A stretch of DNA of 33,863 nt from positions 1-33,863 of IMG/VR virus record IMGVR_UViG_3300031951_000682, one strand, 5' to 3'. Positions 1 through 33,863 of the stretch are shown here, piece after piece. This stretch comes from a virus. Numbering within the stretch: the first letter of the stretch is position 1; every line of letters starts with the position of its first letter. The notes beneath the pieces were generated by a model. The model was given only the letters and a program-made list of their open reading frames with translations. It was not told the origin of the DNA and did not search any database. A program made the position numbers and the translations under genes.

Positions 1-1
1 C

Positions 2-487
2 TCCGAAGGTTTTGGCAATACGCCATTGCGCGTGGCGGAGACAGGCTCACTTGTTCTCTTGAACGGCACGGGTACACCGACTGGCACTGGCATCGCCTTC
101 CCCGGTACTCAAAACGCATCGTCCAACGCCAACACGCTGGATGACTATGAGGAGGGGACTTGGACGCCTACGCTGTCAACCAACGGATTTAGCGGCACAC
201 CTGCAGTTACTGGTTCTTCGGGCATTTACACAAAAATTGGTCGCGTCGTCACCGTTCGCGCGTCGCTTGGATTTGGGTCGTTCACATACCCATCAAGTTA
301 TGTTCTGATTGCTGGCCTACCGTTTACGCCAAGCACAGGGTTTATTGGCTCATTTACAGGGGGACATCCCGGTAGCGGCCCAATGGGAGGGGCTTGCGCG
401 GCGTTTAGCGGCGGCATTGACGCCGCGCCCACTACCGCAACCACAACCTCAACCTCGTGGACATATACCGTCACCTACTTTGTTTAA
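2..487 (+). CDS. Tail fibre / receptor-binding protein, C-terminal part (5' truncated by window edge)
   Basis: The reading frame is open to the left edge, so only the C-terminal 161 residues are seen; a TTG at 26 is internal and not needed as a start. The part around residues 37-58 (NASSNANTLDDYEEGTWTP) is a signature of many phage tail fibres and appendages, where it precedes a beta-rich, Gly/Thr/Ser-rich C-terminal domain. That domain is present here and ends in a Thr-rich tail. By family, such proteins sit on the virion surface and may contact the receptor; which receptor cannot be told. The next gene starts 14 bases downstream, so the two are probably co-transcribed late. Confidence 0.7.
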   Translation, partial: SEGFGNTPLRVAETGSLVLLNGTGTPTGTGIAFPGTQNASSNANTLDDYEEGTWTPTLSTNGFSGTPAVTGSSGIYTKIGRVVTVRASLGFGSFTYPSSYVLIAGLPFTPSTGFIGSFTGGHPGSGPMGGACAAFSGGIDAAPTTATTTSTSWTYTVTYFV

Positions 488-501
488 ACTGGAGAAAAGC
501 C

Positions 502-762
502 ATGTCAACATTCACCGAAGTCACCTACATTTCTGAGTTCAACATCCAGCCCAACGGGTGCATTGGAGTTCGCAAGACCACCGATGTTCTGAAGGATGGC
601 GTTGTCATCTCGTCAACCTACTGGCGCACGGTGCTGATCCCAAATGACACTACTGCCGCAGAGGTGCTGAACGAGGCTTACTACCTCAACATCGCCACAT
701 ACGCTTGGAGCCAACCGTCGCCCCAGCCGTATGATCCTAACCCACCAACCCCCGGAGTTTGA
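502..762 (+). CDS. Conserved phage protein following the tail fibre
   Basis: 86 residues. The start at 502 is chosen because GGAG at 491-494 sits at good spacing; a longer frame from 457 would run back into the fibre gene. The protein reads as a small beta-rich fold (MSTFTEVTYISEFNIQP, then VRKTTDVLKDGVV and WRTVLIPND) with a Pro-rich C-terminus. Short proteins of this kind often follow tail-fibre genes in phages, but I do not know an assigned function. A fibre-associated or chaperone role is only a guess from position. Confidence 0.65.
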   Translation: MSTFTEVTYISEFNIQPNGCIGVRKTTDVLKDGVVISSTYWRTVLIPNDTTAAEVLNEAYYLNIATYAWSQPSPQPYDPNPPTPGV

Positions 763-764
763 AC

Positions 765-983
765 ATGACTGAACAAGAAAAGCCCACCGCCGAAGAGATC
801 GCACGCCACTATAGCGCCGCAATGGACTCGGTCTCGCTGATCAACGCTGGCAAGCCTGAAGGCATGGAAGATGCTGACTGGGCTGACTGTGTGTCCCGCA
901 ACAAGGAACACCTGCGTCTGATGATCGCAAAAACGTACTGGACGACAGAAGACCTGAGCCCACTGCAAGCGGCTGCGGCATAA
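765..983 (+). CDS. Small conserved phage protein of unknown function
   Basis: 72 residues, starting at the ATG at 765 with CGGAG at 752-756; it begins two bases after the stop of the preceding gene, which suggests coupled translation. It is acidic at the N-terminus, soluble, predicted mostly helical, and ends in an Ala-rich tail after WTTEDLSPLQ. Proteins with this ending are common in phage tail-fibre neighbourhoods. No catalytic motif is visible. Confidence 0.6.
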   Translation: MTEQEKPTAEEIARHYSAAMDSVSLINAGKPEGMEDADWADCVSRNKEHLRLMIAKTYWTTEDLSPLQAAAA

Positions 984-995
984 TTAAAAAGGGAA

Positions 996-1017
996 GCCGC
1001 CACCCTACTTTGGCGGC
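996..1017 (+). other. Intergenic hairpin, possible weak terminator or processing site
   Basis: GCCGCCA (996-1002) can pair with TGGCGGC (1011-1017) around an 8-base loop. Only AATTTC follows, so it is a poor intrinsic terminator; it may protect or process the late mRNA. It lies between the stop at 983 and the start at 1037. Confidence 0.35.
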
Positions 1018-1036
1018 AATTTCATGGAGATGAAAA

Positions 1037-1198
1037 ATGGATGAAATCAAACTGAGCACAAACCTGATCAACGGCATCTTGCAGTATCTGGGCGGTCGTC
1101 CTTTTGCTGAAGTTGCAGGATTGATCCAAGCAATTCAACAAGAAGCCGCCAAGCAAGGCGCGCAACCTGTTGCAGCGGAAGAGCCATCGGCTGAATAA
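1037..1198 (+). CDS. Very small conserved-looking protein, 53 aa
   Basis: The frame from the ATG at 1037 to the TAA at 1196 encodes 53 residues, preceded by GGAGATGAAAA (GGAG at 1026-1029). It starts MDEIKLSTNLINGILQYLGG, has a helical middle and ends in an Ala/Glu-rich tail. It fills the space between two real genes in the same operon with a proper ribosome binding site, which is the main reason to accept it. Function unknown; no membrane segment. Confidence 0.55.
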   Translation: MDEIKLSTNLINGILQYLGGRPFAEVAGLIQAIQQEAAKQGAQPVAAEEPSAE

Positions 1199-1215
1199 AT
1201 CAACTGAGGGTAATC

Positions 1216-1431
1216 ATGGAGACGGTTCATGAACTTGCAAACGATACCGACAAGCGTTTGAGCGTCCACGAAGCAGTTTGCGCTCAACGGTACGAGAGCA
1301 TTCAGAGCCGTTTCGATGATGGTTCCAAGCGCATGACAAAGATCGAGTACCTCTTGTATGTACTTATCGCTGTTGTGCTGCTTGGCCCCGGAGTTGCTGC
1401 CGAATTCGTCAAAAAACTTTTGGGGATGTAA
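1216..1431 (+). CDS. Small C-terminally membrane-anchored protein (lysis block)
   Basis: 71 residues: a charged helical N-terminal half (residues 1-45, coiled-coil-like), then a hydrophobic segment at about 46-66 (YVLIAVVLLGPGVAAEFV) and a short basic end. This layout resembles XhlA-type haemolysin/holin-accessory proteins and other small lysis-cassette proteins. The gene abuts the next one (stop ending 1431, ATG at 1432) and lies upstream of holin and endolysin. A lysis role is inferred from layout and position. Confidence 0.6.
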   Translation: METVHELANDTDKRLSVHEAVCAQRYESIQSRFDDGSKRMTKIEYLLYVLIAVVLLGPGVAAEFVKKLLGM

Positions 1432-1878
1432 ATGCTTGCCGAGATTGCAGCAGCGAACGCAGCGTTCTCTGTCATCAAAGCTGCACTTGCAAACGGCAAA
1501 GAACTGCATCAACTCGGCTCACGGGTCTTTGACTACTTCGACAACAAGGCAAAGATTCAGGAGTCTGCCACCAAGAAAGGCGGCGGCTCCGACCTTGAAG
1601 AGTTCATGGCGCTGGAAAATCTCCGGCAACAAGAAGAAGAATTGCGCGAGCGCATGGTCTACGCCGGGCGTCCGGGAATGTGGACTGACTGGCAGAAGTT
1701 TCAAGCGCAAGCTGCTCGCAAACGCCGCGAAGACGCTGAAGCCGCCAAGCGCGAAAAGATTCGCAGGGCAGAACGCCTTGCTCAGTTGACAGAATACATT
1801 GCCGTTGGCATAGCCACGGTGATACTTGCTGCACTGATTACCTACGGCATCATTTTGTACATGCTGCACCTGCGATGA
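1432..1878 (+). CDS. Phage membrane protein with coiled coil and C-terminal TM segment
   Basis: 148 residues. It begins with a helical AIAAANAAF-type segment, continues with a long charged helix containing DLEEFMALENLRQ and RPGMWTDWQKFQ (about residues 54-90), and ends with a hydrophobic stretch at about 120-145. I recognise the same architecture and the RPG-W motif from proteins near the lysis genes of marine and freshwater podoviruses, but no firm function is known to me. It overlaps the next gene by ATGA (1875-1878). A spanin-like or other envelope role is possible but unproven; the TM is C-terminal, unlike a classic inner-membrane spanin. Confidence 0.6.
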   Translation: MLAEIAAANAAFSVIKAALANGKELHQLGSRVFDYFDNKAKIQESATKKGGGSDLEEFMALENLRQQEEELRERMVYAGRPGMWTDWQKFQAQAARKRREDAEAAKREKIRRAERLAQLTEYIAVGIATVILAALITYGIILYMLHLR

Positions 1879-2492
1879 GCGAAGAGAAGCTGAACGCAAA
1901 CTCAACGCTCGACAAGGTGCTCGGGTATGTGGATTCGCCGTTCAAGTTGTTTGCCATCCTCGTAATGGGCATTGTGGCTTTCTCTGGGTACTTCTTGTGG
2001 CAGAACCAAGAGTTCATGCGGGACGCTTACAAGGAATCCAAAAAGCTGCCGGAGATCAACACTTCAAGGGCAGATGATGTAGGCTCAATGCTGATGAAGA
2101 AAACCGGGGCCACGGTTGTCGCGGTCTTCAAGGTCAACCCACTGTTCAATAGCCGGGTGCTGTACAGGGCATATACCAAGGATGGCAGGGACAAGAGCAT
2201 TGAGGACATCGACGTGGGGCTGTTCAGCCAAAACTCTGCCAACAACTCGGATGTGGTGCGGCTGATGACCAACGAGATACCTTGTGGTGAGTACCGCTAC
2301 GCGCAGTCTGAGGTGGGTCTGTGGTATTTGGAGAAGGGCGTGGCGTACACCTGCCGGGTGAGCGTACCGCCAGACAGTTACAGGTTTGTGGGACAGGTTA
2401 CGGTAGGCTGGACTGAGCCACCGCAGGACATCCAACAAGTAAAATTCATGCTGGAGATCGCCAGCGCCATGTTGACAAAAAGGGGTAACTGA
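1875..2492 (+). CDS. N-terminally anchored membrane protein, unknown function
   Basis: 205 residues with one hydrophobic segment near residues 24-44 (FKLFAILVMGIVAFSGYFLW) after a charged N-terminus, then a soluble domain of about 150 residues. The soluble part contains a KKTGATVVAVFKVNPLFNSRV stretch and two cysteines (PCGEYR and YTCRV) about 30 residues apart, which could form a disulfide if the domain is periplasmic. The fold hints at a small sensor-like alpha/beta domain, but that is not established. It is translationally coupled to both neighbours (ATGA overlap upstream, last base shared with the holin start at 2492), placing it in the lysis block. Confidence 0.6.
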   Translation: MSEEKLNANSTLDKVLGYVDSPFKLFAILVMGIVAFSGYFLWQNQEFMRDAYKESKKLPEINTSRADDVGSMLMKKTGATVVAVFKVNPLFNSRVLYRAYTKDGRDKSIEDIDVGLFSQNSANNSDVVRLMTNEIPCGEYRYAQSEVGLWYLEKGVAYTCRVSVPPDSYRFVGQVTVGWTEPPQDIQQVKFMLEIASAMLTKRGN

Positions 2493-2995
2493 TGCTTTCA
2501 CTCATTTCAACTCTCGGGGGTCTGCTGATCTCCGGACTGCCCAAGCTGCTGGAGTACTTCCAGAACAAGGCTGACCAAAAACACGAGTTGGCGCTGGCTC
2601 GAGTCCAGACCGAGCGCGAACTGCAACTGGCTGCTGCTGGCTTTGCCGCGCAGGCTAAGATCGAGGAAATCCGCACCGAGCAGGTGGCGATGGAGACCGA
2701 CGCCCGGATGACTGAGGCCGCTCTTGCCCACGACGCCAAGGTGCTTGAGAAGGCCTCCACATGGGTGTCCAGCTACGTGGGCACCGTGCGCCCCACCGTG
2801 ACCTACATCTTCGTGCTGGAGTTGGTGGCCATCAACGCCTTCATGGCTTGGTATCTGTACCAGCAGCCGGGCCTGATCACCAGCATTGACGACGTGATTC
2901 GCTACTCCGACCTGATCTTCTCCAGCGACGAGATGGCCATGCTGGGCGGCATCATCGGATTTTGGTTTGGTAGCCGCCAGTGGAGCAAAAAGTGA
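2492..2995 (+). CDS. Holin, 3TM-type (GTA_holin_3TM-like)
   Basis: 167 residues. An N-terminal amphipathic or membrane-dipping segment (LISTLGGLLISGLPKLLEYF) is followed by a long Ala/Glu/Gln-rich helix, then two clear hydrophobic segments at about 105-126 (preceded by GTVRPTVTYIF) and 147-162 (MAMLGGIIGFWFGSRQW). The RPTVTY and GFWFGSR motifs are the marks of the 3TM holin family found in phages and gene-transfer agents. Holins form inner-membrane lesions that release the endolysin. The endolysin gene follows with a GTGA overlap, which fits. Confidence 0.75.
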   Translation: MLSLISTLGGLLISGLPKLLEYFQNKADQKHELALARVQTERELQLAAAGFAAQAKIEEIRTEQVAMETDARMTEAALAHDAKVLEKASTWVSSYVGTVRPTVTYIFVLELVAINAFMAWYLYQQPGLITSIDDVIRYSDLIFSSDEMAMLGGIIGFWFGSRQWSKK

Positions 2996-3498
2996 AACTG
3001 AGCAAAGCCGGGGAAGACTTGATGCACAAGTACGAGGGCTTTCGCTCTCGGCCCTACCTTTGCCCTGCACACATCTGGACGATTGGCTACGGCCACGTCC
3101 TGTACCAAGAACAGATCAGGCTCCCTGTGGTGCGCGTGGAGGGCAAAGAGACCCCCATGATCCGCAAAGAGTACCCACTGAAACCGGAGGACAACCGTGT
3201 CTGGACAAAAACGGAGATCGACGAACTATTCCGAGATGATGTCGGAACTTTTGAACGGGGTGTTCTTCGTCTTGTTCCCGGTGTGGTTGGGCGTCAAGGC
3301 AGCTTTGACGCTCTGGTCTCTATTTCCTTCAATTTCGGGCTAGGAAACCTCCAGCGCAGCACCATTCGCATGAGGGCCAACAGAGGCGATTGGGAGGGTG
3401 CTGCGGAGGCTTTTAGGGTTTGGACGAAGGGTGGTGGCAAAGTGCTTCCGGGGCTCGTTAAACGCCGGGAAGCCGAGATTGCGCTGTTCTTGAGTTAA
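2992..3498 (+). CDS. Endolysin, GH24 lysozyme family with E-x8-C-x5-T active site
   Basis: Start taken as the GTG at 2992, overlapping the holin stop, because GGAG (2982-2985) is well spaced; a GTG at 2980 is possible but has no such site. The 168-residue protein hydrolyses peptidoglycan. The catalytic triad is visible: Glu15 (KYEGF), Cys24 (YLCPAH) and Thr30 (WTIGYGH). In T4 lysozyme the middle residue is Asp20; Cys at this position is a known natural variant of the family. No signal peptide or SAR segment is seen, so export should depend on the holin. The C-terminal half has the usual SFNFGLGNLQRST and GGGKVLPGLVKRREAE motifs. Confidence 0.9.
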   Translation: MKLSKAGEDLMHKYEGFRSRPYLCPAHIWTIGYGHVLYQEQIRLPVVRVEGKETPMIRKEYPLKPEDNRVWTKTEIDELFRDDVGTFERGVLRLVPGVVGRQGSFDALVSISFNFGLGNLQRSTIRMRANRGDWEGAAEAFRVWTKGGGKVLPGLVKRREAEIALFLS

Positions 3499-3535
3499 GT
3501 GCGAAAATAAGGCACGAACCAAGTAAAGGAAAAAC

Positions 3536-4174
3536 ATGACACTTATCCCATCTTGGGTTATGACGTATGACAGTTTGACCTCCACAGTACTTCAGTACTT
3601 GGAGCGAAAAGACGCCGCAGTTGTCAATGCAATTCCCACATTCATTTCGCTGGCCGAGTTCGAGATCGCACAAGAGATTAAGACCCTTGGCCAACTTCAA
3701 ATTGTCGAAGCCAATATGGACGCCGACAACTCGATCCTGCAAAAGCCTGCCCGGTGGCGCAAGACGGTGTCAATGAGCGTGACGGTGAACGGCAAGAAGC
3801 AGCCCGTCTACCTGCGCAAGTACGAATACCTGAAGAACTATTGGCCAGACGCAGACCAGACCGATGTGCCGCTGTATTACGCCGACACCGACTGGGAGCA
3901 CTGGTACCTCGCGCCCACACCTGCCGAGTCGTACCCATTTGAGGTGCTCTACTACGAGCGCATCGCACCGCTGAGTTCTGCCAACCAAACAAACTGGCTG
4001 ACTCAAAACGCCCCGAACGCTATGCTGTTCGGAACCCTGCTGCAAGCAATGCAATTCCTGAAGAACGATCAGCGCGTCATCTTCCAGCAGAAGTACACCG
4101 AGTCGCTCCAAGCCCTGAAAGCAGAGGATGTGGCGCGTGTTGGTGATCGTCAAGCCGTTGCCGTGGATTCCTAA
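3536..4174 (+). CDS. Head-tail adaptor protein (podovirus type)
   Basis: 212 residues, with AAAGGA upstream of the ATG at 3536. The sequence matches the adaptor family of SU10-, HTVC010P- and P22 gp4-like phages: an N-terminal helical part (YLERKDAAVVNAIPTFISLAE), then motifs WRKTVSM, PVYLRKYEYLKNYWPD and PFEVLYYERIAPLS. These proteins form a ring below the portal that connects it to the tail nozzle. A structural tail gene follows directly. The end of the preceding gene and this start are 37 bases apart with no promoter that I can see. Confidence 0.7.
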   Translation: MTLIPSWVMTYDSLTSTVLQYLERKDAAVVNAIPTFISLAEFEIAQEIKTLGQLQIVEANMDADNSILQKPARWRKTVSMSVTVNGKKQPVYLRKYEYLKNYWPDADQTDVPLYYADTDWEHWYLAPTPAESYPFEVLYYERIAPLSSANQTNWLTQNAPNAMLFGTLLQAMQFLKNDQRVIFQQKYTESLQALKAEDVARVGDRQAVAVDS

Positions 4175-4176
4175 AA

Positions 4177-5394
4177 ATGACAAGCTACATCAACCCCTAC
4201 ACTGGTCAGACGATCAGCCCATCACAAGTGGGCTATGTTGAACTGACCGTCTCGGCCGACACAATTCTTCAGTGGCCAATCAACGGCAACACCGACAACG
4301 TCGTCGCCAACATCATTGAAGTCACGGCGACCACCACGGGCATCGAGTTGTTCATGCCCCCGGCAACGTCTGTGTCCACTGGCCAGAGTGCGCTGATCCG
4401 CAACATCGGCGTCAACTCCTTCACCGTGGTGGACACAAGCGGCAACACGATTGTTTCCGTTGCTTCCGGCATCGCGCAATACATCTACGTCACCGACAAC
4501 AGCACCATCAACGGCTCATGGGAGACCGTGACGTTTGGCGCAGGAACTTCGGCGGCAAATGCAGCCACCCTTGCTGGCTTCGGCCTCAAGGCAGTGAGCA
4601 CCACGCTGAACACCGTTACTCCGGTCTCCACGTTCAGTTCCGACTACACCCTGCTGCCAGCAGACCAGTCGTCCTTGTACGTTTGGACTGGTGGTGCAGG
4701 CAACGTCACACTGCCCTCTGCTGCCGCTGTAGGGGCTGCTTGGTACGTCATCATCAAGAACGACGGCACTGGCATCCTGAACGTGCTGGCCACTGGCGCA
4801 AACACCATTGACGGCCAAGTGTCGAAGCAGCTTCAGATTGAAGAGTCTCTGGTGATCGTCTCCAACGGCACGACGTACTTCAGCTACGCCTATGGCCAGT
4901 CCTCCACGTTCTTCTTCACTCAGTTGACCAAGAACGTGACTGGTGGAACCGTGACGCTGACATCCGCAGAAGCGGCCAGCATCATTCAGGAATATCAGGG
5001 CACCCTTACGTCGAACTGCACGGTCATTGTTCCCCCGACAGTGCAGTTGTACTCGTTCCGAAACGACACAACTGGCGCGTTCTCTTTGACGTTCAGCACT
5101 GGCGCTGTTGGTGGGCTGACAGTCAGCTTGCCGCAGAACCAAACGATTCTTGCAATTTGCGATGGCACGAACGTTTACAACGCGCAGACATCGACCTCTT
5201 CGTTCATCAATGCACTGACGCTTGGCAACGGCTCTGCTGCCGCTCCTTCGCTGTCATTCACTGGCAGTGCGACCACTGGTTTGTACCTTGCCGCAAGTAA
5301 TCAACTTGGCTTTGCAGTGAACGGCCTGAACGCAGGCACGTTGACAGCAACAGGCCTGCTCATGCCTGTAGGAATCAACGGTGGAGCATTCTGA
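4177..5394 (+). CDS. Fibre-like virion structural protein
   Basis: 405 residues, starting two bases after the adaptor stop. The protein is Ser/Thr/Gly-rich and predicted nearly all beta. Two halves look like repeated beta-domains (TGIELFMPPATSVSTGQSA near 50 and GNVTLPSAAAVGAAWYVI near 175, both followed by similar strands). The C-terminus carries SLSFTGSATTGLYLAA, a short motif frequent near the ends of phage tail proteins. It is probably part of the tail or a short fibre; a true receptor-binding role cannot be shown. Its position between adaptor and nozzle suggests it is assembled at the vertex. The last base of its stop is the first base of the next ATG region (5394). Confidence 0.6.
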   Translation: MTSYINPYTGQTISPSQVGYVELTVSADTILQWPINGNTDNVVANIIEVTATTTGIELFMPPATSVSTGQSALIRNIGVNSFTVVDTSGNTIVSVASGIAQYIYVTDNSTINGSWETVTFGAGTSAANAATLAGFGLKAVSTTLNTVTPVSTFSSDYTLLPADQSSLYVWTGGAGNVTLPSAAAVGAAWYVIIKNDGTGILNVLATGANTIDGQVSKQLQIEESLVIVSNGTTYFSYAYGQSSTFFFTQLTKNVTGGTVTLTSAEAASIIQEYQGTLTSNCTVIVPPTVQLYSFRNDTTGAFSLTFSTGAVGGLTVSLPQNQTILAICDGTNVYNAQTSTSSFINALTLGNGSAAAPSLSFTGSATTGLYLAASNQLGFAVNGLNAGTLTATGLLMPVGINGGAF

Positions 5395-7412
5395 TGACAG
5401 CAAAGGTAATCGCCCTTCAAGTCGGCCCCGGCATTCAGAGGGACGGGACAATCTTTGCATCAGTGAGTTATGTGGACGGCAAGTGGGTGAGGTTCCAGTA
5501 CGGTCGCCCGAGGAAAATTGCTGGCTACAACGGAGCATTTCTGAACGCCTCAGGGATCAGTCGCGGGATGATCATGAGCGCAGAGAATGGTCTAAATTAC
5601 GTGATCTCTGGCTTCAGCAACGGCATCGAGCAGTGGACGACTGACAGCGATGACGGTGTGGGTTTTGGCCCAACCCCTGTGGAGCCAGTTGGATCACTGG
5701 CATCAATCACCATCACCAATCAAGGCTCCCTGTACACCAACGGCACGTACACCAACGTGCCAATCGTTTCTGCTGGTGGCTCTGGTGGACAAGCCACTGT
5801 GGTGGTGTCGAGCAACTTGGTTTTCAGCGTAACGATCACCAGTGGCGGCGTGGGCTACGTCCACAATGCATCGGTGACGATTGCCGCTGCCAGCATTGGC
5901 GGCACTGGCTCTGGCTTTGCTGGGTTCGTTGATGCCCTTACGACCTACGCCCCGAACCCAAACACCCTGTGGCAGTTTGACATCGGCTACGACGCCTTTG
6001 GCAACGGACAGAACAACCTGATTGCACACCCCGGCCAGAACTTGGCCGACATCTCATCGTCGGTGAACACGCGCCCCATGTTTGGCCCGTTCAGCGGCAC
6101 GACACTGCGCCCTGTTGGTGTGTTCACAGACACGGGCACCACGACCTCAGGATCGCCCACAGTGACGTTTGCAGCGACCAACGTAGGCATAGGTGCTGGC
6201 GTGTCCGTAACGGGCACTGGCATCCCTTCTGGCACCACCGTGGTCAGCGCTGAAGAGGTTTCTGGCGTGTGGACTGCCACACTGAGCGCCAACGCCACCG
6301 CAAGCGGCTCGGCAGTGCTGACCTTTGACAACAACATCGCCGTGTCTGGCGGCATCGTGATGCTGTTCCCGTACCTGTTCGTGTACGGCAACAACGGCTT
6401 CATCGGCAATTGCGCGGCTGGCGACTTCAACAACTGGACATCGGCCGACTCCAACAGGAACAACGTCTCCTCCACCAAGGTGGTCAAGGGCCTGCCAATT
6501 CGCGGCGGTACAACGTCGCCTGCTGGCCTGTTCTGGACTTTGGATTCGGTGGTTCGCGTCACTTACTCGCCAACGCAGGTGGGCAACCAGACGCTGTACT
6601 GGAAATATGACCTGATCACACAGCAGTCCTCCATCCTCTCATCGCAGTGCGTGATCGAGTACGACGGCATCTTTTACTGGATCGGCTCCGACCGTTTCCT
6701 GATGTACAACGGTGTCGTGCAAGAGGTTGAGAACAAGCAAAACAACAACTACTTCTTCGACAACCTGAACTACCGCCAGCGCCAAAAGGTGTGGGCAAGC
6801 AAGGTGCCTCGTTGGGGTGAAATCTGGTGGTTCTTCCCGTCGGGTGACAACGAAGAGTGCAACGACGCCATCATCTACAACGTGCGCGAAAAGTGCTGGT
6901 ACGACGCTGGCCAAGCCTTGGGTGCGCGCCGCTCTGCTGGCGTGTTCACCGAGGTGTTCCGTCGCCCCATCTGGGCAGGCAACGATCAGAACACGGCAGG
7001 CGAGTACACGCTGTGGCAGCACGAGACCGGAACGAACGAGGTGTACACCAATCAGGTCAACGCAATCGACTCGTTCTTTGAGACCAACATCATCGGCTCA
7101 CGCATGGGCCTTGTGGGCTCGATAGAGCAGCCCGGCGACAACGTGTGGACTCGCTGTGAGCGCGTAGAACCCGACTTTGTGCAGTCCGGCGAGATGACGC
7201 TGATCGTCACTGGTAAGTCATACGCTGAAGACGTTGACGACCCGTCTGAGCCGTATCCGTATGACCCCACCACGCTGAAGGTGGACATGAAAGAACAGCG
7301 CCGTGAGATGCGCATGAGGTTCAGGAGTAACACCCAAAACGGGAACTACTTCATGGGCCGTGTGCTTTTGAGCATAGACACAGGCGACGTGCGTGGAACA
7401 GGTAATCCATAA
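5394..7412 (+). CDS. Tail nozzle / stopper-like structural protein
   Basis: 672 residues. The N-terminus (GPGIQRDGTIFASVSYVDG, KWVRFQYGRPRKIAGYNG) and later parts (RFLMYNGVVQEVENKQNN, WWFFPSGDNEECNDAIIYN, EKCWYDAG) read like the beta-propeller-type nozzle or stopper proteins of P22 gp10- and SU10-like tails. A Gly/Ser/Thr-rich insert at about 80-185 and a TTSGSPTVTF-type insert at about 230-315 look like Ig-like or surface domains. By family, the protein would close the DNA channel below the adaptor. The assignment rests on position plus motifs. The next ATG overlaps its stop (TAATG). Confidence 0.6.
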   Translation: MTAKVIALQVGPGIQRDGTIFASVSYVDGKWVRFQYGRPRKIAGYNGAFLNASGISRGMIMSAENGLNYVISGFSNGIEQWTTDSDDGVGFGPTPVEPVGSLASITITNQGSLYTNGTYTNVPIVSAGGSGGQATVVVSSNLVFSVTITSGGVGYVHNASVTIAAASIGGTGSGFAGFVDALTTYAPNPNTLWQFDIGYDAFGNGQNNLIAHPGQNLADISSSVNTRPMFGPFSGTTLRPVGVFTDTGTTTSGSPTVTFAATNVGIGAGVSVTGTGIPSGTTVVSAEEVSGVWTATLSANATASGSAVLTFDNNIAVSGGIVMLFPYLFVYGNNGFIGNCAAGDFNNWTSADSNRNNVSSTKVVKGLPIRGGTTSPAGLFWTLDSVVRVTYSPTQVGNQTLYWKYDLITQQSSILSSQCVIEYDGIFYWIGSDRFLMYNGVVQEVENKQNNNYFFDNLNYRQRQKVWASKVPRWGEIWWFFPSGDNEECNDAIIYNVREKCWYDAGQALGARRSAGVFTEVFRRPIWAGNDQNTAGEYTLWQHETGTNEVYTNQVNAIDSFFETNIIGSRMGLVGSIEQPGDNVWTRCERVEPDFVQSGEMTLIVTGKSYAEDVDDPSEPYPYDPTTLKVDMKEQRREMRMRFRSNTQNGNYFMGRVLLSIDTGDVRGTGNP

Positions 7413-7654
7413 TGATTGCCTACGATCCTCGTGGGATGACTTGGGATCAGTACTGCAAACTGATGGCCGAGTTATTTGCCCCTAACCAGTTGGGGTATGT
7501 AGAAGAAGAAAACTGGCGTAGCTGGGCTGATGGCTTGAGTGGTATCGGGTATTTCTCTGAATCAGCGATTCCCACCCACCATGGCTTTGAGCATTGGTAC
7601 GAATGGGCCGAGCGTGTAGCAGGCATTTTGACCGTGACTGTGGGGGAAATATGA
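7412..7654 (+). CDS. Small conserved phage protein, unknown function
   Basis: 80 residues, overlapping the previous stop (TAATG at 7410-7414). It contains MTWDQYCKLMAELFAPNQLG and WRSWADGLSGIGYFSESAIP, with a strikingly aromatic, Trp-rich composition (four Trp). No membrane segment and no catalytic motif is recognisable. It leads a run of four coupled genes that continues with the ACP-like protein and the ketosynthase. Whether it takes part in their activity or in tail assembly is unknown. Confidence 0.6.
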   Translation: MIAYDPRGMTWDQYCKLMAELFAPNQLGYVEEENWRSWADGLSGIGYFSESAIPTHHGFEHWYEWAERVAGILTVTVGEI

Positions 7655-7932
7655 ACTTTCTTGATTTACTGAACATGGTGGCGCGTGAGGCACGCCCTGC
7701 GCACCATTCACTCAGTCCTATGACGGATATGGAGACACCGTTCACAGAGACTGAACTTGACTCACTCGATGGGCTGATGATCGTCATGTACATGTCCATC
7801 ATCTATGGCATCGAAGACGATCTGGTGAAGGAATTTCACCCGGAGACGCCGCAAATCCTGTTTGACTTCATCCAGCAGCACAAGACTCAAGAGCCTGAGT
7901 CGATTGAGCAAGCCAAGGAGTTGATTAAATGA
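7651..7932 (+). CDS. Acyl-carrier-protein-like protein
   Basis: 93 residues; the start at 7651 has GGGGGAA upstream and overlaps the previous gene's end, so longer upstream frames are not needed. Residues 36-78 match an acyl carrier protein: LDSLD with Ser38 in the DSL phosphopantetheine-attachment motif, then a helix (MIVMYMSIIYGI) and an acidic third helix region ending FHPETPQILFDFIQQH, as in the TVQ-x-x-x-x-YI end of ACP. The N-terminal 30 residues differ from typical ACPs and the C-terminus has an extra Glu-rich tail. It overlaps the ketosynthase gene by ATGA (7929-7932), which strongly supports a partnership. Carrier function is inferred; it would need a phosphopantetheinyl transferase from the host. 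Confidence 0.6.
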   Translation: MNFLDLLNMVAREARPAHHSLSPMTDMETPFTETELDSLDGLMIVMYMSIIYGIEDDLVKEFHPETPQILFDFIQQHKTQEPESIEQAKELIK

Positions 7933-9044
7933 TTTACCTGAGCGACTACCGGATCGCGGCCACCCACATCACCAAACTCATGGAAGACATTCGCCACCCT
8001 CAGGTGGTGAATCTTTTTCCGGAGACGTTCGAAAAGATCAAGACTGGCCTGTTTTACGTGCCCCACCGGGTGGCCGACAAGGTGATTGACCAAGAGTTGG
8101 CCAAGACCTTGCGTGAGGACACCGAGGCCAAGACCGCATTCATTCTGGCGGCTGGCAACGGGCACTTTGCAGGGATCAACCCCGTCAAGTCCGAGCCCAA
8201 CAGCTTGATCTACGAATACAAGTTCCTGCCCCTGACGCTGACGCAGGTCTACGCCGGGCGCACAGCGCAAGCATTTGGGGCGTCCGACCACATCGTGACC
8301 GACTCCACCGCCTGCGCCTCGAGCATGAAGGTGCTCATGGACGTGCAGACCCTGATGCGCTTTTATGGCTTCAACCGGGTGATCGTGCTGGCCGTGGAAG
8401 ACCAAGTCAGCAACCTGACCCTCAACTTCTTCGGTGAAGCGCAGGCTTCGCTGGCTTGGAAGGACGAAAAAGAGGGTGTCAAGCCCTCGGCCTTCGACAG
8501 CGTAAATGGCGGCTTCCACGTGGGTCAGGGGGCCTGCTTGGCGGTGTTTGAGGACGAAGCAACGGTCAAGCGCCGTGGAATCACCCCCAAGGGCCGACTT
8601 TTGGGGGCCTACACGGCCTCAGAAGCCTGCGCCAATGCCATCGGCCAGACTGAGGGCGGCGAGGGCTTTGTGAGGGCCGCAGTGGGTGCTCTGAAGATGG
8701 CAGAACTGACCCCGGCGTGCGTTTCGGTGATCAAGACCCACGGCACGGGCACCAAATCCAACAATCGGGCTGAGAGATCAGCCATCGAATCGACGTTCAC
8801 GGACTTTGTGGCCACCTCCTACAAGCAGGTGATCGGCCATACCATGGGCGTGAGCGGCTTGCTTGAGACCTGCATGTTGATCGACAATATGACCAACGGG
8901 TTTGTGCCAAGCATTCCAAACAGAACAGAAGAGGACGACGTGTTCCTGTCGCACGACATCGAGGCTCCGAAAGGGGCCATTTTGTCATTGGCGGCTGGTA
9001 TGGGGAACGTGTACTCGGCCGCAGTAATGACAACGGAGTTATGA
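7929..9044 (+). CDS. Beta-ketoacyl-[ACP] synthase (FabF/KAS II-like)
   Basis: 371 residues, somewhat shorter than FabF (about 412), mainly at the N-terminus. The full Cys-His-His triad of decarboxylating ketosynthases is visible: Cys129 in DSTACASSM, His271 in KTHGTGTKSN and His304 in GHTMGVSG, with the conserved Lys299 five residues before His304. Spacings (142 and 33 residues) match E. coli FabF (140 and 37). FDSVNGGFHVGQGA matches the D-x-x-x-x-GFxxGxGA block. The gatekeeper loop GFGGTN of FabF is replaced by GMGNVY, with Met358 at the gatekeeper Phe position. Family members condense acyl groups with malonyl-ACP in the cytoplasm. The gene overlaps the ACP-like gene and is one base from the next, inside a block of virion genes. 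Confidence 0.88.
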   Translation: MIYLSDYRIAATHITKLMEDIRHPQVVNLFPETFEKIKTGLFYVPHRVADKVIDQELAKTLREDTEAKTAFILAAGNGHFAGINPVKSEPNSLIYEYKFLPLTLTQVYAGRTAQAFGASDHIVTDSTACASSMKVLMDVQTLMRFYGFNRVIVLAVEDQVSNLTLNFFGEAQASLAWKDEKEGVKPSAFDSVNGGFHVGQGACLAVFEDEATVKRRGITPKGRLLGAYTASEACANAIGQTEGGEGFVRAAVGALKMAELTPACVSVIKTHGTGTKSNNRAERSAIESTFTDFVATSYKQVIGHTMGVSGLLETCMLIDNMTNGFVPSIPNRTEEDDVFLSHDIEAPKGAILSLAAGMGNVYSAAVMTTEL

Positions 9045-9045
9045 C

Positions 9046-9477
9046 ATGCAAGTAGATTCAAAAAAGCAGAAGCTAAATACAGGCCAAATCATCGGCATTT
9101 TTCTGGAAAACGTGAAAAGTCCTCATCCCCCTGAAGTGATGATGCCTGCCATTCTGGATGAATTGAATCAACCCGGCACTGAGGTCAAGCAGTTTGGCAA
9201 CACGCTGTTTGAAGTCCACAAAGGCAAGGATGGCCAAGCCTTCTTCAAAGCATTCAATGCCGACACTGGCCCCAACTTCGTGGAGAACAGCAAGCTGTTT
9301 TCGGTGTGGGCTAAGAACGTTTTGGGCCTCAAAGTTCTGGTCACAGAATTTAACGATCCATCGCTTGAGCGGCTTTTCAAACTGATCTCCATGAACCCGC
9401 CGATGCCGGGCATGGGGTATCAAATTTTCAGATCAAAAAGCGGCAAAACCCGCATTGGTTTGAACTTGGGGGAATAA
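9046..9477 (+). CDS. T7 gp13-like small protein with degenerate GNAT-like features (tentative)
   Basis: 143 residues, starting one base after the ketosynthase stop. The order strand (GNTLFEVHKG), strand (DGQAFFKAFNAD), strand (GLKVLVTEFND), helix (PSLERLFKLISMN) and a final hairpin (GMGYQIFRSKSGKTRIGLNLG) resembles a GNAT acyltransferase fold, but the acetyl-CoA-binding Q/R-x-x-G-x-G/A loop is not visible. Similar small proteins stand directly before the internal virion proteins in other podoviruses, like T7 gp13, which is needed for virion assembly. Coupling to an ACP and a ketosynthase also allows the idea of an acyl-ACP-dependent transferase, but nothing in the sequence proves it. Confidence 0.5.
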   Translation: MQVDSKKQKLNTGQIIGIFLENVKSPHPPEVMMPAILDELNQPGTEVKQFGNTLFEVHKGKDGQAFFKAFNADTGPNFVENSKLFSVWAKNVLGLKVLVTEFNDPSLERLFKLISMNPPMPGMGYQIFRSKSGKTRIGLNLGE

Positions 9478-9478
9478 C

Positions 9479-11551
9479 ATGTCAGCAATTGTTGAAGCAG
9501 TCGGTGATGTTTTCGAGGCCGTAGGCGATGCCGTTGGATCGGTTGTCGAGGGCATCGGAAACATCGTTGAGAAGGTTGTCGATGAAGTCGTTGAGCCAGT
9601 CGTCAAGGCTGTAGGCAACACGATTGAGGCGGCGATGGATGACCCCCTTGGCACTTTGGTCAAGGTGGGCACGGCGGTGTTCGCTCCGGCTCTTTTGCCT
9701 GCCGTCAACCTTGGCTTGGCTGTGGCAAACGGCGTCCCACTTGAGAAGGCCCTGATCAACACTGGCCTGAACATGATCGGCGCTCAAGTCGGCAACTTTG
9801 TTGGCGGTCAACTCACATGCACGTTTGATCTTGGCTGCTTTGCAAGTGATGTGGTCACTGCTGGTGCCAAAGGTTTTGTCACGTCCGGCCTGAAGGGTGA
9901 CTGCGTGTTGGAGGGCACTGCTGGGGCAATGCTCAACAACGTGATGAACACGGGCGCAAAGAATCTTGCCTCTGGCAAAGGACTTTTTGGATGCGCAGCC
10001 ACCAGCACATCAGGCACCACTCAGTACGATCCGGACAGCTTGACCACGTCTGGTCTTCCTCAGGGTTGTCAAGGTAGCGCTCTCAACACAGGCCTTGGTG
10101 CAATGCCAAGTTGCGCTTCTTCCGGCAGTTTGGGTACTGTCACCGTCTCCGCTCCAAGAGGAGGTTTCTGTACCGACTTGACTTGCATATCTGGCAGTCT
10201 TGGCACCACGGGCTCCGCTGCCACAACTGATGCTGGCGCTATGACAGGCACTGGCGCTCTGGACACGGTAACGGTCACTGCACAGCGTCCTACCTGCACC
10301 GACATAACCTGCACGTTTAGCCCAAGCACAACAGATTCGTGCAAGGGCACCATGGTTGTCACCGGACAAAGACCCCGCGACACAGACGTGACATGCACGT
10401 TTGATCCAACAACCACTCTCTCTCCGGACGAAACCACCGATATGGGCACAGTGGTTGTCACTGGACAAAGGCCAACCTGCACGGATATAACGTGCGTCAC
10501 CGAATTGCCAGAAGTGGTGGTGACTGGAAAGCGCCCAGAGTGCGAACTTGGCATGTGCTGCAAGTTCACTGGGTTTAAGCCACCAGAGTTGAAACTGCCA
10601 AAGATCAACATTCCAAAGTCAAGGCAAGTGCAAACCGTCGGAACCGCTGGAGCATTTGGCTGCGGCGCGATCCCATGGCTGGACACACGCGACTCTCTGC
10701 TGCGCAACCAGATTGTTTTTGACAGGCCAACTGATGAAACGATCAAGCAAGCCAAAATCAATGACATGTACGGCCGCATGGATGGCTGCTTGGCCAAAGA
10801 AATGCAAGATCGATTTGGTGGCGTGCCTCAAATCAAACTCAAGCCCTTTGATGAGCCCGTGGGTGGTCTTCCGCAAGGCCCCGGTTTTGCAACTGGTGGC
10901 AACGTAGAGGGTACGGTGACGTACTGCTACAACCAAGATGCCAAGTACATGCCCAAGTTTGTCAATTGCGGCCCTGACTTCTTGACGAACTCTGCTGCAA
11001 GCAAGCGTGTGCCCCTGACGCACAAAGAATTGAAGCACCTACAGGCGCGCATCTCCCAGCACGGCAACATGGGTGGCTTGGCCTCTGGCGGTCTCCCCAA
11101 GAAGTACCAAGAGGCCATGCCGAAGGATCACAACCCAGAGTTCGTGACTGGCATGACTGGCTACTACGCTTGTGGCGGTGGCACTGGCCAGTCGGACGAC
11201 ATCCCGGCAATGCTGCACGATGGCGACTACGTGATGGACGCTGACGTGGTGGCGGCACTGGGCGACGGCTCCAGCAAGGCAGGACGAGCAGTCCTTGATG
11301 GCTTCCGCAGCCAGATTCGCCACAGCGAGACAGCAAAAGGCAAACCCGTGCCTGCGAAGATTGCAGACGGCGAGTACGTGTTCCCAGCAGGTTTTGTTTC
11401 AGCCCTTGGTGGTGGCGACAACAAAGCGGGTGCGAAGATTTTGGACGGCCTGCGCGAGAAGCTGCGCGCCCACAAAAGATCAGCACCCACCAGTAAAATA
11501 CCACCCAAGGCGAAATCCCCACTTGACTACATCAAGCAGGCGAAAGGTTAA
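9479..11551 (+). CDS. Internal virion / ejection protein with Cys-rich repeats
   Basis: 690 residues, first of four large genes in the place of T7 gp14-gp16. Residues 1-55 form amphipathic helical repeats (VEAVGDVFEAVGDAVGSVVEG), followed by a hydrophobic stretch near 60-85. Residues 219-362 hold five imperfect repeats of a V-V-T-G-Q-R-P unit followed by T-C-T-D-I-T-C, so cysteines recur at fixed spacing. The C-terminal 150 residues carry two copies of a DG-D/E-YV-x-x-A...ALG-x-G-x-x-x-AG-x-x-x-LDG unit, known from internal and tape-measure-like phage proteins. It probably leaves the capsid with the DNA. The number of cysteines is unusual for a protein folded in the cytoplasm. Confidence 0.6.
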   Translation: MSAIVEAVGDVFEAVGDAVGSVVEGIGNIVEKVVDEVVEPVVKAVGNTIEAAMDDPLGTLVKVGTAVFAPALLPAVNLGLAVANGVPLEKALINTGLNMIGAQVGNFVGGQLTCTFDLGCFASDVVTAGAKGFVTSGLKGDCVLEGTAGAMLNNVMNTGAKNLASGKGLFGCAATSTSGTTQYDPDSLTTSGLPQGCQGSALNTGLGAMPSCASSGSLGTVTVSAPRGGFCTDLTCISGSLGTTGSAATTDAGAMTGTGALDTVTVTAQRPTCTDITCTFSPSTTDSCKGTMVVTGQRPRDTDVTCTFDPTTTLSPDETTDMGTVVVTGQRPTCTDITCVTELPEVVVTGKRPECELGMCCKFTGFKPPELKLPKINIPKSRQVQTVGTAGAFGCGAIPWLDTRDSLLRNQIVFDRPTDETIKQAKINDMYGRMDGCLAKEMQDRFGGVPQIKLKPFDEPVGGLPQGPGFATGGNVEGTVTYCYNQDAKYMPKFVNCGPDFLTNSAASKRVPLTHKELKHLQARISQHGNMGGLASGGLPKKYQEAMPKDHNPEFVTGMTGYYACGGGTGQSDDIPAMLHDGDYVMDADVVAALGDGSSKAGRAVLDGFRSQIRHSETAKGKPVPAKIADGEYVFPAGFVSALGGGDNKAGAKILDGLREKLRAHKRSAPTSKIPPKAKSPLDYIKQAKG
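10133..10566 (+). repeat. Five coding repeats of a VVTGQRP-TCTDITC unit
   Basis: Within the 690-residue protein, units begin near residues 220, 261, 290, 324 and 346 with the pattern (T/V)-V-(T/V)-V-(S/T)-(A/G)-x-R; the last four have RP. Units 1, 2 and 4 are followed by C-T-D-(L/I)-T-C, unit 3 by D-T-D-V-T-C (first Cys lost) and unit 5 by a diverged E-C-E-L-G-M-C-C. The units are spaced unevenly by Ser/Thr-rich linkers. Confidence 0.7.
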
Positions 11552-11553
11552 AA

Positions 11554-13314
11554 ATGGCAAACTTACTGCAATCCTCGCAGAACAAACAAACGACAGCGCC
11601 GGGTTTTTACACCGACTACCTGAGTAACCTTGCAACCCAAGGCAAGACCGCCGCTGATCAGGCAGACTTTGTTGGTGCCCAGCCTCTGCAAACAAAAGCC
11701 TTTGAGCAGGTCTGCCAGAACTTTGGTGCCCAGCAAGCAGGCGTTACCGCTGGCAAAGGTCTGGTGGGCCAAGCGGCTCAACAAAACGTCACTGGCGCAG
11801 CGGCTCCCTTCCTGCAAGCAGGCACCAGCGCCAGCCCACTGAACGCGATGACGCCCTATGCCCAGACGGCCATGTGTACGACTGGCTACGAGGCTGGACA
11901 GCCTTTGGTGGGTCAGGGTGCAGCCATGTCTGGTTTGGGCGCTGCAAGCCCCTATCTGGGCCGCGCAGCAGGCACATGCGGTGCATGCGTGTCTGGCCAA
12001 TACGTCAACCAAGCCACCAAGCTGGACATGACTGGTGCGGCTGACCCGTACCTCAAGCAAGCGGCTACGAGCGGCGGCTTGAGCGCTGCAACGCCTTACC
12101 TCCAGAGAGCCACGACCACCAGCCCTGCTGACTTGGCCGCTTCGTACATGAACCCGTTCCTGAAGACGGCCGTGCAGTCGATGTCCGACATCGCCCAGCG
12201 CAACATCCGTCAGAACCTGTCGCCTATGGCAGCAGCAGCGGCCGTGGGCTCTGGCCAGTTTGGTTCACAGCGCGGTGCGCAGGTGCTCGGTCAAATCCAG
12301 TCACAGGCACAGCAAGACCTGAACAACCAGATCGCCCAGATGATGTCTCAGGGCTACGGACAGGCTCTGTGCGCTGCTGGCAAGCAAAACGCACTGGTGG
12401 CCAACGCTGGTAACACCGCAGGCACTTTGGGCCAGCAGCAGGCTTCCTTGCTGGCGCAGTTGGGTCAGACCTCTGGCCAACTGACTGGCCAGCAGATGCA
12501 GAACCTGATCAATGCAGGCAACGTGCAGGGCACCCTGACTCAGCAGCAAGCCAACTTGCTGGGCAACTTGGGCCAGACTGCTGGCACGTTGACCAACCAG
12601 CAGGCACAAAACCTGATCAACGCAGGCTCGAACCTTGGCAACTTGCAGCAAGGTGCGAACCAAATTGCGGCTGGTCTGGGATCGACTGCATCGCAGGCTC
12701 AGACTGCACAGAACCAAGCCAACCTCACTGCTGCACAGACTGCGGCACAGGCGGCAGCGAACCAAGGCAACCTGTTGAACCAAGCAGGTGTGAACATGGG
12801 CAACTTGGCACAGACTGGTGCCAACATGAACTTGGCTTGCATCAACGCCCTGTCTACCCTTGGTGGCCAGCAGCAGACGATTGGCCAGAACGAGCAGAAC
12901 TATCCGCTCACCAAGCTGCAATCGCTTGGCACTCTGCTTCAGGGCTACAGCATCCCGACTGGCACGAAGACTACTTTGTGCATGTCTCCATTGTCTGGCG
13001 TGGCCGCAATTGGCAGCGCAGGCAAGGCTGCAATCAAGTGCTTCCCCGGCATCAAGGGCACACTTGGCAGCATTATCGATGCCATAAAAGGCGGTGGCGG
13101 CGGTGGTGGCGGCACCAATCCGGCTAACCCATGCCTTGACAGTTGCGCATGCGTAAACGGCAGTGTTGGCGATTGCATCTGCTGCTCTTGCACCTGCATC
13201 TGCTGCTGCGTCTGCTGCGCAGCCGACGGTGGTTTGATCAAGTCCAAAGCACGTGGCTTCAAGGGTTGCGCTTCTACTTATTCACGTGGCGCTCTGCCAT
13301 CGAAGAAAGGTTAA
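11554..13314 (+). CDS. Internal virion protein, Gln/Ala-rich with a C-terminal cysteine cluster
   Basis: 586 residues. After an N-terminal LLQSSQNKQTTAPGFYTDYL segment typical of podovirus internal proteins, the middle (about residues 290-400) consists of tandem Gln/Asn/Leu-rich units built on GQQQ-x-x-LL-x-x-LGQT and QNLINAG, likely long helices. The end has a run of eight glycines followed by 13 cysteines in 29 residues (527-555), then a short basic tail. The N-terminal two thirds also hold scattered cysteines in odd places (EQVCQNF, GTCGACVSG). By position it corresponds to a T7 gp15-like ejection protein. The cysteine cluster could bind metal or form disulfides after ejection; nothing shows which. 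Confidence 0.6.
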   Translation: MANLLQSSQNKQTTAPGFYTDYLSNLATQGKTAADQADFVGAQPLQTKAFEQVCQNFGAQQAGVTAGKGLVGQAAQQNVTGAAAPFLQAGTSASPLNAMTPYAQTAMCTTGYEAGQPLVGQGAAMSGLGAASPYLGRAAGTCGACVSGQYVNQATKLDMTGAADPYLKQAATSGGLSAATPYLQRATTTSPADLAASYMNPFLKTAVQSMSDIAQRNIRQNLSPMAAAAAVGSGQFGSQRGAQVLGQIQSQAQQDLNNQIAQMMSQGYGQALCAAGKQNALVANAGNTAGTLGQQQASLLAQLGQTSGQLTGQQMQNLINAGNVQGTLTQQQANLLGNLGQTAGTLTNQQAQNLINAGSNLGNLQQGANQIAAGLGSTASQAQTAQNQANLTAAQTAAQAAANQGNLLNQAGVNMGNLAQTGANMNLACINALSTLGGQQQTIGQNEQNYPLTKLQSLGTLLQGYSIPTGTKTTLCMSPLSGVAAIGSAGKAAIKCFPGIKGTLGSIIDAIKGGGGGGGGTNPANPCLDSCACVNGSVGDCICCSCTCICCCVCCAADGGLIKSKARGFKGCASTYSRGALPSKKG

Positions 13315-13317
13315 TCC

Positions 13318-14817
13318 ATGGCTCAAGAACGCAGAACACAGGACTACAGCTTCACGAGCGGTCTTGCAAACGTTAACCCCGCTGAACTGCCGCCCGAAGC
13401 ACTTGAGAAGTACAAAGGCACTTTGCAGCAGGGCATCGAGGCCCTCGAGAAACGATACAACGAGCCGAACTGGTACAAGGTTGCTGCCGGGTTTGCAAAG
13501 CCACAACTCGGTGGCTTCATTGCGTCTTTGGGCAGTGCCGCTGAGGCTGCTGGCAACACTGAAGAGCAGCGCCGTGAGCAGTTGCTGCCTATTGCCCAAA
13601 TGAAGGCCGAGATTGACCGCGCAGGCATGCTGCTTGGCCAAAAAGAGCAGCAGAACAAAATCTACCAAGAGTGGCTGGCCAAAAATACTGGAGCAGATGG
13701 CAAGGTGGCACCGATGGATGCCTCGACCTACAGCCGCATCACGTCGCTGGGTGCTGACACGCCTGTGGCCAAAGCCGCCCTTGCCTACTACGAAGCCGCG
13801 AAGGCTGGTCTGGAAATCACGACTCAAGCCACCACTGCAATGGGCAAAGACCCACTGCTGCAACTGGAGGACTGGACGAAGTTCCAATTGACGCCAAACG
13901 CAGACTCCAAGGCTGCGCAAAGCAAACAAGCCCAATTCGAGAAGGCGCTCGAGGCAGGCCGTCCACCTCAAATCGATCCTGCTCAGTGGGCAACCATGGG
14001 CCGCTACGAGAAGATGGAGCAAGCCGCCGAGTACGCACGCGAACAGCGCGAGAAGGGCATGAGCATCGAAGAGGTCATGCGCCAGAAGGCAGACACTGCA
14101 CCAGACCGCCTGAAGTTGCTGGGCTCGATCCGCGACCTGACGCTGGGTGTTGGTCTCGCAGATGCAACCACCAAAGAAGGCAAGAAGATCAGCGGCCAAG
14201 AACAGATTGGTGCGTTGCTCAACAAGTTCGGTGGCAACAACCCGATGGAAGTGTTTGCACGTGCAGCGGCCGACGGCAAGCTGGGCGACACACTCAAGGA
14301 CATCGACGTGTATGCGCGCCAGATCGGCATGTCCGACGAGGCCAAGAACAAGTTCCAAGTGCTGGTCAAGTTGCTGGCCGAGAACCAAGTTGCTTTGCGT
14401 GGTTCAGCGGTCAACCCGACCAATGCGTTCACTGATTTGCAGCAGATTGCATCGCCGAACATTGGCAACAGCCAGTCTGCATTGGTGACCTTGGTTGACC
14501 TGATGGCACACGGAGAGAAGGCTGCTCAAGAGCGCTACAAGTTTGCCAAAGAGAAGAAGATTCCCTACGGCCGTTTGGAAGACAACCCAGACTACCTTGA
14601 TCTGCGCAGAGAGCAGGCCAAAAAGTACCGTGACATCTCGACATCGAACCCACTGGATGTTCGCTCAGAGGCCACCTACAGCCCCTCTGGTGGCAACGTA
14701 GCAAACAAGCCTGCCACCTCTCCAAGTGGCACGCCTAAAGATCGCCCCAATGAGCGCACGATCAATGGCAAAGTCTGGGTTCGTCAACCTGATGGTTCAT
14801 ACAAACCGAAAGAATAA
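13318..14817 (+). CDS. Internal virion protein, mostly helical
   Basis: 499 residues starting three bases after the previous stop, inside the ejection-protein block. It is rich in Ala, Lys, Glu and Gln, with long predicted helices (GTLQQGIEALEKRYNEPNW near 40-60, EEQRREQLLPIAQMKAEIDR near 83-105, then several others to 440) and a Pro/Ser-rich C-terminal linker ending in WVRQPDGSYKPKE. There is no membrane segment and no catalytic motif. A structural role in the internal core or the ejected channel is inferred from gene order. It contains no cysteine, in contrast to its two upstream neighbours. Confidence 0.6.
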   Translation: MAQERRTQDYSFTSGLANVNPAELPPEALEKYKGTLQQGIEALEKRYNEPNWYKVAAGFAKPQLGGFIASLGSAAEAAGNTEEQRREQLLPIAQMKAEIDRAGMLLGQKEQQNKIYQEWLAKNTGADGKVAPMDASTYSRITSLGADTPVAKAALAYYEAAKAGLEITTQATTAMGKDPLLQLEDWTKFQLTPNADSKAAQSKQAQFEKALEAGRPPQIDPAQWATMGRYEKMEQAAEYAREQREKGMSIEEVMRQKADTAPDRLKLLGSIRDLTLGVGLADATTKEGKKISGQEQIGALLNKFGGNNPMEVFARAAADGKLGDTLKDIDVYARQIGMSDEAKNKFQVLVKLLAENQVALRGSAVNPTNAFTDLQQIASPNIGNSQSALVTLVDLMAHGEKAAQERYKFAKEKKIPYGRLEDNPDYLDLRREQAKKYRDISTSNPLDVRSEATYSPSGGNVANKPATSPSGTPKDRPNERTINGKVWVRQPDGSYKPKE

Positions 14818-14820
14818 GCA

Positions 14821-16086
14821 ATGACAACACTTGCTGAATACAACAACAACCCCGGCAACATCCGTCCTGCCAAGGGCGTTAAGTACGAAGGCTTGATTGG
14901 TGTTGACGACAAGGGCTTTGGCATTTTTGAGAAGCCAGAGTACGGCCAGAAGGCGTTGATCAACGACATCAAGTACAAGTTGGAAAAGCGCGGCCTTAAA
15001 ACTCCGAACGACTTCATTGACGTTTACGCCCCGAAAGGCGACGAAAACCCAGAAGACGCACGTGACAACTACAAAATTTACATCGCTCAGATGTTGGGTC
15101 TGAAGAGCACCACCGACCCCATCCCTGATGATGCAATTGAGAAGCTGGCGCAGGCCATCACCAACTTTGAAGGTGGCAAGTGGCAAGAGAAGCAAGAGCC
15201 AGCAAAAGCAGATACACAAGTCGATGCGACTGAAACCGACGAAGGCAAAGGCAAACCTATCCCCTCAACAACAGAGGCAGGAGCCGATGAGAACGCCATC
15301 ATGGGTGTTGTTGGTGGCGCGACTGGGGCCAAGCTGGCAGGCAGCATTGAGAGCGGCAAGAGGCTTCTCCCAATCATTCAATCGCTGTACGAGAAGAGAA
15401 CTGGCAGTGATGCATACATGCACCGCCCACAAAGCCGTGGGAGCCTTCAGCGATACCTCAACAGCCAGTTGAACGAAAACATTCGCATCCCGTTGGCTGA
15501 GTTGGAAAAAGTCGCCAATGAAGGCACCCCGGTGCGCACCATGAAAGAGGTGCAAGCGGCCATCGACAACATCAATGGCGTACCCAGTGAGCGTGTGGCC
15601 AAGACAACCTCGATTGACCCAAGGACTGGCAGGCCGCGCAAGATTTTTACCACCACAACTGGCAAACCACCAATTGACCTGTCTGCGTACAAGCACACGC
15701 CCACAATCGCAACTCGTGCGGCAGATCAAGCGGCGAGAGGCGCAGATATTGTCAAAGGCGCGTTGCCTTCAGTCGGCCGTGTTGGTGTGGGTGCCTTGGG
15801 TGGCGCTCTGGCTGGATCGCAGTTGTACGACGCATTCAAAGAGTACGACTACCCGAACAAAGGACTGCGCATGCCAACCGCACGTAATGCGGCGCAGTTT
15901 GCAAGCGGTGCGGGTGGTGCTTTGGCCATGCTGCCATTTGGCGTGACACAAGGCCTTGGATTGGCCTTGCAGGCCCCTGAATTGGCTTTCCAAGGCTATG
16001 ACGCCCTGAAGGCCATGCAGGAGCGCAGCAGGAACGCTCCGCAAGAAGATACGGATCGGATTTATTTGAATAATCCGATGCCATGA
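14821..16086 (+). CDS. Ejection protein with N-terminal peptidoglycan-active domain
   Basis: 421 residues. Residues 1-115 carry the NNNPGNIRP motif followed by GVDDKGFGIFEKPEYGQKALINDI, a domain found in virion-associated lytic proteins of phages (transglycosylase-like). Such a domain would open the cell wall locally during DNA entry. The rest is a long linker, then glycine-zipper-like hydrophobic segments at about 157-172, 318-334 and 360-385, which could insert in the membrane, similar in plan to T7 gp16 (lytic domain plus channel). It is the last gene of the late operon; its stop abuts the stop of the convergent small gene, and a strong terminator follows. Confidence 0.65.
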   Translation: MTTLAEYNNNPGNIRPAKGVKYEGLIGVDDKGFGIFEKPEYGQKALINDIKYKLEKRGLKTPNDFIDVYAPKGDENPEDARDNYKIYIAQMLGLKSTTDPIPDDAIEKLAQAITNFEGGKWQEKQEPAKADTQVDATETDEGKGKPIPSTTEAGADENAIMGVVGGATGAKLAGSIESGKRLLPIIQSLYEKRTGSDAYMHRPQSRGSLQRYLNSQLNENIRIPLAELEKVANEGTPVRTMKEVQAAIDNINGVPSERVAKTTSIDPRTGRPRKIFTTTTGKPPIDLSAYKHTPTIATRAADQAARGADIVKGALPSVGRVGVGALGGALAGSQLYDAFKEYDYPNKGLRMPTARNAAQFASGAGGALAMLPFGVTQGLGLALQAPELAFQGYDALKAMQERSRNAPQEDTDRIYLNNPMP

Positions 16087-16242
16087 TCACGTTGGCCGTC
16101 TCCCCAGCGTGAGGGCATTGCAGTTGCCCATGTTTGAGCCCCCTTGGATTCCCCCCCGAGGGGGCTCTTTTTTGAAGTCGAAATACGCGATCAAGGCGAA
16201 GCTGACCACGTAGATGACAGCGAACGCCTTGACGTATTTCAC
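16087..16242 (-). CDS. Small single-pass membrane protein, 51 aa
   Basis: A GTG start at 16242 overlaps the stop of the upstream gene (GTGA), the usual coupling in this operon. The product begins MKYVKAFAVIYVVSFALIAY, a clear hydrophobic membrane segment at residues 4-20, followed by a Lys/Gly/Pro-rich tail partly encoded by the terminator region. Its stop directly abuts the stop of the convergent virion gene (16086/16087). The tail may be poorly conserved because it overlaps the terminator. Function unknown. Confidence 0.5.
   Translation of the reverse strand: MKYVKAFAVIYVVSFALIAYFDFKKEPPRGGIQGGSNMGNCNALTLGRRPT
16136..16173 (+). terminator. Intrinsic terminator of the late virion operon
   Basis: GAGCCCCCT (16136-16144) pairs with AGGGGGCTC (16159-16167), nine base pairs around a 14-base loop, followed at once by six T (16168-16173). 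The T-tract is on the plus strand only, so it ends the rightward late transcript, about 50 bases after the last virion gene. It lies within the 3' part of the small minus-strand gene at 16087-16242. Confidence 0.85.
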
Positions 16243-16481
16243 AGTGGGCCTTTTTTGTCCTGAAGGGCCTGAGCGACAACCGGGTTGAGGCTGCGCACAA
16301 ACTCAATGCAGCGTGCGCGCTCGTTCTGCGTGGCGCGGTAGACGCGCTCATTCAGTTCGTTGTCGCGCAAGCCAGCAAAGCCCTTGGCCAGCTTCATCAA
16401 GTCCTCTTCAAGGAAGTTGTAGTCGCCCTCAAGCCCAGCACCAAAGAAGGCTTGGAACACGTCTTCTTTTTTCAACTCCAT
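16239..16481 (-). CDS. Small conserved phage protein, unknown function
   Basis: 80 residues from the ATG at 16481, which shares TGATG with the upstream stop; a longer frame reading into the upstream gene is rejected. It has a helical, charged sequence (MELKKEDVFQAFFGAGLEGD, NELNERVYRATQNERARCIE, LNPVVAQALQDKKGPL). Similar proteins occur in phage early regions, but I know no assigned role. It is the second-last gene of the minus-strand operon. Confidence 0.6.
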   Translation of the reverse strand: MELKKEDVFQAFFGAGLEGDYNFLEEDLMKLAKGFAGLRDNELNERVYRATQNERARCIEFVRSLNPVVAQALQDKKGPL

Positions 16482-16942
16482 CACACGATCCCCCAGTCTT
16501 CGGCCAGCACGTCTGTTTGACTTGCAAGCCATGGCACAAACTTGTCATCGACGGTCTTCATGCCGATCCATGGCAGGCCATCGAGCAATTCCAGACCACG
16601 GGTAGTTTCCCAGTGAGACGCAGGCATGAAGTACAGCCACATGCCCTTGCCATTCCAGCCACTGCGAGACACCCTGTGGCCACGTTTGAGGGCTTCGATG
16701 GCCAAGCCAAAGGTCATGCCTTCGGTGGGCCTGTAGGCGTTCTCAAACACTGCCTTGGGCGACCAAGAGATGTACCCCTTGAAGTCCTTGTGGTTGGCTT
16801 GGCCACCGTCCAGATACTCAACGAGATACCCGGCATCGTCACCATTCTCGTCAGCAGGGAGTTCCCAGTCTCGGAGGATGTTGTATGCCGCACGGGTCAT
16901 GTCGATGGCGTTGATCAATTTGACGCCGATGTATTGCTTCAT
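16481..16942 (-). CDS. Two-domain protein with a C-terminal DUF2829/Tad2 (anti-Thoeris) domain
   Basis: 153 residues. The C-terminal half (from about residue 76) has the DUF2829 signature: MTFGLAIEALKRGHRVSRSGWNG, KGMWLYF, then PWIGMKTVDDKFVPWLASQTD and LAEDW. This family includes Tad2, which sequesters the cyclic-ADP-ribose-type signal of the Thoeris defence system and so blocks abortive infection. The N-terminal half (KQYIGVKLINAIDMTRAAYN, LPADENGDDAGYLVEYLDGG, YISWSPKAVFENAYRP) is a separate conserved phage domain, often seen alone. The ATG is coupled to the upstream stop (ATGA) with GGAG at good spacing. Family membership is strong; anti-Thoeris activity is inferred. Confidence 0.8.
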   Translation of the reverse strand: MKQYIGVKLINAIDMTRAAYNILRDWELPADENGDDAGYLVEYLDGGQANHKDFKGYISWSPKAVFENAYRPTEGMTFGLAIEALKRGHRVSRSGWNGKGMWLYFMPASHWETTRGLELLDGLPWIGMKTVDDKFVPWLASQTDVLAEDWGIV

Positions 16943-17247
16943 TTTTTGCTCCGTGTTGTTTGTTTTCCAGCGGGTGCAGTCAACACTGGCTCATCAATAA
17001 ATTTGTTGAACAGCGTCTCGGCCAACAGATAGCCTTCAAGGGGCCAAATCTGGCGCAGGGCGTCCTCAAACGCATACTTGCGGCCAAGGTCACGATCAAA
17101 CTCTCTTGGGTCAACGCAGGCGCTGTGGCCGTTGATGCTGTAGCCGTTCTCCATGGTGAGTTGGCAGATGGTGGTGCGACCGTCGGGCAAGACCAAATAG
17201 GTCTCACCCTTGATCTTGGCTTTGATGCCGTCAAGGGTGACCTTCAT
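16939..17247 (-). CDS. N4 gp49 / Sf6 gp66 family protein
   Basis: 102 residues with GGAG before the start at 17247. It carries the family pattern TTICQLTMENGYSINGHSAC, REFDRDLGRKYAFEDALRQI and WPLEGYLL, known from phage N4 gp49 and Sf6 gene 66 proteins. The family is widespread in phage early regions; its molecular role has not been defined to my knowledge. The C-terminus is basic (KQTTRSKK). It overlaps the downstream Tad2-domain gene by ATGA. Confidence 0.8.
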   Translation of the reverse strand: MKVTLDGIKAKIKGETYLVLPDGRTTICQLTMENGYSINGHSACVDPREFDRDLGRKYAFEDALRQIWPLEGYLLAETLFNKFIDEPVLTAPAGKQTTRSKK

Positions 17248-17250
17248 GCC

Positions 17251-17466
17251 TTACTCCGTTGGGATTTGAGTTTGCTCTGCAATCACAGAGGCGGTCTCCA
17301 GCGTGACGCCTTTGCCCATGAGCATGGCGACATCGATGGCCTTGGCCACGTCAACGGTGAAGGTTTTGCCTGCAACGTGACGAAGGGCTTGTGCTTGGCT
17401 CACGGCCTGCACGAGGTGGGTGTTGTCACCGTTGGTGACTTTGTAGATGCGTTGTTCTGCTGCCAT
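17251..17466 (-). CDS. Small conserved phage protein, unknown function
   Basis: 71 residues with a strong AAGGAG ahead of the start at 17466. It begins with RIYKVTNGDNTHLVQAVSQA and QALRHVAGKTFTV, a beta-beta-alpha-like unit recurrent in small proteins of betaproteobacterial phages and prophages, often upstream of or beside the gp49-family gene as here. No catalytic residues are evident. Confidence 0.65.
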   Translation of the reverse strand: MAAEQRIYKVTNGDNTHLVQAVSQAQALRHVAGKTFTVDVAKAIDVAMLMGKGVTLETASVIAEQTQIPTE

Positions 17467-17487
17467 GATGATCTCCTTGTAATGGCG

Positions 17488-17655
17488 TTAAAAAATACCG
17501 AACCAAATCCCCGTGCCGTGTACGCAGCCGATAGGGAAGAAAACAGCGCCAGCCAGCAGAAAAATCCACTTGGCAGTGCTGATACATGCGATGACGTGAG
17601 TGAGCCATGCAGCGCCCACCCAAGCAACAATTAGGAAGGGAACAAGACTGTCCAT
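17488..17655 (-). CDS. Small two-segment membrane protein, 55 aa
   Basis: The frame from the ATG at 17655 to the TAA at 17488 encodes 55 residues: MDSLVPFLIVAWVGAAWLTH, then a second hydrophobic segment around residues 30-45 (WIFLLAGAVFFPIGCVHG), ending WFGIF. Two membrane passes are likely. The start lies three bases after the exonuclease stop, with GGAG in the exonuclease's last codons. Similar small proteins (the A-x-FFPI-x-x-VHG motif) occur in many phages; a function is not known to me. Confidence 0.65.
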   Translation of the reverse strand: MDSLVPFLIVAWVGAAWLTHVIACISTAKWIFLLAGAVFFPIGCVHGTGIWFGIF

Positions 17656-17657
17656 GG

Positions 17658-18446
17658 TCAGACTCCAAAGTTGTTTTTGAGTTTCCAGAAACGCAGCAAC
17701 GACTGGAACATCTCCCAGCCCTTGACCAGTTCATCCTCGGGCCACTCCACAACCTTGATGAGGCCGGGGTGGGTGCGAGAGATGAACACGTTTGCACAGC
17801 GTGCGTGGGGCACCTGCAAGCCGTTGCGGTAGGCTGCAAGCTGCATGAGGTGCTCGTCGTAGGCGTCGATCTTGTCGTCTGGCCCGAAGTCCTTCGACTT
17901 GGCGTCCAGCACGATGCCTACAGGGGCGTGCTCATCAGGCGCGCAGTACAAGTCCACCTTGCCGCCAAAGCCCAGCGGTGAGGCGAACGAGCGCTCTGTG
18001 AGCCATGGCTGGAACGGGTGGGTCTTGAAGTGCGTGAAGATGGCCTCCTCGAAGGCCTTGGCCATCTCTTCGTGCTCAACAGGGCGCACGCCAGCCATCC
18101 AGCCCTCGATGGACTCGTGGATGCGGGTGCCCAGTTCAGCGGCCTGCTTGCCCGTCTCCTTGGAGTCGGCCACGATACGTGCGATGTAGGCCTTCTCGGG
18201 CTCATCAGGCATCTTGGGCAGGGTCATTGCAGCCAGAAGCATTTGCTCCAGCTTCCACTGCTCCAAACCGGGCTTGGCGGCGATTTTCATGATGGTGGTG
18301 ACCGAGGGCACCAAGTCCATCTTTCGTGCGTCCCTGAGGGTCGTGGGGCGGTCGGAGCCGTCCTTTGCCTTCACGGTGTACTGTGGCCCACCGTCTTGCT
18401 TGTACCAATGGACGGACTCAGCCGACCGGGCGATGATTGTGCTCAT
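17658..18446 (-). CDS. PD-(D/E)XK exonuclease (RecB/Cas4-like)
   Basis: 262 residues with AAGGAG before the start at 18446 and an ATGA overlap with the upstream gene. The nuclease motifs are in order: GTRIHESIE (residues 106-114, with His110), GGKVD (Asp165), LDAKSK (Asp181 and Lys183) and QLAAY (202-206). This is the pattern of RecB-type and Cas4-type nucleases and of phage recombination or end-processing exonucleases. It probably degrades DNA ends in replication or recombination, together with the ssDNA-binding protein encoded in the same operon. An annealing protein is not evident nearby. Confidence 0.8.
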   Translation of the reverse strand: MSTIIARSAESVHWYKQDGGPQYTVKAKDGSDRPTTLRDARKMDLVPSVTTIMKIAAKPGLEQWKLEQMLLAAMTLPKMPDEPEKAYIARIVADSKETGKQAAELGTRIHESIEGWMAGVRPVEHEEMAKAFEEAIFTHFKTHPFQPWLTERSFASPLGFGGKVDLYCAPDEHAPVGIVLDAKSKDFGPDDKIDAYDEHLMQLAAYRNGLQVPHARCANVFISRTHPGLIKVVEWPEDELVKGWEMFQSLLRFWKLKNNFGV

Positions 18447-18649
18447 GCGTTCTCCTTTTTTGCTTTTGCGTCTGCGTGACGCTTCTTCATCATTGCGCTT
18501 ATCTTGGCCCGTGCCTCTGGGCTCATCGTGCGGGTTTTGGGTTTCTTAGACTCCTTCTCCATGATGTATTTCGCCATCTTTTCCATGCGCTCTTGCAGTT
18601 GATCAATGCGAAAGAACAGCAGTTCTTTTTCTGCTTTTGAAATGAACAT
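18443..18649 (-). CDS. Small basic helical protein
   Basis: 68 residues with AGGAG before the start at 18649. The N-terminal half is a heptad-like helix (AEKELLFFRIDQLQERMEKM); the C-terminal half is very basic with TMSPEARAKISAMMKKRHAD, which resembles the NUMOD3-type DNA-contacting motif (SPEARAKIS). It might bind DNA. It stands between the ssDNA-binding protein and the exonuclease. Confidence 0.6.
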   Translation of the reverse strand: MFISKAEKELLFFRIDQLQERMEKMAKYIMEKESKKPKTRTMSPEARAKISAMMKKRHADAKAKKENA

Positions 18650-18677
18650 GGTGTGCTCCTATTTATAGTACTTTAGT

Positions 18678-19331
18678 TCAAAAGGGTATGTCGTCGTCTT
18701 CGTCGAACGCAGGCTTTGCTGGCGCGGCCTGAGGTGCTGGCGCAGGCGTGTTGCCTTGCTTCTTCTGCCACTCTGGTGACGAGGAAATCTTGGCCTTGAG
18801 GTTGTCGCTGAAGCCGTTGAACATCTCCATGTCGGGCTCATCGATCTTGAACAACTCGTTCTTGTTCACTGCGGTGGGCAAGCCGTTTTGCTTGATCATG
18901 GCAGGCACGGGCGTGACGCCATCCACGTTCGTGTACATCTTGCCGTCGGTCTTGCCGGGGCGCTCGATGATGTTGAGCATGCACCATGCACCGAGGACGT
19001 TCTTCAGGTCGAACTTTCGCATCTCTTCCTGAGTAAAAGGCTTGCCACGCCACGACTGGAGGTCAAGGCGCAGGTTGGCTTTCTCAGACCAAGACAACGT
19101 GTAGTTTTTGAAGATTCCAAACGGGCGACCGTCCTGCATCTTGATGGGGGAGCCATCTTCGTTCATGCCGTGGATTTCCCAGCCGAGCATGATCTTGTGC
19201 AGGTACTTGACTTGACCCATGTACTCAGATTTTTGAGTGCCCAGATCAACGATGCGATAGCACCGTGCGAGGTGCATACCAGAGGGACAACGCTCGAAGT
19301 TGCCGCCCTTGTCTTCTACATAAAAACTCAT
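18678..19331 (-). CDS. Single-stranded-DNA-binding protein with bacterial SSB-type C-terminal tip
   Basis: 217 residues. The body (CPSGMHLARCYRIVDLGTQKSE, KIMLGWEIHG, FGIFKNYTLSWSEKANLRLD, NVLGAWCMLNI) matches a phage family of ssDNA-binding proteins that differ from E. coli SSB. A Pro/Ala-rich linker leads to a terminus ending DEDDDIPF, the same acidic tip by which bacterial SSB binds its partners. It should coat ssDNA and could recruit host SSB-interacting enzymes. It is the first gene after the promoter at 19393-19412 and has a structured leader of about 50 bases. Confidence 0.75.
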   Translation of the reverse strand: MSFYVEDKGGNFERCPSGMHLARCYRIVDLGTQKSEYMGQVKYLHKIMLGWEIHGMNEDGSPIKMQDGRPFGIFKNYTLSWSEKANLRLDLQSWRGKPFTQEEMRKFDLKNVLGAWCMLNIIERPGKTDGKMYTNVDGVTPVPAMIKQNGLPTAVNKNELFKIDEPDMEMFNGFSDNLKAKISSSPEWQKKQGNTPAPAPQAAPAKPAFDEDDDIPF

Positions 19332-19351
19332 GATTTCATCCTTTGTTAAAC

Positions 19352-19385
19352 GTCCCGTAGGACAGTGACCCGTTCATCGTGAACG
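19352..19385 (-). promoter_or_regulatory. 5' leader hairpins of the ssDNA-binding-protein operon
   Basis: Read on the minus strand, the predicted transcript starts near 19386 and forms CGTTCA-CGA-TGAACG (19385-19371), then GTCC-TACG-GGAC (19363-19352), then GTTTAAC and AAAGGATG before the start codon. The second hairpin plus GTTTAA matches the leaders of four plus-strand promoters in this window. Confidence 0.55.
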
Positions 19386-19392
19386 TGTGAAG

Positions 19393-19412
19393 ACTATAAC
19401 ACGGAATTTGAT
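19393..19412 (-). promoter_or_regulatory. Promoter/operator copy P1 (early, leftward)
   Basis: The minus strand reads ATCAAATTCCGTGTTATAGT, a variant of the dyad-plus-extended-10 element found six more times on the plus strand; TATAGT is the -10 box and TG stands one base ahead of it. It overlaps the last codons and TAG stop of the HNH gene. It should drive the minus-strand operon starting with the ssDNA-binding protein. Confidence 0.65.
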
Positions 19413-19768
19413 TCTTCAAGAAGTTTTTTCAGACGCGATGGTGTGCGATTGGTTCCGCGACAGCGCACGTTGTCTGCATGAGAGAGCAGTCGAAGGTTGG
19501 AAATTCTGTTGTCGTCTCGGTTGCCATTGATGTGATCAACCGTCATGTTTTCGTGAATTGAGCCGTGGCAGTAAACCCACGCCAGACGATGCGCAAGGTA
19601 GGCTTTTCTGAAGATTCGTATTTGGCGGTAGCCGTTGGTGTTGAGCGATCCGAGTGGTTGGTTCATTTGCCTGCTAACGGCACGTCGTCGCCACATGAAG
19701 ATTCCCGTTTGGGAGTTGTACGCAACCTCAGCAAGGAGGTCGTCTTTCGATAGAATTGCGATAGCCAT
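19394..19768 (-). CDS. HNH homing-type endonuclease
   Basis: 124 residues from the ATG at 19768, preferred over one at 19783 because AAGAG precedes it at good spacing. Features: FMWRRRAVSRQMNQPLGSLN, NGYRQIRIFRKAYLAHRLAW, then the HNH core DHINGNRDDNRISNLRLLSH (first His around residue 81) with the following asparagines. This is the typical phage free-standing HNH endonuclease, which cleaves target DNA and spreads as a mobile gene. Its codon use is less GC-rich than that of neighbouring genes. The end of the coding region is also the promoter of the next operon, so insertion preserved or supplied the promoter. Confidence 0.85.
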   Translation of the reverse strand: MAIAILSKDDLLAEVAYNSQTGIFMWRRRAVSRQMNQPLGSLNTNGYRQIRIFRKAYLAHRLAWVYCHGSIHENMTVDHINGNRDDNRISNLRLLSHADNVRCRGTNRTPSRLKKLLEESNSVL

Positions 19769-19797
19769 TTGATGCTCTTTCATCGGGTGGTAAGAAG

Positions 19798-19836
19798 GCC
19801 CCGCACAGTTGACGCTGTCGGGGCTTTCGTCATTTT
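19798..19836 (+). terminator. Strong hairpin in the divergent control region, possible terminator
   Basis: GCCCCG (19798-19803) pairs with CGGGGC (19819-19824), and inner ACAG pairs with CTGT, leaving one bulged C. The plus strand follows with TTTCGTCATTTT, an imperfect T-rich tail. It would stop rightward antisense transcription before the promoter at 19861. On the minus strand no T-run follows. Confidence 0.4.
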
Positions 19837-19860
19837 ACGCCTAAGAACTGGCGCGCAAAA

Positions 19861-19879
19861 TCTAATCTTGTGTTAGACT
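19861..19879 (+). promoter_or_regulatory. Promoter/operator copy P2 for the Cro-like regulator
   Basis: TCTAATCTTGTGTTAGACT: dyad arms TCTAAT and GTTAGA five bases apart, with extended -10 TG-T-TAGACT (-10 at 19874-19879). The predicted transcript starts near 19886 and has a very short leader with AAAGGAGG before the ATG at 19902. Unlike five other copies it is not followed by the leader hairpin. Confidence 0.65.
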
Positions 19880-19901
19880 CTTGCGAAAGAAAGGAGGTTG
19901 C

Positions 19902-20102
19902 ATGAACCTAAAACAGTACTTCAAGGATGAGCCATATGGCGCGAAGAAGGAGATGGCCGACTACCTTGGCATCACCCAAACGTGGCTTGGGCTATTGATC
20001 AGAAAGGCGCGAAGACCATCACCTGAATTGGCAAAGAAAATTGAGAAGGCCACACAAGGCCTCGTGAGTGCAAAAGAACTGCGGCCCGATATTTTTAACT
20101 GA
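19902..20102 (+). CDS. Cro/YdaS-like helix-turn-helix regulator
   Basis: 66 residues; the ATG at 19902 follows a strong AAAGGAGG (19890-19897), so an upstream start at 19881 is rejected. Residues 14-50 (AKKEMADYLGITQTWLGLLI, RKARRPSPELAKKIEKAT) form a five-helix Cro/CI-type DNA-binding domain like YdaS/Cro proteins. It is the only clear repressor-type gene in the window, and the dyad element lies in its own promoter. It is therefore the best candidate to bind the seven dyads and shut off early genes. That link is inferred. Confidence 0.75.
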   Translation: MNLKQYFKDEPYGAKKEMADYLGITQTWLGLLIRKARRPSPELAKKIEKATQGLVSAKELRPDIFN

Positions 20103-20133
20103 CCCGACGTTGGGTTTTTAACTGGAGATCGAA

Positions 20134-20949
20134 ATGAAAAGAGTGAACCTGCATGACATCCGGATCGATGGCGGCACCCAAAGCCGTGTAGTGATCGATC
20201 AACCCACGGTGTACCACTACATCGAGTGTGCCAAAGGCGGCGACGAGTTCCCGCCCTTGGAGACAGTTTTTGATGGGGCAACGCACTGGCTGGTCGATGG
20301 TTTCCACCGCTACCACGCCTACAAGCTGATGGGCCTCAAGCAAGCCGATGTGAACTACAAGCCCGGCACGCAATCAGAGGCCCAGATCATCTCGTTTGGC
20401 GTCAACGGCAGGCACGGCAAGCCTCGCACGGTGGAGGACAAGCGCAACGCAGTCGAGATGGCCTTGGCGCACCCAGACCTCAAAGACGCCACCATGTACG
20501 AGATCGCCAAAATCTGCTGCGTGTCTCAGCCATTCGTTGCTGGCGTGAAAGACCCGGAGAAGAAGAAAAAGCAAAAAGAGGCCAAAGACAAGAGCATCAA
20601 AAAGAAGGCCGAAGAACTCCACGCTCAGGAAGCGGCAGAGACTGCTAATCCGATTAGTATCGAAAAAGCAACACATAGGGAAACCCCTGATCTAAATACT
20701 GGTGCTGGCCCAGATGAGGAGGAGTTGAGAGCCAATGAACTGGCACTGCAAGCCGACATGGACATCATGTACAAGATGCTCGAGGCTGACGATGCACTGG
20801 CTGTTGCACACGAGGAAATCAAGCGCCTGAACCTTGCCTACGCCCAACTGGACGTGCGCTTCAAGGGCCTGATGAACGAGCGCAACCAAGCCGTCAAGAT
20901 GGTCAAGGAACTGCAAAAGCAAATCGACAAGTCGAAAGCCAAAAAATGA
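20134..20949 (+). CDS. ParB-like nuclease-domain protein with coiled coil
   Basis: 271 residues with GGAG before the ATG. Residues 1-95 are a ParB/sulfiredoxin-type N-terminal domain: RIDGGTQSR, then WLVDGFHRYHAYKLMG with the G-x-H-R box at 56-59. Residues 100-140 form an HTH-like stretch (EMALAHPDLKDATMYEIAKI, CCVSQPFVAGV). A Lys/Glu-rich linker leads to a coiled coil (195-271). In phages such proteins may bind or nick DNA at specific sites and aid replication or regulation. The coding region contains a palindrome (20645-20657) that recurs at 27514-27526. It overlaps the helicase gene by ATGA. Confidence 0.75.
   Translation: MKRVNLHDIRIDGGTQSRVVIDQPTVYHYIECAKGGDEFPPLETVFDGATHWLVDGFHRYHAYKLMGLKQADVNYKPGTQSEAQIISFGVNGRHGKPRTVEDKRNAVEMALAHPDLKDATMYEIAKICCVSQPFVAGVKDPEKKKKQKEAKDKSIKKKAEELHAQEAAETANPISIEKATHRETPDLNTGAGPDEEELRANELALQADMDIMYKMLEADDALAVAHEEIKRLNLAYAQLDVRFKGLMNERNQAVKMVKELQKQIDKSKAKK
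20644..20685 (+). repeat. Composite element copy 1: CTAATC-C-GATTAG palindrome plus TAGGGAAACC
   Basis: GCTAATCCGATTAGTA (20644-20659) holds a perfect 6-base-arm palindrome, followed 16 bases later by TAGGGAAACC (20676-20685). The same pair recurs at 27513-27562 with a single base changed in the 16-mer. This copy is inside the ParB-like coding region in a locally AT-rich linker. Confidence 0.6.
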
Positions 20950-22499
20950 ACCAAACCCTAGCGCCACGTGAGCGTGATGATGGATTTCCAACACCCCGCC
21001 AATTTCAACTGACTGCCCACAATGCCCTTCGCCAAGGGTTTCGTGATGGCCACAAGAACCAGATCATCATGGCCCCCACAGGGGCTGGGAAGACATACCT
21101 TGGTCTGCGCATCTGCAACGAGGCCATCCAAAAGGGCAAGCGCGCAGTGTTCCTGTGCGACCGCACCACGCTGATCGACCAGACCTCTGAGGTGGCTGAC
21201 CGATACGGCCTGTACGACCACGGCATCATCCAAGCCAAGCACTGGCGTCGCCGCCCTGATGAACTGCTTCAGATTGCCTCTGTGCAGACCATTGGCAAGC
21301 GAGGCTTTTGGCCAAAGATGGACGTGCTCGTCGTGGACGAGGCCCACACCACCTACAAGGCGTGGACTGAGTTTGCAATGAGCACTGGCGCGGCCGTGAT
21401 CGGTCTGTCGGCCACGCCCTTCACTGTGGGGCTGGGCAAGATATTCTCGAACCTGATCAACGCCACCACGATGTACGACCTGACGCAGAACGGCGTGCTG
21501 GTGCCCATGCGCATCTTCTCGTGCTCCAAGCCCGACATGACTGGTGCTGAGACCTCTGGCGGCGAGTGGACGGACAAGGCTGCTGAGGAGCGCGAACTCA
21601 AGATCGTGGGTGACGTGGTGGCCGACTGGCAGCGTTTTGGTGACAACCGCAAGACGATTGTGTTTGGTGCCACCATCAAGCACTGCGAAGAGTTGTGCCG
21701 CCAATTCATCAACGCTGGCGTCATGGCGGCTGTGTTCACGTCGGACACCACCAAGAAGGAGCGCGAAGACCTCTTGAAGGAGTACAGGAAGCCCAACAGC
21801 CACCTGAAGGTCTTGATCAGTGTCGAGGCCTTGGCCAAGGGTTTTGACGTGCCTGACGTGGGCTGTATCTGCGATGCGCGCCCTTTGCGCAAGTCACTGT
21901 CCACTGCCATCCAGATGTGGGGCCGGGGCCTGCGGTCGTCGCTCGAGACCGGAAAGCAGGACTGCCACCTGCTGGACTTCAGCGGCAACATCATTCGCTT
22001 CTTCGAGGACTTCAACGACATCTACTTCAACGGGCTGGATTCGCTTGACTCTGGCGACAAGCTGGACAAGAAGATTCGCACGCAAGAGGAATTCGAGCCC
22101 AAGGGGTGCCCACGCTGCGGCTACACGCCGTTTCACAAGCGGTGCATGGCCTGTGGCTTTGAGAAGGTGTCGTCGCAAGTGAGCGAGGCCCTGCCGGGTC
22201 ACATGAAGGAAATCTTCATCGGTGAGGGCAAGAACAAGAAGAAGCTGGCCGACAACGCCGAGCACTTGTGGCATCAAGTGGTGGCGTATGCCAAGCACCA
22301 TAGTGCGCCCGAGAAGCAGTCAGCGCGTGCATGGCACCTGTTCAAGCAGATCACTGGCCAAGAGACACAATGGGCATTCTCGAAAGCGCCTGCGGTCGAG
22401 ATCACCAAGAACGTGTACAACAAGATTCAACAGATGAACATCGCCTACAAAAAGGGCATGGCCAGCGGCTGGAAGAGTGCAGGAGGGCACAAAGCATGA
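20946..22499 (+). CDS. SF2 DNA/RNA helicase (DEAH box) with zinc finger
   Basis: 517 residues. ATPase motifs in order: APTGAGKT (Walker A, 43-50), VVDEAH (129-134), GLSATPF (motif III, from 153), VFGATIKHCEE (motif IV), SVEALAKGFDVPDVG (motif V) and QMWGRGLR (motif VI, 323-330). After the two RecA-like domains comes a Cys4 zinc-binding site (Cys388, 391, 400, 403) and a basic C-terminal domain. The layout resembles RadD/UvsW-type repair helicases. It probably unwinds replication or recombination intermediates; whether it is the replicative helicase is unclear, since no hexameric helicase is seen. Translation is coupled to both neighbours. Confidence 0.88.
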   Translation: MNQTLAPRERDDGFPTPRQFQLTAHNALRQGFRDGHKNQIIMAPTGAGKTYLGLRICNEAIQKGKRAVFLCDRTTLIDQTSEVADRYGLYDHGIIQAKHWRRRPDELLQIASVQTIGKRGFWPKMDVLVVDEAHTTYKAWTEFAMSTGAAVIGLSATPFTVGLGKIFSNLINATTMYDLTQNGVLVPMRIFSCSKPDMTGAETSGGEWTDKAAEERELKIVGDVVADWQRFGDNRKTIVFGATIKHCEELCRQFINAGVMAAVFTSDTTKKEREDLLKEYRKPNSHLKVLISVEALAKGFDVPDVGCICDARPLRKSLSTAIQMWGRGLRSSLETGKQDCHLLDFSGNIIRFFEDFNDIYFNGLDSLDSGDKLDKKIRTQEEFEPKGCPRCGYTPFHKRCMACGFEKVSSQVSEALPGHMKEIFIGEGKNKKKLADNAEHLWHQVVAYAKHHSAPEKQSARAWHLFKQITGQETQWAFSKAPAVEITKNVYNKIQQMNIAYKKGMASGWKSAGGHKA

Positions 22500-23365
22500 C
22501 TTTCATTGACTTCGCACGGGCACACGGCGTGTCCATTGACCCCAACCGCCTGTATGCCTCCGACAAGATCAAGCGCTGCGGCACTGTCGAGCGCCCGAAC
22601 TCTGGCAACGGTGCTTATTTCTGGGATGGCCAGCGCGGATGGGTCATGGACTGGTCAGGAGAGGCCAGAGTGGTCTGGTACGAAGACCCGCATGCCAAGC
22701 CTTGGACAGACGAAGAAAAGCGCGCATGGGCCGCAAAAAGGGCCTCAGCGGCCACTGAGCAGGAGAAGAAGTACCAGAACGCCGCCTTCCAAGCCGACGT
22801 GACCCTGCGCAGCGCCAAGTACGACCACCACCCCTACCTCGAGATCAAGGGCTTCAAGGAGACCCGTGGGCTGGTGCTGGACGACAAGCTGCTGATCCCG
22901 ATGCGCAACGTCTCCAACAACAAATTGCAGGGCTACCAGTCGATCCGCTGGGACATGCAAGAGCGCAAGTACGAGAAGAAGATGCTGCACGGCATGCGCG
23001 CCAAGAATGCGGTGCTGTACCTTGGGGCGCGTGATGCTGAGGAGTGCTGGCTTGTGGAGGGCTTTGCCACCGGGCTGTCTGTGCGGCACGCCCTGCGCAG
23101 TGTGGGCATCCCGGCATCGGTGGTGATTTGCTTCAGCGCCAGCAACATGGTTCAAGTGGCCGACCAAATCAAGGGCAAGCGGTTCATCTTTGCAGACAAC
23201 GACGAGAGCAAGACGGGCGAGAAGTCAGCAATTGCGACAGGCCTGCCGTGGACGATGGCCGACCAAGTTGGCTACGACGCAAACGACCTGCATTTGAAGG
23301 ACAGCTTGTTTGCTGTGGTGGGCAAAATGATGGAGGTTCGACAGAGGGAAATGGTATACTTCTGA
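22496..23365 (+). CDS. Toprim-domain primase-like protein
   Basis: 289 residues from the ATG at 22496 overlapping the helicase stop (ATGA); an upstream longer frame is rejected. The Toprim motifs are CWLVEGFATGLS (Glu188) and RFIFADNDES (Asp234 and Asp236), which bind the metals used in RNA-primer synthesis. An N-terminal domain (about 1-70) with aromatic residues (GAYFWDGQRGWVMDWSG) replaces the usual zinc finger; no CxxC pair is seen. It resembles phage primases of the Toprim_4/DnaG type. With the helicase upstream it likely primes phage replication by the host polymerase. Confidence 0.8.
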   Translation: MTFIDFARAHGVSIDPNRLYASDKIKRCGTVERPNSGNGAYFWDGQRGWVMDWSGEARVVWYEDPHAKPWTDEEKRAWAAKRASAATEQEKKYQNAAFQADVTLRSAKYDHHPYLEIKGFKETRGLVLDDKLLIPMRNVSNNKLQGYQSIRWDMQERKYEKKMLHGMRAKNAVLYLGARDAEECWLVEGFATGLSVRHALRSVGIPASVVICFSASNMVQVADQIKGKRFIFADNDESKTGEKSAIATGLPWTMADQVGYDANDLHLKDSLFAVVGKMMEVRQREMVYF

Positions 23366-23404
23366 CCTTCGAAAAGTCGTGCTGATGGACTGAAAACACC
23401 AGCG

Positions 23405-23470
23405 CCAACACACATGAGCATTGTCCTCTGGGGTTTCCCGGAGGCCCGGAACAGTGTTCAGTTGTGTTGG
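23405..23470 (+). ncRNA. Structured element A: three-way junction downstream of the primase gene
   Basis: CCAACACA (23405-23412) pairs perfectly with TGTGTTGG (23463-23470) and encloses two hairpins: CCTCTGGG/CCCGGAGG (23425-23432 with 23437-23444, loop GTTT, one G-U pair) and GAAC/GTTC (23449-23452 with 23456-23459). It may be the 3' UTR of the primase mRNA or part of a larger RNA. No T-run follows and no protein is encoded. Confidence 0.45.
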
Positions 23471-23543
23471 TGTGGTTTAGAAGTTTGTAAAACGACTGCG
23501 AATTGACGCAGCAGACGCTGGACTCACAATCAGCCACCAACAC

Positions 23544-23574
23544 TTGACAAAGGTTTCCCGGTTTACCTTAAAAT
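23544..23574 (+). promoter_or_regulatory. Sigma-70-like promoter of the small RNA
   Basis: Consensus TTGACA at 23544-23549 and TAAAAT at 23569-23574, 19 bases apart (18 if TTAAAA is used). GGTTTCCC, a motif repeated in this region, lies in the spacer. The start would be near 23581. Confidence 0.55.
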
Positions 23575-23580
23575 CGGGGC

Positions 23581-23702
23581 ACTGCTGGAATTGGAAAGCC
23601 AGCATGAAGAATCGCTAAGTCAGACTCCGGCCCCGTAAGGGGTTGTTGGTGCCCACAAGGTGCCAGCCTTTCCAAACGGGGTCTGTCTTAGCGATTTTTT
23701 TT
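23581..23702 (+). ncRNA. Structured element B: about 120-nt small RNA with long closing stem and terminator
   Basis: After a hairpin TGCTGG/CCAGCA (23583-23588 with 23599-23604), bases 23610-23629 pair with 23677-23696: 19 of 20 positions, including one G-U pair, with a single U-U mismatch. Enclosed are CCCC-GTAA-GGGG (23631-23642, GNRA tetraloop) and a nine-pair hairpin (23645-23653 with 23659-23667, loop CACAA). The closing stem is followed by eight T (23695-23702), so it doubles as an intrinsic terminator. The promoter upstream makes a discrete transcript likely. I do not recognise the family. Confidence 0.65.
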
Positions 23703-23773
23703 GGCCCAGCCACTTCCCGTACTCCGCACGAAAGTAGGGGCCGCAAGTGGGGCCGCTCGGAAGGAAACCGCGA

Positions 23774-24046
23774 CACGGTATGCAACCGTGGACTTGATGA
23801 TGGTGAAAGCAAGGTACTTAGGCACGGTGAGAGGGCTTGCCCGTTAGGCTGTACCAGCGCCCGGAGCCGCTTAGGGCCACCATCATCAAGTCCATGGGCT
23901 AGGGGGCAGTTCCCGAATAATCCGTGCGGCTGGTCGAATCATCAAGCCGAGGGGTAGACGGTACTCAATCCGTCACATGATGATCCTGTTCAACAGGGGT
24001 GAAGCACCTTCCCTCTCTACCTCACGTCTGGGGTAGGGGGGTCTTT
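23774..24046 (+). ncRNA. Structured element C: about 270-nt region with perfect 16-bp helix
   Basis: Bases 23790-23805 pair perfectly with 23878-23893 (GGACTTGATGATGGTG with its complement). Inside are GGTAC/GTACC (23813-23817 with 23851-23855) and GGG-CTTG-CCC (23833-23842). Around it lie CACGGT/ACCGTG (23774-23790), CGGCTGGT with ATCA-A-GCCG (23927-23949), GACGG/CCGTC (23957-23974), CCTGT/ACAGG (23985-23997) and a ten-pair stem (24012-24021 with 24032-24041) ending in TCTTT. There is no credible reading frame with a ribosome binding site. The density of helices suggests a functional RNA, perhaps of the large ornate phage RNA type; no promoter of its own is obvious. Confidence 0.5.
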
Positions 24047-24100
24047 GGGTGAAAGGATTGATTGGGGTCAATGAGGGGGCAAATTCCGGCCTCGCTCGAA

Positions 24101-24119
24101 TCAAACTTCATGTTAGACT
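24101..24119 (+). promoter_or_regulatory. Promoter/operator copy P3
   Basis: TCAAACTTCATGTTAGACT: the left dyad arm has one mismatch (TCAAAC), the right arm GTTAGA is intact, and -10 TAGACT (24114-24119) has the extended TG. It lies 25 bases ahead of the oxygenase gene. No leader hairpin follows. Confidence 0.6.
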
Positions 24120-24143
24120 GGCGCAATTTAACGGAGAGAGAAA

Positions 24144-24779
24144 ATGGATCAACTCGAAGAGATGCATTACTTTGCAACGCCTGTCTACGTGGTGCATAAG
24201 CCTGAATTCATTGACGCTGTGCGCACGGTGTCCAGCCGCTACGAAGAGGTCTCTCGTGAGCGCAAAAAGAACCCTGACTACGTCAACCTGATGACTGCCA
24301 GCTACGCGCATGAGCAGGAGTTGCAAGACTTCTCTCAGTACGTCTCGCAGACTGCTTGGAACATCCTTGCGTCGCAGGGCTACAACATGGATCAGTTGGT
24401 GACCTACTTCACCGAGATGTGGACGCAAGAGCACAACCACCTGTCCTCCATGGAGACCCATGTCCACGGGGCTGGATGCCAGATCAGCGCGTTCTATTTC
24501 ATCGACGTGCCCGAAAACGCCTGCAAGCTGGTGGTGCATGATCCCCGGCCCGGCAAAGTGATCATTAACCTGCCCGAGAAGGACGCCAGCCAGATCACCT
24601 TGGGGTCGCACCAGATCGTGTTCACACCCAAGCCCGGCGCGCTGATTTTGCTCAATGCATGGGTGCCCCACTCCTTCACCAAAAACATGGGCAATGAGTC
24701 CATGCGATTCGTTCACATGAACCTGTCGGTGGCTGTCGGTGATGAGCCCAAAGAGGACAACTCTGTGGAGGTGATATGA
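24144..24779 (+). CDS. 2-oxoglutarate/Fe(II)-dependent oxygenase
   Basis: 211 residues with GGAGAGAG before the ATG. The core matches the 2OG-FeII_Oxy_5 family: THVHGAGCQISAFYFIDVPE (candidate iron ligands His106/His108), VVHDPRP (from 130), PKPGALILLNAWVPHSF (His176 as distal ligand) and MRFVHMNLSV (Arg188 for 2-oxoglutarate). Such enzymes hydroxylate proteins, nucleic acids or small molecules; the substrate here is unknown. Many tailed phages of aquatic hosts carry one. It follows promoter P3 and overlaps the next gene by ATGA. Confidence 0.75.
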   Translation: MDQLEEMHYFATPVYVVHKPEFIDAVRTVSSRYEEVSRERKKNPDYVNLMTASYAHEQELQDFSQYVSQTAWNILASQGYNMDQLVTYFTEMWTQEHNHLSSMETHVHGAGCQISAFYFIDVPENACKLVVHDPRPGKVIINLPEKDASQITLGSHQIVFTPKPGALILLNAWVPHSFTKNMGNESMRFVHMNLSVAVGDEPKEDNSVEVI

Positions 24780-25003
24780 AGTTCCGCATCCGATTCAACA
24801 AGTCTGCTGGCCAAGAGGGGCGCGGCACCAAGGATCACGTGTGGCGCGTGTTCGCAGGCAAGAAGGAATATCTGGCCAAGAACGTCATCCTGATCGTGCC
24901 CAGCCGCAGCGAAAAAGACTGCTGTAGCAACGACTGGAACATGGTGTGCGAAGGCGAGATGCACATCGACCGGGAAACCTCGACAATAAAAATCTTGCCA
25001 TAG
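24776..25003 (+). CDS. Small protein, unknown function
   Basis: 75 residues, overlapping the oxygenase stop by ATGA. It looks like a compact beta-rich protein (MKFRIRFNKSAGQEGRGTKD, VWRVFAGKKEYLAKNVILIV, GEMHIDRETSTIKIL) with a CC pair and a further Cys that could bind metal. Co-translation with the oxygenase suggests a shared process, but no homology is recognised. Confidence 0.6.
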   Translation: MKFRIRFNKSAGQEGRGTKDHVWRVFAGKKEYLAKNVILIVPSRSEKDCCSNDWNMVCEGEMHIDRETSTIKILP

Positions 25004-25006
25004 CAA

Positions 25007-25025
25007 TCTAATTCCGTGTTAGACT
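25007..25025 (+). promoter_or_regulatory. Promoter/operator copy P4
   Basis: TCTAATTCCGTGTTAGACT: intact dyad (TCTAAT, GTTAGA, five bases apart) and extended -10 TAGACT (25020-25025). A weak -35 TTGCCA lies 19 bases ahead of the -10. The predicted start is at about 25032, at the edge of the leader hairpin. Confidence 0.7.
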
Positions 25026-25032
25026 CTCCTTA

Positions 25033-25046
25033 CCACGACGTTGTGG
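25033..25046 (+). promoter_or_regulatory. Leader hairpin of P4
   Basis: CCAC-GACGTT-GTGG at the predicted 5' end of the mRNA, followed by GATAAC, AAGGAG and the ATG at 25064. Its stem differs from the P5-P7 hairpins by paired (compensatory) changes. Confidence 0.55.
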
Positions 25047-25063
25047 GATAACAAGGAGATTCA

Positions 25064-25453
25064 ATGACCACGTACACACACTGGCACGTCCTGATGGCCA
25101 GCCCGACTGAGCCCATCCCAGTCAAAAAGCGCCGTTACTACATTGCCCTCATGCGTGTGGCACTGGAGAACTGCAAGACCAAGATCACCGAAAAGGATCG
25201 CACGGTCTTGTCCAGCGCCGTTGACCTGCTCAACACCCTGTGCGACATGAAGCTGATCGAGGACAACGAGAAGGCCTTGGAAGACGCCATGGTTGCCTTG
25301 ATGCAGGACAACCTCAACGACATCGAGGTGCGCATGTTTGAGGGCGTCCTCGAGGACTACGAGATGGTCATGGAGAACCTGCCCGAGCGCACCATGATCG
25401 CCGCCCACCGCGCAACCGAGAAGCGCATTGGAAAAAGGAAGGTGGCAGCATGA
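25064..25453 (+). CDS. Early protein, helical, unknown function
   Basis: 129 residues with AAGGAG before the start, first gene after P4. Predicted all-helical with many charged residues (YYIALMRVALENCKTKITEK, RTVLSSAVDLLNTLCDMKLI, FEGVLEDYEMVMENLPE) and a basic C-terminus. No catalytic or DNA-binding motif is evident. It overlaps the next gene by ATGA. Confidence 0.6.
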   Translation: MTTYTHWHVLMASPTEPIPVKKRRYYIALMRVALENCKTKITEKDRTVLSSAVDLLNTLCDMKLIEDNEKALEDAMVALMQDNLNDIEVRMFEGVLEDYEMVMENLPERTMIAAHRATEKRIGKRKVAA

Positions 25454-25659
25454 AAGCAACAAACAAACTGCGCTTTGTTGAGCGAAGCCAGCCGGATTAT
25501 CCCGGCTCCAATACGGGCCGAATTGTTCGCATCCTTCAGCAGTGGTGGGAGGACAGCTATGTGACGCTTTCGGTTCATGTCACAGACAAGGATGGCAATG
25601 TGCTGCCGTCACCCAGCCGTGGCGAATGGCGCGATGTGCCAGTGGAGGTGGAGTCATGA
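25450..25659 (+). CDS. Small early protein, unknown function
   Basis: 69 residues, coupled to both neighbours by ATGA overlaps. Beta-rich with NTGRIVRILQQWWEDSYVTL and a VTDKDGNVLPSPSRGEW stretch. It resembles a small SH3-like barrel in pattern only; no function is known. Confidence 0.55.
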   Translation: MKATNKLRFVERSQPDYPGSNTGRIVRILQQWWEDSYVTLSVHVTDKDGNVLPSPSRGEWRDVPVEVES

Positions 25660-25934
25660 CCGAAGAGCAACTCGACAAGGCCATCGCCACACACGAGCGC
25701 AGGCGCAAGGTCTTCATGGAAGAAGGCCTGTGCGAGAAGGAGGCGTTCGACCTAGCAGAGCGCATGTGGAACCGCGACGCTGACCCCTTTGATGATCGAC
25801 GTGTGTGCTTTGAATGCCGCCACCACGTTGCAAGGCTTTGCACCAAGATCACGGATCGCTACGGCAAGCCCACCACGCAAGTCAGATTCGTTTTGCAACG
25901 CTGTGACCACTTTGATTTGAAAGGCAAAAAATGA
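25656..25934 (+). CDS. Small protein with possible Cys-type zinc site
   Basis: 92 residues from the ATG at 25656, overlapping the previous stop. A helical N-terminal half is followed by VCFECRHHVARLC and, near the end, RCDHF; the four cysteines (CxxC, then C, then C) with histidines could hold a zinc ion. Small proteins with this ending are common in phages and plasmid regions of proteobacteria. Function not known. Confidence 0.6.
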   Translation: MTEEQLDKAIATHERRRKVFMEEGLCEKEAFDLAERMWNRDADPFDDRRVCFECRHHVARLCTKITDRYGKPTTQVRFVLQRCDHFDLKGKK

Positions 25935-26125
25935 TCAAGACTCCACGACAAAAAACATTCTGGGCGATATTCCTTCTGCCCTTTGTGTTCTCAGCGGCCA
26001 TCCAGTTCTTGCCAGTATGGCTGTCCGTGCCCATCGCATTCCTGTGCGGTTCATTCTGGATCGGTGCCGTCTGTGTGCTGGCCAAACTTCCACCGAAAGA
26101 AAAAAATGAGAACACTAGGTATTGA
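25931..26125 (+). CDS. Small two-pass membrane protein
   Basis: 64 residues: basic N-terminus (IKTPRQK), two hydrophobic segments at about 9-26 and 31-53, then a charged tail (KLPPKEKNENTRY). It overlaps the previous gene by ATGA and the resolvase gene by 20 bases. A role in the host membrane early in infection is possible, but unknown. Confidence 0.6.
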   Translation: MIKTPRQKTFWAIFLLPFVFSAAIQFLPVWLSVPIAFLCGSFWIGAVCVLAKLPPKEKNENTRY

Positions 26126-26561
26126 TCCGGGCGCAACAGGCGCATTGGTGCTGATCGAGGACGGCCAGCCCATCGAATGGACTGCCATGCCCACCACCAA
26201 GATTGGCACGGCCACTCGCGTGAATGCAGCAGCCCTGACCGACTTCATTGCATCGTGCTGCTGTGACCACGTCTACGTTGAGCAGGTGCATGCCATGCCG
26301 GGCCAAGGCGTGACATCGATGTTCAACTTTGGCCACTCATGCGGCACGGTGATGGGTGTGGTGGGTGCCTTAGGTCTCCCCTTCACCATGGTCACCCCGC
26401 AGGCTTGGAAGAAGTCTATGGGCCTGATCGGCACCGACAAGGACGCCGCACGAGCACGCGCCATCCAACTGTGGCCAAAGTGGCGTGACCTCGACAAGAA
26501 GGGCAAGGGCCAAGCACTGGCAGACGCCGCGCTGATTGCGAGGTATGGCCATGGCAATTGA
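26106..26561 (+). CDS. RuvC-like Holliday-junction resolvase
   Basis: 151 residues from the ATG at 26106. The RNase H-fold acidic residues are visible: Asp7 in GIDPGATGA, Glu59 in VYVEQVHAMPG and a C-terminal Asp140 in LADAALIARYG, preceded by KGKGQ. The central TSMFNFGHSCGTVMGVV is the usual RuvC helix. It should cut branched recombination and replication intermediates before packaging. The start overlaps the preceding membrane-protein gene, and the ribosome binding site is weak (GAAAGAAAAA), so coupling may be needed. Confidence 0.85.
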   Translation: MRTLGIDPGATGALVLIEDGQPIEWTAMPTTKIGTATRVNAAALTDFIASCCCDHVYVEQVHAMPGQGVTSMFNFGHSCGTVMGVVGALGLPFTMVTPQAWKKSMGLIGTDKDAARARAIQLWPKWRDLDKKGKGQALADAALIARYGHGN

Positions 26562-26775
26562 ACTTGCAGACGACACGCCGTTCTTTGACGTGAGGGGCAC
26601 CACCATCACGCATCGCAACCCCAAGACGATCACCGACGGCATCATGGTGTGCCAAGAGGCGTTCATCGAGATCGACACCAGCAAGATGAGCCAGACGTTC
26701 ATCCATCTGCTCATGCATCACATGGGCGAGGGGCACATCAAGGTGCATATCGCAGAGAAGAAGGAGACACCATGA
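26551..26775 (+). CDS. Small early protein, unknown function
   Basis: 74 residues; the ATG at 26551 is preferred over that at 26545 because GAGG (26540-26543) is then well spaced. It overlaps the resolvase end by 11 bases. Contains FFDVRGTTITHRNPKTITDG and a His-rich C-terminal part (HLLMHHMGEGHIKVH). Function unknown. Confidence 0.55.
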   Translation: MAIELADDTPFFDVRGTTITHRNPKTITDGIMVCQEAFIEIDTSKMSQTFIHLLMHHMGEGHIKVHIAEKKETP

Positions 26776-27113
26776 ACCAGAAGGACATCAACGACGCCGT
26801 GGACTACCTGTACACCCACGGCCGCAAGTACGCCGAGGCCAAGGCCCACCGGGTCTACCTCGAGGAGTACCGCAAAAGCCAGAAGGCCATGCTCATGAAG
26901 AAGGCCTTGTCCGATGGGCGCGCTAAATCGGCCGTGGTGGCCGAGATCGAGGCCTACGCAGACTCAGCCTACATCGAGGTGCTGAAGGGCTTAGAAGCGG
27001 CCACAGAGGCCGAGGAGACCCTGCGCTGGGGGTTGGTGTCAGCACAGGCCAGAATCGACGTGTGGCGCTCTCAGGAGGCCAGCAACAGGGCATTCGACAA
27101 GGCGGTCACATGA
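26772..27113 (+). CDS. Conserved helical phage protein
   Basis: 113 residues with AAGGAG before the ATG at 26772 and an ATGA overlap upstream. Entirely helical, coiled-coil-like: NDAVDYLYTHGRKYAEAKAH, YLEEYRKSQKAMLMKKALS, then EEETLRWGLVSAQARIDVWR near the end (the LRW-x-LV-x-AQARI-x-VWR motif recurs in many phages). It is often next to recombination genes, but no activity is known to me. Confidence 0.65.
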   Translation: MNQKDINDAVDYLYTHGRKYAEAKAHRVYLEEYRKSQKAMLMKKALSDGRAKSAVVAEIEAYADSAYIEVLKGLEAATEAEETLRWGLVSAQARIDVWRSQEASNRAFDKAVT

Positions 27114-27286
27114 AGATCAGAAAACATCGAAAGCGCATGCAGGCCAAGGTGCGCCATGGCAATTCATTTAGTTGGGCGCTCGAAAAAATGATGAAAAGAA
27201 TCTGCGCCTCTTTCGTAAGTTTCGACCAAGCCTTTAAAGATGCATACGCAAAGGCAAGAAATGAACGGCAGCTACAACAAGAATGA
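27110..27286 (+). CDS. Small basic protein, 58 aa
   Basis: The ATG at 27110 overlaps the previous stop (ATGA) and continues to 27286. Starts MKIRKHRKRMQAKVRHGNSF, very basic, then a helical SWALEKMMKRICASF segment. It could bind nucleic acid. It overlaps the next gene by 26 bases. Confidence 0.5.
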   Translation: MKIRKHRKRMQAKVRHGNSFSWALEKMMKRICASFVSFDQAFKDAYAKARNERQLQQE

Positions 27287-27533
27287 GCGCGCATGGGTGC
27301 AACTCGTGAAGGAGCAGCCCTGCTCTGTCTGCGAGGCACCCGGCCCCTCTGACGCCCACCACATCAAGCAGGGCCTGCACTACACCTGTGTGGCCCTGTG
27401 CAAGTCCTGCCATCAGGGCAGCAAGATGGGCTGGCACGGCGAGAAGGCTGCATGGCGCATCGCCAAGATGGAAGAGATCGACGCCCTCAACGTCACTCTG
27501 GCCAACATATACGCTAATCAGATTAGTAGGTAG
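27261..27533 (+). CDS. HNH nuclease of the Ref-like type
   Basis: 90 residues from the ATG at 27261. The motif order is CSVCEAPGPSDAHHI (CxxC then HH), then CKSCHQGSKMGWHG (CxxCH and GWHG). This is the pattern of P1 Ref-like and related phage HNH proteins, where the two CxxC hold a zinc ion and the HH/H residues are catalytic. Ref cuts DNA with RecA's help; whether this one does is not known. Its last codons contain the second copy of the CTAATC-N-GATTAG palindrome. Confidence 0.7.
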   Translation: MNGSYNKNERAWVQLVKEQPCSVCEAPGPSDAHHIKQGLHYTCVALCKSCHQGSKMGWHGEKAAWRIAKMEEIDALNVTLANIYANQISR

Positions 27534-27562
27534 TTGGTTTCCAAAACCATACTAGGGAAACC
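27513..27562 (+). repeat. Composite element copy 2: CTAATC-A-GATTAG palindrome plus TAGGGAAACC
   Basis: GCTAATCAGATTAGTA (27513-27528) differs in one base from the copy at 20644. TAGGGAAACC follows at 27553-27562, and GGTTTCC (27536-27542) forms an inverted repeat with GGAAACC (27556-27562). The element runs from the end of the HNH gene into the space ahead of P5. Confidence 0.6.
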
Positions 27563-27600
27563 ACTTAGAAAAATAATTGCAAAAAGTCTTTTCAACAGAC

Positions 27601-27619
27601 TCTAACTTCGTGTTAGAAT
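27601..27619 (+). promoter_or_regulatory. Promoter/operator copy P5
   Basis: TCTAACTTCGTGTTAGAAT: perfect dyad TCTAAC/GTTAGA and extended -10 TG-T-TAGAAT (27614-27619). No good -35 box; the extended -10 probably suffices. The start should be near 27626, at the leader hairpin. Confidence 0.7.
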
Positions 27620-27626
27620 TCTTTCA

Positions 27627-27641
27627 CCGCAACGTTAGCGG
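27627..27641 (+). promoter_or_regulatory. Leader hairpin of P5
   Basis: CCGC-AACGTTA-GCGG, followed by GTTTAACC, AAAGGA and the ATG at 27662. The loop begins with AAC as in P6 and P7, and the stem differs by a compensatory T-A to C-G change. Confidence 0.55.
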
Positions 27642-27661
27642 GTTTAACCAAAGGAAATGAA

Positions 27662-27955
27662 ATGACTGCAATCACCACCACCCCAGCTTCTGCCGACGAA
27701 CTGGGCACCCTCTTGGCTCAGATCGCCACACTGACCAAGCAGGCAGACGCAATCAAAGACGCCATGAAAGACGCCGCCAGCAAGAGCGACACCAAGGTCT
27801 TCGAAGGCGCACTCTTCAAGGCCACCTACTGCGAAGCCAACCGCACCGTGGTTGACTACAAAAAGATGATCGCCGACATCGGCGTGTCCGAGAGCATCAT
27901 TGCTCAGTACACCACCACCACCGCTGTGTTCAGCATCAAGACCACCGCACGTTAA
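27662..27955 (+). CDS. Early phage protein, unknown function
   Basis: 97 residues, first gene after P5, with AAAGGA upstream. A Thr/Ala-rich N-terminus, a helix (LGTLLAQIATLTKQADAIKD) and a beta part (FEGALFKATYCEANRTVVDY) can be seen. Proteins of this pattern (KAT-x-x-E-x-NR-x-VDYK) are common in phage early regions and often highly expressed; no role is known to me. A stable hairpin follows at 27963-27978. Confidence 0.6.
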   Translation: MTAITTTPASADELGTLLAQIATLTKQADAIKDAMKDAASKSDTKVFEGALFKATYCEANRTVVDYKKMIADIGVSESIIAQYTTTTAVFSIKTTAR

Positions 27956-27962
27956 TTCAACC

Positions 27963-27978
27963 GGGGGCTCCGGCCCCC
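27963..27978 (+). other. GC-rich intergenic hairpin
   Basis: GGGGGC-TCCG-GCCCCC, six pairs with a UNCG-type tetraloop, between two early genes. No T-run follows, so it is more likely an mRNA-stability or processing element than a terminator. Confidence 0.5.
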
Positions 27979-27992
27979 ATAGGAGAACCACC

Positions 27993-28370
27993 ATGAAACC
28001 CATGACACAGCGTGAAAAAGAATTGACCAGCAAGAACATCTTGGCCGCATGCCGGGACATCAACAAGCTGAACAAGCGTGGCTACGACTTCTTGAACCGT
28101 TGCAATGGCTTCATTGCTCATTACGACATCAACGGTTTCAAGCACTACTACGCCGGGCGCAACTTGCAGCAGGACATCGAGCGCAACGCCAAGGCAAACC
28201 AGTGGCACAACTTCCGCAAAGGCGAGGAGCACGCCGACTTCTATCACGCCAAGCGTGACTGCTACAACATGATCCTTGGTGGCTTCGTGGCGCGCCAAGC
28301 ATTGGACGAGAAATTCGACAACCCCGTGCAGTTTTTGCGGGATCACTTCACCATCATCCGCATCAGCTAA
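27993..28370 (+). CDS. Early protein, unknown function
   Basis: 125 residues from the ATG at 27993 with AGGAG upstream. Mostly helical, rich in Asn, His, Tyr and Arg (AACRDINKLNKRGYDFLNRC, HYDINGFKHYYAGRNLQQDI, HNFRKGEEHADFYHAKRDC). The aromatic/basic mix would suit nucleic-acid or nucleotide binding, but no known motif is present. Confidence 0.55.
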   Translation: MKPMTQREKELTSKNILAACRDINKLNKRGYDFLNRCNGFIAHYDINGFKHYYAGRNLQQDIERNAKANQWHNFRKGEEHADFYHAKRDCYNMILGGFVARQALDEKFDNPVQFLRDHFTIIRIS

Positions 28371-28380
28371 GGAGCACACC

Positions 28381-28662
28381 ATGAAGATCAAACTCACAGC
28401 GCACGTCCATCACGTCCAATACCCTTGGGAAGACCAAGGCATGTACCAACTCTGGTTTGCCAAGCTGGACGACGACGACACGCGCACCTACGTCGGTGAG
28501 CAGGAAGTCGAAGTTGAAGTGCCCGACAACTACGACCCACGCGCCAAACAAATCGCCGCGCTGGAAAAGCAAAAGCAAAAGGTCATGGCCGATTACCAAA
28601 AGATGGTCAATGACATCAACGAGAAGATCAGCAAACTGCAAGCCATCGAGTACACACCCTAA
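28381..28662 (+). CDS. Early protein with C-terminal coiled coil
   Basis: 93 residues from the ATG at 28381 with AAGGAG upstream. Residues 1-50 are beta-rich (MKIKLTAHVHHVQYPWEDQG, TYVGEQEVEVEVPDNYD) and 55-88 form a coiled coil (ALEKQKQKVMADYQKMVNDI). Short beta-plus-coil proteins of this kind are common in phages; no function is known. Confidence 0.6.
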   Translation: MKIKLTAHVHHVQYPWEDQGMYQLWFAKLDDDDTRTYVGEQEVEVEVPDNYDPRAKQIAALEKQKQKVMADYQKMVNDINEKISKLQAIEYTP

Positions 28663-28672
28663 GGAGAGCACC

Positions 28673-28876
28673 ATGAACAATCACATCTGGACACCCGCAG
28701 GCACCGACATCACCATCCGCTGGCGCAAGGCTGGCTGGGTGCCGCCCAGTGAACAACCGGAGTACCAAGCCAAGTGGAAGTTCTGGCAAGAGTTGCCCAT
28801 GCGCAAGCTGAACGAAAATGAAAAGGCTGTGTACGAAGACACATTGCGTCGTAACAAAGTAGCGAGGATCAAGTGA
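28673..28876 (+). CDS. Small early protein, 67 aa
   Basis: Starts at 28673 with AAGGAGAG upstream; Trp-rich and basic (HIWTPAGTDITIRWRKAGWV, EYQAKWKFWQELP), then a helical end. Its stop overlaps the GTG start of the next gene (GTGA). The pattern of a W-TP-x-GTD-x-x-x-RW-R/K start is recurrent in phages of this kind, without known role. Confidence 0.6.
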   Translation: MNNHIWTPAGTDITIRWRKAGWVPPSEQPEYQAKWKFWQELPMRKLNENEKAVYEDTLRRNKVARIK

Positions 28877-29541
28877 CCCCGTTGATCAGTAAGGCGGTCA
28901 AGTTTGCGCCTGAGCCTGAGACTGCTTTGTGGTTTGACGTTGGACAAATGGAAACCGTCCAAGCCATGAAGGTGCCAGCCGATTTTCTGATGCACTTGCC
29001 TTCAAAGCGCACGGGTATTGCTGGACTTGACACTGGCGGCAAGGACTTTGCAATTTGGCTATCACAGGGCGATGGATCGGTTACCGTTGGCGGCTGCTCG
29101 ATGTGGCATGGTGGCAAGTATTTCCCGCCCTATGCATACATCGCAACCGAGGACGGGTTCAAGGTTTATCGCAAGGGCGCAGAAATCACGCTGGAGGATG
29201 TTAAGCCCGTGCATCGCATGGTGCTTGCCGTGTTGACCAAGTTGGCCGCAAAGTCAGAGGGATACAGGGCAACACCCCAACGCACGTTCATCAATCAAAA
29301 ACGTCAATCCAAAGGCAAACCAGCGTTGACATTTGACTGGCACACCGTGGTAATCGAACCGCCAAAAGAAAAGAACGATCCACAAGGGGGAACACATGCA
29401 AGCCCACGCCGCCATCAAGTTCGAGGACACTGGCGCACATATAAGTCCGGCAAGCGTGGGTGGGTGAATGAGTGCTGGAAAGGTGACGCAAGCAAAGGCG
29501 TCGTGTTCAAAGATTACAAACTGAAAGAAAACAATGACTGA
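28873..29541 (+). CDS. Early protein with a basic Trp-rich C-terminal motif
   Basis: 222 residues starting at GTG 28873 (GAGG upstream, GTGA overlap). The N-terminal 130 residues are a mixed alpha/beta domain (ALWFDVGQMETVQAMKVPAD, GGKDFAIWLSQGDGSVTVGG). The C-terminus HWRTYKSGKRGWVNECWKGD, ASKGVVFKDYKL, is a motif I recognise from many phage proteins (HWR-x-x-KSGK-x-x-WV...GDASKGVV-x-KDY), possibly for nucleic-acid binding. Function unassigned. Confidence 0.6.
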   Translation: MTPLISKAVKFAPEPETALWFDVGQMETVQAMKVPADFLMHLPSKRTGIAGLDTGGKDFAIWLSQGDGSVTVGGCSMWHGGKYFPPYAYIATEDGFKVYRKGAEITLEDVKPVHRMVLAVLTKLAAKSEGYRATPQRTFINQKRQSKGKPALTFDWHTVVIEPPKEKNDPQGGTHASPRRHQVRGHWRTYKSGKRGWVNECWKGDASKGVVFKDYKLKENND

Positions 29542-29821
29542 GAAAAAAGAACTGAGCCAATTGGCCCGTCAACTGCTGGGCAACTCCAATGCCGTGGAGT
29601 TCTACACCCAGCAGGAATTCGACGCAGCCCTTGCCGTCGCCAAGGCCGAGATCATGACTGTGGCCATCCAGACCAGCAAGCAAGTCATCATGATCGAGCG
29701 GCAGGCCTGCGCAGACCTCGTCAGAGACCTCGCAGGCGAGGAGGATGAGGGTGAGGTAGCCACCGCCCTCAAAAACGCCGCTGAGGCCATCCTGAACCGC
29801 ATACCAAGCCAAAGGCAATGA
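29534..29821 (+). CDS. Early helical protein, unknown function
   Basis: 95 residues overlapping the previous gene by eight bases. All-helical, acidic (LSQLARQLLGNSNAVEFYTQ, EFDAALAVAKAEIMTVAIQT, LAGEEDEGEVATALKNAAEA). No recognised domain. The next gene starts one base after its stop. Confidence 0.55.
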   Translation: MTEKKELSQLARQLLGNSNAVEFYTQQEFDAALAVAKAEIMTVAIQTSKQVIMIERQACADLVRDLAGEEDEGEVATALKNAAEAILNRIPSQRQ

Positions 29822-29822
29822 C

Positions 29823-30152
29823 ATGAACGACAGACTCATCGAGGTGATACAGAAGATCACCGACTCCATGGAGATTCGCACCAACGAGACCATGAAGGAC
29901 GTGATCGATCAGTACGGCCCCGAGGTGGCCATCAACGTGCTGATCAACGTGTCCACCAGCATGCTGGCCAAGGGCCTGATCATGACTGACCCGGACAGCA
30001 GGGATCACCTTGCAGGCGTGGCCGTCAGGATCACCCAGATGAAGGTGGAAGAGGGGCATGCAGCCGTCGAGACCCTGATGGCCATCGGCAAGGCCATGAT
30101 CAGCAGGGGAGGTGCTCAGACGTGCCAGCCCATGCCCCCCAAAAAGCATTAG
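29823..30152 (+). CDS. Early helical protein, unknown function
   Basis: 109 residues, starting one base after the previous stop; helical with IEVIQKITDSMEIRTNETMK and VINVLINVSTSMLAKGLIM-like stretches and a Pro/Lys-rich end. The last gene before the P6 control region. No function is recognised. Confidence 0.55.
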   Translation: MNDRLIEVIQKITDSMEIRTNETMKDVIDQYGPEVAINVLINVSTSMLAKGLIMTDPDSRDHLAGVAVRITQMKVEEGHAAVETLMAIGKAMISRGGAQTCQPMPPKKH

Positions 30153-30176
30153 GGTTTGTCCTAATCAAAATAGTTG
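30153..30176 (+). other. ATTAGG/CCTAAT inverted repeat ahead of P6
   Basis: The bases just after the 30152 stop read TAGGGTTTGTCCTAAT preceded by AT, giving an inverted repeat ATTAGG-N6-CCTAAT. A T-run is absent. It might be a weak terminator or a protein-binding site for P6; only the symmetry is seen. Confidence 0.35.
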
Positions 30177-30207
30177 TTGACGACAGAATCTAACTTCATG
30201 TTAGAAT
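30177..30207 (+). promoter_or_regulatory. Promoter/operator copy P6, with -35 box
   Basis: TTGACG (30177-30182) and -10 TAGAAT (30202-30207), 19 bases apart, with extended TG. The dyad TCTAAC-TTCAT-GTTAGA (30189-30205) is perfect and covers the spacer and part of the -10, so a bound repressor would block polymerase. Confidence 0.75.
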
Positions 30208-30215
30208 CCTAACCA

Positions 30216-30229
30216 CTGCAACACAGCAG
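30216..30229 (+). promoter_or_regulatory. Leader hairpin of P6
   Basis: CTGC-AACACA-GCAG two bases after the predicted transcription start, then GTTTATTTAGGAG and the ATG at 30249. It has the same stem as P7 with a different loop end. Confidence 0.55.
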
Positions 30230-30248
30230 GTTTATTTAGGAGATTTAA

Positions 30249-30455
30249 ATGCGCGTTACCCACCTCAACAAAGGCCCAGCAGGCATGGCATCAATGACAG
30301 CATGCGGTCGCAACATTTTGCGCACACCCATTTCAGTCAACTGGAATGAATTCAAGGATGAGCCCACCCAATACCGTTGCGTCAAGTGTGCGGCTAGCAA
30401 ACAATTTGAAGTTAACGCTCGTATGGATGAGCGCAAATCATTGTCCATAGCTTAA
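30249..30455 (+). CDS. Small protein with CxxC motif
   Basis: 68 residues with TTAGGAG upstream, sole gene between P6 and P7. MASMTACGR near residue 16 and YRCVKCAASKQF near 43 give Cys, then CxxC, which can bind zinc; this MTACGR...C-x-x-C pattern is common in small phage proteins. The role is unknown. Having its own promoter and leader suggests strong or separate expression. Confidence 0.6.
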   Translation: MRVTHLNKGPAGMASMTACGRNILRTPISVNWNEFKDEPTQYRCVKCAASKQFEVNARMDERKSLSIA

Positions 30456-30462
30456 AAAGAAA

Positions 30463-30476
30463 GGGGCTTCGGCCCC
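30463..30476 (+). terminator. GGGGC-TTCG-GCCCC hairpin, terminator-like
   Basis: Five G-C pairs with a UUCG tetraloop eight bases after a stop codon and just ahead of P7. The usual T-run is missing (ACAATC follows), so it may slow polymerase or protect the 3' end. Confidence 0.45.
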
Positions 30477-30480
30477 ACAA

Positions 30481-30499
30481 TCTAATTCTGTGTTAGAAT
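30481..30499 (+). promoter_or_regulatory. Promoter/operator copy P7
   Basis: TCTAATTCTGTGTTAGAAT with dyad arms intact and extended -10 TAGAAT (30494-30499). No -35 box (the hairpin at 30463-30476 lies there). Confidence 0.7.
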
Positions 30500-30506
30500 C
30501 TCATTA

Positions 30507-30520
30507 CTGCAACATCGCAG
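30507..30520 (+). promoter_or_regulatory. Leader hairpin of P7
   Basis: CTGC-AACATC-GCAG at the predicted 5' end, then GTTTATAAAAG and the ATG at 30540. Confidence 0.55.
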
Positions 30521-30539
30521 GTTTATAAAAGAAAGCACC

Positions 30540-30830
30540 ATGATCACAGTAGACAAGTTCAATGTTCGTATCGTCAACAAGGGCGACAAGTATGGCCGTG
30601 ACTTCTGCCTCACACACGAGGGCGACAAGCCTTTGGTGGAGTTCTACGACGCCCGTTACCCACACACGGAGTTCGGCCAGTTCGTGAGCCGCTACTACGT
30701 GGAGACCATCCTTGGCGACGATGGTTACGGCCCGAAGAACAGCGGCTTGAACTTGGACGGTGGCGTCCCTGAGTGGACGGTGTCCAAAGAGGACATGGAC
30801 ACAGTGCGTGGCTGGCTCAAAACAATCTAA
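30540..30830 (+). CDS. Early phage protein, unknown function
   Basis: 96 residues, first gene after P7. It looks like a small alpha/beta protein: NVRIVNKGDKYGRDFCLTHE, PLVEFYDARY, FGQFVSRYYVETILGDD, then GLNLDGGVPEWTVS near the end. The YDARY and LNLDGGVP-x-W motifs recur in homologous phage proteins with no known role. Confidence 0.65.
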   Translation: MITVDKFNVRIVNKGDKYGRDFCLTHEGDKPLVEFYDARYPHTEFGQFVSRYYVETILGDDGYGPKNSGLNLDGGVPEWTVSKEDMDTVRGWLKTI

Positions 30831-30840
30831 GGGGAGCAAC

Positions 30841-31098
30841 ATGGAAGACTTCAAAGCAATGACTAAGATGGTCATCGAGACCACCGCCAAGGCCCATGGC
30901 CTGCTGGCCTACTGCGACTACATCGCCCACATCATTTCGGCCAAGCTGAAGACCCATGACAGCGAGAGCCTGCTGTCCATGGTGACCAGCCCCAAGTACG
31001 ACGTGACGCCTGATGGCAAGTTCGCCAGCACCAAGAAGACCATCATGGTTCAAGACCGCAACGGCAAGCAGTACCGCATCACAGTGGAGGAAGCATGA
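30841..31098 (+). CDS. Early protein, unknown function
   Basis: 85 residues from the ATG at 30841 (AAGGGGAGC upstream). Helical N-terminal half (AMTKMVIETTAKAHGLLAYC), then a C-terminal beta-hairpin-like end (KTIMVQDRNGKQYRITVEEA). It overlaps the next gene by ATGA. Confidence 0.6.
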   Translation: MEDFKAMTKMVIETTAKAHGLLAYCDYIAHIISAKLKTHDSESLLSMVTSPKYDVTPDGKFASTKKTIMVQDRNGKQYRITVEEA

Positions 31099-31301
31099 AC
31101 TACGGCCAAATGCACGAGGTCTTCCAGAACAAGGTGAAGGCATACGACGCAGCCATGTGCGAGTTTGCCCTACGCGACTGCCACGAGGCGCTGGCCCTCA
31201 ACAAGGACATGGCCACCGACAACCCCTACTACATCAAGCTGTGGGCAGAGATCGACGCCATCCGTGAGCGCCAACTCAAACTCAGCAGGATGCCAGCATG
31301 A
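31095..31301 (+). CDS. Small helical early protein
   Basis: 68 residues, ATGA overlaps at both ends. Helical throughout (MHEVFQNKVKAYDAAMCEFA, CHEALALNKDMATDNPYYIK, LWAEIDAIRERQLKL). No motif recognised. Confidence 0.55.
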   Translation: MNYGQMHEVFQNKVKAYDAAMCEFALRDCHEALALNKDMATDNPYYIKLWAEIDAIRERQLKLSRMPA

Positions 31302-32224
31302 CCAAAGACGAAGCATTGAACTTGGCGCTGGAGGCGTTATCAAGTATTGATATTTACTTGAGTGACACGCTTTCAGGCCGTGTGAATCCAGAGCCAGCGA
31401 CATATAAGCAATGGCTAATTGACGGCATTATTGAGGCACGTAACCGATCCCGCGCACCCATCACCGCCATCAAGCAAGCCCGTTCAGCACCTGTGCAGGA
31501 GCGGGTGAAGTTGTGGCTGTGGAAAAACTTTGTTGACGGCAAGCCTGAATACTGGGCTTTCGACAATCCGTTTCCTTGCGTGTCGGTAGGAGGCGACCCA
31601 TTAACTCTTGGGGAGCCATGCGGATGGGCGCTTCTCAAGCATTCAGTCAACGGTCGGCCAGATCGCTCAGAGCAAGAAGTAATCAATACGGTGACACGCC
31701 TCGCCACCCCAATTGCAGCACAGCTAGCCGATGAGCCTGTTGGTGAAGTGGTTCAAATTGACCCCGCCGATGATGAGGACGGCCCTCATGCGTGGGTTGC
31801 GCTTTATAACGATGTAGAGCTTGGCACTAAGCTATACACCACCCCACCCGCAGCCCCTGTGCAGGAGCCTGTGGCGTGTGGTTACGACGAAACAACAGGC
31901 AACTGCACAAACAATCCTTGCTGCTACACCACCCCACCCGCAGCACAGCCAGCACCTGTGCAGGAGCCGGTGGCGTGGTGCGTACTGGAGCCTTGGCTGT
32001 CTGGAAAATTTGAAGCGCAAGACTGTTTTTCAGATGTGGCATTGGATGCAAATGTCGGATGGGTTCCACTCTACACCACCCCACCCGCAGCACAGCGGCA
32101 ATGGGTTGGATTGGGTCAAGACGACATAGACAAACTTAAGCACATGATCGACTGGACAGCAACTTGGTCGTATGGCAAGTTTGCCTGCGAGATTGAACGA
32201 ATTTTGAAGGAGAAGAACGCATGA
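31298..32224 (+). CDS. Protein with YTTPPAA...PVQEPVA repeats
   Basis: 308 residues. An N-terminal helical part (DEALNLALEALSSIDIYLSD) and then segments W-x-x-LY(N/D)...LYTTPPAA repeated, separated by PVQEPVA. LYTTPPAA or YTTPPAA units end near residues 186, 216 and 265. Such modular proteins, with the YTTPPA repeat, are known in many phages and prophages (Eaa/DUF551-like context) and vary in repeat number. Each unit seems to be a small beta-rich module that starts with a V-A-W/Y sequence. Function unknown; repeats probably change by recombination. It overlaps neighbours by ATGA. Confidence 0.6.
   Translation: MTKDEALNLALEALSSIDIYLSDTLSGRVNPEPATYKQWLIDGIIEARNRSRAPITAIKQARSAPVQERVKLWLWKNFVDGKPEYWAFDNPFPCVSVGGDPLTLGEPCGWALLKHSVNGRPDRSEQEVINTVTRLATPIAAQLADEPVGEVVQIDPADDEDGPHAWVALYNDVELGTKLYTTPPAAPVQEPVACGYDETTGNCTNNPCCYTTPPAAQPAPVQEPVAWCVLEPWLSGKFEAQDCFSDVALDANVGWVPLYTTPPAAQRQWVGLGQDDIDKLKHMIDWTATWSYGKFACEIERILKEKNA
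31835..32091 (+). repeat. Three identical 20-base direct repeats in the YTTPPAA gene
   Basis: TACACCACCCCACCCGCAGC occurs exactly at 31835-31854, 31925-31944 and 32072-32091 (spacings 90 and 147, both multiples of three). CCTGTGCAGGAGC also recurs near 31490, 31856 and 31961. In-frame spacing means copies can be lost or gained without a frameshift. Confidence 0.85.
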
Positions 32225-32349
32225 CCTGTAAACACCGCTGGGAACCAAGTGACTTCGCCGCAAGATGGCGCACACGGGGTCACTATTTATTCGAGTGCAA
32301 ACGCTGCGGCGCAAGCATCTTCGCAACACTGAAGGAGAAGCAGGCATGA
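32221..32349 (+). CDS. Very small zinc-ribbon-like protein, 42 aa
   Basis: ATG at 32221 overlaps the previous stop (ATGA) and the stop at 32347-32349 overlaps the next ATG (32346). The product starts MTCKHRWEPSDFAARWRTRG and has FECKRCGASIFATL: C-x-H, then CxxC, a likely one-zinc ribbon. This kind of KHRWEP...CKRCG micro-protein is seen in many phages. Gene coupling on both sides supports it. Confidence 0.65.
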   Translation: MTCKHRWEPSDFAARWRTRGHYLFECKRCGASIFATLKEKQA

Positions 32350-32537
32350 ACAGCCAAGAGATCGACGAGATGATGCGCCGCCTGCCCAGCCAGCAGCCCG
32401 AGGAGACCATCGGGCAGAAGTGGCTGATCGGCTCCATGTTCATCATGTTCCTAATCCTGTGCATCTATGCACCCGACATCCGTTACCAACCAACCGAGGA
32501 GATAAACCATGGCAACTGCCAAAAAATCAGCAGCTAA
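32346..32537 (+). CDS. Small single-pass membrane protein
   Basis: 63 residues from the ATG at 32346. N-terminal charged helix (SQEIDEMMRRLPSQQPEETI), a hydrophobic segment around residues 34-48 (GSMFIMFLILCIYAP) and a polar tail. It overlaps the H1-like gene by 29 bases. Function unknown. Confidence 0.55.
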   Translation: MNSQEIDEMMRRLPSQQPEETIGQKWLIGSMFIMFLILCIYAPDIRYQPTEEINHGNCQKISS

Positions 32538-32808
32538 GAAGGCCCCAGCGAAGAAAGTGGTGGCCAAGGCTGCACCAGCCAAGAAAACGGCCCCAAAGCG
32601 CGTTCTGGCCAGCCAGCGCACCATCGCCAGCGCAAAGAGGGATGAGATGTTCGCCATGCCCCAAGAGGTCAAGGAATGGATCGACCGGGCATCCAGCACC
32701 ATGAAGCACCAAGCCAATCAGATCGCGTCCATGAAGGAAGAGATCGCACAACTGAAGGCGTACAAGAAGTTCGCCGCCAACAAAATACAGGGGATGAGTT
32801 ATGAGTGA
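32509..32808 (+). CDS. Histone-H1-like basic protein with coiled coil
   Basis: 99 residues with GAGGAG before the ATG. Residues 1-35 are Lys/Ala/Pro-rich with repeated AKKAPAKK-type units, as in the tails of eukaryotic and bacterial H1-like proteins. Residues 50-95 form a coiled-coil-like helix (PQEVKEWIDRASSTMKHQAN, IASMKEEIAQLKAYKKFA). The tail should bind DNA without sequence specificity. It may condense phage or host DNA, or be a nucleoid-associated regulator. Its position among early or middle genes next to packaging is noted. Confidence 0.65.
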   Translation: MATAKKSAAKKAPAKKVVAKAAPAKKTAPKRVLASQRTIASAKRDEMFAMPQEVKEWIDRASSTMKHQANQIASMKEEIAQLKAYKKFAANKIQGMSYE

Positions 32809-33094
32809 CGACTACAAAATCCAGAGCGCATACGAGGGCGGCGAGTGCCACATCAAGCACGCGACCGGACAACTGAAGGTCATGGAGACACCCAAGCCCA
32901 ACCACAACATCACCTTCACCAATGCCGAAGGGCACCAAGTGGGTACGCTGGACTTCAATGGCCCCGGACTGGAATTTGAGGGTGTGGCCAACGAAAGCGC
33001 CATCGTGTTCATGGACTGGATCAGCCAAGTCTTTCAGCAGCGCCTGAAGGACGAATACGACCGTGGGTTCGCCGCCGGGAAGGCCGCGAAGTGA
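32801..33094 (+). CDS. Phage protein, unknown function
   Basis: 97 residues, overlapping the H1-like gene by eight bases. Beta-rich middle (NHNITFTNAEGHQVGTLDFN, GPGLEFEGVANESAIVF), then a helical end with YDRGFAAGKAAK. The pattern GTLDF-x-GP-x-LEFEG recurs in phage proteins near the terminase. No known role. Confidence 0.65.
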   Translation: MSDDYKIQSAYEGGECHIKHATGQLKVMETPKPNHNITFTNAEGHQVGTLDFNGPGLEFEGVANESAIVFMDWISQVFQQRLKDEYDRGFAAGKAAK

Positions 33095-33294
33095 CAACCG
33101 AGCCCGAAGACATTCTGGACAAAGCCTACACCGATGCATTGCTGTACGGTGTGGGTCTCGTCAAGATCGTCAACACTAAGGACGGCACAAAGATCAGCCA
33201 CGTGCCCCGCGACGAGTTCTTGCAGATGTCGCAACACCTCAAGCACGTGGTCGAAAACACTCTGGACTTCACAGACGTGCAGCCCAAGAGGTAA
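33091..33294 (+). CDS. Small phage protein ahead of the terminase
   Basis: 67 residues, with GTG start at 33091 overlapping the previous stop (GTGA). Short helix-rich, acidic (DILDKAYTDALLYGVGLVKI) with a VPRDEFLQMSQHLKHV stretch. Function unknown; the terminase small subunit gene starts 46 bases later. Confidence 0.55.
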   Translation: MTTEPEDILDKAYTDALLYGVGLVKIVNTKDGTKISHVPRDEFLQMSQHLKHVVENTLDFTDVQPKR

Positions 33295-33340
33295 ACTTCC
33301 AGTTATGCGCTGAAACGATTGCGCGACAAAGGACTGGAAT

Positions 33341-33863
33341 ATGACCGACAAGAAGACGAGACCCGCAACAAGGGAAGAGAAGATCACATCACCCGGTGTG
33401 TACGAGAAGCGCGCACAGGATGAGAACCTCCCCGCCGCGCCAAAGAACAAGGGTGGCAGACCAACCAAGTACTGCCCCGAACTCGTAGAGGAGATATGCA
33501 GGAGGCTGTCACTAGGGGAAGGACTGGCATCAATCTGTAAGGATGAGGGGATGCCAGCACAGAGCCAGATATACGTCTGGTTGAACCGCCACCCCGAGTT
33601 TCAGGAGGCATACGTGCGTGCGCGTGAGGAGCAGGCCGAGACCCACGCCGACCAGATCGTGGCCATTGCTGACGAGACGCCTGAGACCGTCCCGGTGTAC
33701 GACAAGGACGGCAACGTGGTGGACATCAAGCTGGATAGCGCCTACATCGCGTGGCAGAAGCAGCGCATCGATGCCCGGAAGTGGAATGCAGCCAAGCAGC
33801 GCCCCAAGAAGTACGGCGACCGTGTCACCCATGGTGGAGACGACGAATCCCCGGTGGTGGTCG
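33341..33863 (+). CDS. terS: Terminase small subunit (3' end beyond window)
   Basis: At least 174 residues, still open at the right edge; AAAGGACTGGAAT precedes the ATG at 33341. The motif chain is typical of a widespread phage small terminase: NKGGRPTKYCPELVEEICRR, LSLGEGLASICKDEGMPAQS, QIYVWLNRHPEFQEAYVRAR, then QADQIVAIADE-like and RIDARKWNAAKQRPKKYGD, THGGDDESP. The N-terminal HTH (residues 48-75) should recognise the packaging site, and the protein partners with the large subunit, expected immediately downstream. It marks the start of the late packaging/capsid module missing here. Confidence 0.9.
   Translation, partial: MTDKKTRPATREEKITSPGVYEKRAQDENLPAAPKNKGGRPTKYCPELVEEICRRLSLGEGLASICKDEGMPAQSQIYVWLNRHPEFQEAYVRAREEQAETHADQIVAIADETPETVPVYDKDGNVVDIKLDSAYIAWQKQRIDARKWNAAKQRPKKYGDRVTHGGDDESPVVV

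Follow-up and report, generated by a model that had tools for sequence, protein, structure and literature searches.

Why should a phage carry a FabF-type ketosynthase (KS) and a small protein resembling an acyl carrier protein (ACP) in the middle of its virion genes? The window analyzed here, by which we mean the whole stretch of DNA, spans 33,863 bases; its virus record is linear and may be a fragment. A sequence-only reading had proposed that the two genes form a small acyl-assembly unit used during virion production, for example to alter host fatty-acid flux or to make an acyl group for a virion or lysis protein. Both open reading frames proved to be real, with an ATGA common to both, and the pair lies between a nozzle-type gene and ejection-type genes, as had been noted (Table 1). 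The gene between the KS and the ejection genes, which starts two bases past the KS stop and is called G2 here, had been overlooked. The small gene 5' of the ACP (cluster c6) probably falls outside the enzyme set, because it varies between phages, with other small genes (c12 and c19) taking its position in some. Elsewhere in the window (24144-24779), a 2OG-Fe(II) oxygenase-type gene was found (PF13759, E = 6e-11); such genes are reported near lipid genes in freshwater pelagimyophages.

Table 1. Features of the ACP-KS locus, in window coordinates
Feature	Position	Strand	Basis or remark
Nozzle/stabilisation-type virion protein (context)	5394..7412	+	PHROG 3287 virion structural protein, E = 3e-26
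80-aa gene, cluster c6, 5' of ACP	7412..7654	+	ATGA overlap with ACP gene
ACP, 93 aa	7651..7932	+	Profile vs PDB, AlphaFold2, fold searches, invariant Ser38
Ser38 codon, predicted phosphopantetheine site, DSLD motif	7762..7764	+	Sequence; invariant in 201/201
FabF-type KS, 371 aa, ATG start	7929..9044	+	Pfam, NCBIfam, PDB, FabF alignment
Catalytic Cys129 codon	8313..8315	+	Aligned to FabF Cys; conserved
Catalytic His271 codon	8739..8741	+	FabF alignment; conserved
Lys299 codon	8823..8825	+	FabF alignment; conserved
Catalytic His304 codon	8838..8840	+	FabF alignment; conserved
GNAT-fold protein G2, 143 aa, probable acyltransferase	9046..9477	+	AlphaFold2, Foldseek, VIA-align, invariant residues
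First ejection-type protein (c3), 690 aa; putative acceptor	9479..11551	+	N-terminus M[S/G/A][A/G/S][V/I]
Second ejection-type protein (c8)	11554..13314	+	Weak DNA ejection PHROG

On its profile matches and active-site alignment, the window KS is a member of the FabF-type beta-ketoacyl-ACP synthase superfamily that scores far below the equivalog cut-off for FabF proper and lacks its gatekeeper Phe. Pfam domains PF02801 (E = 6.7e-15, 55.6 bits) and PF00109 (E = 6.7e-7, 29.6 bits) both exceeded the cut-off of 20.8, and the best PDB match was a KAS II (E = 4e-22). The NCBIfam fabF model (TIGR03150) was matched at E = 2.5e-31, with 108.8 bits against an equivalog cut-off of 493.75. Cys129, His271, Lys299, and His304 were found at the positions claimed, aligned with the Cys, His, Lys, and His of FabF. 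These four residues were kept across 228 distinct phage sequences (those among the loci fetched) with a single exception, a C>R change, and a Glu was also conserved in the set. Thus, the catalytic residues and both ketosynthase domains are shared with Escherichia coli FabF (KAS II), but the phage enzyme is 42 residues shorter and lacks the stretch at about FabF residues 60-95, which carries basic ACP-docking residues. In addition, the gatekeeper Phe of the FabF C-terminal GFGG loop is replaced by Met358 (MAFFT alignment; Met358 in 221 unique sequences), and Asn279 stands where E. coli FabF has an Asp.

A recent acquisition of the KS from a host was considered and rejected. When 84,980 species of bacteria and archaea were scanned, the KS sequences matched were only 24-33% identical. 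In an IQ-TREE phylogeny, whose bacterial rows were picked by a motif and whose branches are long, 36 phage KS sequences grouped together with full support, set apart from bacterial KS by a very long branch. By this tree and scan, the KS is a deep virus-only clade. Records labeled as Listeria, Enterococcus, and Staphylococcus "phage" contained unannotated KS matches at 24-29% identity, and the plasmids searched gave no match.

The ACP was harder to recognize. On its own, the window protein had no Pfam match (PF00550 was not reached), and its only PHROG match was PHROG 28189, of unknown function. When a 43-member family profile was compared with the PDB, the entries listed were acyl carrier proteins, including those of respiratory complex I, with a best E value of 8e-5 and the DSLD motif aligned. 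PF00550 was matched weakly by 12 of the 43 members. AlphaFold2 predicted a four-helix ACP fold (pLDDT 88) for the 93-residue protein. Carrier proteins were the best Foldseek matches of this model (probability 0.99, although E was only 0.08) and were also the matches in VIA-align, where Z reached 8.0 over 74 residues, a middling value for a helical protein. Asp37 and Ser38, the latter being the DS[L/M] serine that opens helix II, were invariant in all 201 unique sequences. Family profile, predicted fold, and invariant serine together uphold the ACP-type identity that had been read from the Ser38 motif. Helix II typically carries three acidic residues in the phage ACP versus six in E. coli AcpP. 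This less acidic helix, together with the stretch missing from the KS, suggests that the phage ACP and KS are a private pair that does not feed host fatty-acid synthesis.

The two genes were inseparable in relatives. The ACP gene was directly 5' of the KS gene in 219 of 219 untruncated distinct phage KS loci, the remaining 9 of the 228 being cut by a contig end. In the reverse direction, an ACP-seeded scan found the KS adjoining the ACP in 76 of 78 loci, and the other two stop at a contig edge. An alignment-based scan of IMG/VR confirmed 243 relatives and another scan gave at least 543, so that a pair recurring in hundreds of contigs excludes chance. Among GenBank phages there was one close relative, MW202545 (Manatee Spring), with the same gene order and identities of 74% (KS), 66% (ACP), and 65% (G2). 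The dN/dS ratio was 0.04-0.15 for ACP, KS, and G2, which with the conserved residues indicates selected enzymes rather than relics. No related phage in the set had the KS but not the small gene, and apart from the single C>R change none showed decayed catalytic residues. Under strong purifying selection and inherited as one unit, the KS and ACP are, by computation, very probably active partners of each other.

No sequence match to the overlooked gene G2 turned up in Pfam, PHROG, or the PDB, and its identity came from predicted structure. Its AlphaFold2 model (pLDDT 94.9) had GNAT topology, and Foldseek returned GNAT acetyltransferases with a best E value of 3.6e-5. In VIA-align, HP0935 was matched with Z = 12.2 over 125 residues (rmsd 2.5), and the N-terminal acetyltransferase RimI was among the best matches (Z = 12.0). 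Across 171 unique sequences, residues S5, E39, G51, N52, N71, and D73 showed little or no variation, and N71 and D73 sit at the beta4-alpha3 turn, the donor-binding place of GNATs. By inspection, the CoA pyrophosphate loop R/Q-x-x-G-x-G/A was absent from this turn, where N71-x-D73-x-x-x-N77 is found instead. An ACP as the donor would explain such an absence, and so would an inactive structural GNAT. From the model, G2 is a probable acyltransferase.

The opposite explanation is that G2 is catalytically dead and acts as a scaffold or chaperone for ejection proteins, with holo- or acyl-ACP and the KS as a structural or regulatory partner (compare ACP elsewhere). Besides the lacking CoA-loop motif, it draws on genome position: T7 gene 13 (PF11090) and P22 gene 14 (DUF2824) lie where G2 does, between the nozzle or needle gene and the ejection genes, and Pfam calls T7 gp13 a probable scaffold protein and gives P22 gp14 no known function. 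No ACP or KS annotation is present at that position in T7 or P22. Sequence homology between G2 and T7 gp13 was undetectable by profile comparison (hhalign probability 0.2%). None of 45 G2 members matched DUF2824 (PF11039), and a DUF2824 protein of another phage was a weak fold match to G2. Chemistry is favored by polar residues that do not vary in the G2 donor site (171 sequences) and by the retained catalytic residues of the KS (228 sequences), and we regard a purely structural G2 as improbable.

Two genomic arrangements were found. Surroundings of the window type, in the order nozzle, small gene, ACP, KS, G2, and ejection proteins, accounted for 174 of the 228 KS, and in 53 the pair was located in a replication block, between an SNF2-type helicase and a small gene. 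At virion-type loci, G2 followed the KS unless the contig ended, lying a few hundred bases further on in L027 and L437. Six replication-type records extend as far as the ejection region (G002, G003, G005, G007, G023, and G027), and in all of them G2 was in its usual place without the pair. Late expression, which the sequence-only reading had expected from the location, was thus not upheld in that general form: the virion-block site is the majority arrangement rather than a rule, and expression of the pair may precede that of the virion genes where it sits in a replication block. What stands of the proposed acyl-assembly unit is a true KS-ACP pair with conserved residues and obligate pairing; its timing in late virion production is not general.

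A few loci departed from both patterns. In L405 and L406, the ACP abuts G2 (L406:3717-4459) and no KS was found in these records of 5.9 and 34.8 kb. G2 was also found without adjacent ACP-KS in nine contigs (L251, L395, L397, L398, L404, L413, L417, L427, and L431), which are short fragments, so that ACP-KS could lie elsewhere; the G2 of L404 is 77% identical to ACP-KS-linked G2 sequences. In L404 and L251, both short contigs, G2 comes immediately after the small gene c6, and ACP-KS is missing there in close relatives. Thus, G2 may have a role of its own. It may also just belong to the core virion genes of the group, in which case its co-occurrence with the pair would be weak evidence.

The replication-type records also provided a phosphopantetheinyl transferase. 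An AcpS-family gene (Pfam ACPS, E = 1.7e-14) was present in four of them: G003, G004, G030, and G042 (L476-L478). The phage AcpS genes belong to two lineages about 43% identical. In G003, the AcpS-type gene (G003:C1:30083-30448, minus strand) is on the same strand as ACP-KS and about 4 kb away. No phage AcpS was seen in eight virion-type records of 45-68 kb, where the host AcpS presumably serves. With AcpS genes in four relatives, formation of a functional holo-ACP is likely.

The main rival is auxiliary metabolism, in which ACP-KS would alter host fatty-acid synthesis (chain length or flux) for membrane change, lysis, or carbon use, with G2 as an unrelated morphogenesis neighbor. The FabF-type family of the KS, a gene order like that of E. 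coli acpP-fabF (adjacent, ACP then KS), the 53 of 228 KS in a replication block, and the occurrence of G2 without adjacent ACP-KS are all in line with it. However, the KS is no recent host gene (at most 33% identity, separate clade), and an ACP of its own accompanies it every time, although it would have no need of one with the host AcpP as substrate. The docking features differ from those of FabF and AcpP, the annotation of the relative MW202545 is without fabG, fabD, and fabH, and an ACP can lie beside G2 without a KS. We consider auxiliary metabolism possible, if on the unlikely side. An acyl group made for a virion protein is favored over host flux, on account of the adjacent G2 and the ACP-G2 loci without KS.

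If a virion protein is acylated, an ejection protein is the most likely acceptor. Of 146 distinct sequences of the protein after G2, 143 have Ser, Gly, or Ala as residue 2, and Ala, Val, and an amphipathic stretch usually come next. The window protein (9479-11551) and its homologues begin almost without exception with M[S/G]AVV, after which come amphipathic repeats (AVGDVVEAVGDVV). N-termini of the Ser/Gly/Ala type are modified by RimI-type GNATs. A small residue 2 (mostly Ala) is common in neighboring ejection proteins too, and the N-terminus as an acylation site is a hint only. Cysteine S-acylation was rejected as a general chemistry, since no cysteine was present in 49 of 64 c3, 28 of 40 c8, and 25 of 25 c10 relatives. 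The two ejection-type proteins of the window clade (9479-11551 and 11554-13314) are strikingly cysteine-rich, whereas most relatives' versions have no cysteine at all. The tail of the c8 protein (residues about 527-555) has 12 Cys within 25 residues, and that of MW202545 has 20 of 25. In T7, the ejection proteins gp14 to gp16 form a channel through the envelope, with gp14 inserting into the outer membrane (PMC8954989).

In the reading we prefer, the phage encodes an acyl-ACP module specific to viruses, and G2 uses the acyl group of this module, most likely on an ejection protein. Ser38 of the ACP would receive 4'-phosphopantetheine, from the host AcpS in window-type phages and probably from a phage AcpS in some relatives. 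The KS would then condense (or prime) acyl units on its dedicated ACP, and the acyl group would pass from the ACP to G2. No reductase or dehydratase was seen to go with the KS, a point against this chain. G2 would acylate a virion protein before packaging, the most likely acceptor being the exposed N-terminal Ser, Gly, or Ala of the 9479-11551 product, and the acyl group could help the ejection protein insert into the host envelope at infection. The computed part of this chain consists of the KS and ACP identities, the conserved residues, the obligate pairing, the GNAT fold, the position of G2, and AcpS in four relatives; from it we infer enzyme activity, holo-ACP formation, transfer from ACP to G2, the acceptor, and a membrane role. 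We put the full chain at a probability of roughly 0.4. Its boldest form, a virus-encoded protein lipidation system in which ACP, KS, an ACP-dependent GNAT, and sometimes AcpS acylate an ejection protein for envelope entry, is tentative and falls well short of even odds.

The same enzymes could also serve small-molecule synthesis, with ACP, KS, and G2 making a free N-acyl amino acid or signal-like amide that acts on the host or on co-infecting phages. An ACP together with an acyl-ACP-using GNAT follows the logic of FeeM/FeeL and LuxI, and the GNAT fold of G2 and the ACP-G2 loci without KS agree with it. However, G2 remains in the ejection block when ACP-KS moves, for which a virion role is the better fit, and no exporter, regulator, or amino-acid-activating gene was seen beside G2. 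A free N-acyl product seems very doubtful.

Acyl-ACP-dependent GNAT acyltransferases are known in the HlyC-type protein acyltransferases, in LuxI, and in the metagenomic FeeM with its ACP FeeL. The HlyC-type enzymes are reviewed in PMC8339906. The likeness of these systems to the phage trio lies in the proposed logic only, an acyl-ACP donor serving a GNAT-fold enzyme, and none of the three was among the structural matches listed for G2, which may still belong with them. As reported previously, acpP-fabF-fabG occurs in Rhodobacteraceae prophages and was read as host fatty-acid metabolism (PMC8224337), and an ACP in Alteromonas phage R22Y (PMC11705849) and fabF in freshwater pelagimyophages (PMC7029224) were read as lipid or fatty-acid metabolism; these precedents speak for the auxiliary-metabolism rival. 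The Rhodobacteraceae prophages (PMC8224337) share with the present phages an ACP and a FabF-type KS, but they include fabG, follow the host fab operon order, and have no GNAT-fold gene reported, a comparison made by description rather than by sequence. In the literature searched, which excludes preprints and most subscription journals, no published description of an ACP-KS-GNAT-fold trio was found.

Phage ACPs and FabF homologues have so far been catalogued among auxiliary metabolic genes, on the presumption that they aid fatty-acid synthesis in the host. The pair described here is specific to viruses, inseparable, and widespread, and an acyltransferase-fold gene in the operon of the ejection proteins usually goes with it. 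Should a virion protein prove to be where the acyl group ends, phages would own a lipidation system, and the route of ejection proteins into the cell envelope would become testable, as would the roles of P22 gene 14 and T7 gene 13. The lipidation reading, if true, would suggest that these two genes are, or were, acyltransferases.

Follow-up and report, generated by a model that had tools for sequence, protein, structure and literature searches.

Dyads that overlap extended -10 elements occur at seven places, on both strands, in a 33.9-kb virus record that is itself a fragment, raising the question of whether one protein controls the genes behind all of them and which protein this might be. In the following, the window is this whole stretch of DNA (33,863 nucleotides). 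A reading made from the sequence alone had proposed that a repressor operator is built into each promoter and that one 66-residue helix-turn-helix (HTH) protein serves them all. This proposal is supported by the Cro/YdaS type of the protein, by the recurrence of the dyads in related phages and by the co-change of one residue of the protein with one base of the operators. Based on these comparisons, the seven sites very probably form the regulon of one Cro/YdaS-type repressor, encoded by the gene at 19902-20102, with the operators fused to the promoters.

Seven dyads overlap predicted promoters in the window

The seven 19-bp sites start at 19393 on the minus strand and at 19861, 24101, 25007, 27601, 30189 and 30481 on the plus strand. 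A union pattern, TNWAAYNNNNTGTTAKAVT, written post hoc from these sites, found exactly seven sites in the window and none in 100 shuffles. With at most one mismatch allowed in it, TCTAAYN5GTTAGA gave 12 hits (six places, both strands) compared with 0.08 expected and a maximum of 2 in dinucleotide shuffles, and TGTTAGAMT gave six hits compared with 0.15 expected. With three mismatches the dyad alone was found 20 times in the window compared with 15.9 expected, which is not significant; thus, the signal resides in the close copies. All seven dyads lie where the sequence-only reading had placed them, and shuffles returned none of them. Two details of that reading had to be amended: TGTTAGA(A/C)T, which it had assigned to all seven sites, is present in six, while the -10 element at 19393 is TGTTATAGT (TATAGT); and of the two sites described as having one imperfect arm, the one at 24101 has a single mismatch (TCAAAC) but the one at 19393 has one in each arm. 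A start codon is plausible 23–62 bp downstream of each of the seven sites, in agreement with their description as lying just ahead of genes. On the plus strand, the six start codons are 23–43 bp past the end of the site (HTH gene, 19902; oxygenase gene, 24144; ORFs at 25064, 27662, 30249 and 30540), and the start codon of the leftward gene is at 19331. That these genes are early is suggested by their content, i.e. a ParB-like protein, a helicase and a primase. The sites and the genes around them are as follows.

18678-19331, minus strand: 217-residue phage protein (phrog_862), with operator-promoter 1 upstream
19393-19411, minus strand: operator-promoter 1, TCAAATTCCGTGTTATAGT; both arms imperfect; extended -10 TGTTATAGT; ahead of the gene at 18678-19331
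19394-19783, minus strand: HNH endonuclease gene (HNH_3, 4.4e-18), between two divergent operator-promoters
19861-19879, plus strand: operator-promoter 2, TCTAATCTTGTGTTAGACT; ahead of the HTH gene; without leader hairpin
19902-20102, plus strand: 66-residue Cro/YdaS-family HTH protein, the proposed regulator; recognition helix 26-33, proposed specificity residue G30
20134-20949, plus strand: ParB-like protein (phrog_1033, 1.6e-13), the next gene after the HTH gene
20946-22499, plus strand: Superfamily-2 helicase (ResIII and Helicase_C), in the same operon as the HTH and ParB-like genes
22496-23365, plus strand: primase-like protein (Toprim), in the same operon as the helicase
24101-24119, plus strand: operator-promoter 3, TCAAACTTCATGTTAGACT; ahead of the 2OG-Fe(II) oxygenase gene at 24144-24779; without leader hairpin
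25007-25025, plus strand: operator-promoter 4, TCTAATTCCGTGTTAGACT; ahead of the ORF at 25064-25453
27601-27619, plus strand: operator-promoter 5, TCTAACTTCGTGTTAGAAT; perfect dyad; ahead of the ORF at 27662-27955
30189-30207, plus strand: operator-promoter 6, TCTAACTTCATGTTAGAAT; perfect dyad; TTGACG with 19-bp spacing; ahead of the ORF at 30249-30455
30481-30499, plus strand: operator-promoter 7, TCTAATTCTGTGTTAGAAT; ahead of the ORF at 30540-30830

The 17-bp dyad spans about -25 to -9 with its centre near -17, and the -10 hexamer occupies site positions 14-19. The half-sites are 11 bp apart, i.e. approximately one helical turn, as for a Cro dimer. Matches to the -35 element are also enriched, with at least four matching positions in 83 of 125 sites compared with about 32 expected. 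In our model, host RNA polymerase would use the extended -10 (TGnTAGAMT or TGnTATAGT) together with a weak -35.

The 66-residue protein belongs to the YdaS/Cro family

The protein encoded at 19902-20102 matches the Pfam family YdaS (PF15943; 8.6e-11, 41.9 bits compared with a curated cut-off of 30) and phrog_35, annotated as transcriptional repressor (1.4e-12). An AlphaFold2 model (pLDDT 94) contains helices at residues 3-8, 14-22, 26-33, 41-50 and 57-60; its closest solved structure is the N-terminal domain of YdaS from CP-933P (PDB 8co2; TM 0.87), followed by the Cro protein of Xfaso 1 (3bd1). The best hit in sequence-profile searches is also YdaS (E 4.6e-11, 39% identity), and we conclude that the protein is a member of the YdaS/Cro family. 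Helix 26-33 corresponds to the second HTH helix, and from the family structure residue 30 is therefore expected to lie in the helix that reads DNA. As for YdaS/Cro-like regulators, operator-like sites are present in the protein's own and in the divergent promoter (dyads at 19861 plus and 19393 minus, and abutting or overlapping pairs in relatives).

The cassette recurs in related phages

A search with the HTH protein returned 59 IMG/VR loci, and later searches brought this to 118 non-redundant sequences of the HTH gene plus its upstream region; part of the records are fragments. Almost all loci whose HTH protein is at least 76% identical to that of the window have one to six dyad promoters within ~10 kb of the HTH gene, and loci at 68% identity or less have almost none by the original pattern. 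A scan for the exact motif that was independent of the HTH protein gave 43 stretches, most with the same cassette, and in related viral contigs the cassette mostly precedes a start codon. Hence, the motif search in related genomes, named as a check by the sequence-only reading, shows that related phages also carry these dyads in front of genes. Because the loci were mostly retrieved by HTH similarity, co-occurrence of dyad and HTH protein carries little weight by itself. Twelve exact-motif records had no HTH match, and nine of these also lacked the ParB-like neighbour in a search that covered 10 of the 12 and had no positive control. The matches in L089, L093 and L100 look like chance hits, and a real phage that carries the operators without this regulator may exist.

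At the HTH junction, the HNH gene, which in the window parts the leftward from the rightward promoter, is missing from most relatives, and the two promoters abut or overlap there; thus, one or two operators may govern both directions. The junction is uninterrupted in L004, L005, L006 and L029, with TCTAATTCCGTGTTATAGT occupying the equivalent position of operator-promoter 1 in L004 and L005, and the region upstream of the HTH gene in L003 is identical to that of the window. The only close phage record that we found in GenBank is MW202545 (Manatee Spring, 57 kb, circular). Two close HTH relatives are in contigs of Betaproteobacteria/Burkholderiales metagenome-assembled genomes, suggesting the host group of these freshwater phages, probably Burkholderiales. 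Acidovorax phage AP1, a relative with a named Burkholderiales host, matches in helicase and primase only, and a literature search on this phage returned nothing.

Residue 30 of the HTH protein changes together with operator base 2

A de novo search for dyads in the divergent loci gave nothing convincing. Reading of the regions upstream of their HTH genes provided the explanation, i.e. the half-site TCTAA has changed to TTTAA, and for the co-change scan we left half-site positions 1-3 free. At the leftward site adjoining the HTH gene, base 2 is C in phages with Gly30, T in those with Ser30 and A in those with Phe30, with one exception (L046, which has Ser30 and yet TCAAAT). Because this site is trivially linked to the HTH gene, we also analysed distal promoters, which are more than 1.5 kb from it and were selected, without regard to base 2, for having a leader hairpin and a ribosome-binding site. 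Here, base 2 is C in 73 of 76 promoters of Gly30 phages, while in Ser30 phages it is T in 24 of 30, G in five and C in one. In Ala30 phages base 2 is mixed, and several Ser30 or Phe30 phages have TGTAAT or AGTAAT at one distal site.

Because relatedness could mimic co-change, we compared residue 30 with the columns of neighbouring proteins in the same 49 phages. Residue 30 holds 0.755 of the possible 0.863 bits of information on base 2, compared with 0.483 bits for the runner-up column of the HTH protein and 0.468 bits for the most informative of the 1,077 columns from helicase, ParB-like protein and primase; in total, it outpredicts all other 1,142 columns of the HTH protein and its three neighbours. 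Several switches of the trait are seen on a helicase tree, some of them within close pairs (L019/L272 and L025/L250), and 3.9 of 4 independent pairs agree while none oppose (p 0.125, underpowered). We prefer the neighbour-column comparison to this sign test because the independent switches are too few. As the best predictor of base 2 is residue 30, the HTH protein is indicated as the operator-binding factor, and there is strong comparative evidence that it reads these dyads. The sequence-only reading had named binding of an unrelated sequence by the HTH protein as an outcome that would speak against it; in comparative form, residue 30 instead tracks base 2 of operators several kilobases away.

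We considered three other explanations for the dyads. The sites could merely be a strong promoter class, defined by the extended -10 and upstream preferences, in which the symmetry is incidental and unread by a phage repressor. The right arm does coincide with the extended -10, and the arms are imperfectly symmetric (position 6 pairs in 36% of sites and position 2 in 70%). However, the left arm TCTAAY is conserved at about -25 to -20, outside the known sigma-70 elements, its base 2 follows residue 30 of the HTH protein better than any other column tested, and the third base of the -10 in distal promoters of Gly30 phages is G in 58 of 76, which is non-consensus and mirrors the C of the left arm, making this explanation improbable. 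It is very improbable that the HTH protein binds the dyad as an activator rather than as a repressor, in the manner of MerR between -35 and -10. While -35-like hexamers have a spacing of 18–19 bp in 44 of the 83 sites with at least four matches, as is the case where a promoter has to be untwisted, the dyad extends over the -10 instead of lying strictly between the two elements, the protein is of the Cro/YdaS and not the MerR family, its own promoter bears a site, and YdaS represses (PMC8630535). Finally, another phage or host protein could bind the dyads, and the ParB-like protein would be a candidate because such proteins can bind dyads and its gene adjoins the HTH gene; with 0.42 bits on base 2 for its best column compared with 0.755 for HTH residue 30, we regard this as very improbable.

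We therefore favour the Cro/YdaS-type repressor, for which repression is suggested by the overlap of the operator with the -10 box together with the experiments on YdaS. Because the dyad covers the spacer and the -10, RNA polymerase and a bound dimer of the protein should be unable to occupy a promoter at the same time. With the HTH gene first in the rightward transcript and an operator in its own promoter, the model predicts negative feedback and coordinated turn-off: as the protein accumulates, it would shut off the transcript that encodes it, the leftward transcript diverging from it and the other five rightward promoters, at distances of up to 10.6 kb, and so turn off the replication-type genes.

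A hairpin follows most of the promoters

The sequence-only reading had overlooked a 5'-terminal hairpin that follows most of these promoters. In the window, it is present after five of the seven, with a stem of 4–6 bp approximately one nucleotide from the predicted 5' end.

19352-19385, minus strand: leftward leader, with CGTTCA-CGA-TGAACG (19385-19371) as the first hairpin, at the predicted start, and GTCC-TACG-GGAC (19363-19352) as the second
25033-25046, plus strand: 5'-terminal leader hairpin of operator-promoter 4, CCACG-ACGT-TGTGG
27627-27641, plus strand: 5'-terminal leader hairpin of operator-promoter 5, CCGC-AACGTTA-GCGG, then GTTTAA
30216-30229, plus strand: 5'-terminal leader hairpin of operator-promoter 6, CTGC-AACACA-GCAG, then GTTTAT
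30507-30520, plus strand: 5'-terminal leader hairpin of operator-promoter 7, CTGC-AACATC-GCAG, then GTTTAT

With the dyad as the sole criterion, 125 non-redundant sites were chosen; in 84 of them a hairpin of 4 bp or more starts from site positions 25-29, compared with 5.9 expected (shuffle maximum 12), and most other offsets have few hairpins of this kind. Based on the -10, the transcript is predicted to start at position 26; in 90 of 132 selected hairpins the stem starts at position 27. The stems include CTGC/GCAG, CCGC/GCGG, CCAC/GTGG, CTACC/GGTAG, CGGTC/GACCG and CGTTCA/TGAACG, a list that was selected for pairing and in which only the variety counts; similarly, leftward leader stems in relatives vary while pairing is kept (CGGTCA/TGACCG, CGATCA/TGATCG). 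Because the hairpin-less sites are mostly the HTH and 2OG-oxygenase promoters, the hairpin is not simply a by-product of having this promoter sequence. An Rfam scan of the window gave sub-threshold noise only, and the leader hairpin is therefore not a listed family. Stabilising stem-loops at or near the mRNA 5' end are known from the E. coli ompA and papA mRNAs and the T4 gene 32 leader. Judged by the predicted 5' ends, the hairpins described here would be similarly placed but, unlike those examples, are short, have variable stems and follow most transcripts of one promoter class in the same phage.

Instead of protecting mRNA, the leader hairpin could be bound by an RNA-binding regulator of the phage or serve in antitermination in the manner of put. 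The put element is much larger than a hairpin of 4–6 bp, arguing against the latter. On the other hand, the starts of the loops (AAC/AAT) and a downstream GGTTTA are conserved, and the put RNA of HK022 is a known early-transcript element (PMC9378689). Two observations count against such a site: the stems differ in sequence while remaining paired, and two of the seven promoters have no hairpin. Moreover, its location at about +2 leaves hardly any unpaired 5' nucleotides, and because RppH and RNase E depend on a single-stranded 5' end (PMC3997798), mRNA protection is the simplest reading. We consider a regulatory or put-like site rather unlikely and suggest that the hairpin probably stabilises the mRNA, which it would do by shielding it from 5'-end-dependent decay.

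Discussion

The proposed circuit resembles that of lambda Cro at OR and OL in that the HTH gene is the first of a rightward, presumably early transcript that faces a leftward one, the operators overlap promoters, and negative feedback is presumed. Lambda Cro acts on two clustered triple operators, whereas here each promoter has a single 17-bp operator fused to its -10, and these operators are distributed over 11 kb. A partial search of relatives did not find a lambda-like lysogeny partner: an HTH_3 scan gave mostly small HTH proteins only, together with frames of 249, 162 and 146 residues in G022, G020 and G016, respectively. Because CI-type repressors were only partly searched among the relatives, the term lone Cro is provisional.

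With YdaS of the E. coli O157:H7 cryptic prophage CP-933P (PDB 8co2, 8c7k), the protein shares family and fold. YdaS, too, is a small regulator of the HTH type, and the palindromes that it protects overlap promoters, its own included; experimentally, it is a Cro analogue and repressor with DNase I footprints overlapping the PRM and PR promoters (PMC8630535). In contrast to the phages described here, CP-933P has a classic immunity region with a CI-like PaaR2, a CII-like YdaT and sites clustered at OR and PL (PMC8630535), while we find single operators at seven dispersed promoters and no match to integrase PF00589 in 12 large relatives, one of them the complete genome MW202545, in a search that was positive in 14 of 14 control genomes.

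Stoperators and Cluster O-like repeats were also considered as classes for the window sites and rejected. As in Cluster A mycobacteriophages, one phage repressor would act at many dispersed sites; however, Cluster A stoperators are asymmetric and act on elongation (PMC9283540), and rather than being asymmetric, within transcription units and oriented with transcription, seven of seven sites in the window are dyads on promoters ahead of genes. Cluster O mycobacteriophages such as Corndog also repeat a 17-bp dyad across a genome without integrase, but their about 34 copies are mostly off promoters, a third being intragenic, and have no known binder (PMC4351075), whereas the copies here are at promoters with a binder indicated by co-change.

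Judged by sequence comparison, this Cro/YdaS-type regulon appears to combine a new layout, a natural switch in specificity and an associated 5'-terminal hairpin, providing a concrete and testable regulatory circuit for freshwater phages, probably of Burkholderiales, that form a widespread group with next to no previous study. It would also be a natural experiment in which the specificity of a repressor and that of its dispersed operators shift jointly, in repeated switches, with Gly, Ser or Phe at residue 30 and C, T, A or G at base 2. Because a repressor with many dispersed targets should resist change, these phages offer a way of studying how such resistance is overcome. The recurrence of the 5'-terminal hairpin further suggests that transcription control and mRNA protection are paired in one cassette. 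More tentatively, it is possible that integrase-lacking phages deploy a portable early-promoter cassette (Cro operator/extended -10 plus an mRNA-protecting hairpin at +2) genome-wide under a lone Cro-type protein, in which changes at position 30 repeatedly go together with genome-wide rewriting of the operators and create incompatible specificity classes. If this is true, the specificity classes could determine which phages are able to silence one another when they infect the same cell.

A small RNA-like element in relatives of the window

Many relatives carry a small RNA-like element with the layout GGGG-GAAAGCGGATGC-[stem-loop]-GACGCAGCGAGTA-CCCC, in which the internal loops are near-invariant. 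In 78 copies picked by a pattern that specified only the loops, G-C, C-G and T-A interchange in the outer stem and pairing is kept. A scan of viral contigs returned at least 120 stretches with the element; it is present in the five related loci listed here and in at least 20 further loci. The window itself lacks the GGGG...CCCC element.

RNA-like element in related viral loci
L009:9897-9986, plus
L014:9906-9986, plus
L025:9909-9985, plus
L040:9898-9986, plus
L055:10129-10201, minus

Roughly a dozen relatives have the element between the promoter and the start of the HTH gene, which encodes the proposed regulator. Elsewhere, several copies lie 3' of an ORF ending in ...LPF-stop, an ending like that of single-stranded DNA-binding proteins. 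The element had no match in Rfam 15, and a literature search by its sequence found no paper; possibly it represents an undescribed phage RNA class.

Structured sequences upstream of the oxygenase promoter

Two relatives match a known RNA family (Rfam RF02932) ~150–180 bp upstream of the promoter of the 2OG-Fe(II) oxygenase gene, and these phages therefore carry 'Betaproteobacteria-1' RNA.

'Betaproteobacteria-1' RNA matches
L025:13635-13752, 107 bits
L010:13893-14010, 103 bits

Rfam gave no match over the window. Upstream of its own oxygenase promoter, the intergenic stretch 23700-24045 (plus strand) has a strong predicted fold (−151 versus −130 kcal/mol in shuffles, z −3.8) that includes a long stem, TGGACTTGATGATGG/CCATCATCAAGTCCA.

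Variation at the early promoters

Between the divergent early promoters, the window has an additional gene, the 3' end of which overlaps the leftward operator, an arrangement shared with the related locus L003 and absent from most relatives.

Window 19394-19783, minus: HNH endonuclease gene

In a divergent subgroup (L171-L174, L179, L181, L184 and L055; HTH protein with WMA), the HTH gene is preceded by TGTAAC-N5-GTT(A/T)GA and then TATAAT. Because TATAAT lies 3' of this palindrome, the dyad in the subgroup may, judged from sequence, sit upstream of the −10 rather than overlap it.

One relative, L014, matches a further Rfam family.

L014:16343-16410: int-alpA RNA

Its record also encodes, around G022:C1:7475-7615 (minus), a 249-aa HTH protein; this protein may be a CI-type repressor, carried by one phage of the group.

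Follow-up and report, generated by a model that had tools for sequence, protein, structure and literature searches.

Structured RNAs encoded by phages are a known kind. The packaging RNA of phage phi29 (pRNA) is about 120 nt long and combines a multi-helix junction with loop pairing. The RNA antitoxins of type III toxin-antitoxin systems are pseudoknotted, are found in phages or bacteria and come with a terminator, and GOLLD and ROOL RNAs are phage-carried, highly structured and conserved. The small RNA considered here is like pRNA in size, junction and loop pairing, but is located in other types of phage, beside replication or terminase genes. It is pseudoknotted and terminator-bearing like the type III antitoxins, but has neither tandem repeats (a search at the RNA returned only one 12-nt two-copy repeat, outside of it) nor a toxin gene following, its place being taken by another non-coding RNA. 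It resembles GOLLD and ROOL in being carried by phages, structured and conserved, and in the tRNA genes found near some of its loci, whereas those RNAs are much larger. Finally, it ends like an intrinsic terminator, in a GC-closed stem followed by U8, but the stem is about twice the usual length and is joined by its own promoter and a conserved pseudoknot. The notion that the element is a plain terminator only is rejected because the conserved promoter and pseudoknot accompany the terminator.

The window is the whole of a 33,863-base virus record, and the small RNA and the RNA that follows it (slot 2) both lie in one 778-base gap between a primase and an oxygenase gene that holds no conserved gene (Table 1). 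The family matches nothing in Rfam 15: there were 0 matches in the window at the gathering threshold, and permissive E-values over 23300-24200 gave only an implausible retroviral match (E 0.95). The Rfam GOLLD and ROOL models have no match in the window, nor does that of family RF02932, for which 23300-24200 lacks a match even at E 5. RF02932 differs in structure from the small RNA and is not the same RNA, being its neighbor in relatives. The slot-2 RNA of the window (element B) belongs to no Rfam family.

Table 1. Features of the RNA gap and of the genes around it in the window
Feature	Position	Strand	Details and basis
ParB-like protein gene	20134-20949		
Helicase gene	20946-22499		
Toprim primase gene	about 22493-23365		
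-35 box TTGACA	23544-23549	+	sequence; box pair conserved across loci
Imperfect operator-like dyad AAGGT...ACCTT	23550-23569	+	promoter spacer; sequence
-10 box TAAAAT	23569-23574	+	sequence
Pseudoknotted small RNA, family A1	23581-23702	+	start inferred from promoter; fold, covariation, covariance model
P1, 5' hairpin	23583-23604	+	stem 23583-23588 with 23599-23604; predicted fold and permutation test
Pseudoknot 5' strand TTGGAAAG	23591-23598	+	P1 loop; complementary in 37/37 relatives
P2 long stem, 5' strand	23610-23629	+	20 positions, paired with 23677-23696; lone mismatch T23620 opposite T23686; fold and covariation
P3 hairpin	23630-23643	+	CCCC-GTAA-GGGG at 23631-23642; fold and covariation
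P4 nine-pair hairpin	23645-23667	+	23645-23653 with 23659-23667; variable in relatives
Pseudoknot 3' strand CTTTCCAA	23668-23675	+	junction, between last inner hairpin and P2 3' side
Intrinsic terminator	23677-23702	+	P2 3' strand 23677-23696; U-run of eight T 23695-23702
Slot-2 structured RNA, type B	23712-24061	+	alignment of 24 sequences; boundaries approximate
Optional inserted hairpin in element B	about 23784 or 23790 to 23896		also in L104, L103 and L038
2OG-Fe(II) oxygenase gene	24144-24779		next gene after RNA gap

Promoter and Fold of the Small RNA

A preliminary description of this sequence had proposed an independent transcript of about 120 nt with TTGACA/TAAAAT promoter signals, a 5' hairpin, a long stem with one mismatch, an enclosed GNRA-loop hairpin, a nine-pair hairpin and a terminal run of eight T. 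All of these parts are present where they had been placed, the mismatch being T·T. Near-consensus TTGACA and TATAAT boxes (at least 10 of 12 matches) are found upstream of the RNA in 72 of 79 loci, compared with 3.1% of shuffled sequences. The spacer of 19 nt in the window is long for sigma-70; across loci, spacers are mostly 18-19 bases, some are 15-16 and 17 is rare. The dyad symmetry of 63 distinct spacers sums to 201, against 174 (sd 6.2) in shuffles, which is some excess, and the operator-like dyad occurs as a single copy in the window, where further copies were sought. Control of the promoter by a repressor or an activator is a possibility.

The predicted fold of 23581-23702 has an energy of -64.4 kcal/mol (z -7.9), which none of 200 shuffles equaled. 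The preliminary description named every hairpin of this fold and overlooked the pseudoknot, in which the loop of P1 pairs with the junction 5' of the closing strand of P2. Family A1 is characterized by P1, the pseudoknot, an interrupted P2, P3 and the U-run, all of which are found in the window, itself part of the alignment from which the covariance model was built; this model (R1) matches 23578-23701 at 100.4 bits. Together, fold, covariation and promoter conservation make a putative discrete structured RNA gene of about 120 nt, with its own promoter and terminator, well supported.

Conservation of the Stem and the Pseudoknot

The A1 alignment consists of 37 members of the family, with the conserved core GTTAAGTCAGACTCCGACCCC...GGGG...CGGGGTCTGTCTTAAC. 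Over the stem and the pseudoknot, 95.1% of the alignment cells pair (88.9% when shuffled), both sides have changed in 19 of the 34 pairs, and the covariation score is 0.250, as compared with 0.131 when shuffled and at most 0.099 when partners are slid; RNAalifold alone reports 14 pairs with double changes. Homologues were checked for loss of the long stem, and it is kept. Its interruption is kept as well, as T·T in 34 members and C·A in 2, with a T-A pair in 1.

The pseudoknot is the most telling part of the fold. In the window TTGGAAAG pairs with CTTTCCAA, in relatives GTGAGAAC pairs with GTTCTCAC and GTGGCAAC with GTTGCCAC, among others, and compensatory changes keep the pairing in all 37 members, each with at least 6 contiguous pairs (mean 8.35). 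In permutation tests, which ignore shared ancestry, the pseudoknot strands of the 37 members score 756.5 with their own partners and at most 599.5 in 20,000 permutations, and P1 gives 505 against 409.

The conserved bases of A1 are nearly all paired and the loops vary. The GNRA tetraloop of P3, correctly recognized in the window by the preliminary description, is not conserved, being present in just 10 of 37 members, and was rejected as a docking feature on that count. A role as a CsrA decoy via a GGA in the loop was likewise rejected, as GTGAGA and GTGGCAA variants lose the GGA.

Related RNAs in Other Viruses

A search of viral contigs with the primase recovered 71 related loci, many of which have hundreds of non-coding bases after the primase, with a long stem ending in a T-run. 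A second family, A2, takes the same genomic place with a different sequence, and one pattern recovered it in 40 contigs. Since exact core patterns were the main means of gathering the A1, A2 and B sets, these are biased towards conserved members. Two further RNAs of differing sequence, A3 and A4, occupy the place of A1 in other phages. The A1 model matches both weakly and at the correct place, and both carry a covarying pseudoknot (for A4, from two sequences); in A2, the pairing at the pseudoknot position is shorter and less variable. For the pseudoknot plan in 73 representatives that precede element B, own pairs score 1297.5, with a maximum of 1033.5 in permutations that again take no account of shared ancestry. 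Throughout these families of unrelated sequence a T-run (at least 4 T, mostly 5-9) directly follows the stem. It appears, judging by these alignments, that upstream RNAs of quite different sequence share one knot-plus-terminator plan. They would form a group of phage RNAs that is absent from Rfam and whose sequences are unlinked by ordinary searches.

The A1 and A2 patterns are found in several settings. Some copies follow the primase, others follow the terminase large subunit (L095, L100, L121 and L136), and in still other phages they precede a divergent parB-helicase-primase block. A search of plasmids gave no match, and one genome per species from 84,980 bacterial species gave a single match, inside an apparent coding sequence and taken as chance. 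Bacterial viruses of freshwater carry this putative small-RNA gene, and together with the RNA that follows it, it recurs in many viruses, both related and unrelated. Among annotated phages, A1 occurs in one record, MW202545 (Manatee Spring). There, an annotated hypothetical protein, UOF78434.1, overlies the small RNA (L098, 5739-5966), and this is probably a false gene call.

The Downstream RNA and the Two-RNA Cassette

The preliminary description dealt with the small RNA and missed that another non-coding element nearly always comes next. In 124 of 128 small-RNA loci, a count to which loci selected by element B contribute weight, the element directly downstream also recurs in two or more other loci. 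These slot-2 elements fall into five classes that are mixed among the small-RNA types, and comprise element B, RF02932 and further classes. The gap between the small RNA and slot 2 is short, usually with little room for a promoter. Element B is present in at least 119 viral contigs, and its alignment of 24 sequences has several helices with double-sided changes. By eye, it also contains a pseudoknot, AUCAUC with GAUGAU, that becomes AUCGUC with GACGAU in L017, L027 and L084. The 3' part of its optional insert in L104 resembles a tRNA T-arm (GGGTTCGATTCCC); ARAGORN called no tRNA on this insert.

In relatives, both phages and phage-derived contigs, RF02932 (Betaproteobacteria-1) comes immediately after the small RNA, and it was found in the phage locus of L016, L018, L020, L050, L053, L059, L060-L064, L066, L067 and L097. 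This orphan family thereby gains a context, a phage locus that is often behind a primase gene, and its Rfam model may describe no more than the beginning of a longer element. In L061, L066, L067 and Acidovorax phage AP1, slot 2 is directly behind the primase without the small RNA; since RF02932 occurs in this manner, slot 2 can stand alone. The small RNA is followed by still other large non-coding elements in L100, L101, L109, L117 and L136, in L115 and L125, and in L114 and L126. Folding energy by itself does not set the slot-2 stretches other than element B apart, and a likeness of the L109 element to RNase P, noticed by eye, has no Rfam support.

Because slot 2 is nearly constant and differing upstream RNAs follow the same plan, the window RNA appears to be one of the variants that fill a mix-and-match phage cassette of two RNAs. 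In the open-licence papers searched, no cassette was found that places a diversifying pseudoknotted RNA in a slot before a larger one. The mixing of the two RNAs suggests that variety is selected for, as it is in phage-host conflict, and the locus is compact enough to be deleted or expressed in a laboratory host.

How the Small RNA May Act

The favored explanation, to which we assign a probability of roughly 0.4, is that the small RNA opens a tandem cassette of two RNAs and acts in trans by its fold, while its leaky terminator feeds slot 2. Host RNA polymerase would transcribe the small RNA, most transcription would stop at the U-run to free a compact, stable RNA, and some would read through the terminator into the slot-2 RNA. 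The freed RNA may then work in trans, most probably by binding a host or phage protein. Action in trans is proposed because the small RNA occurs in several genomic contexts, and binding of a protein is preferred to pairing with mRNA because conservation falls on the knotted shape and the interrupted stem and not on an exposed seed. The covariation of stem, pseudoknot and P1, together with the conserved promoter and the several contexts, favors this explanation, as do the recurrence of the pseudoknot plan in other RNA families, the cassette arrangement, the lack of an antisense excess in the phage itself and the negative searches of plasmids and species genomes; against it, the constant slot-2 neighbor also fits a role in cis or one long RNA.

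The main rival takes up that last point. The small RNA may mainly act in cis, as an attenuator: a regulated terminator within the slot-2 leader, with the pseudoknot setting the rate of termination at the long stem and hence the dosage of what lies downstream, RNA and genes alike. Its almost invariable position immediately ahead of slot 2 and in the same orientation, the usual lack of promoter room before slot 2, and the slot-2 RNAs found behind the primase without it are consistent with such a role, but the predicted fold offers no alternative antiterminator pairing and few conserved unpaired bases of the kind that form a ligand pocket. An attenuator is a possible but tentative explanation. 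Doubtful to a somewhat greater degree is the proposal of a previously undescribed system in which the pseudoknotted small RNA, diversifying fast, and the larger, ornate one are modules swapped between phage lineages and make up a ribonucleoprotein machine or a counter-defence device against bacterial hosts.

It is unlikely that both RNAs belong to a single large, ornate molecule of about 450-550 nt in which the U-run is only an interdomain linker. The small gap, the tandem arrangement in nearly all loci and the folding of the whole 778-nt gap, which beats shuffles (z -7.8), speak for a single molecule, but the T-run recurs after the stem across families of unrelated sequence, as a terminator would, and slot 2 is also found alone. 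Moreover, no partner-specific pairing joins the two, as the pairs formed between a small RNA and its own element B are no better than swapped ones.

Bacterial trans-acting sRNAs have a size, promoter and terminator of the same kind, and the preliminary description had listed a sponge or mRNA regulator among the possible roles. A regulator that pairs with host mRNAs or sRNAs, as a sponge or an antisense RNA, is nevertheless rather improbable: the conserved bases are almost all within helices, the loops are variable and there is no conserved unpaired seed. The longest antisense match in the phage itself, 11 nt, shows no excess over shuffles (mean 10.5, maximum 12). A polymerase-binding RNA, also suggested, receives no backing from the Rfam 6S models, which have no match in the window. 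The proposed packaging role, on the lines of phi29 with intermolecular pairing of the loop and junction, is highly improbable: the complementarity could form between molecules of this similar size, but the Rfam pRNA model has no match in the window, an ordinary large terminase lies beside the small RNA in four loci of another context, and no phi29-type packaging ATPase happened to be noticed.

Other Features of the Locus and Its Relatives

Between the primase and the small RNA, 23366-23500 is a third strongly folding stretch (z -6.1), and its first 50 or so bases are conserved in L007, L008, L015 and L033. A promoter-like dyad motif, TCTAA-CTTCATG-TTAGA and variants, is repeated ahead of several genes of the window, at about 24095-24115, 24995-25025, 27589-27619 and 30177-30207. 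A beta-ketoacyl synthase-like gene (7929-9044) lies amid the structural genes. Among the relatives, tRNA genes are found closely upstream of the small RNA in L025 (4613-4767), L033 (4218-4477) and L121 (1419-1490).
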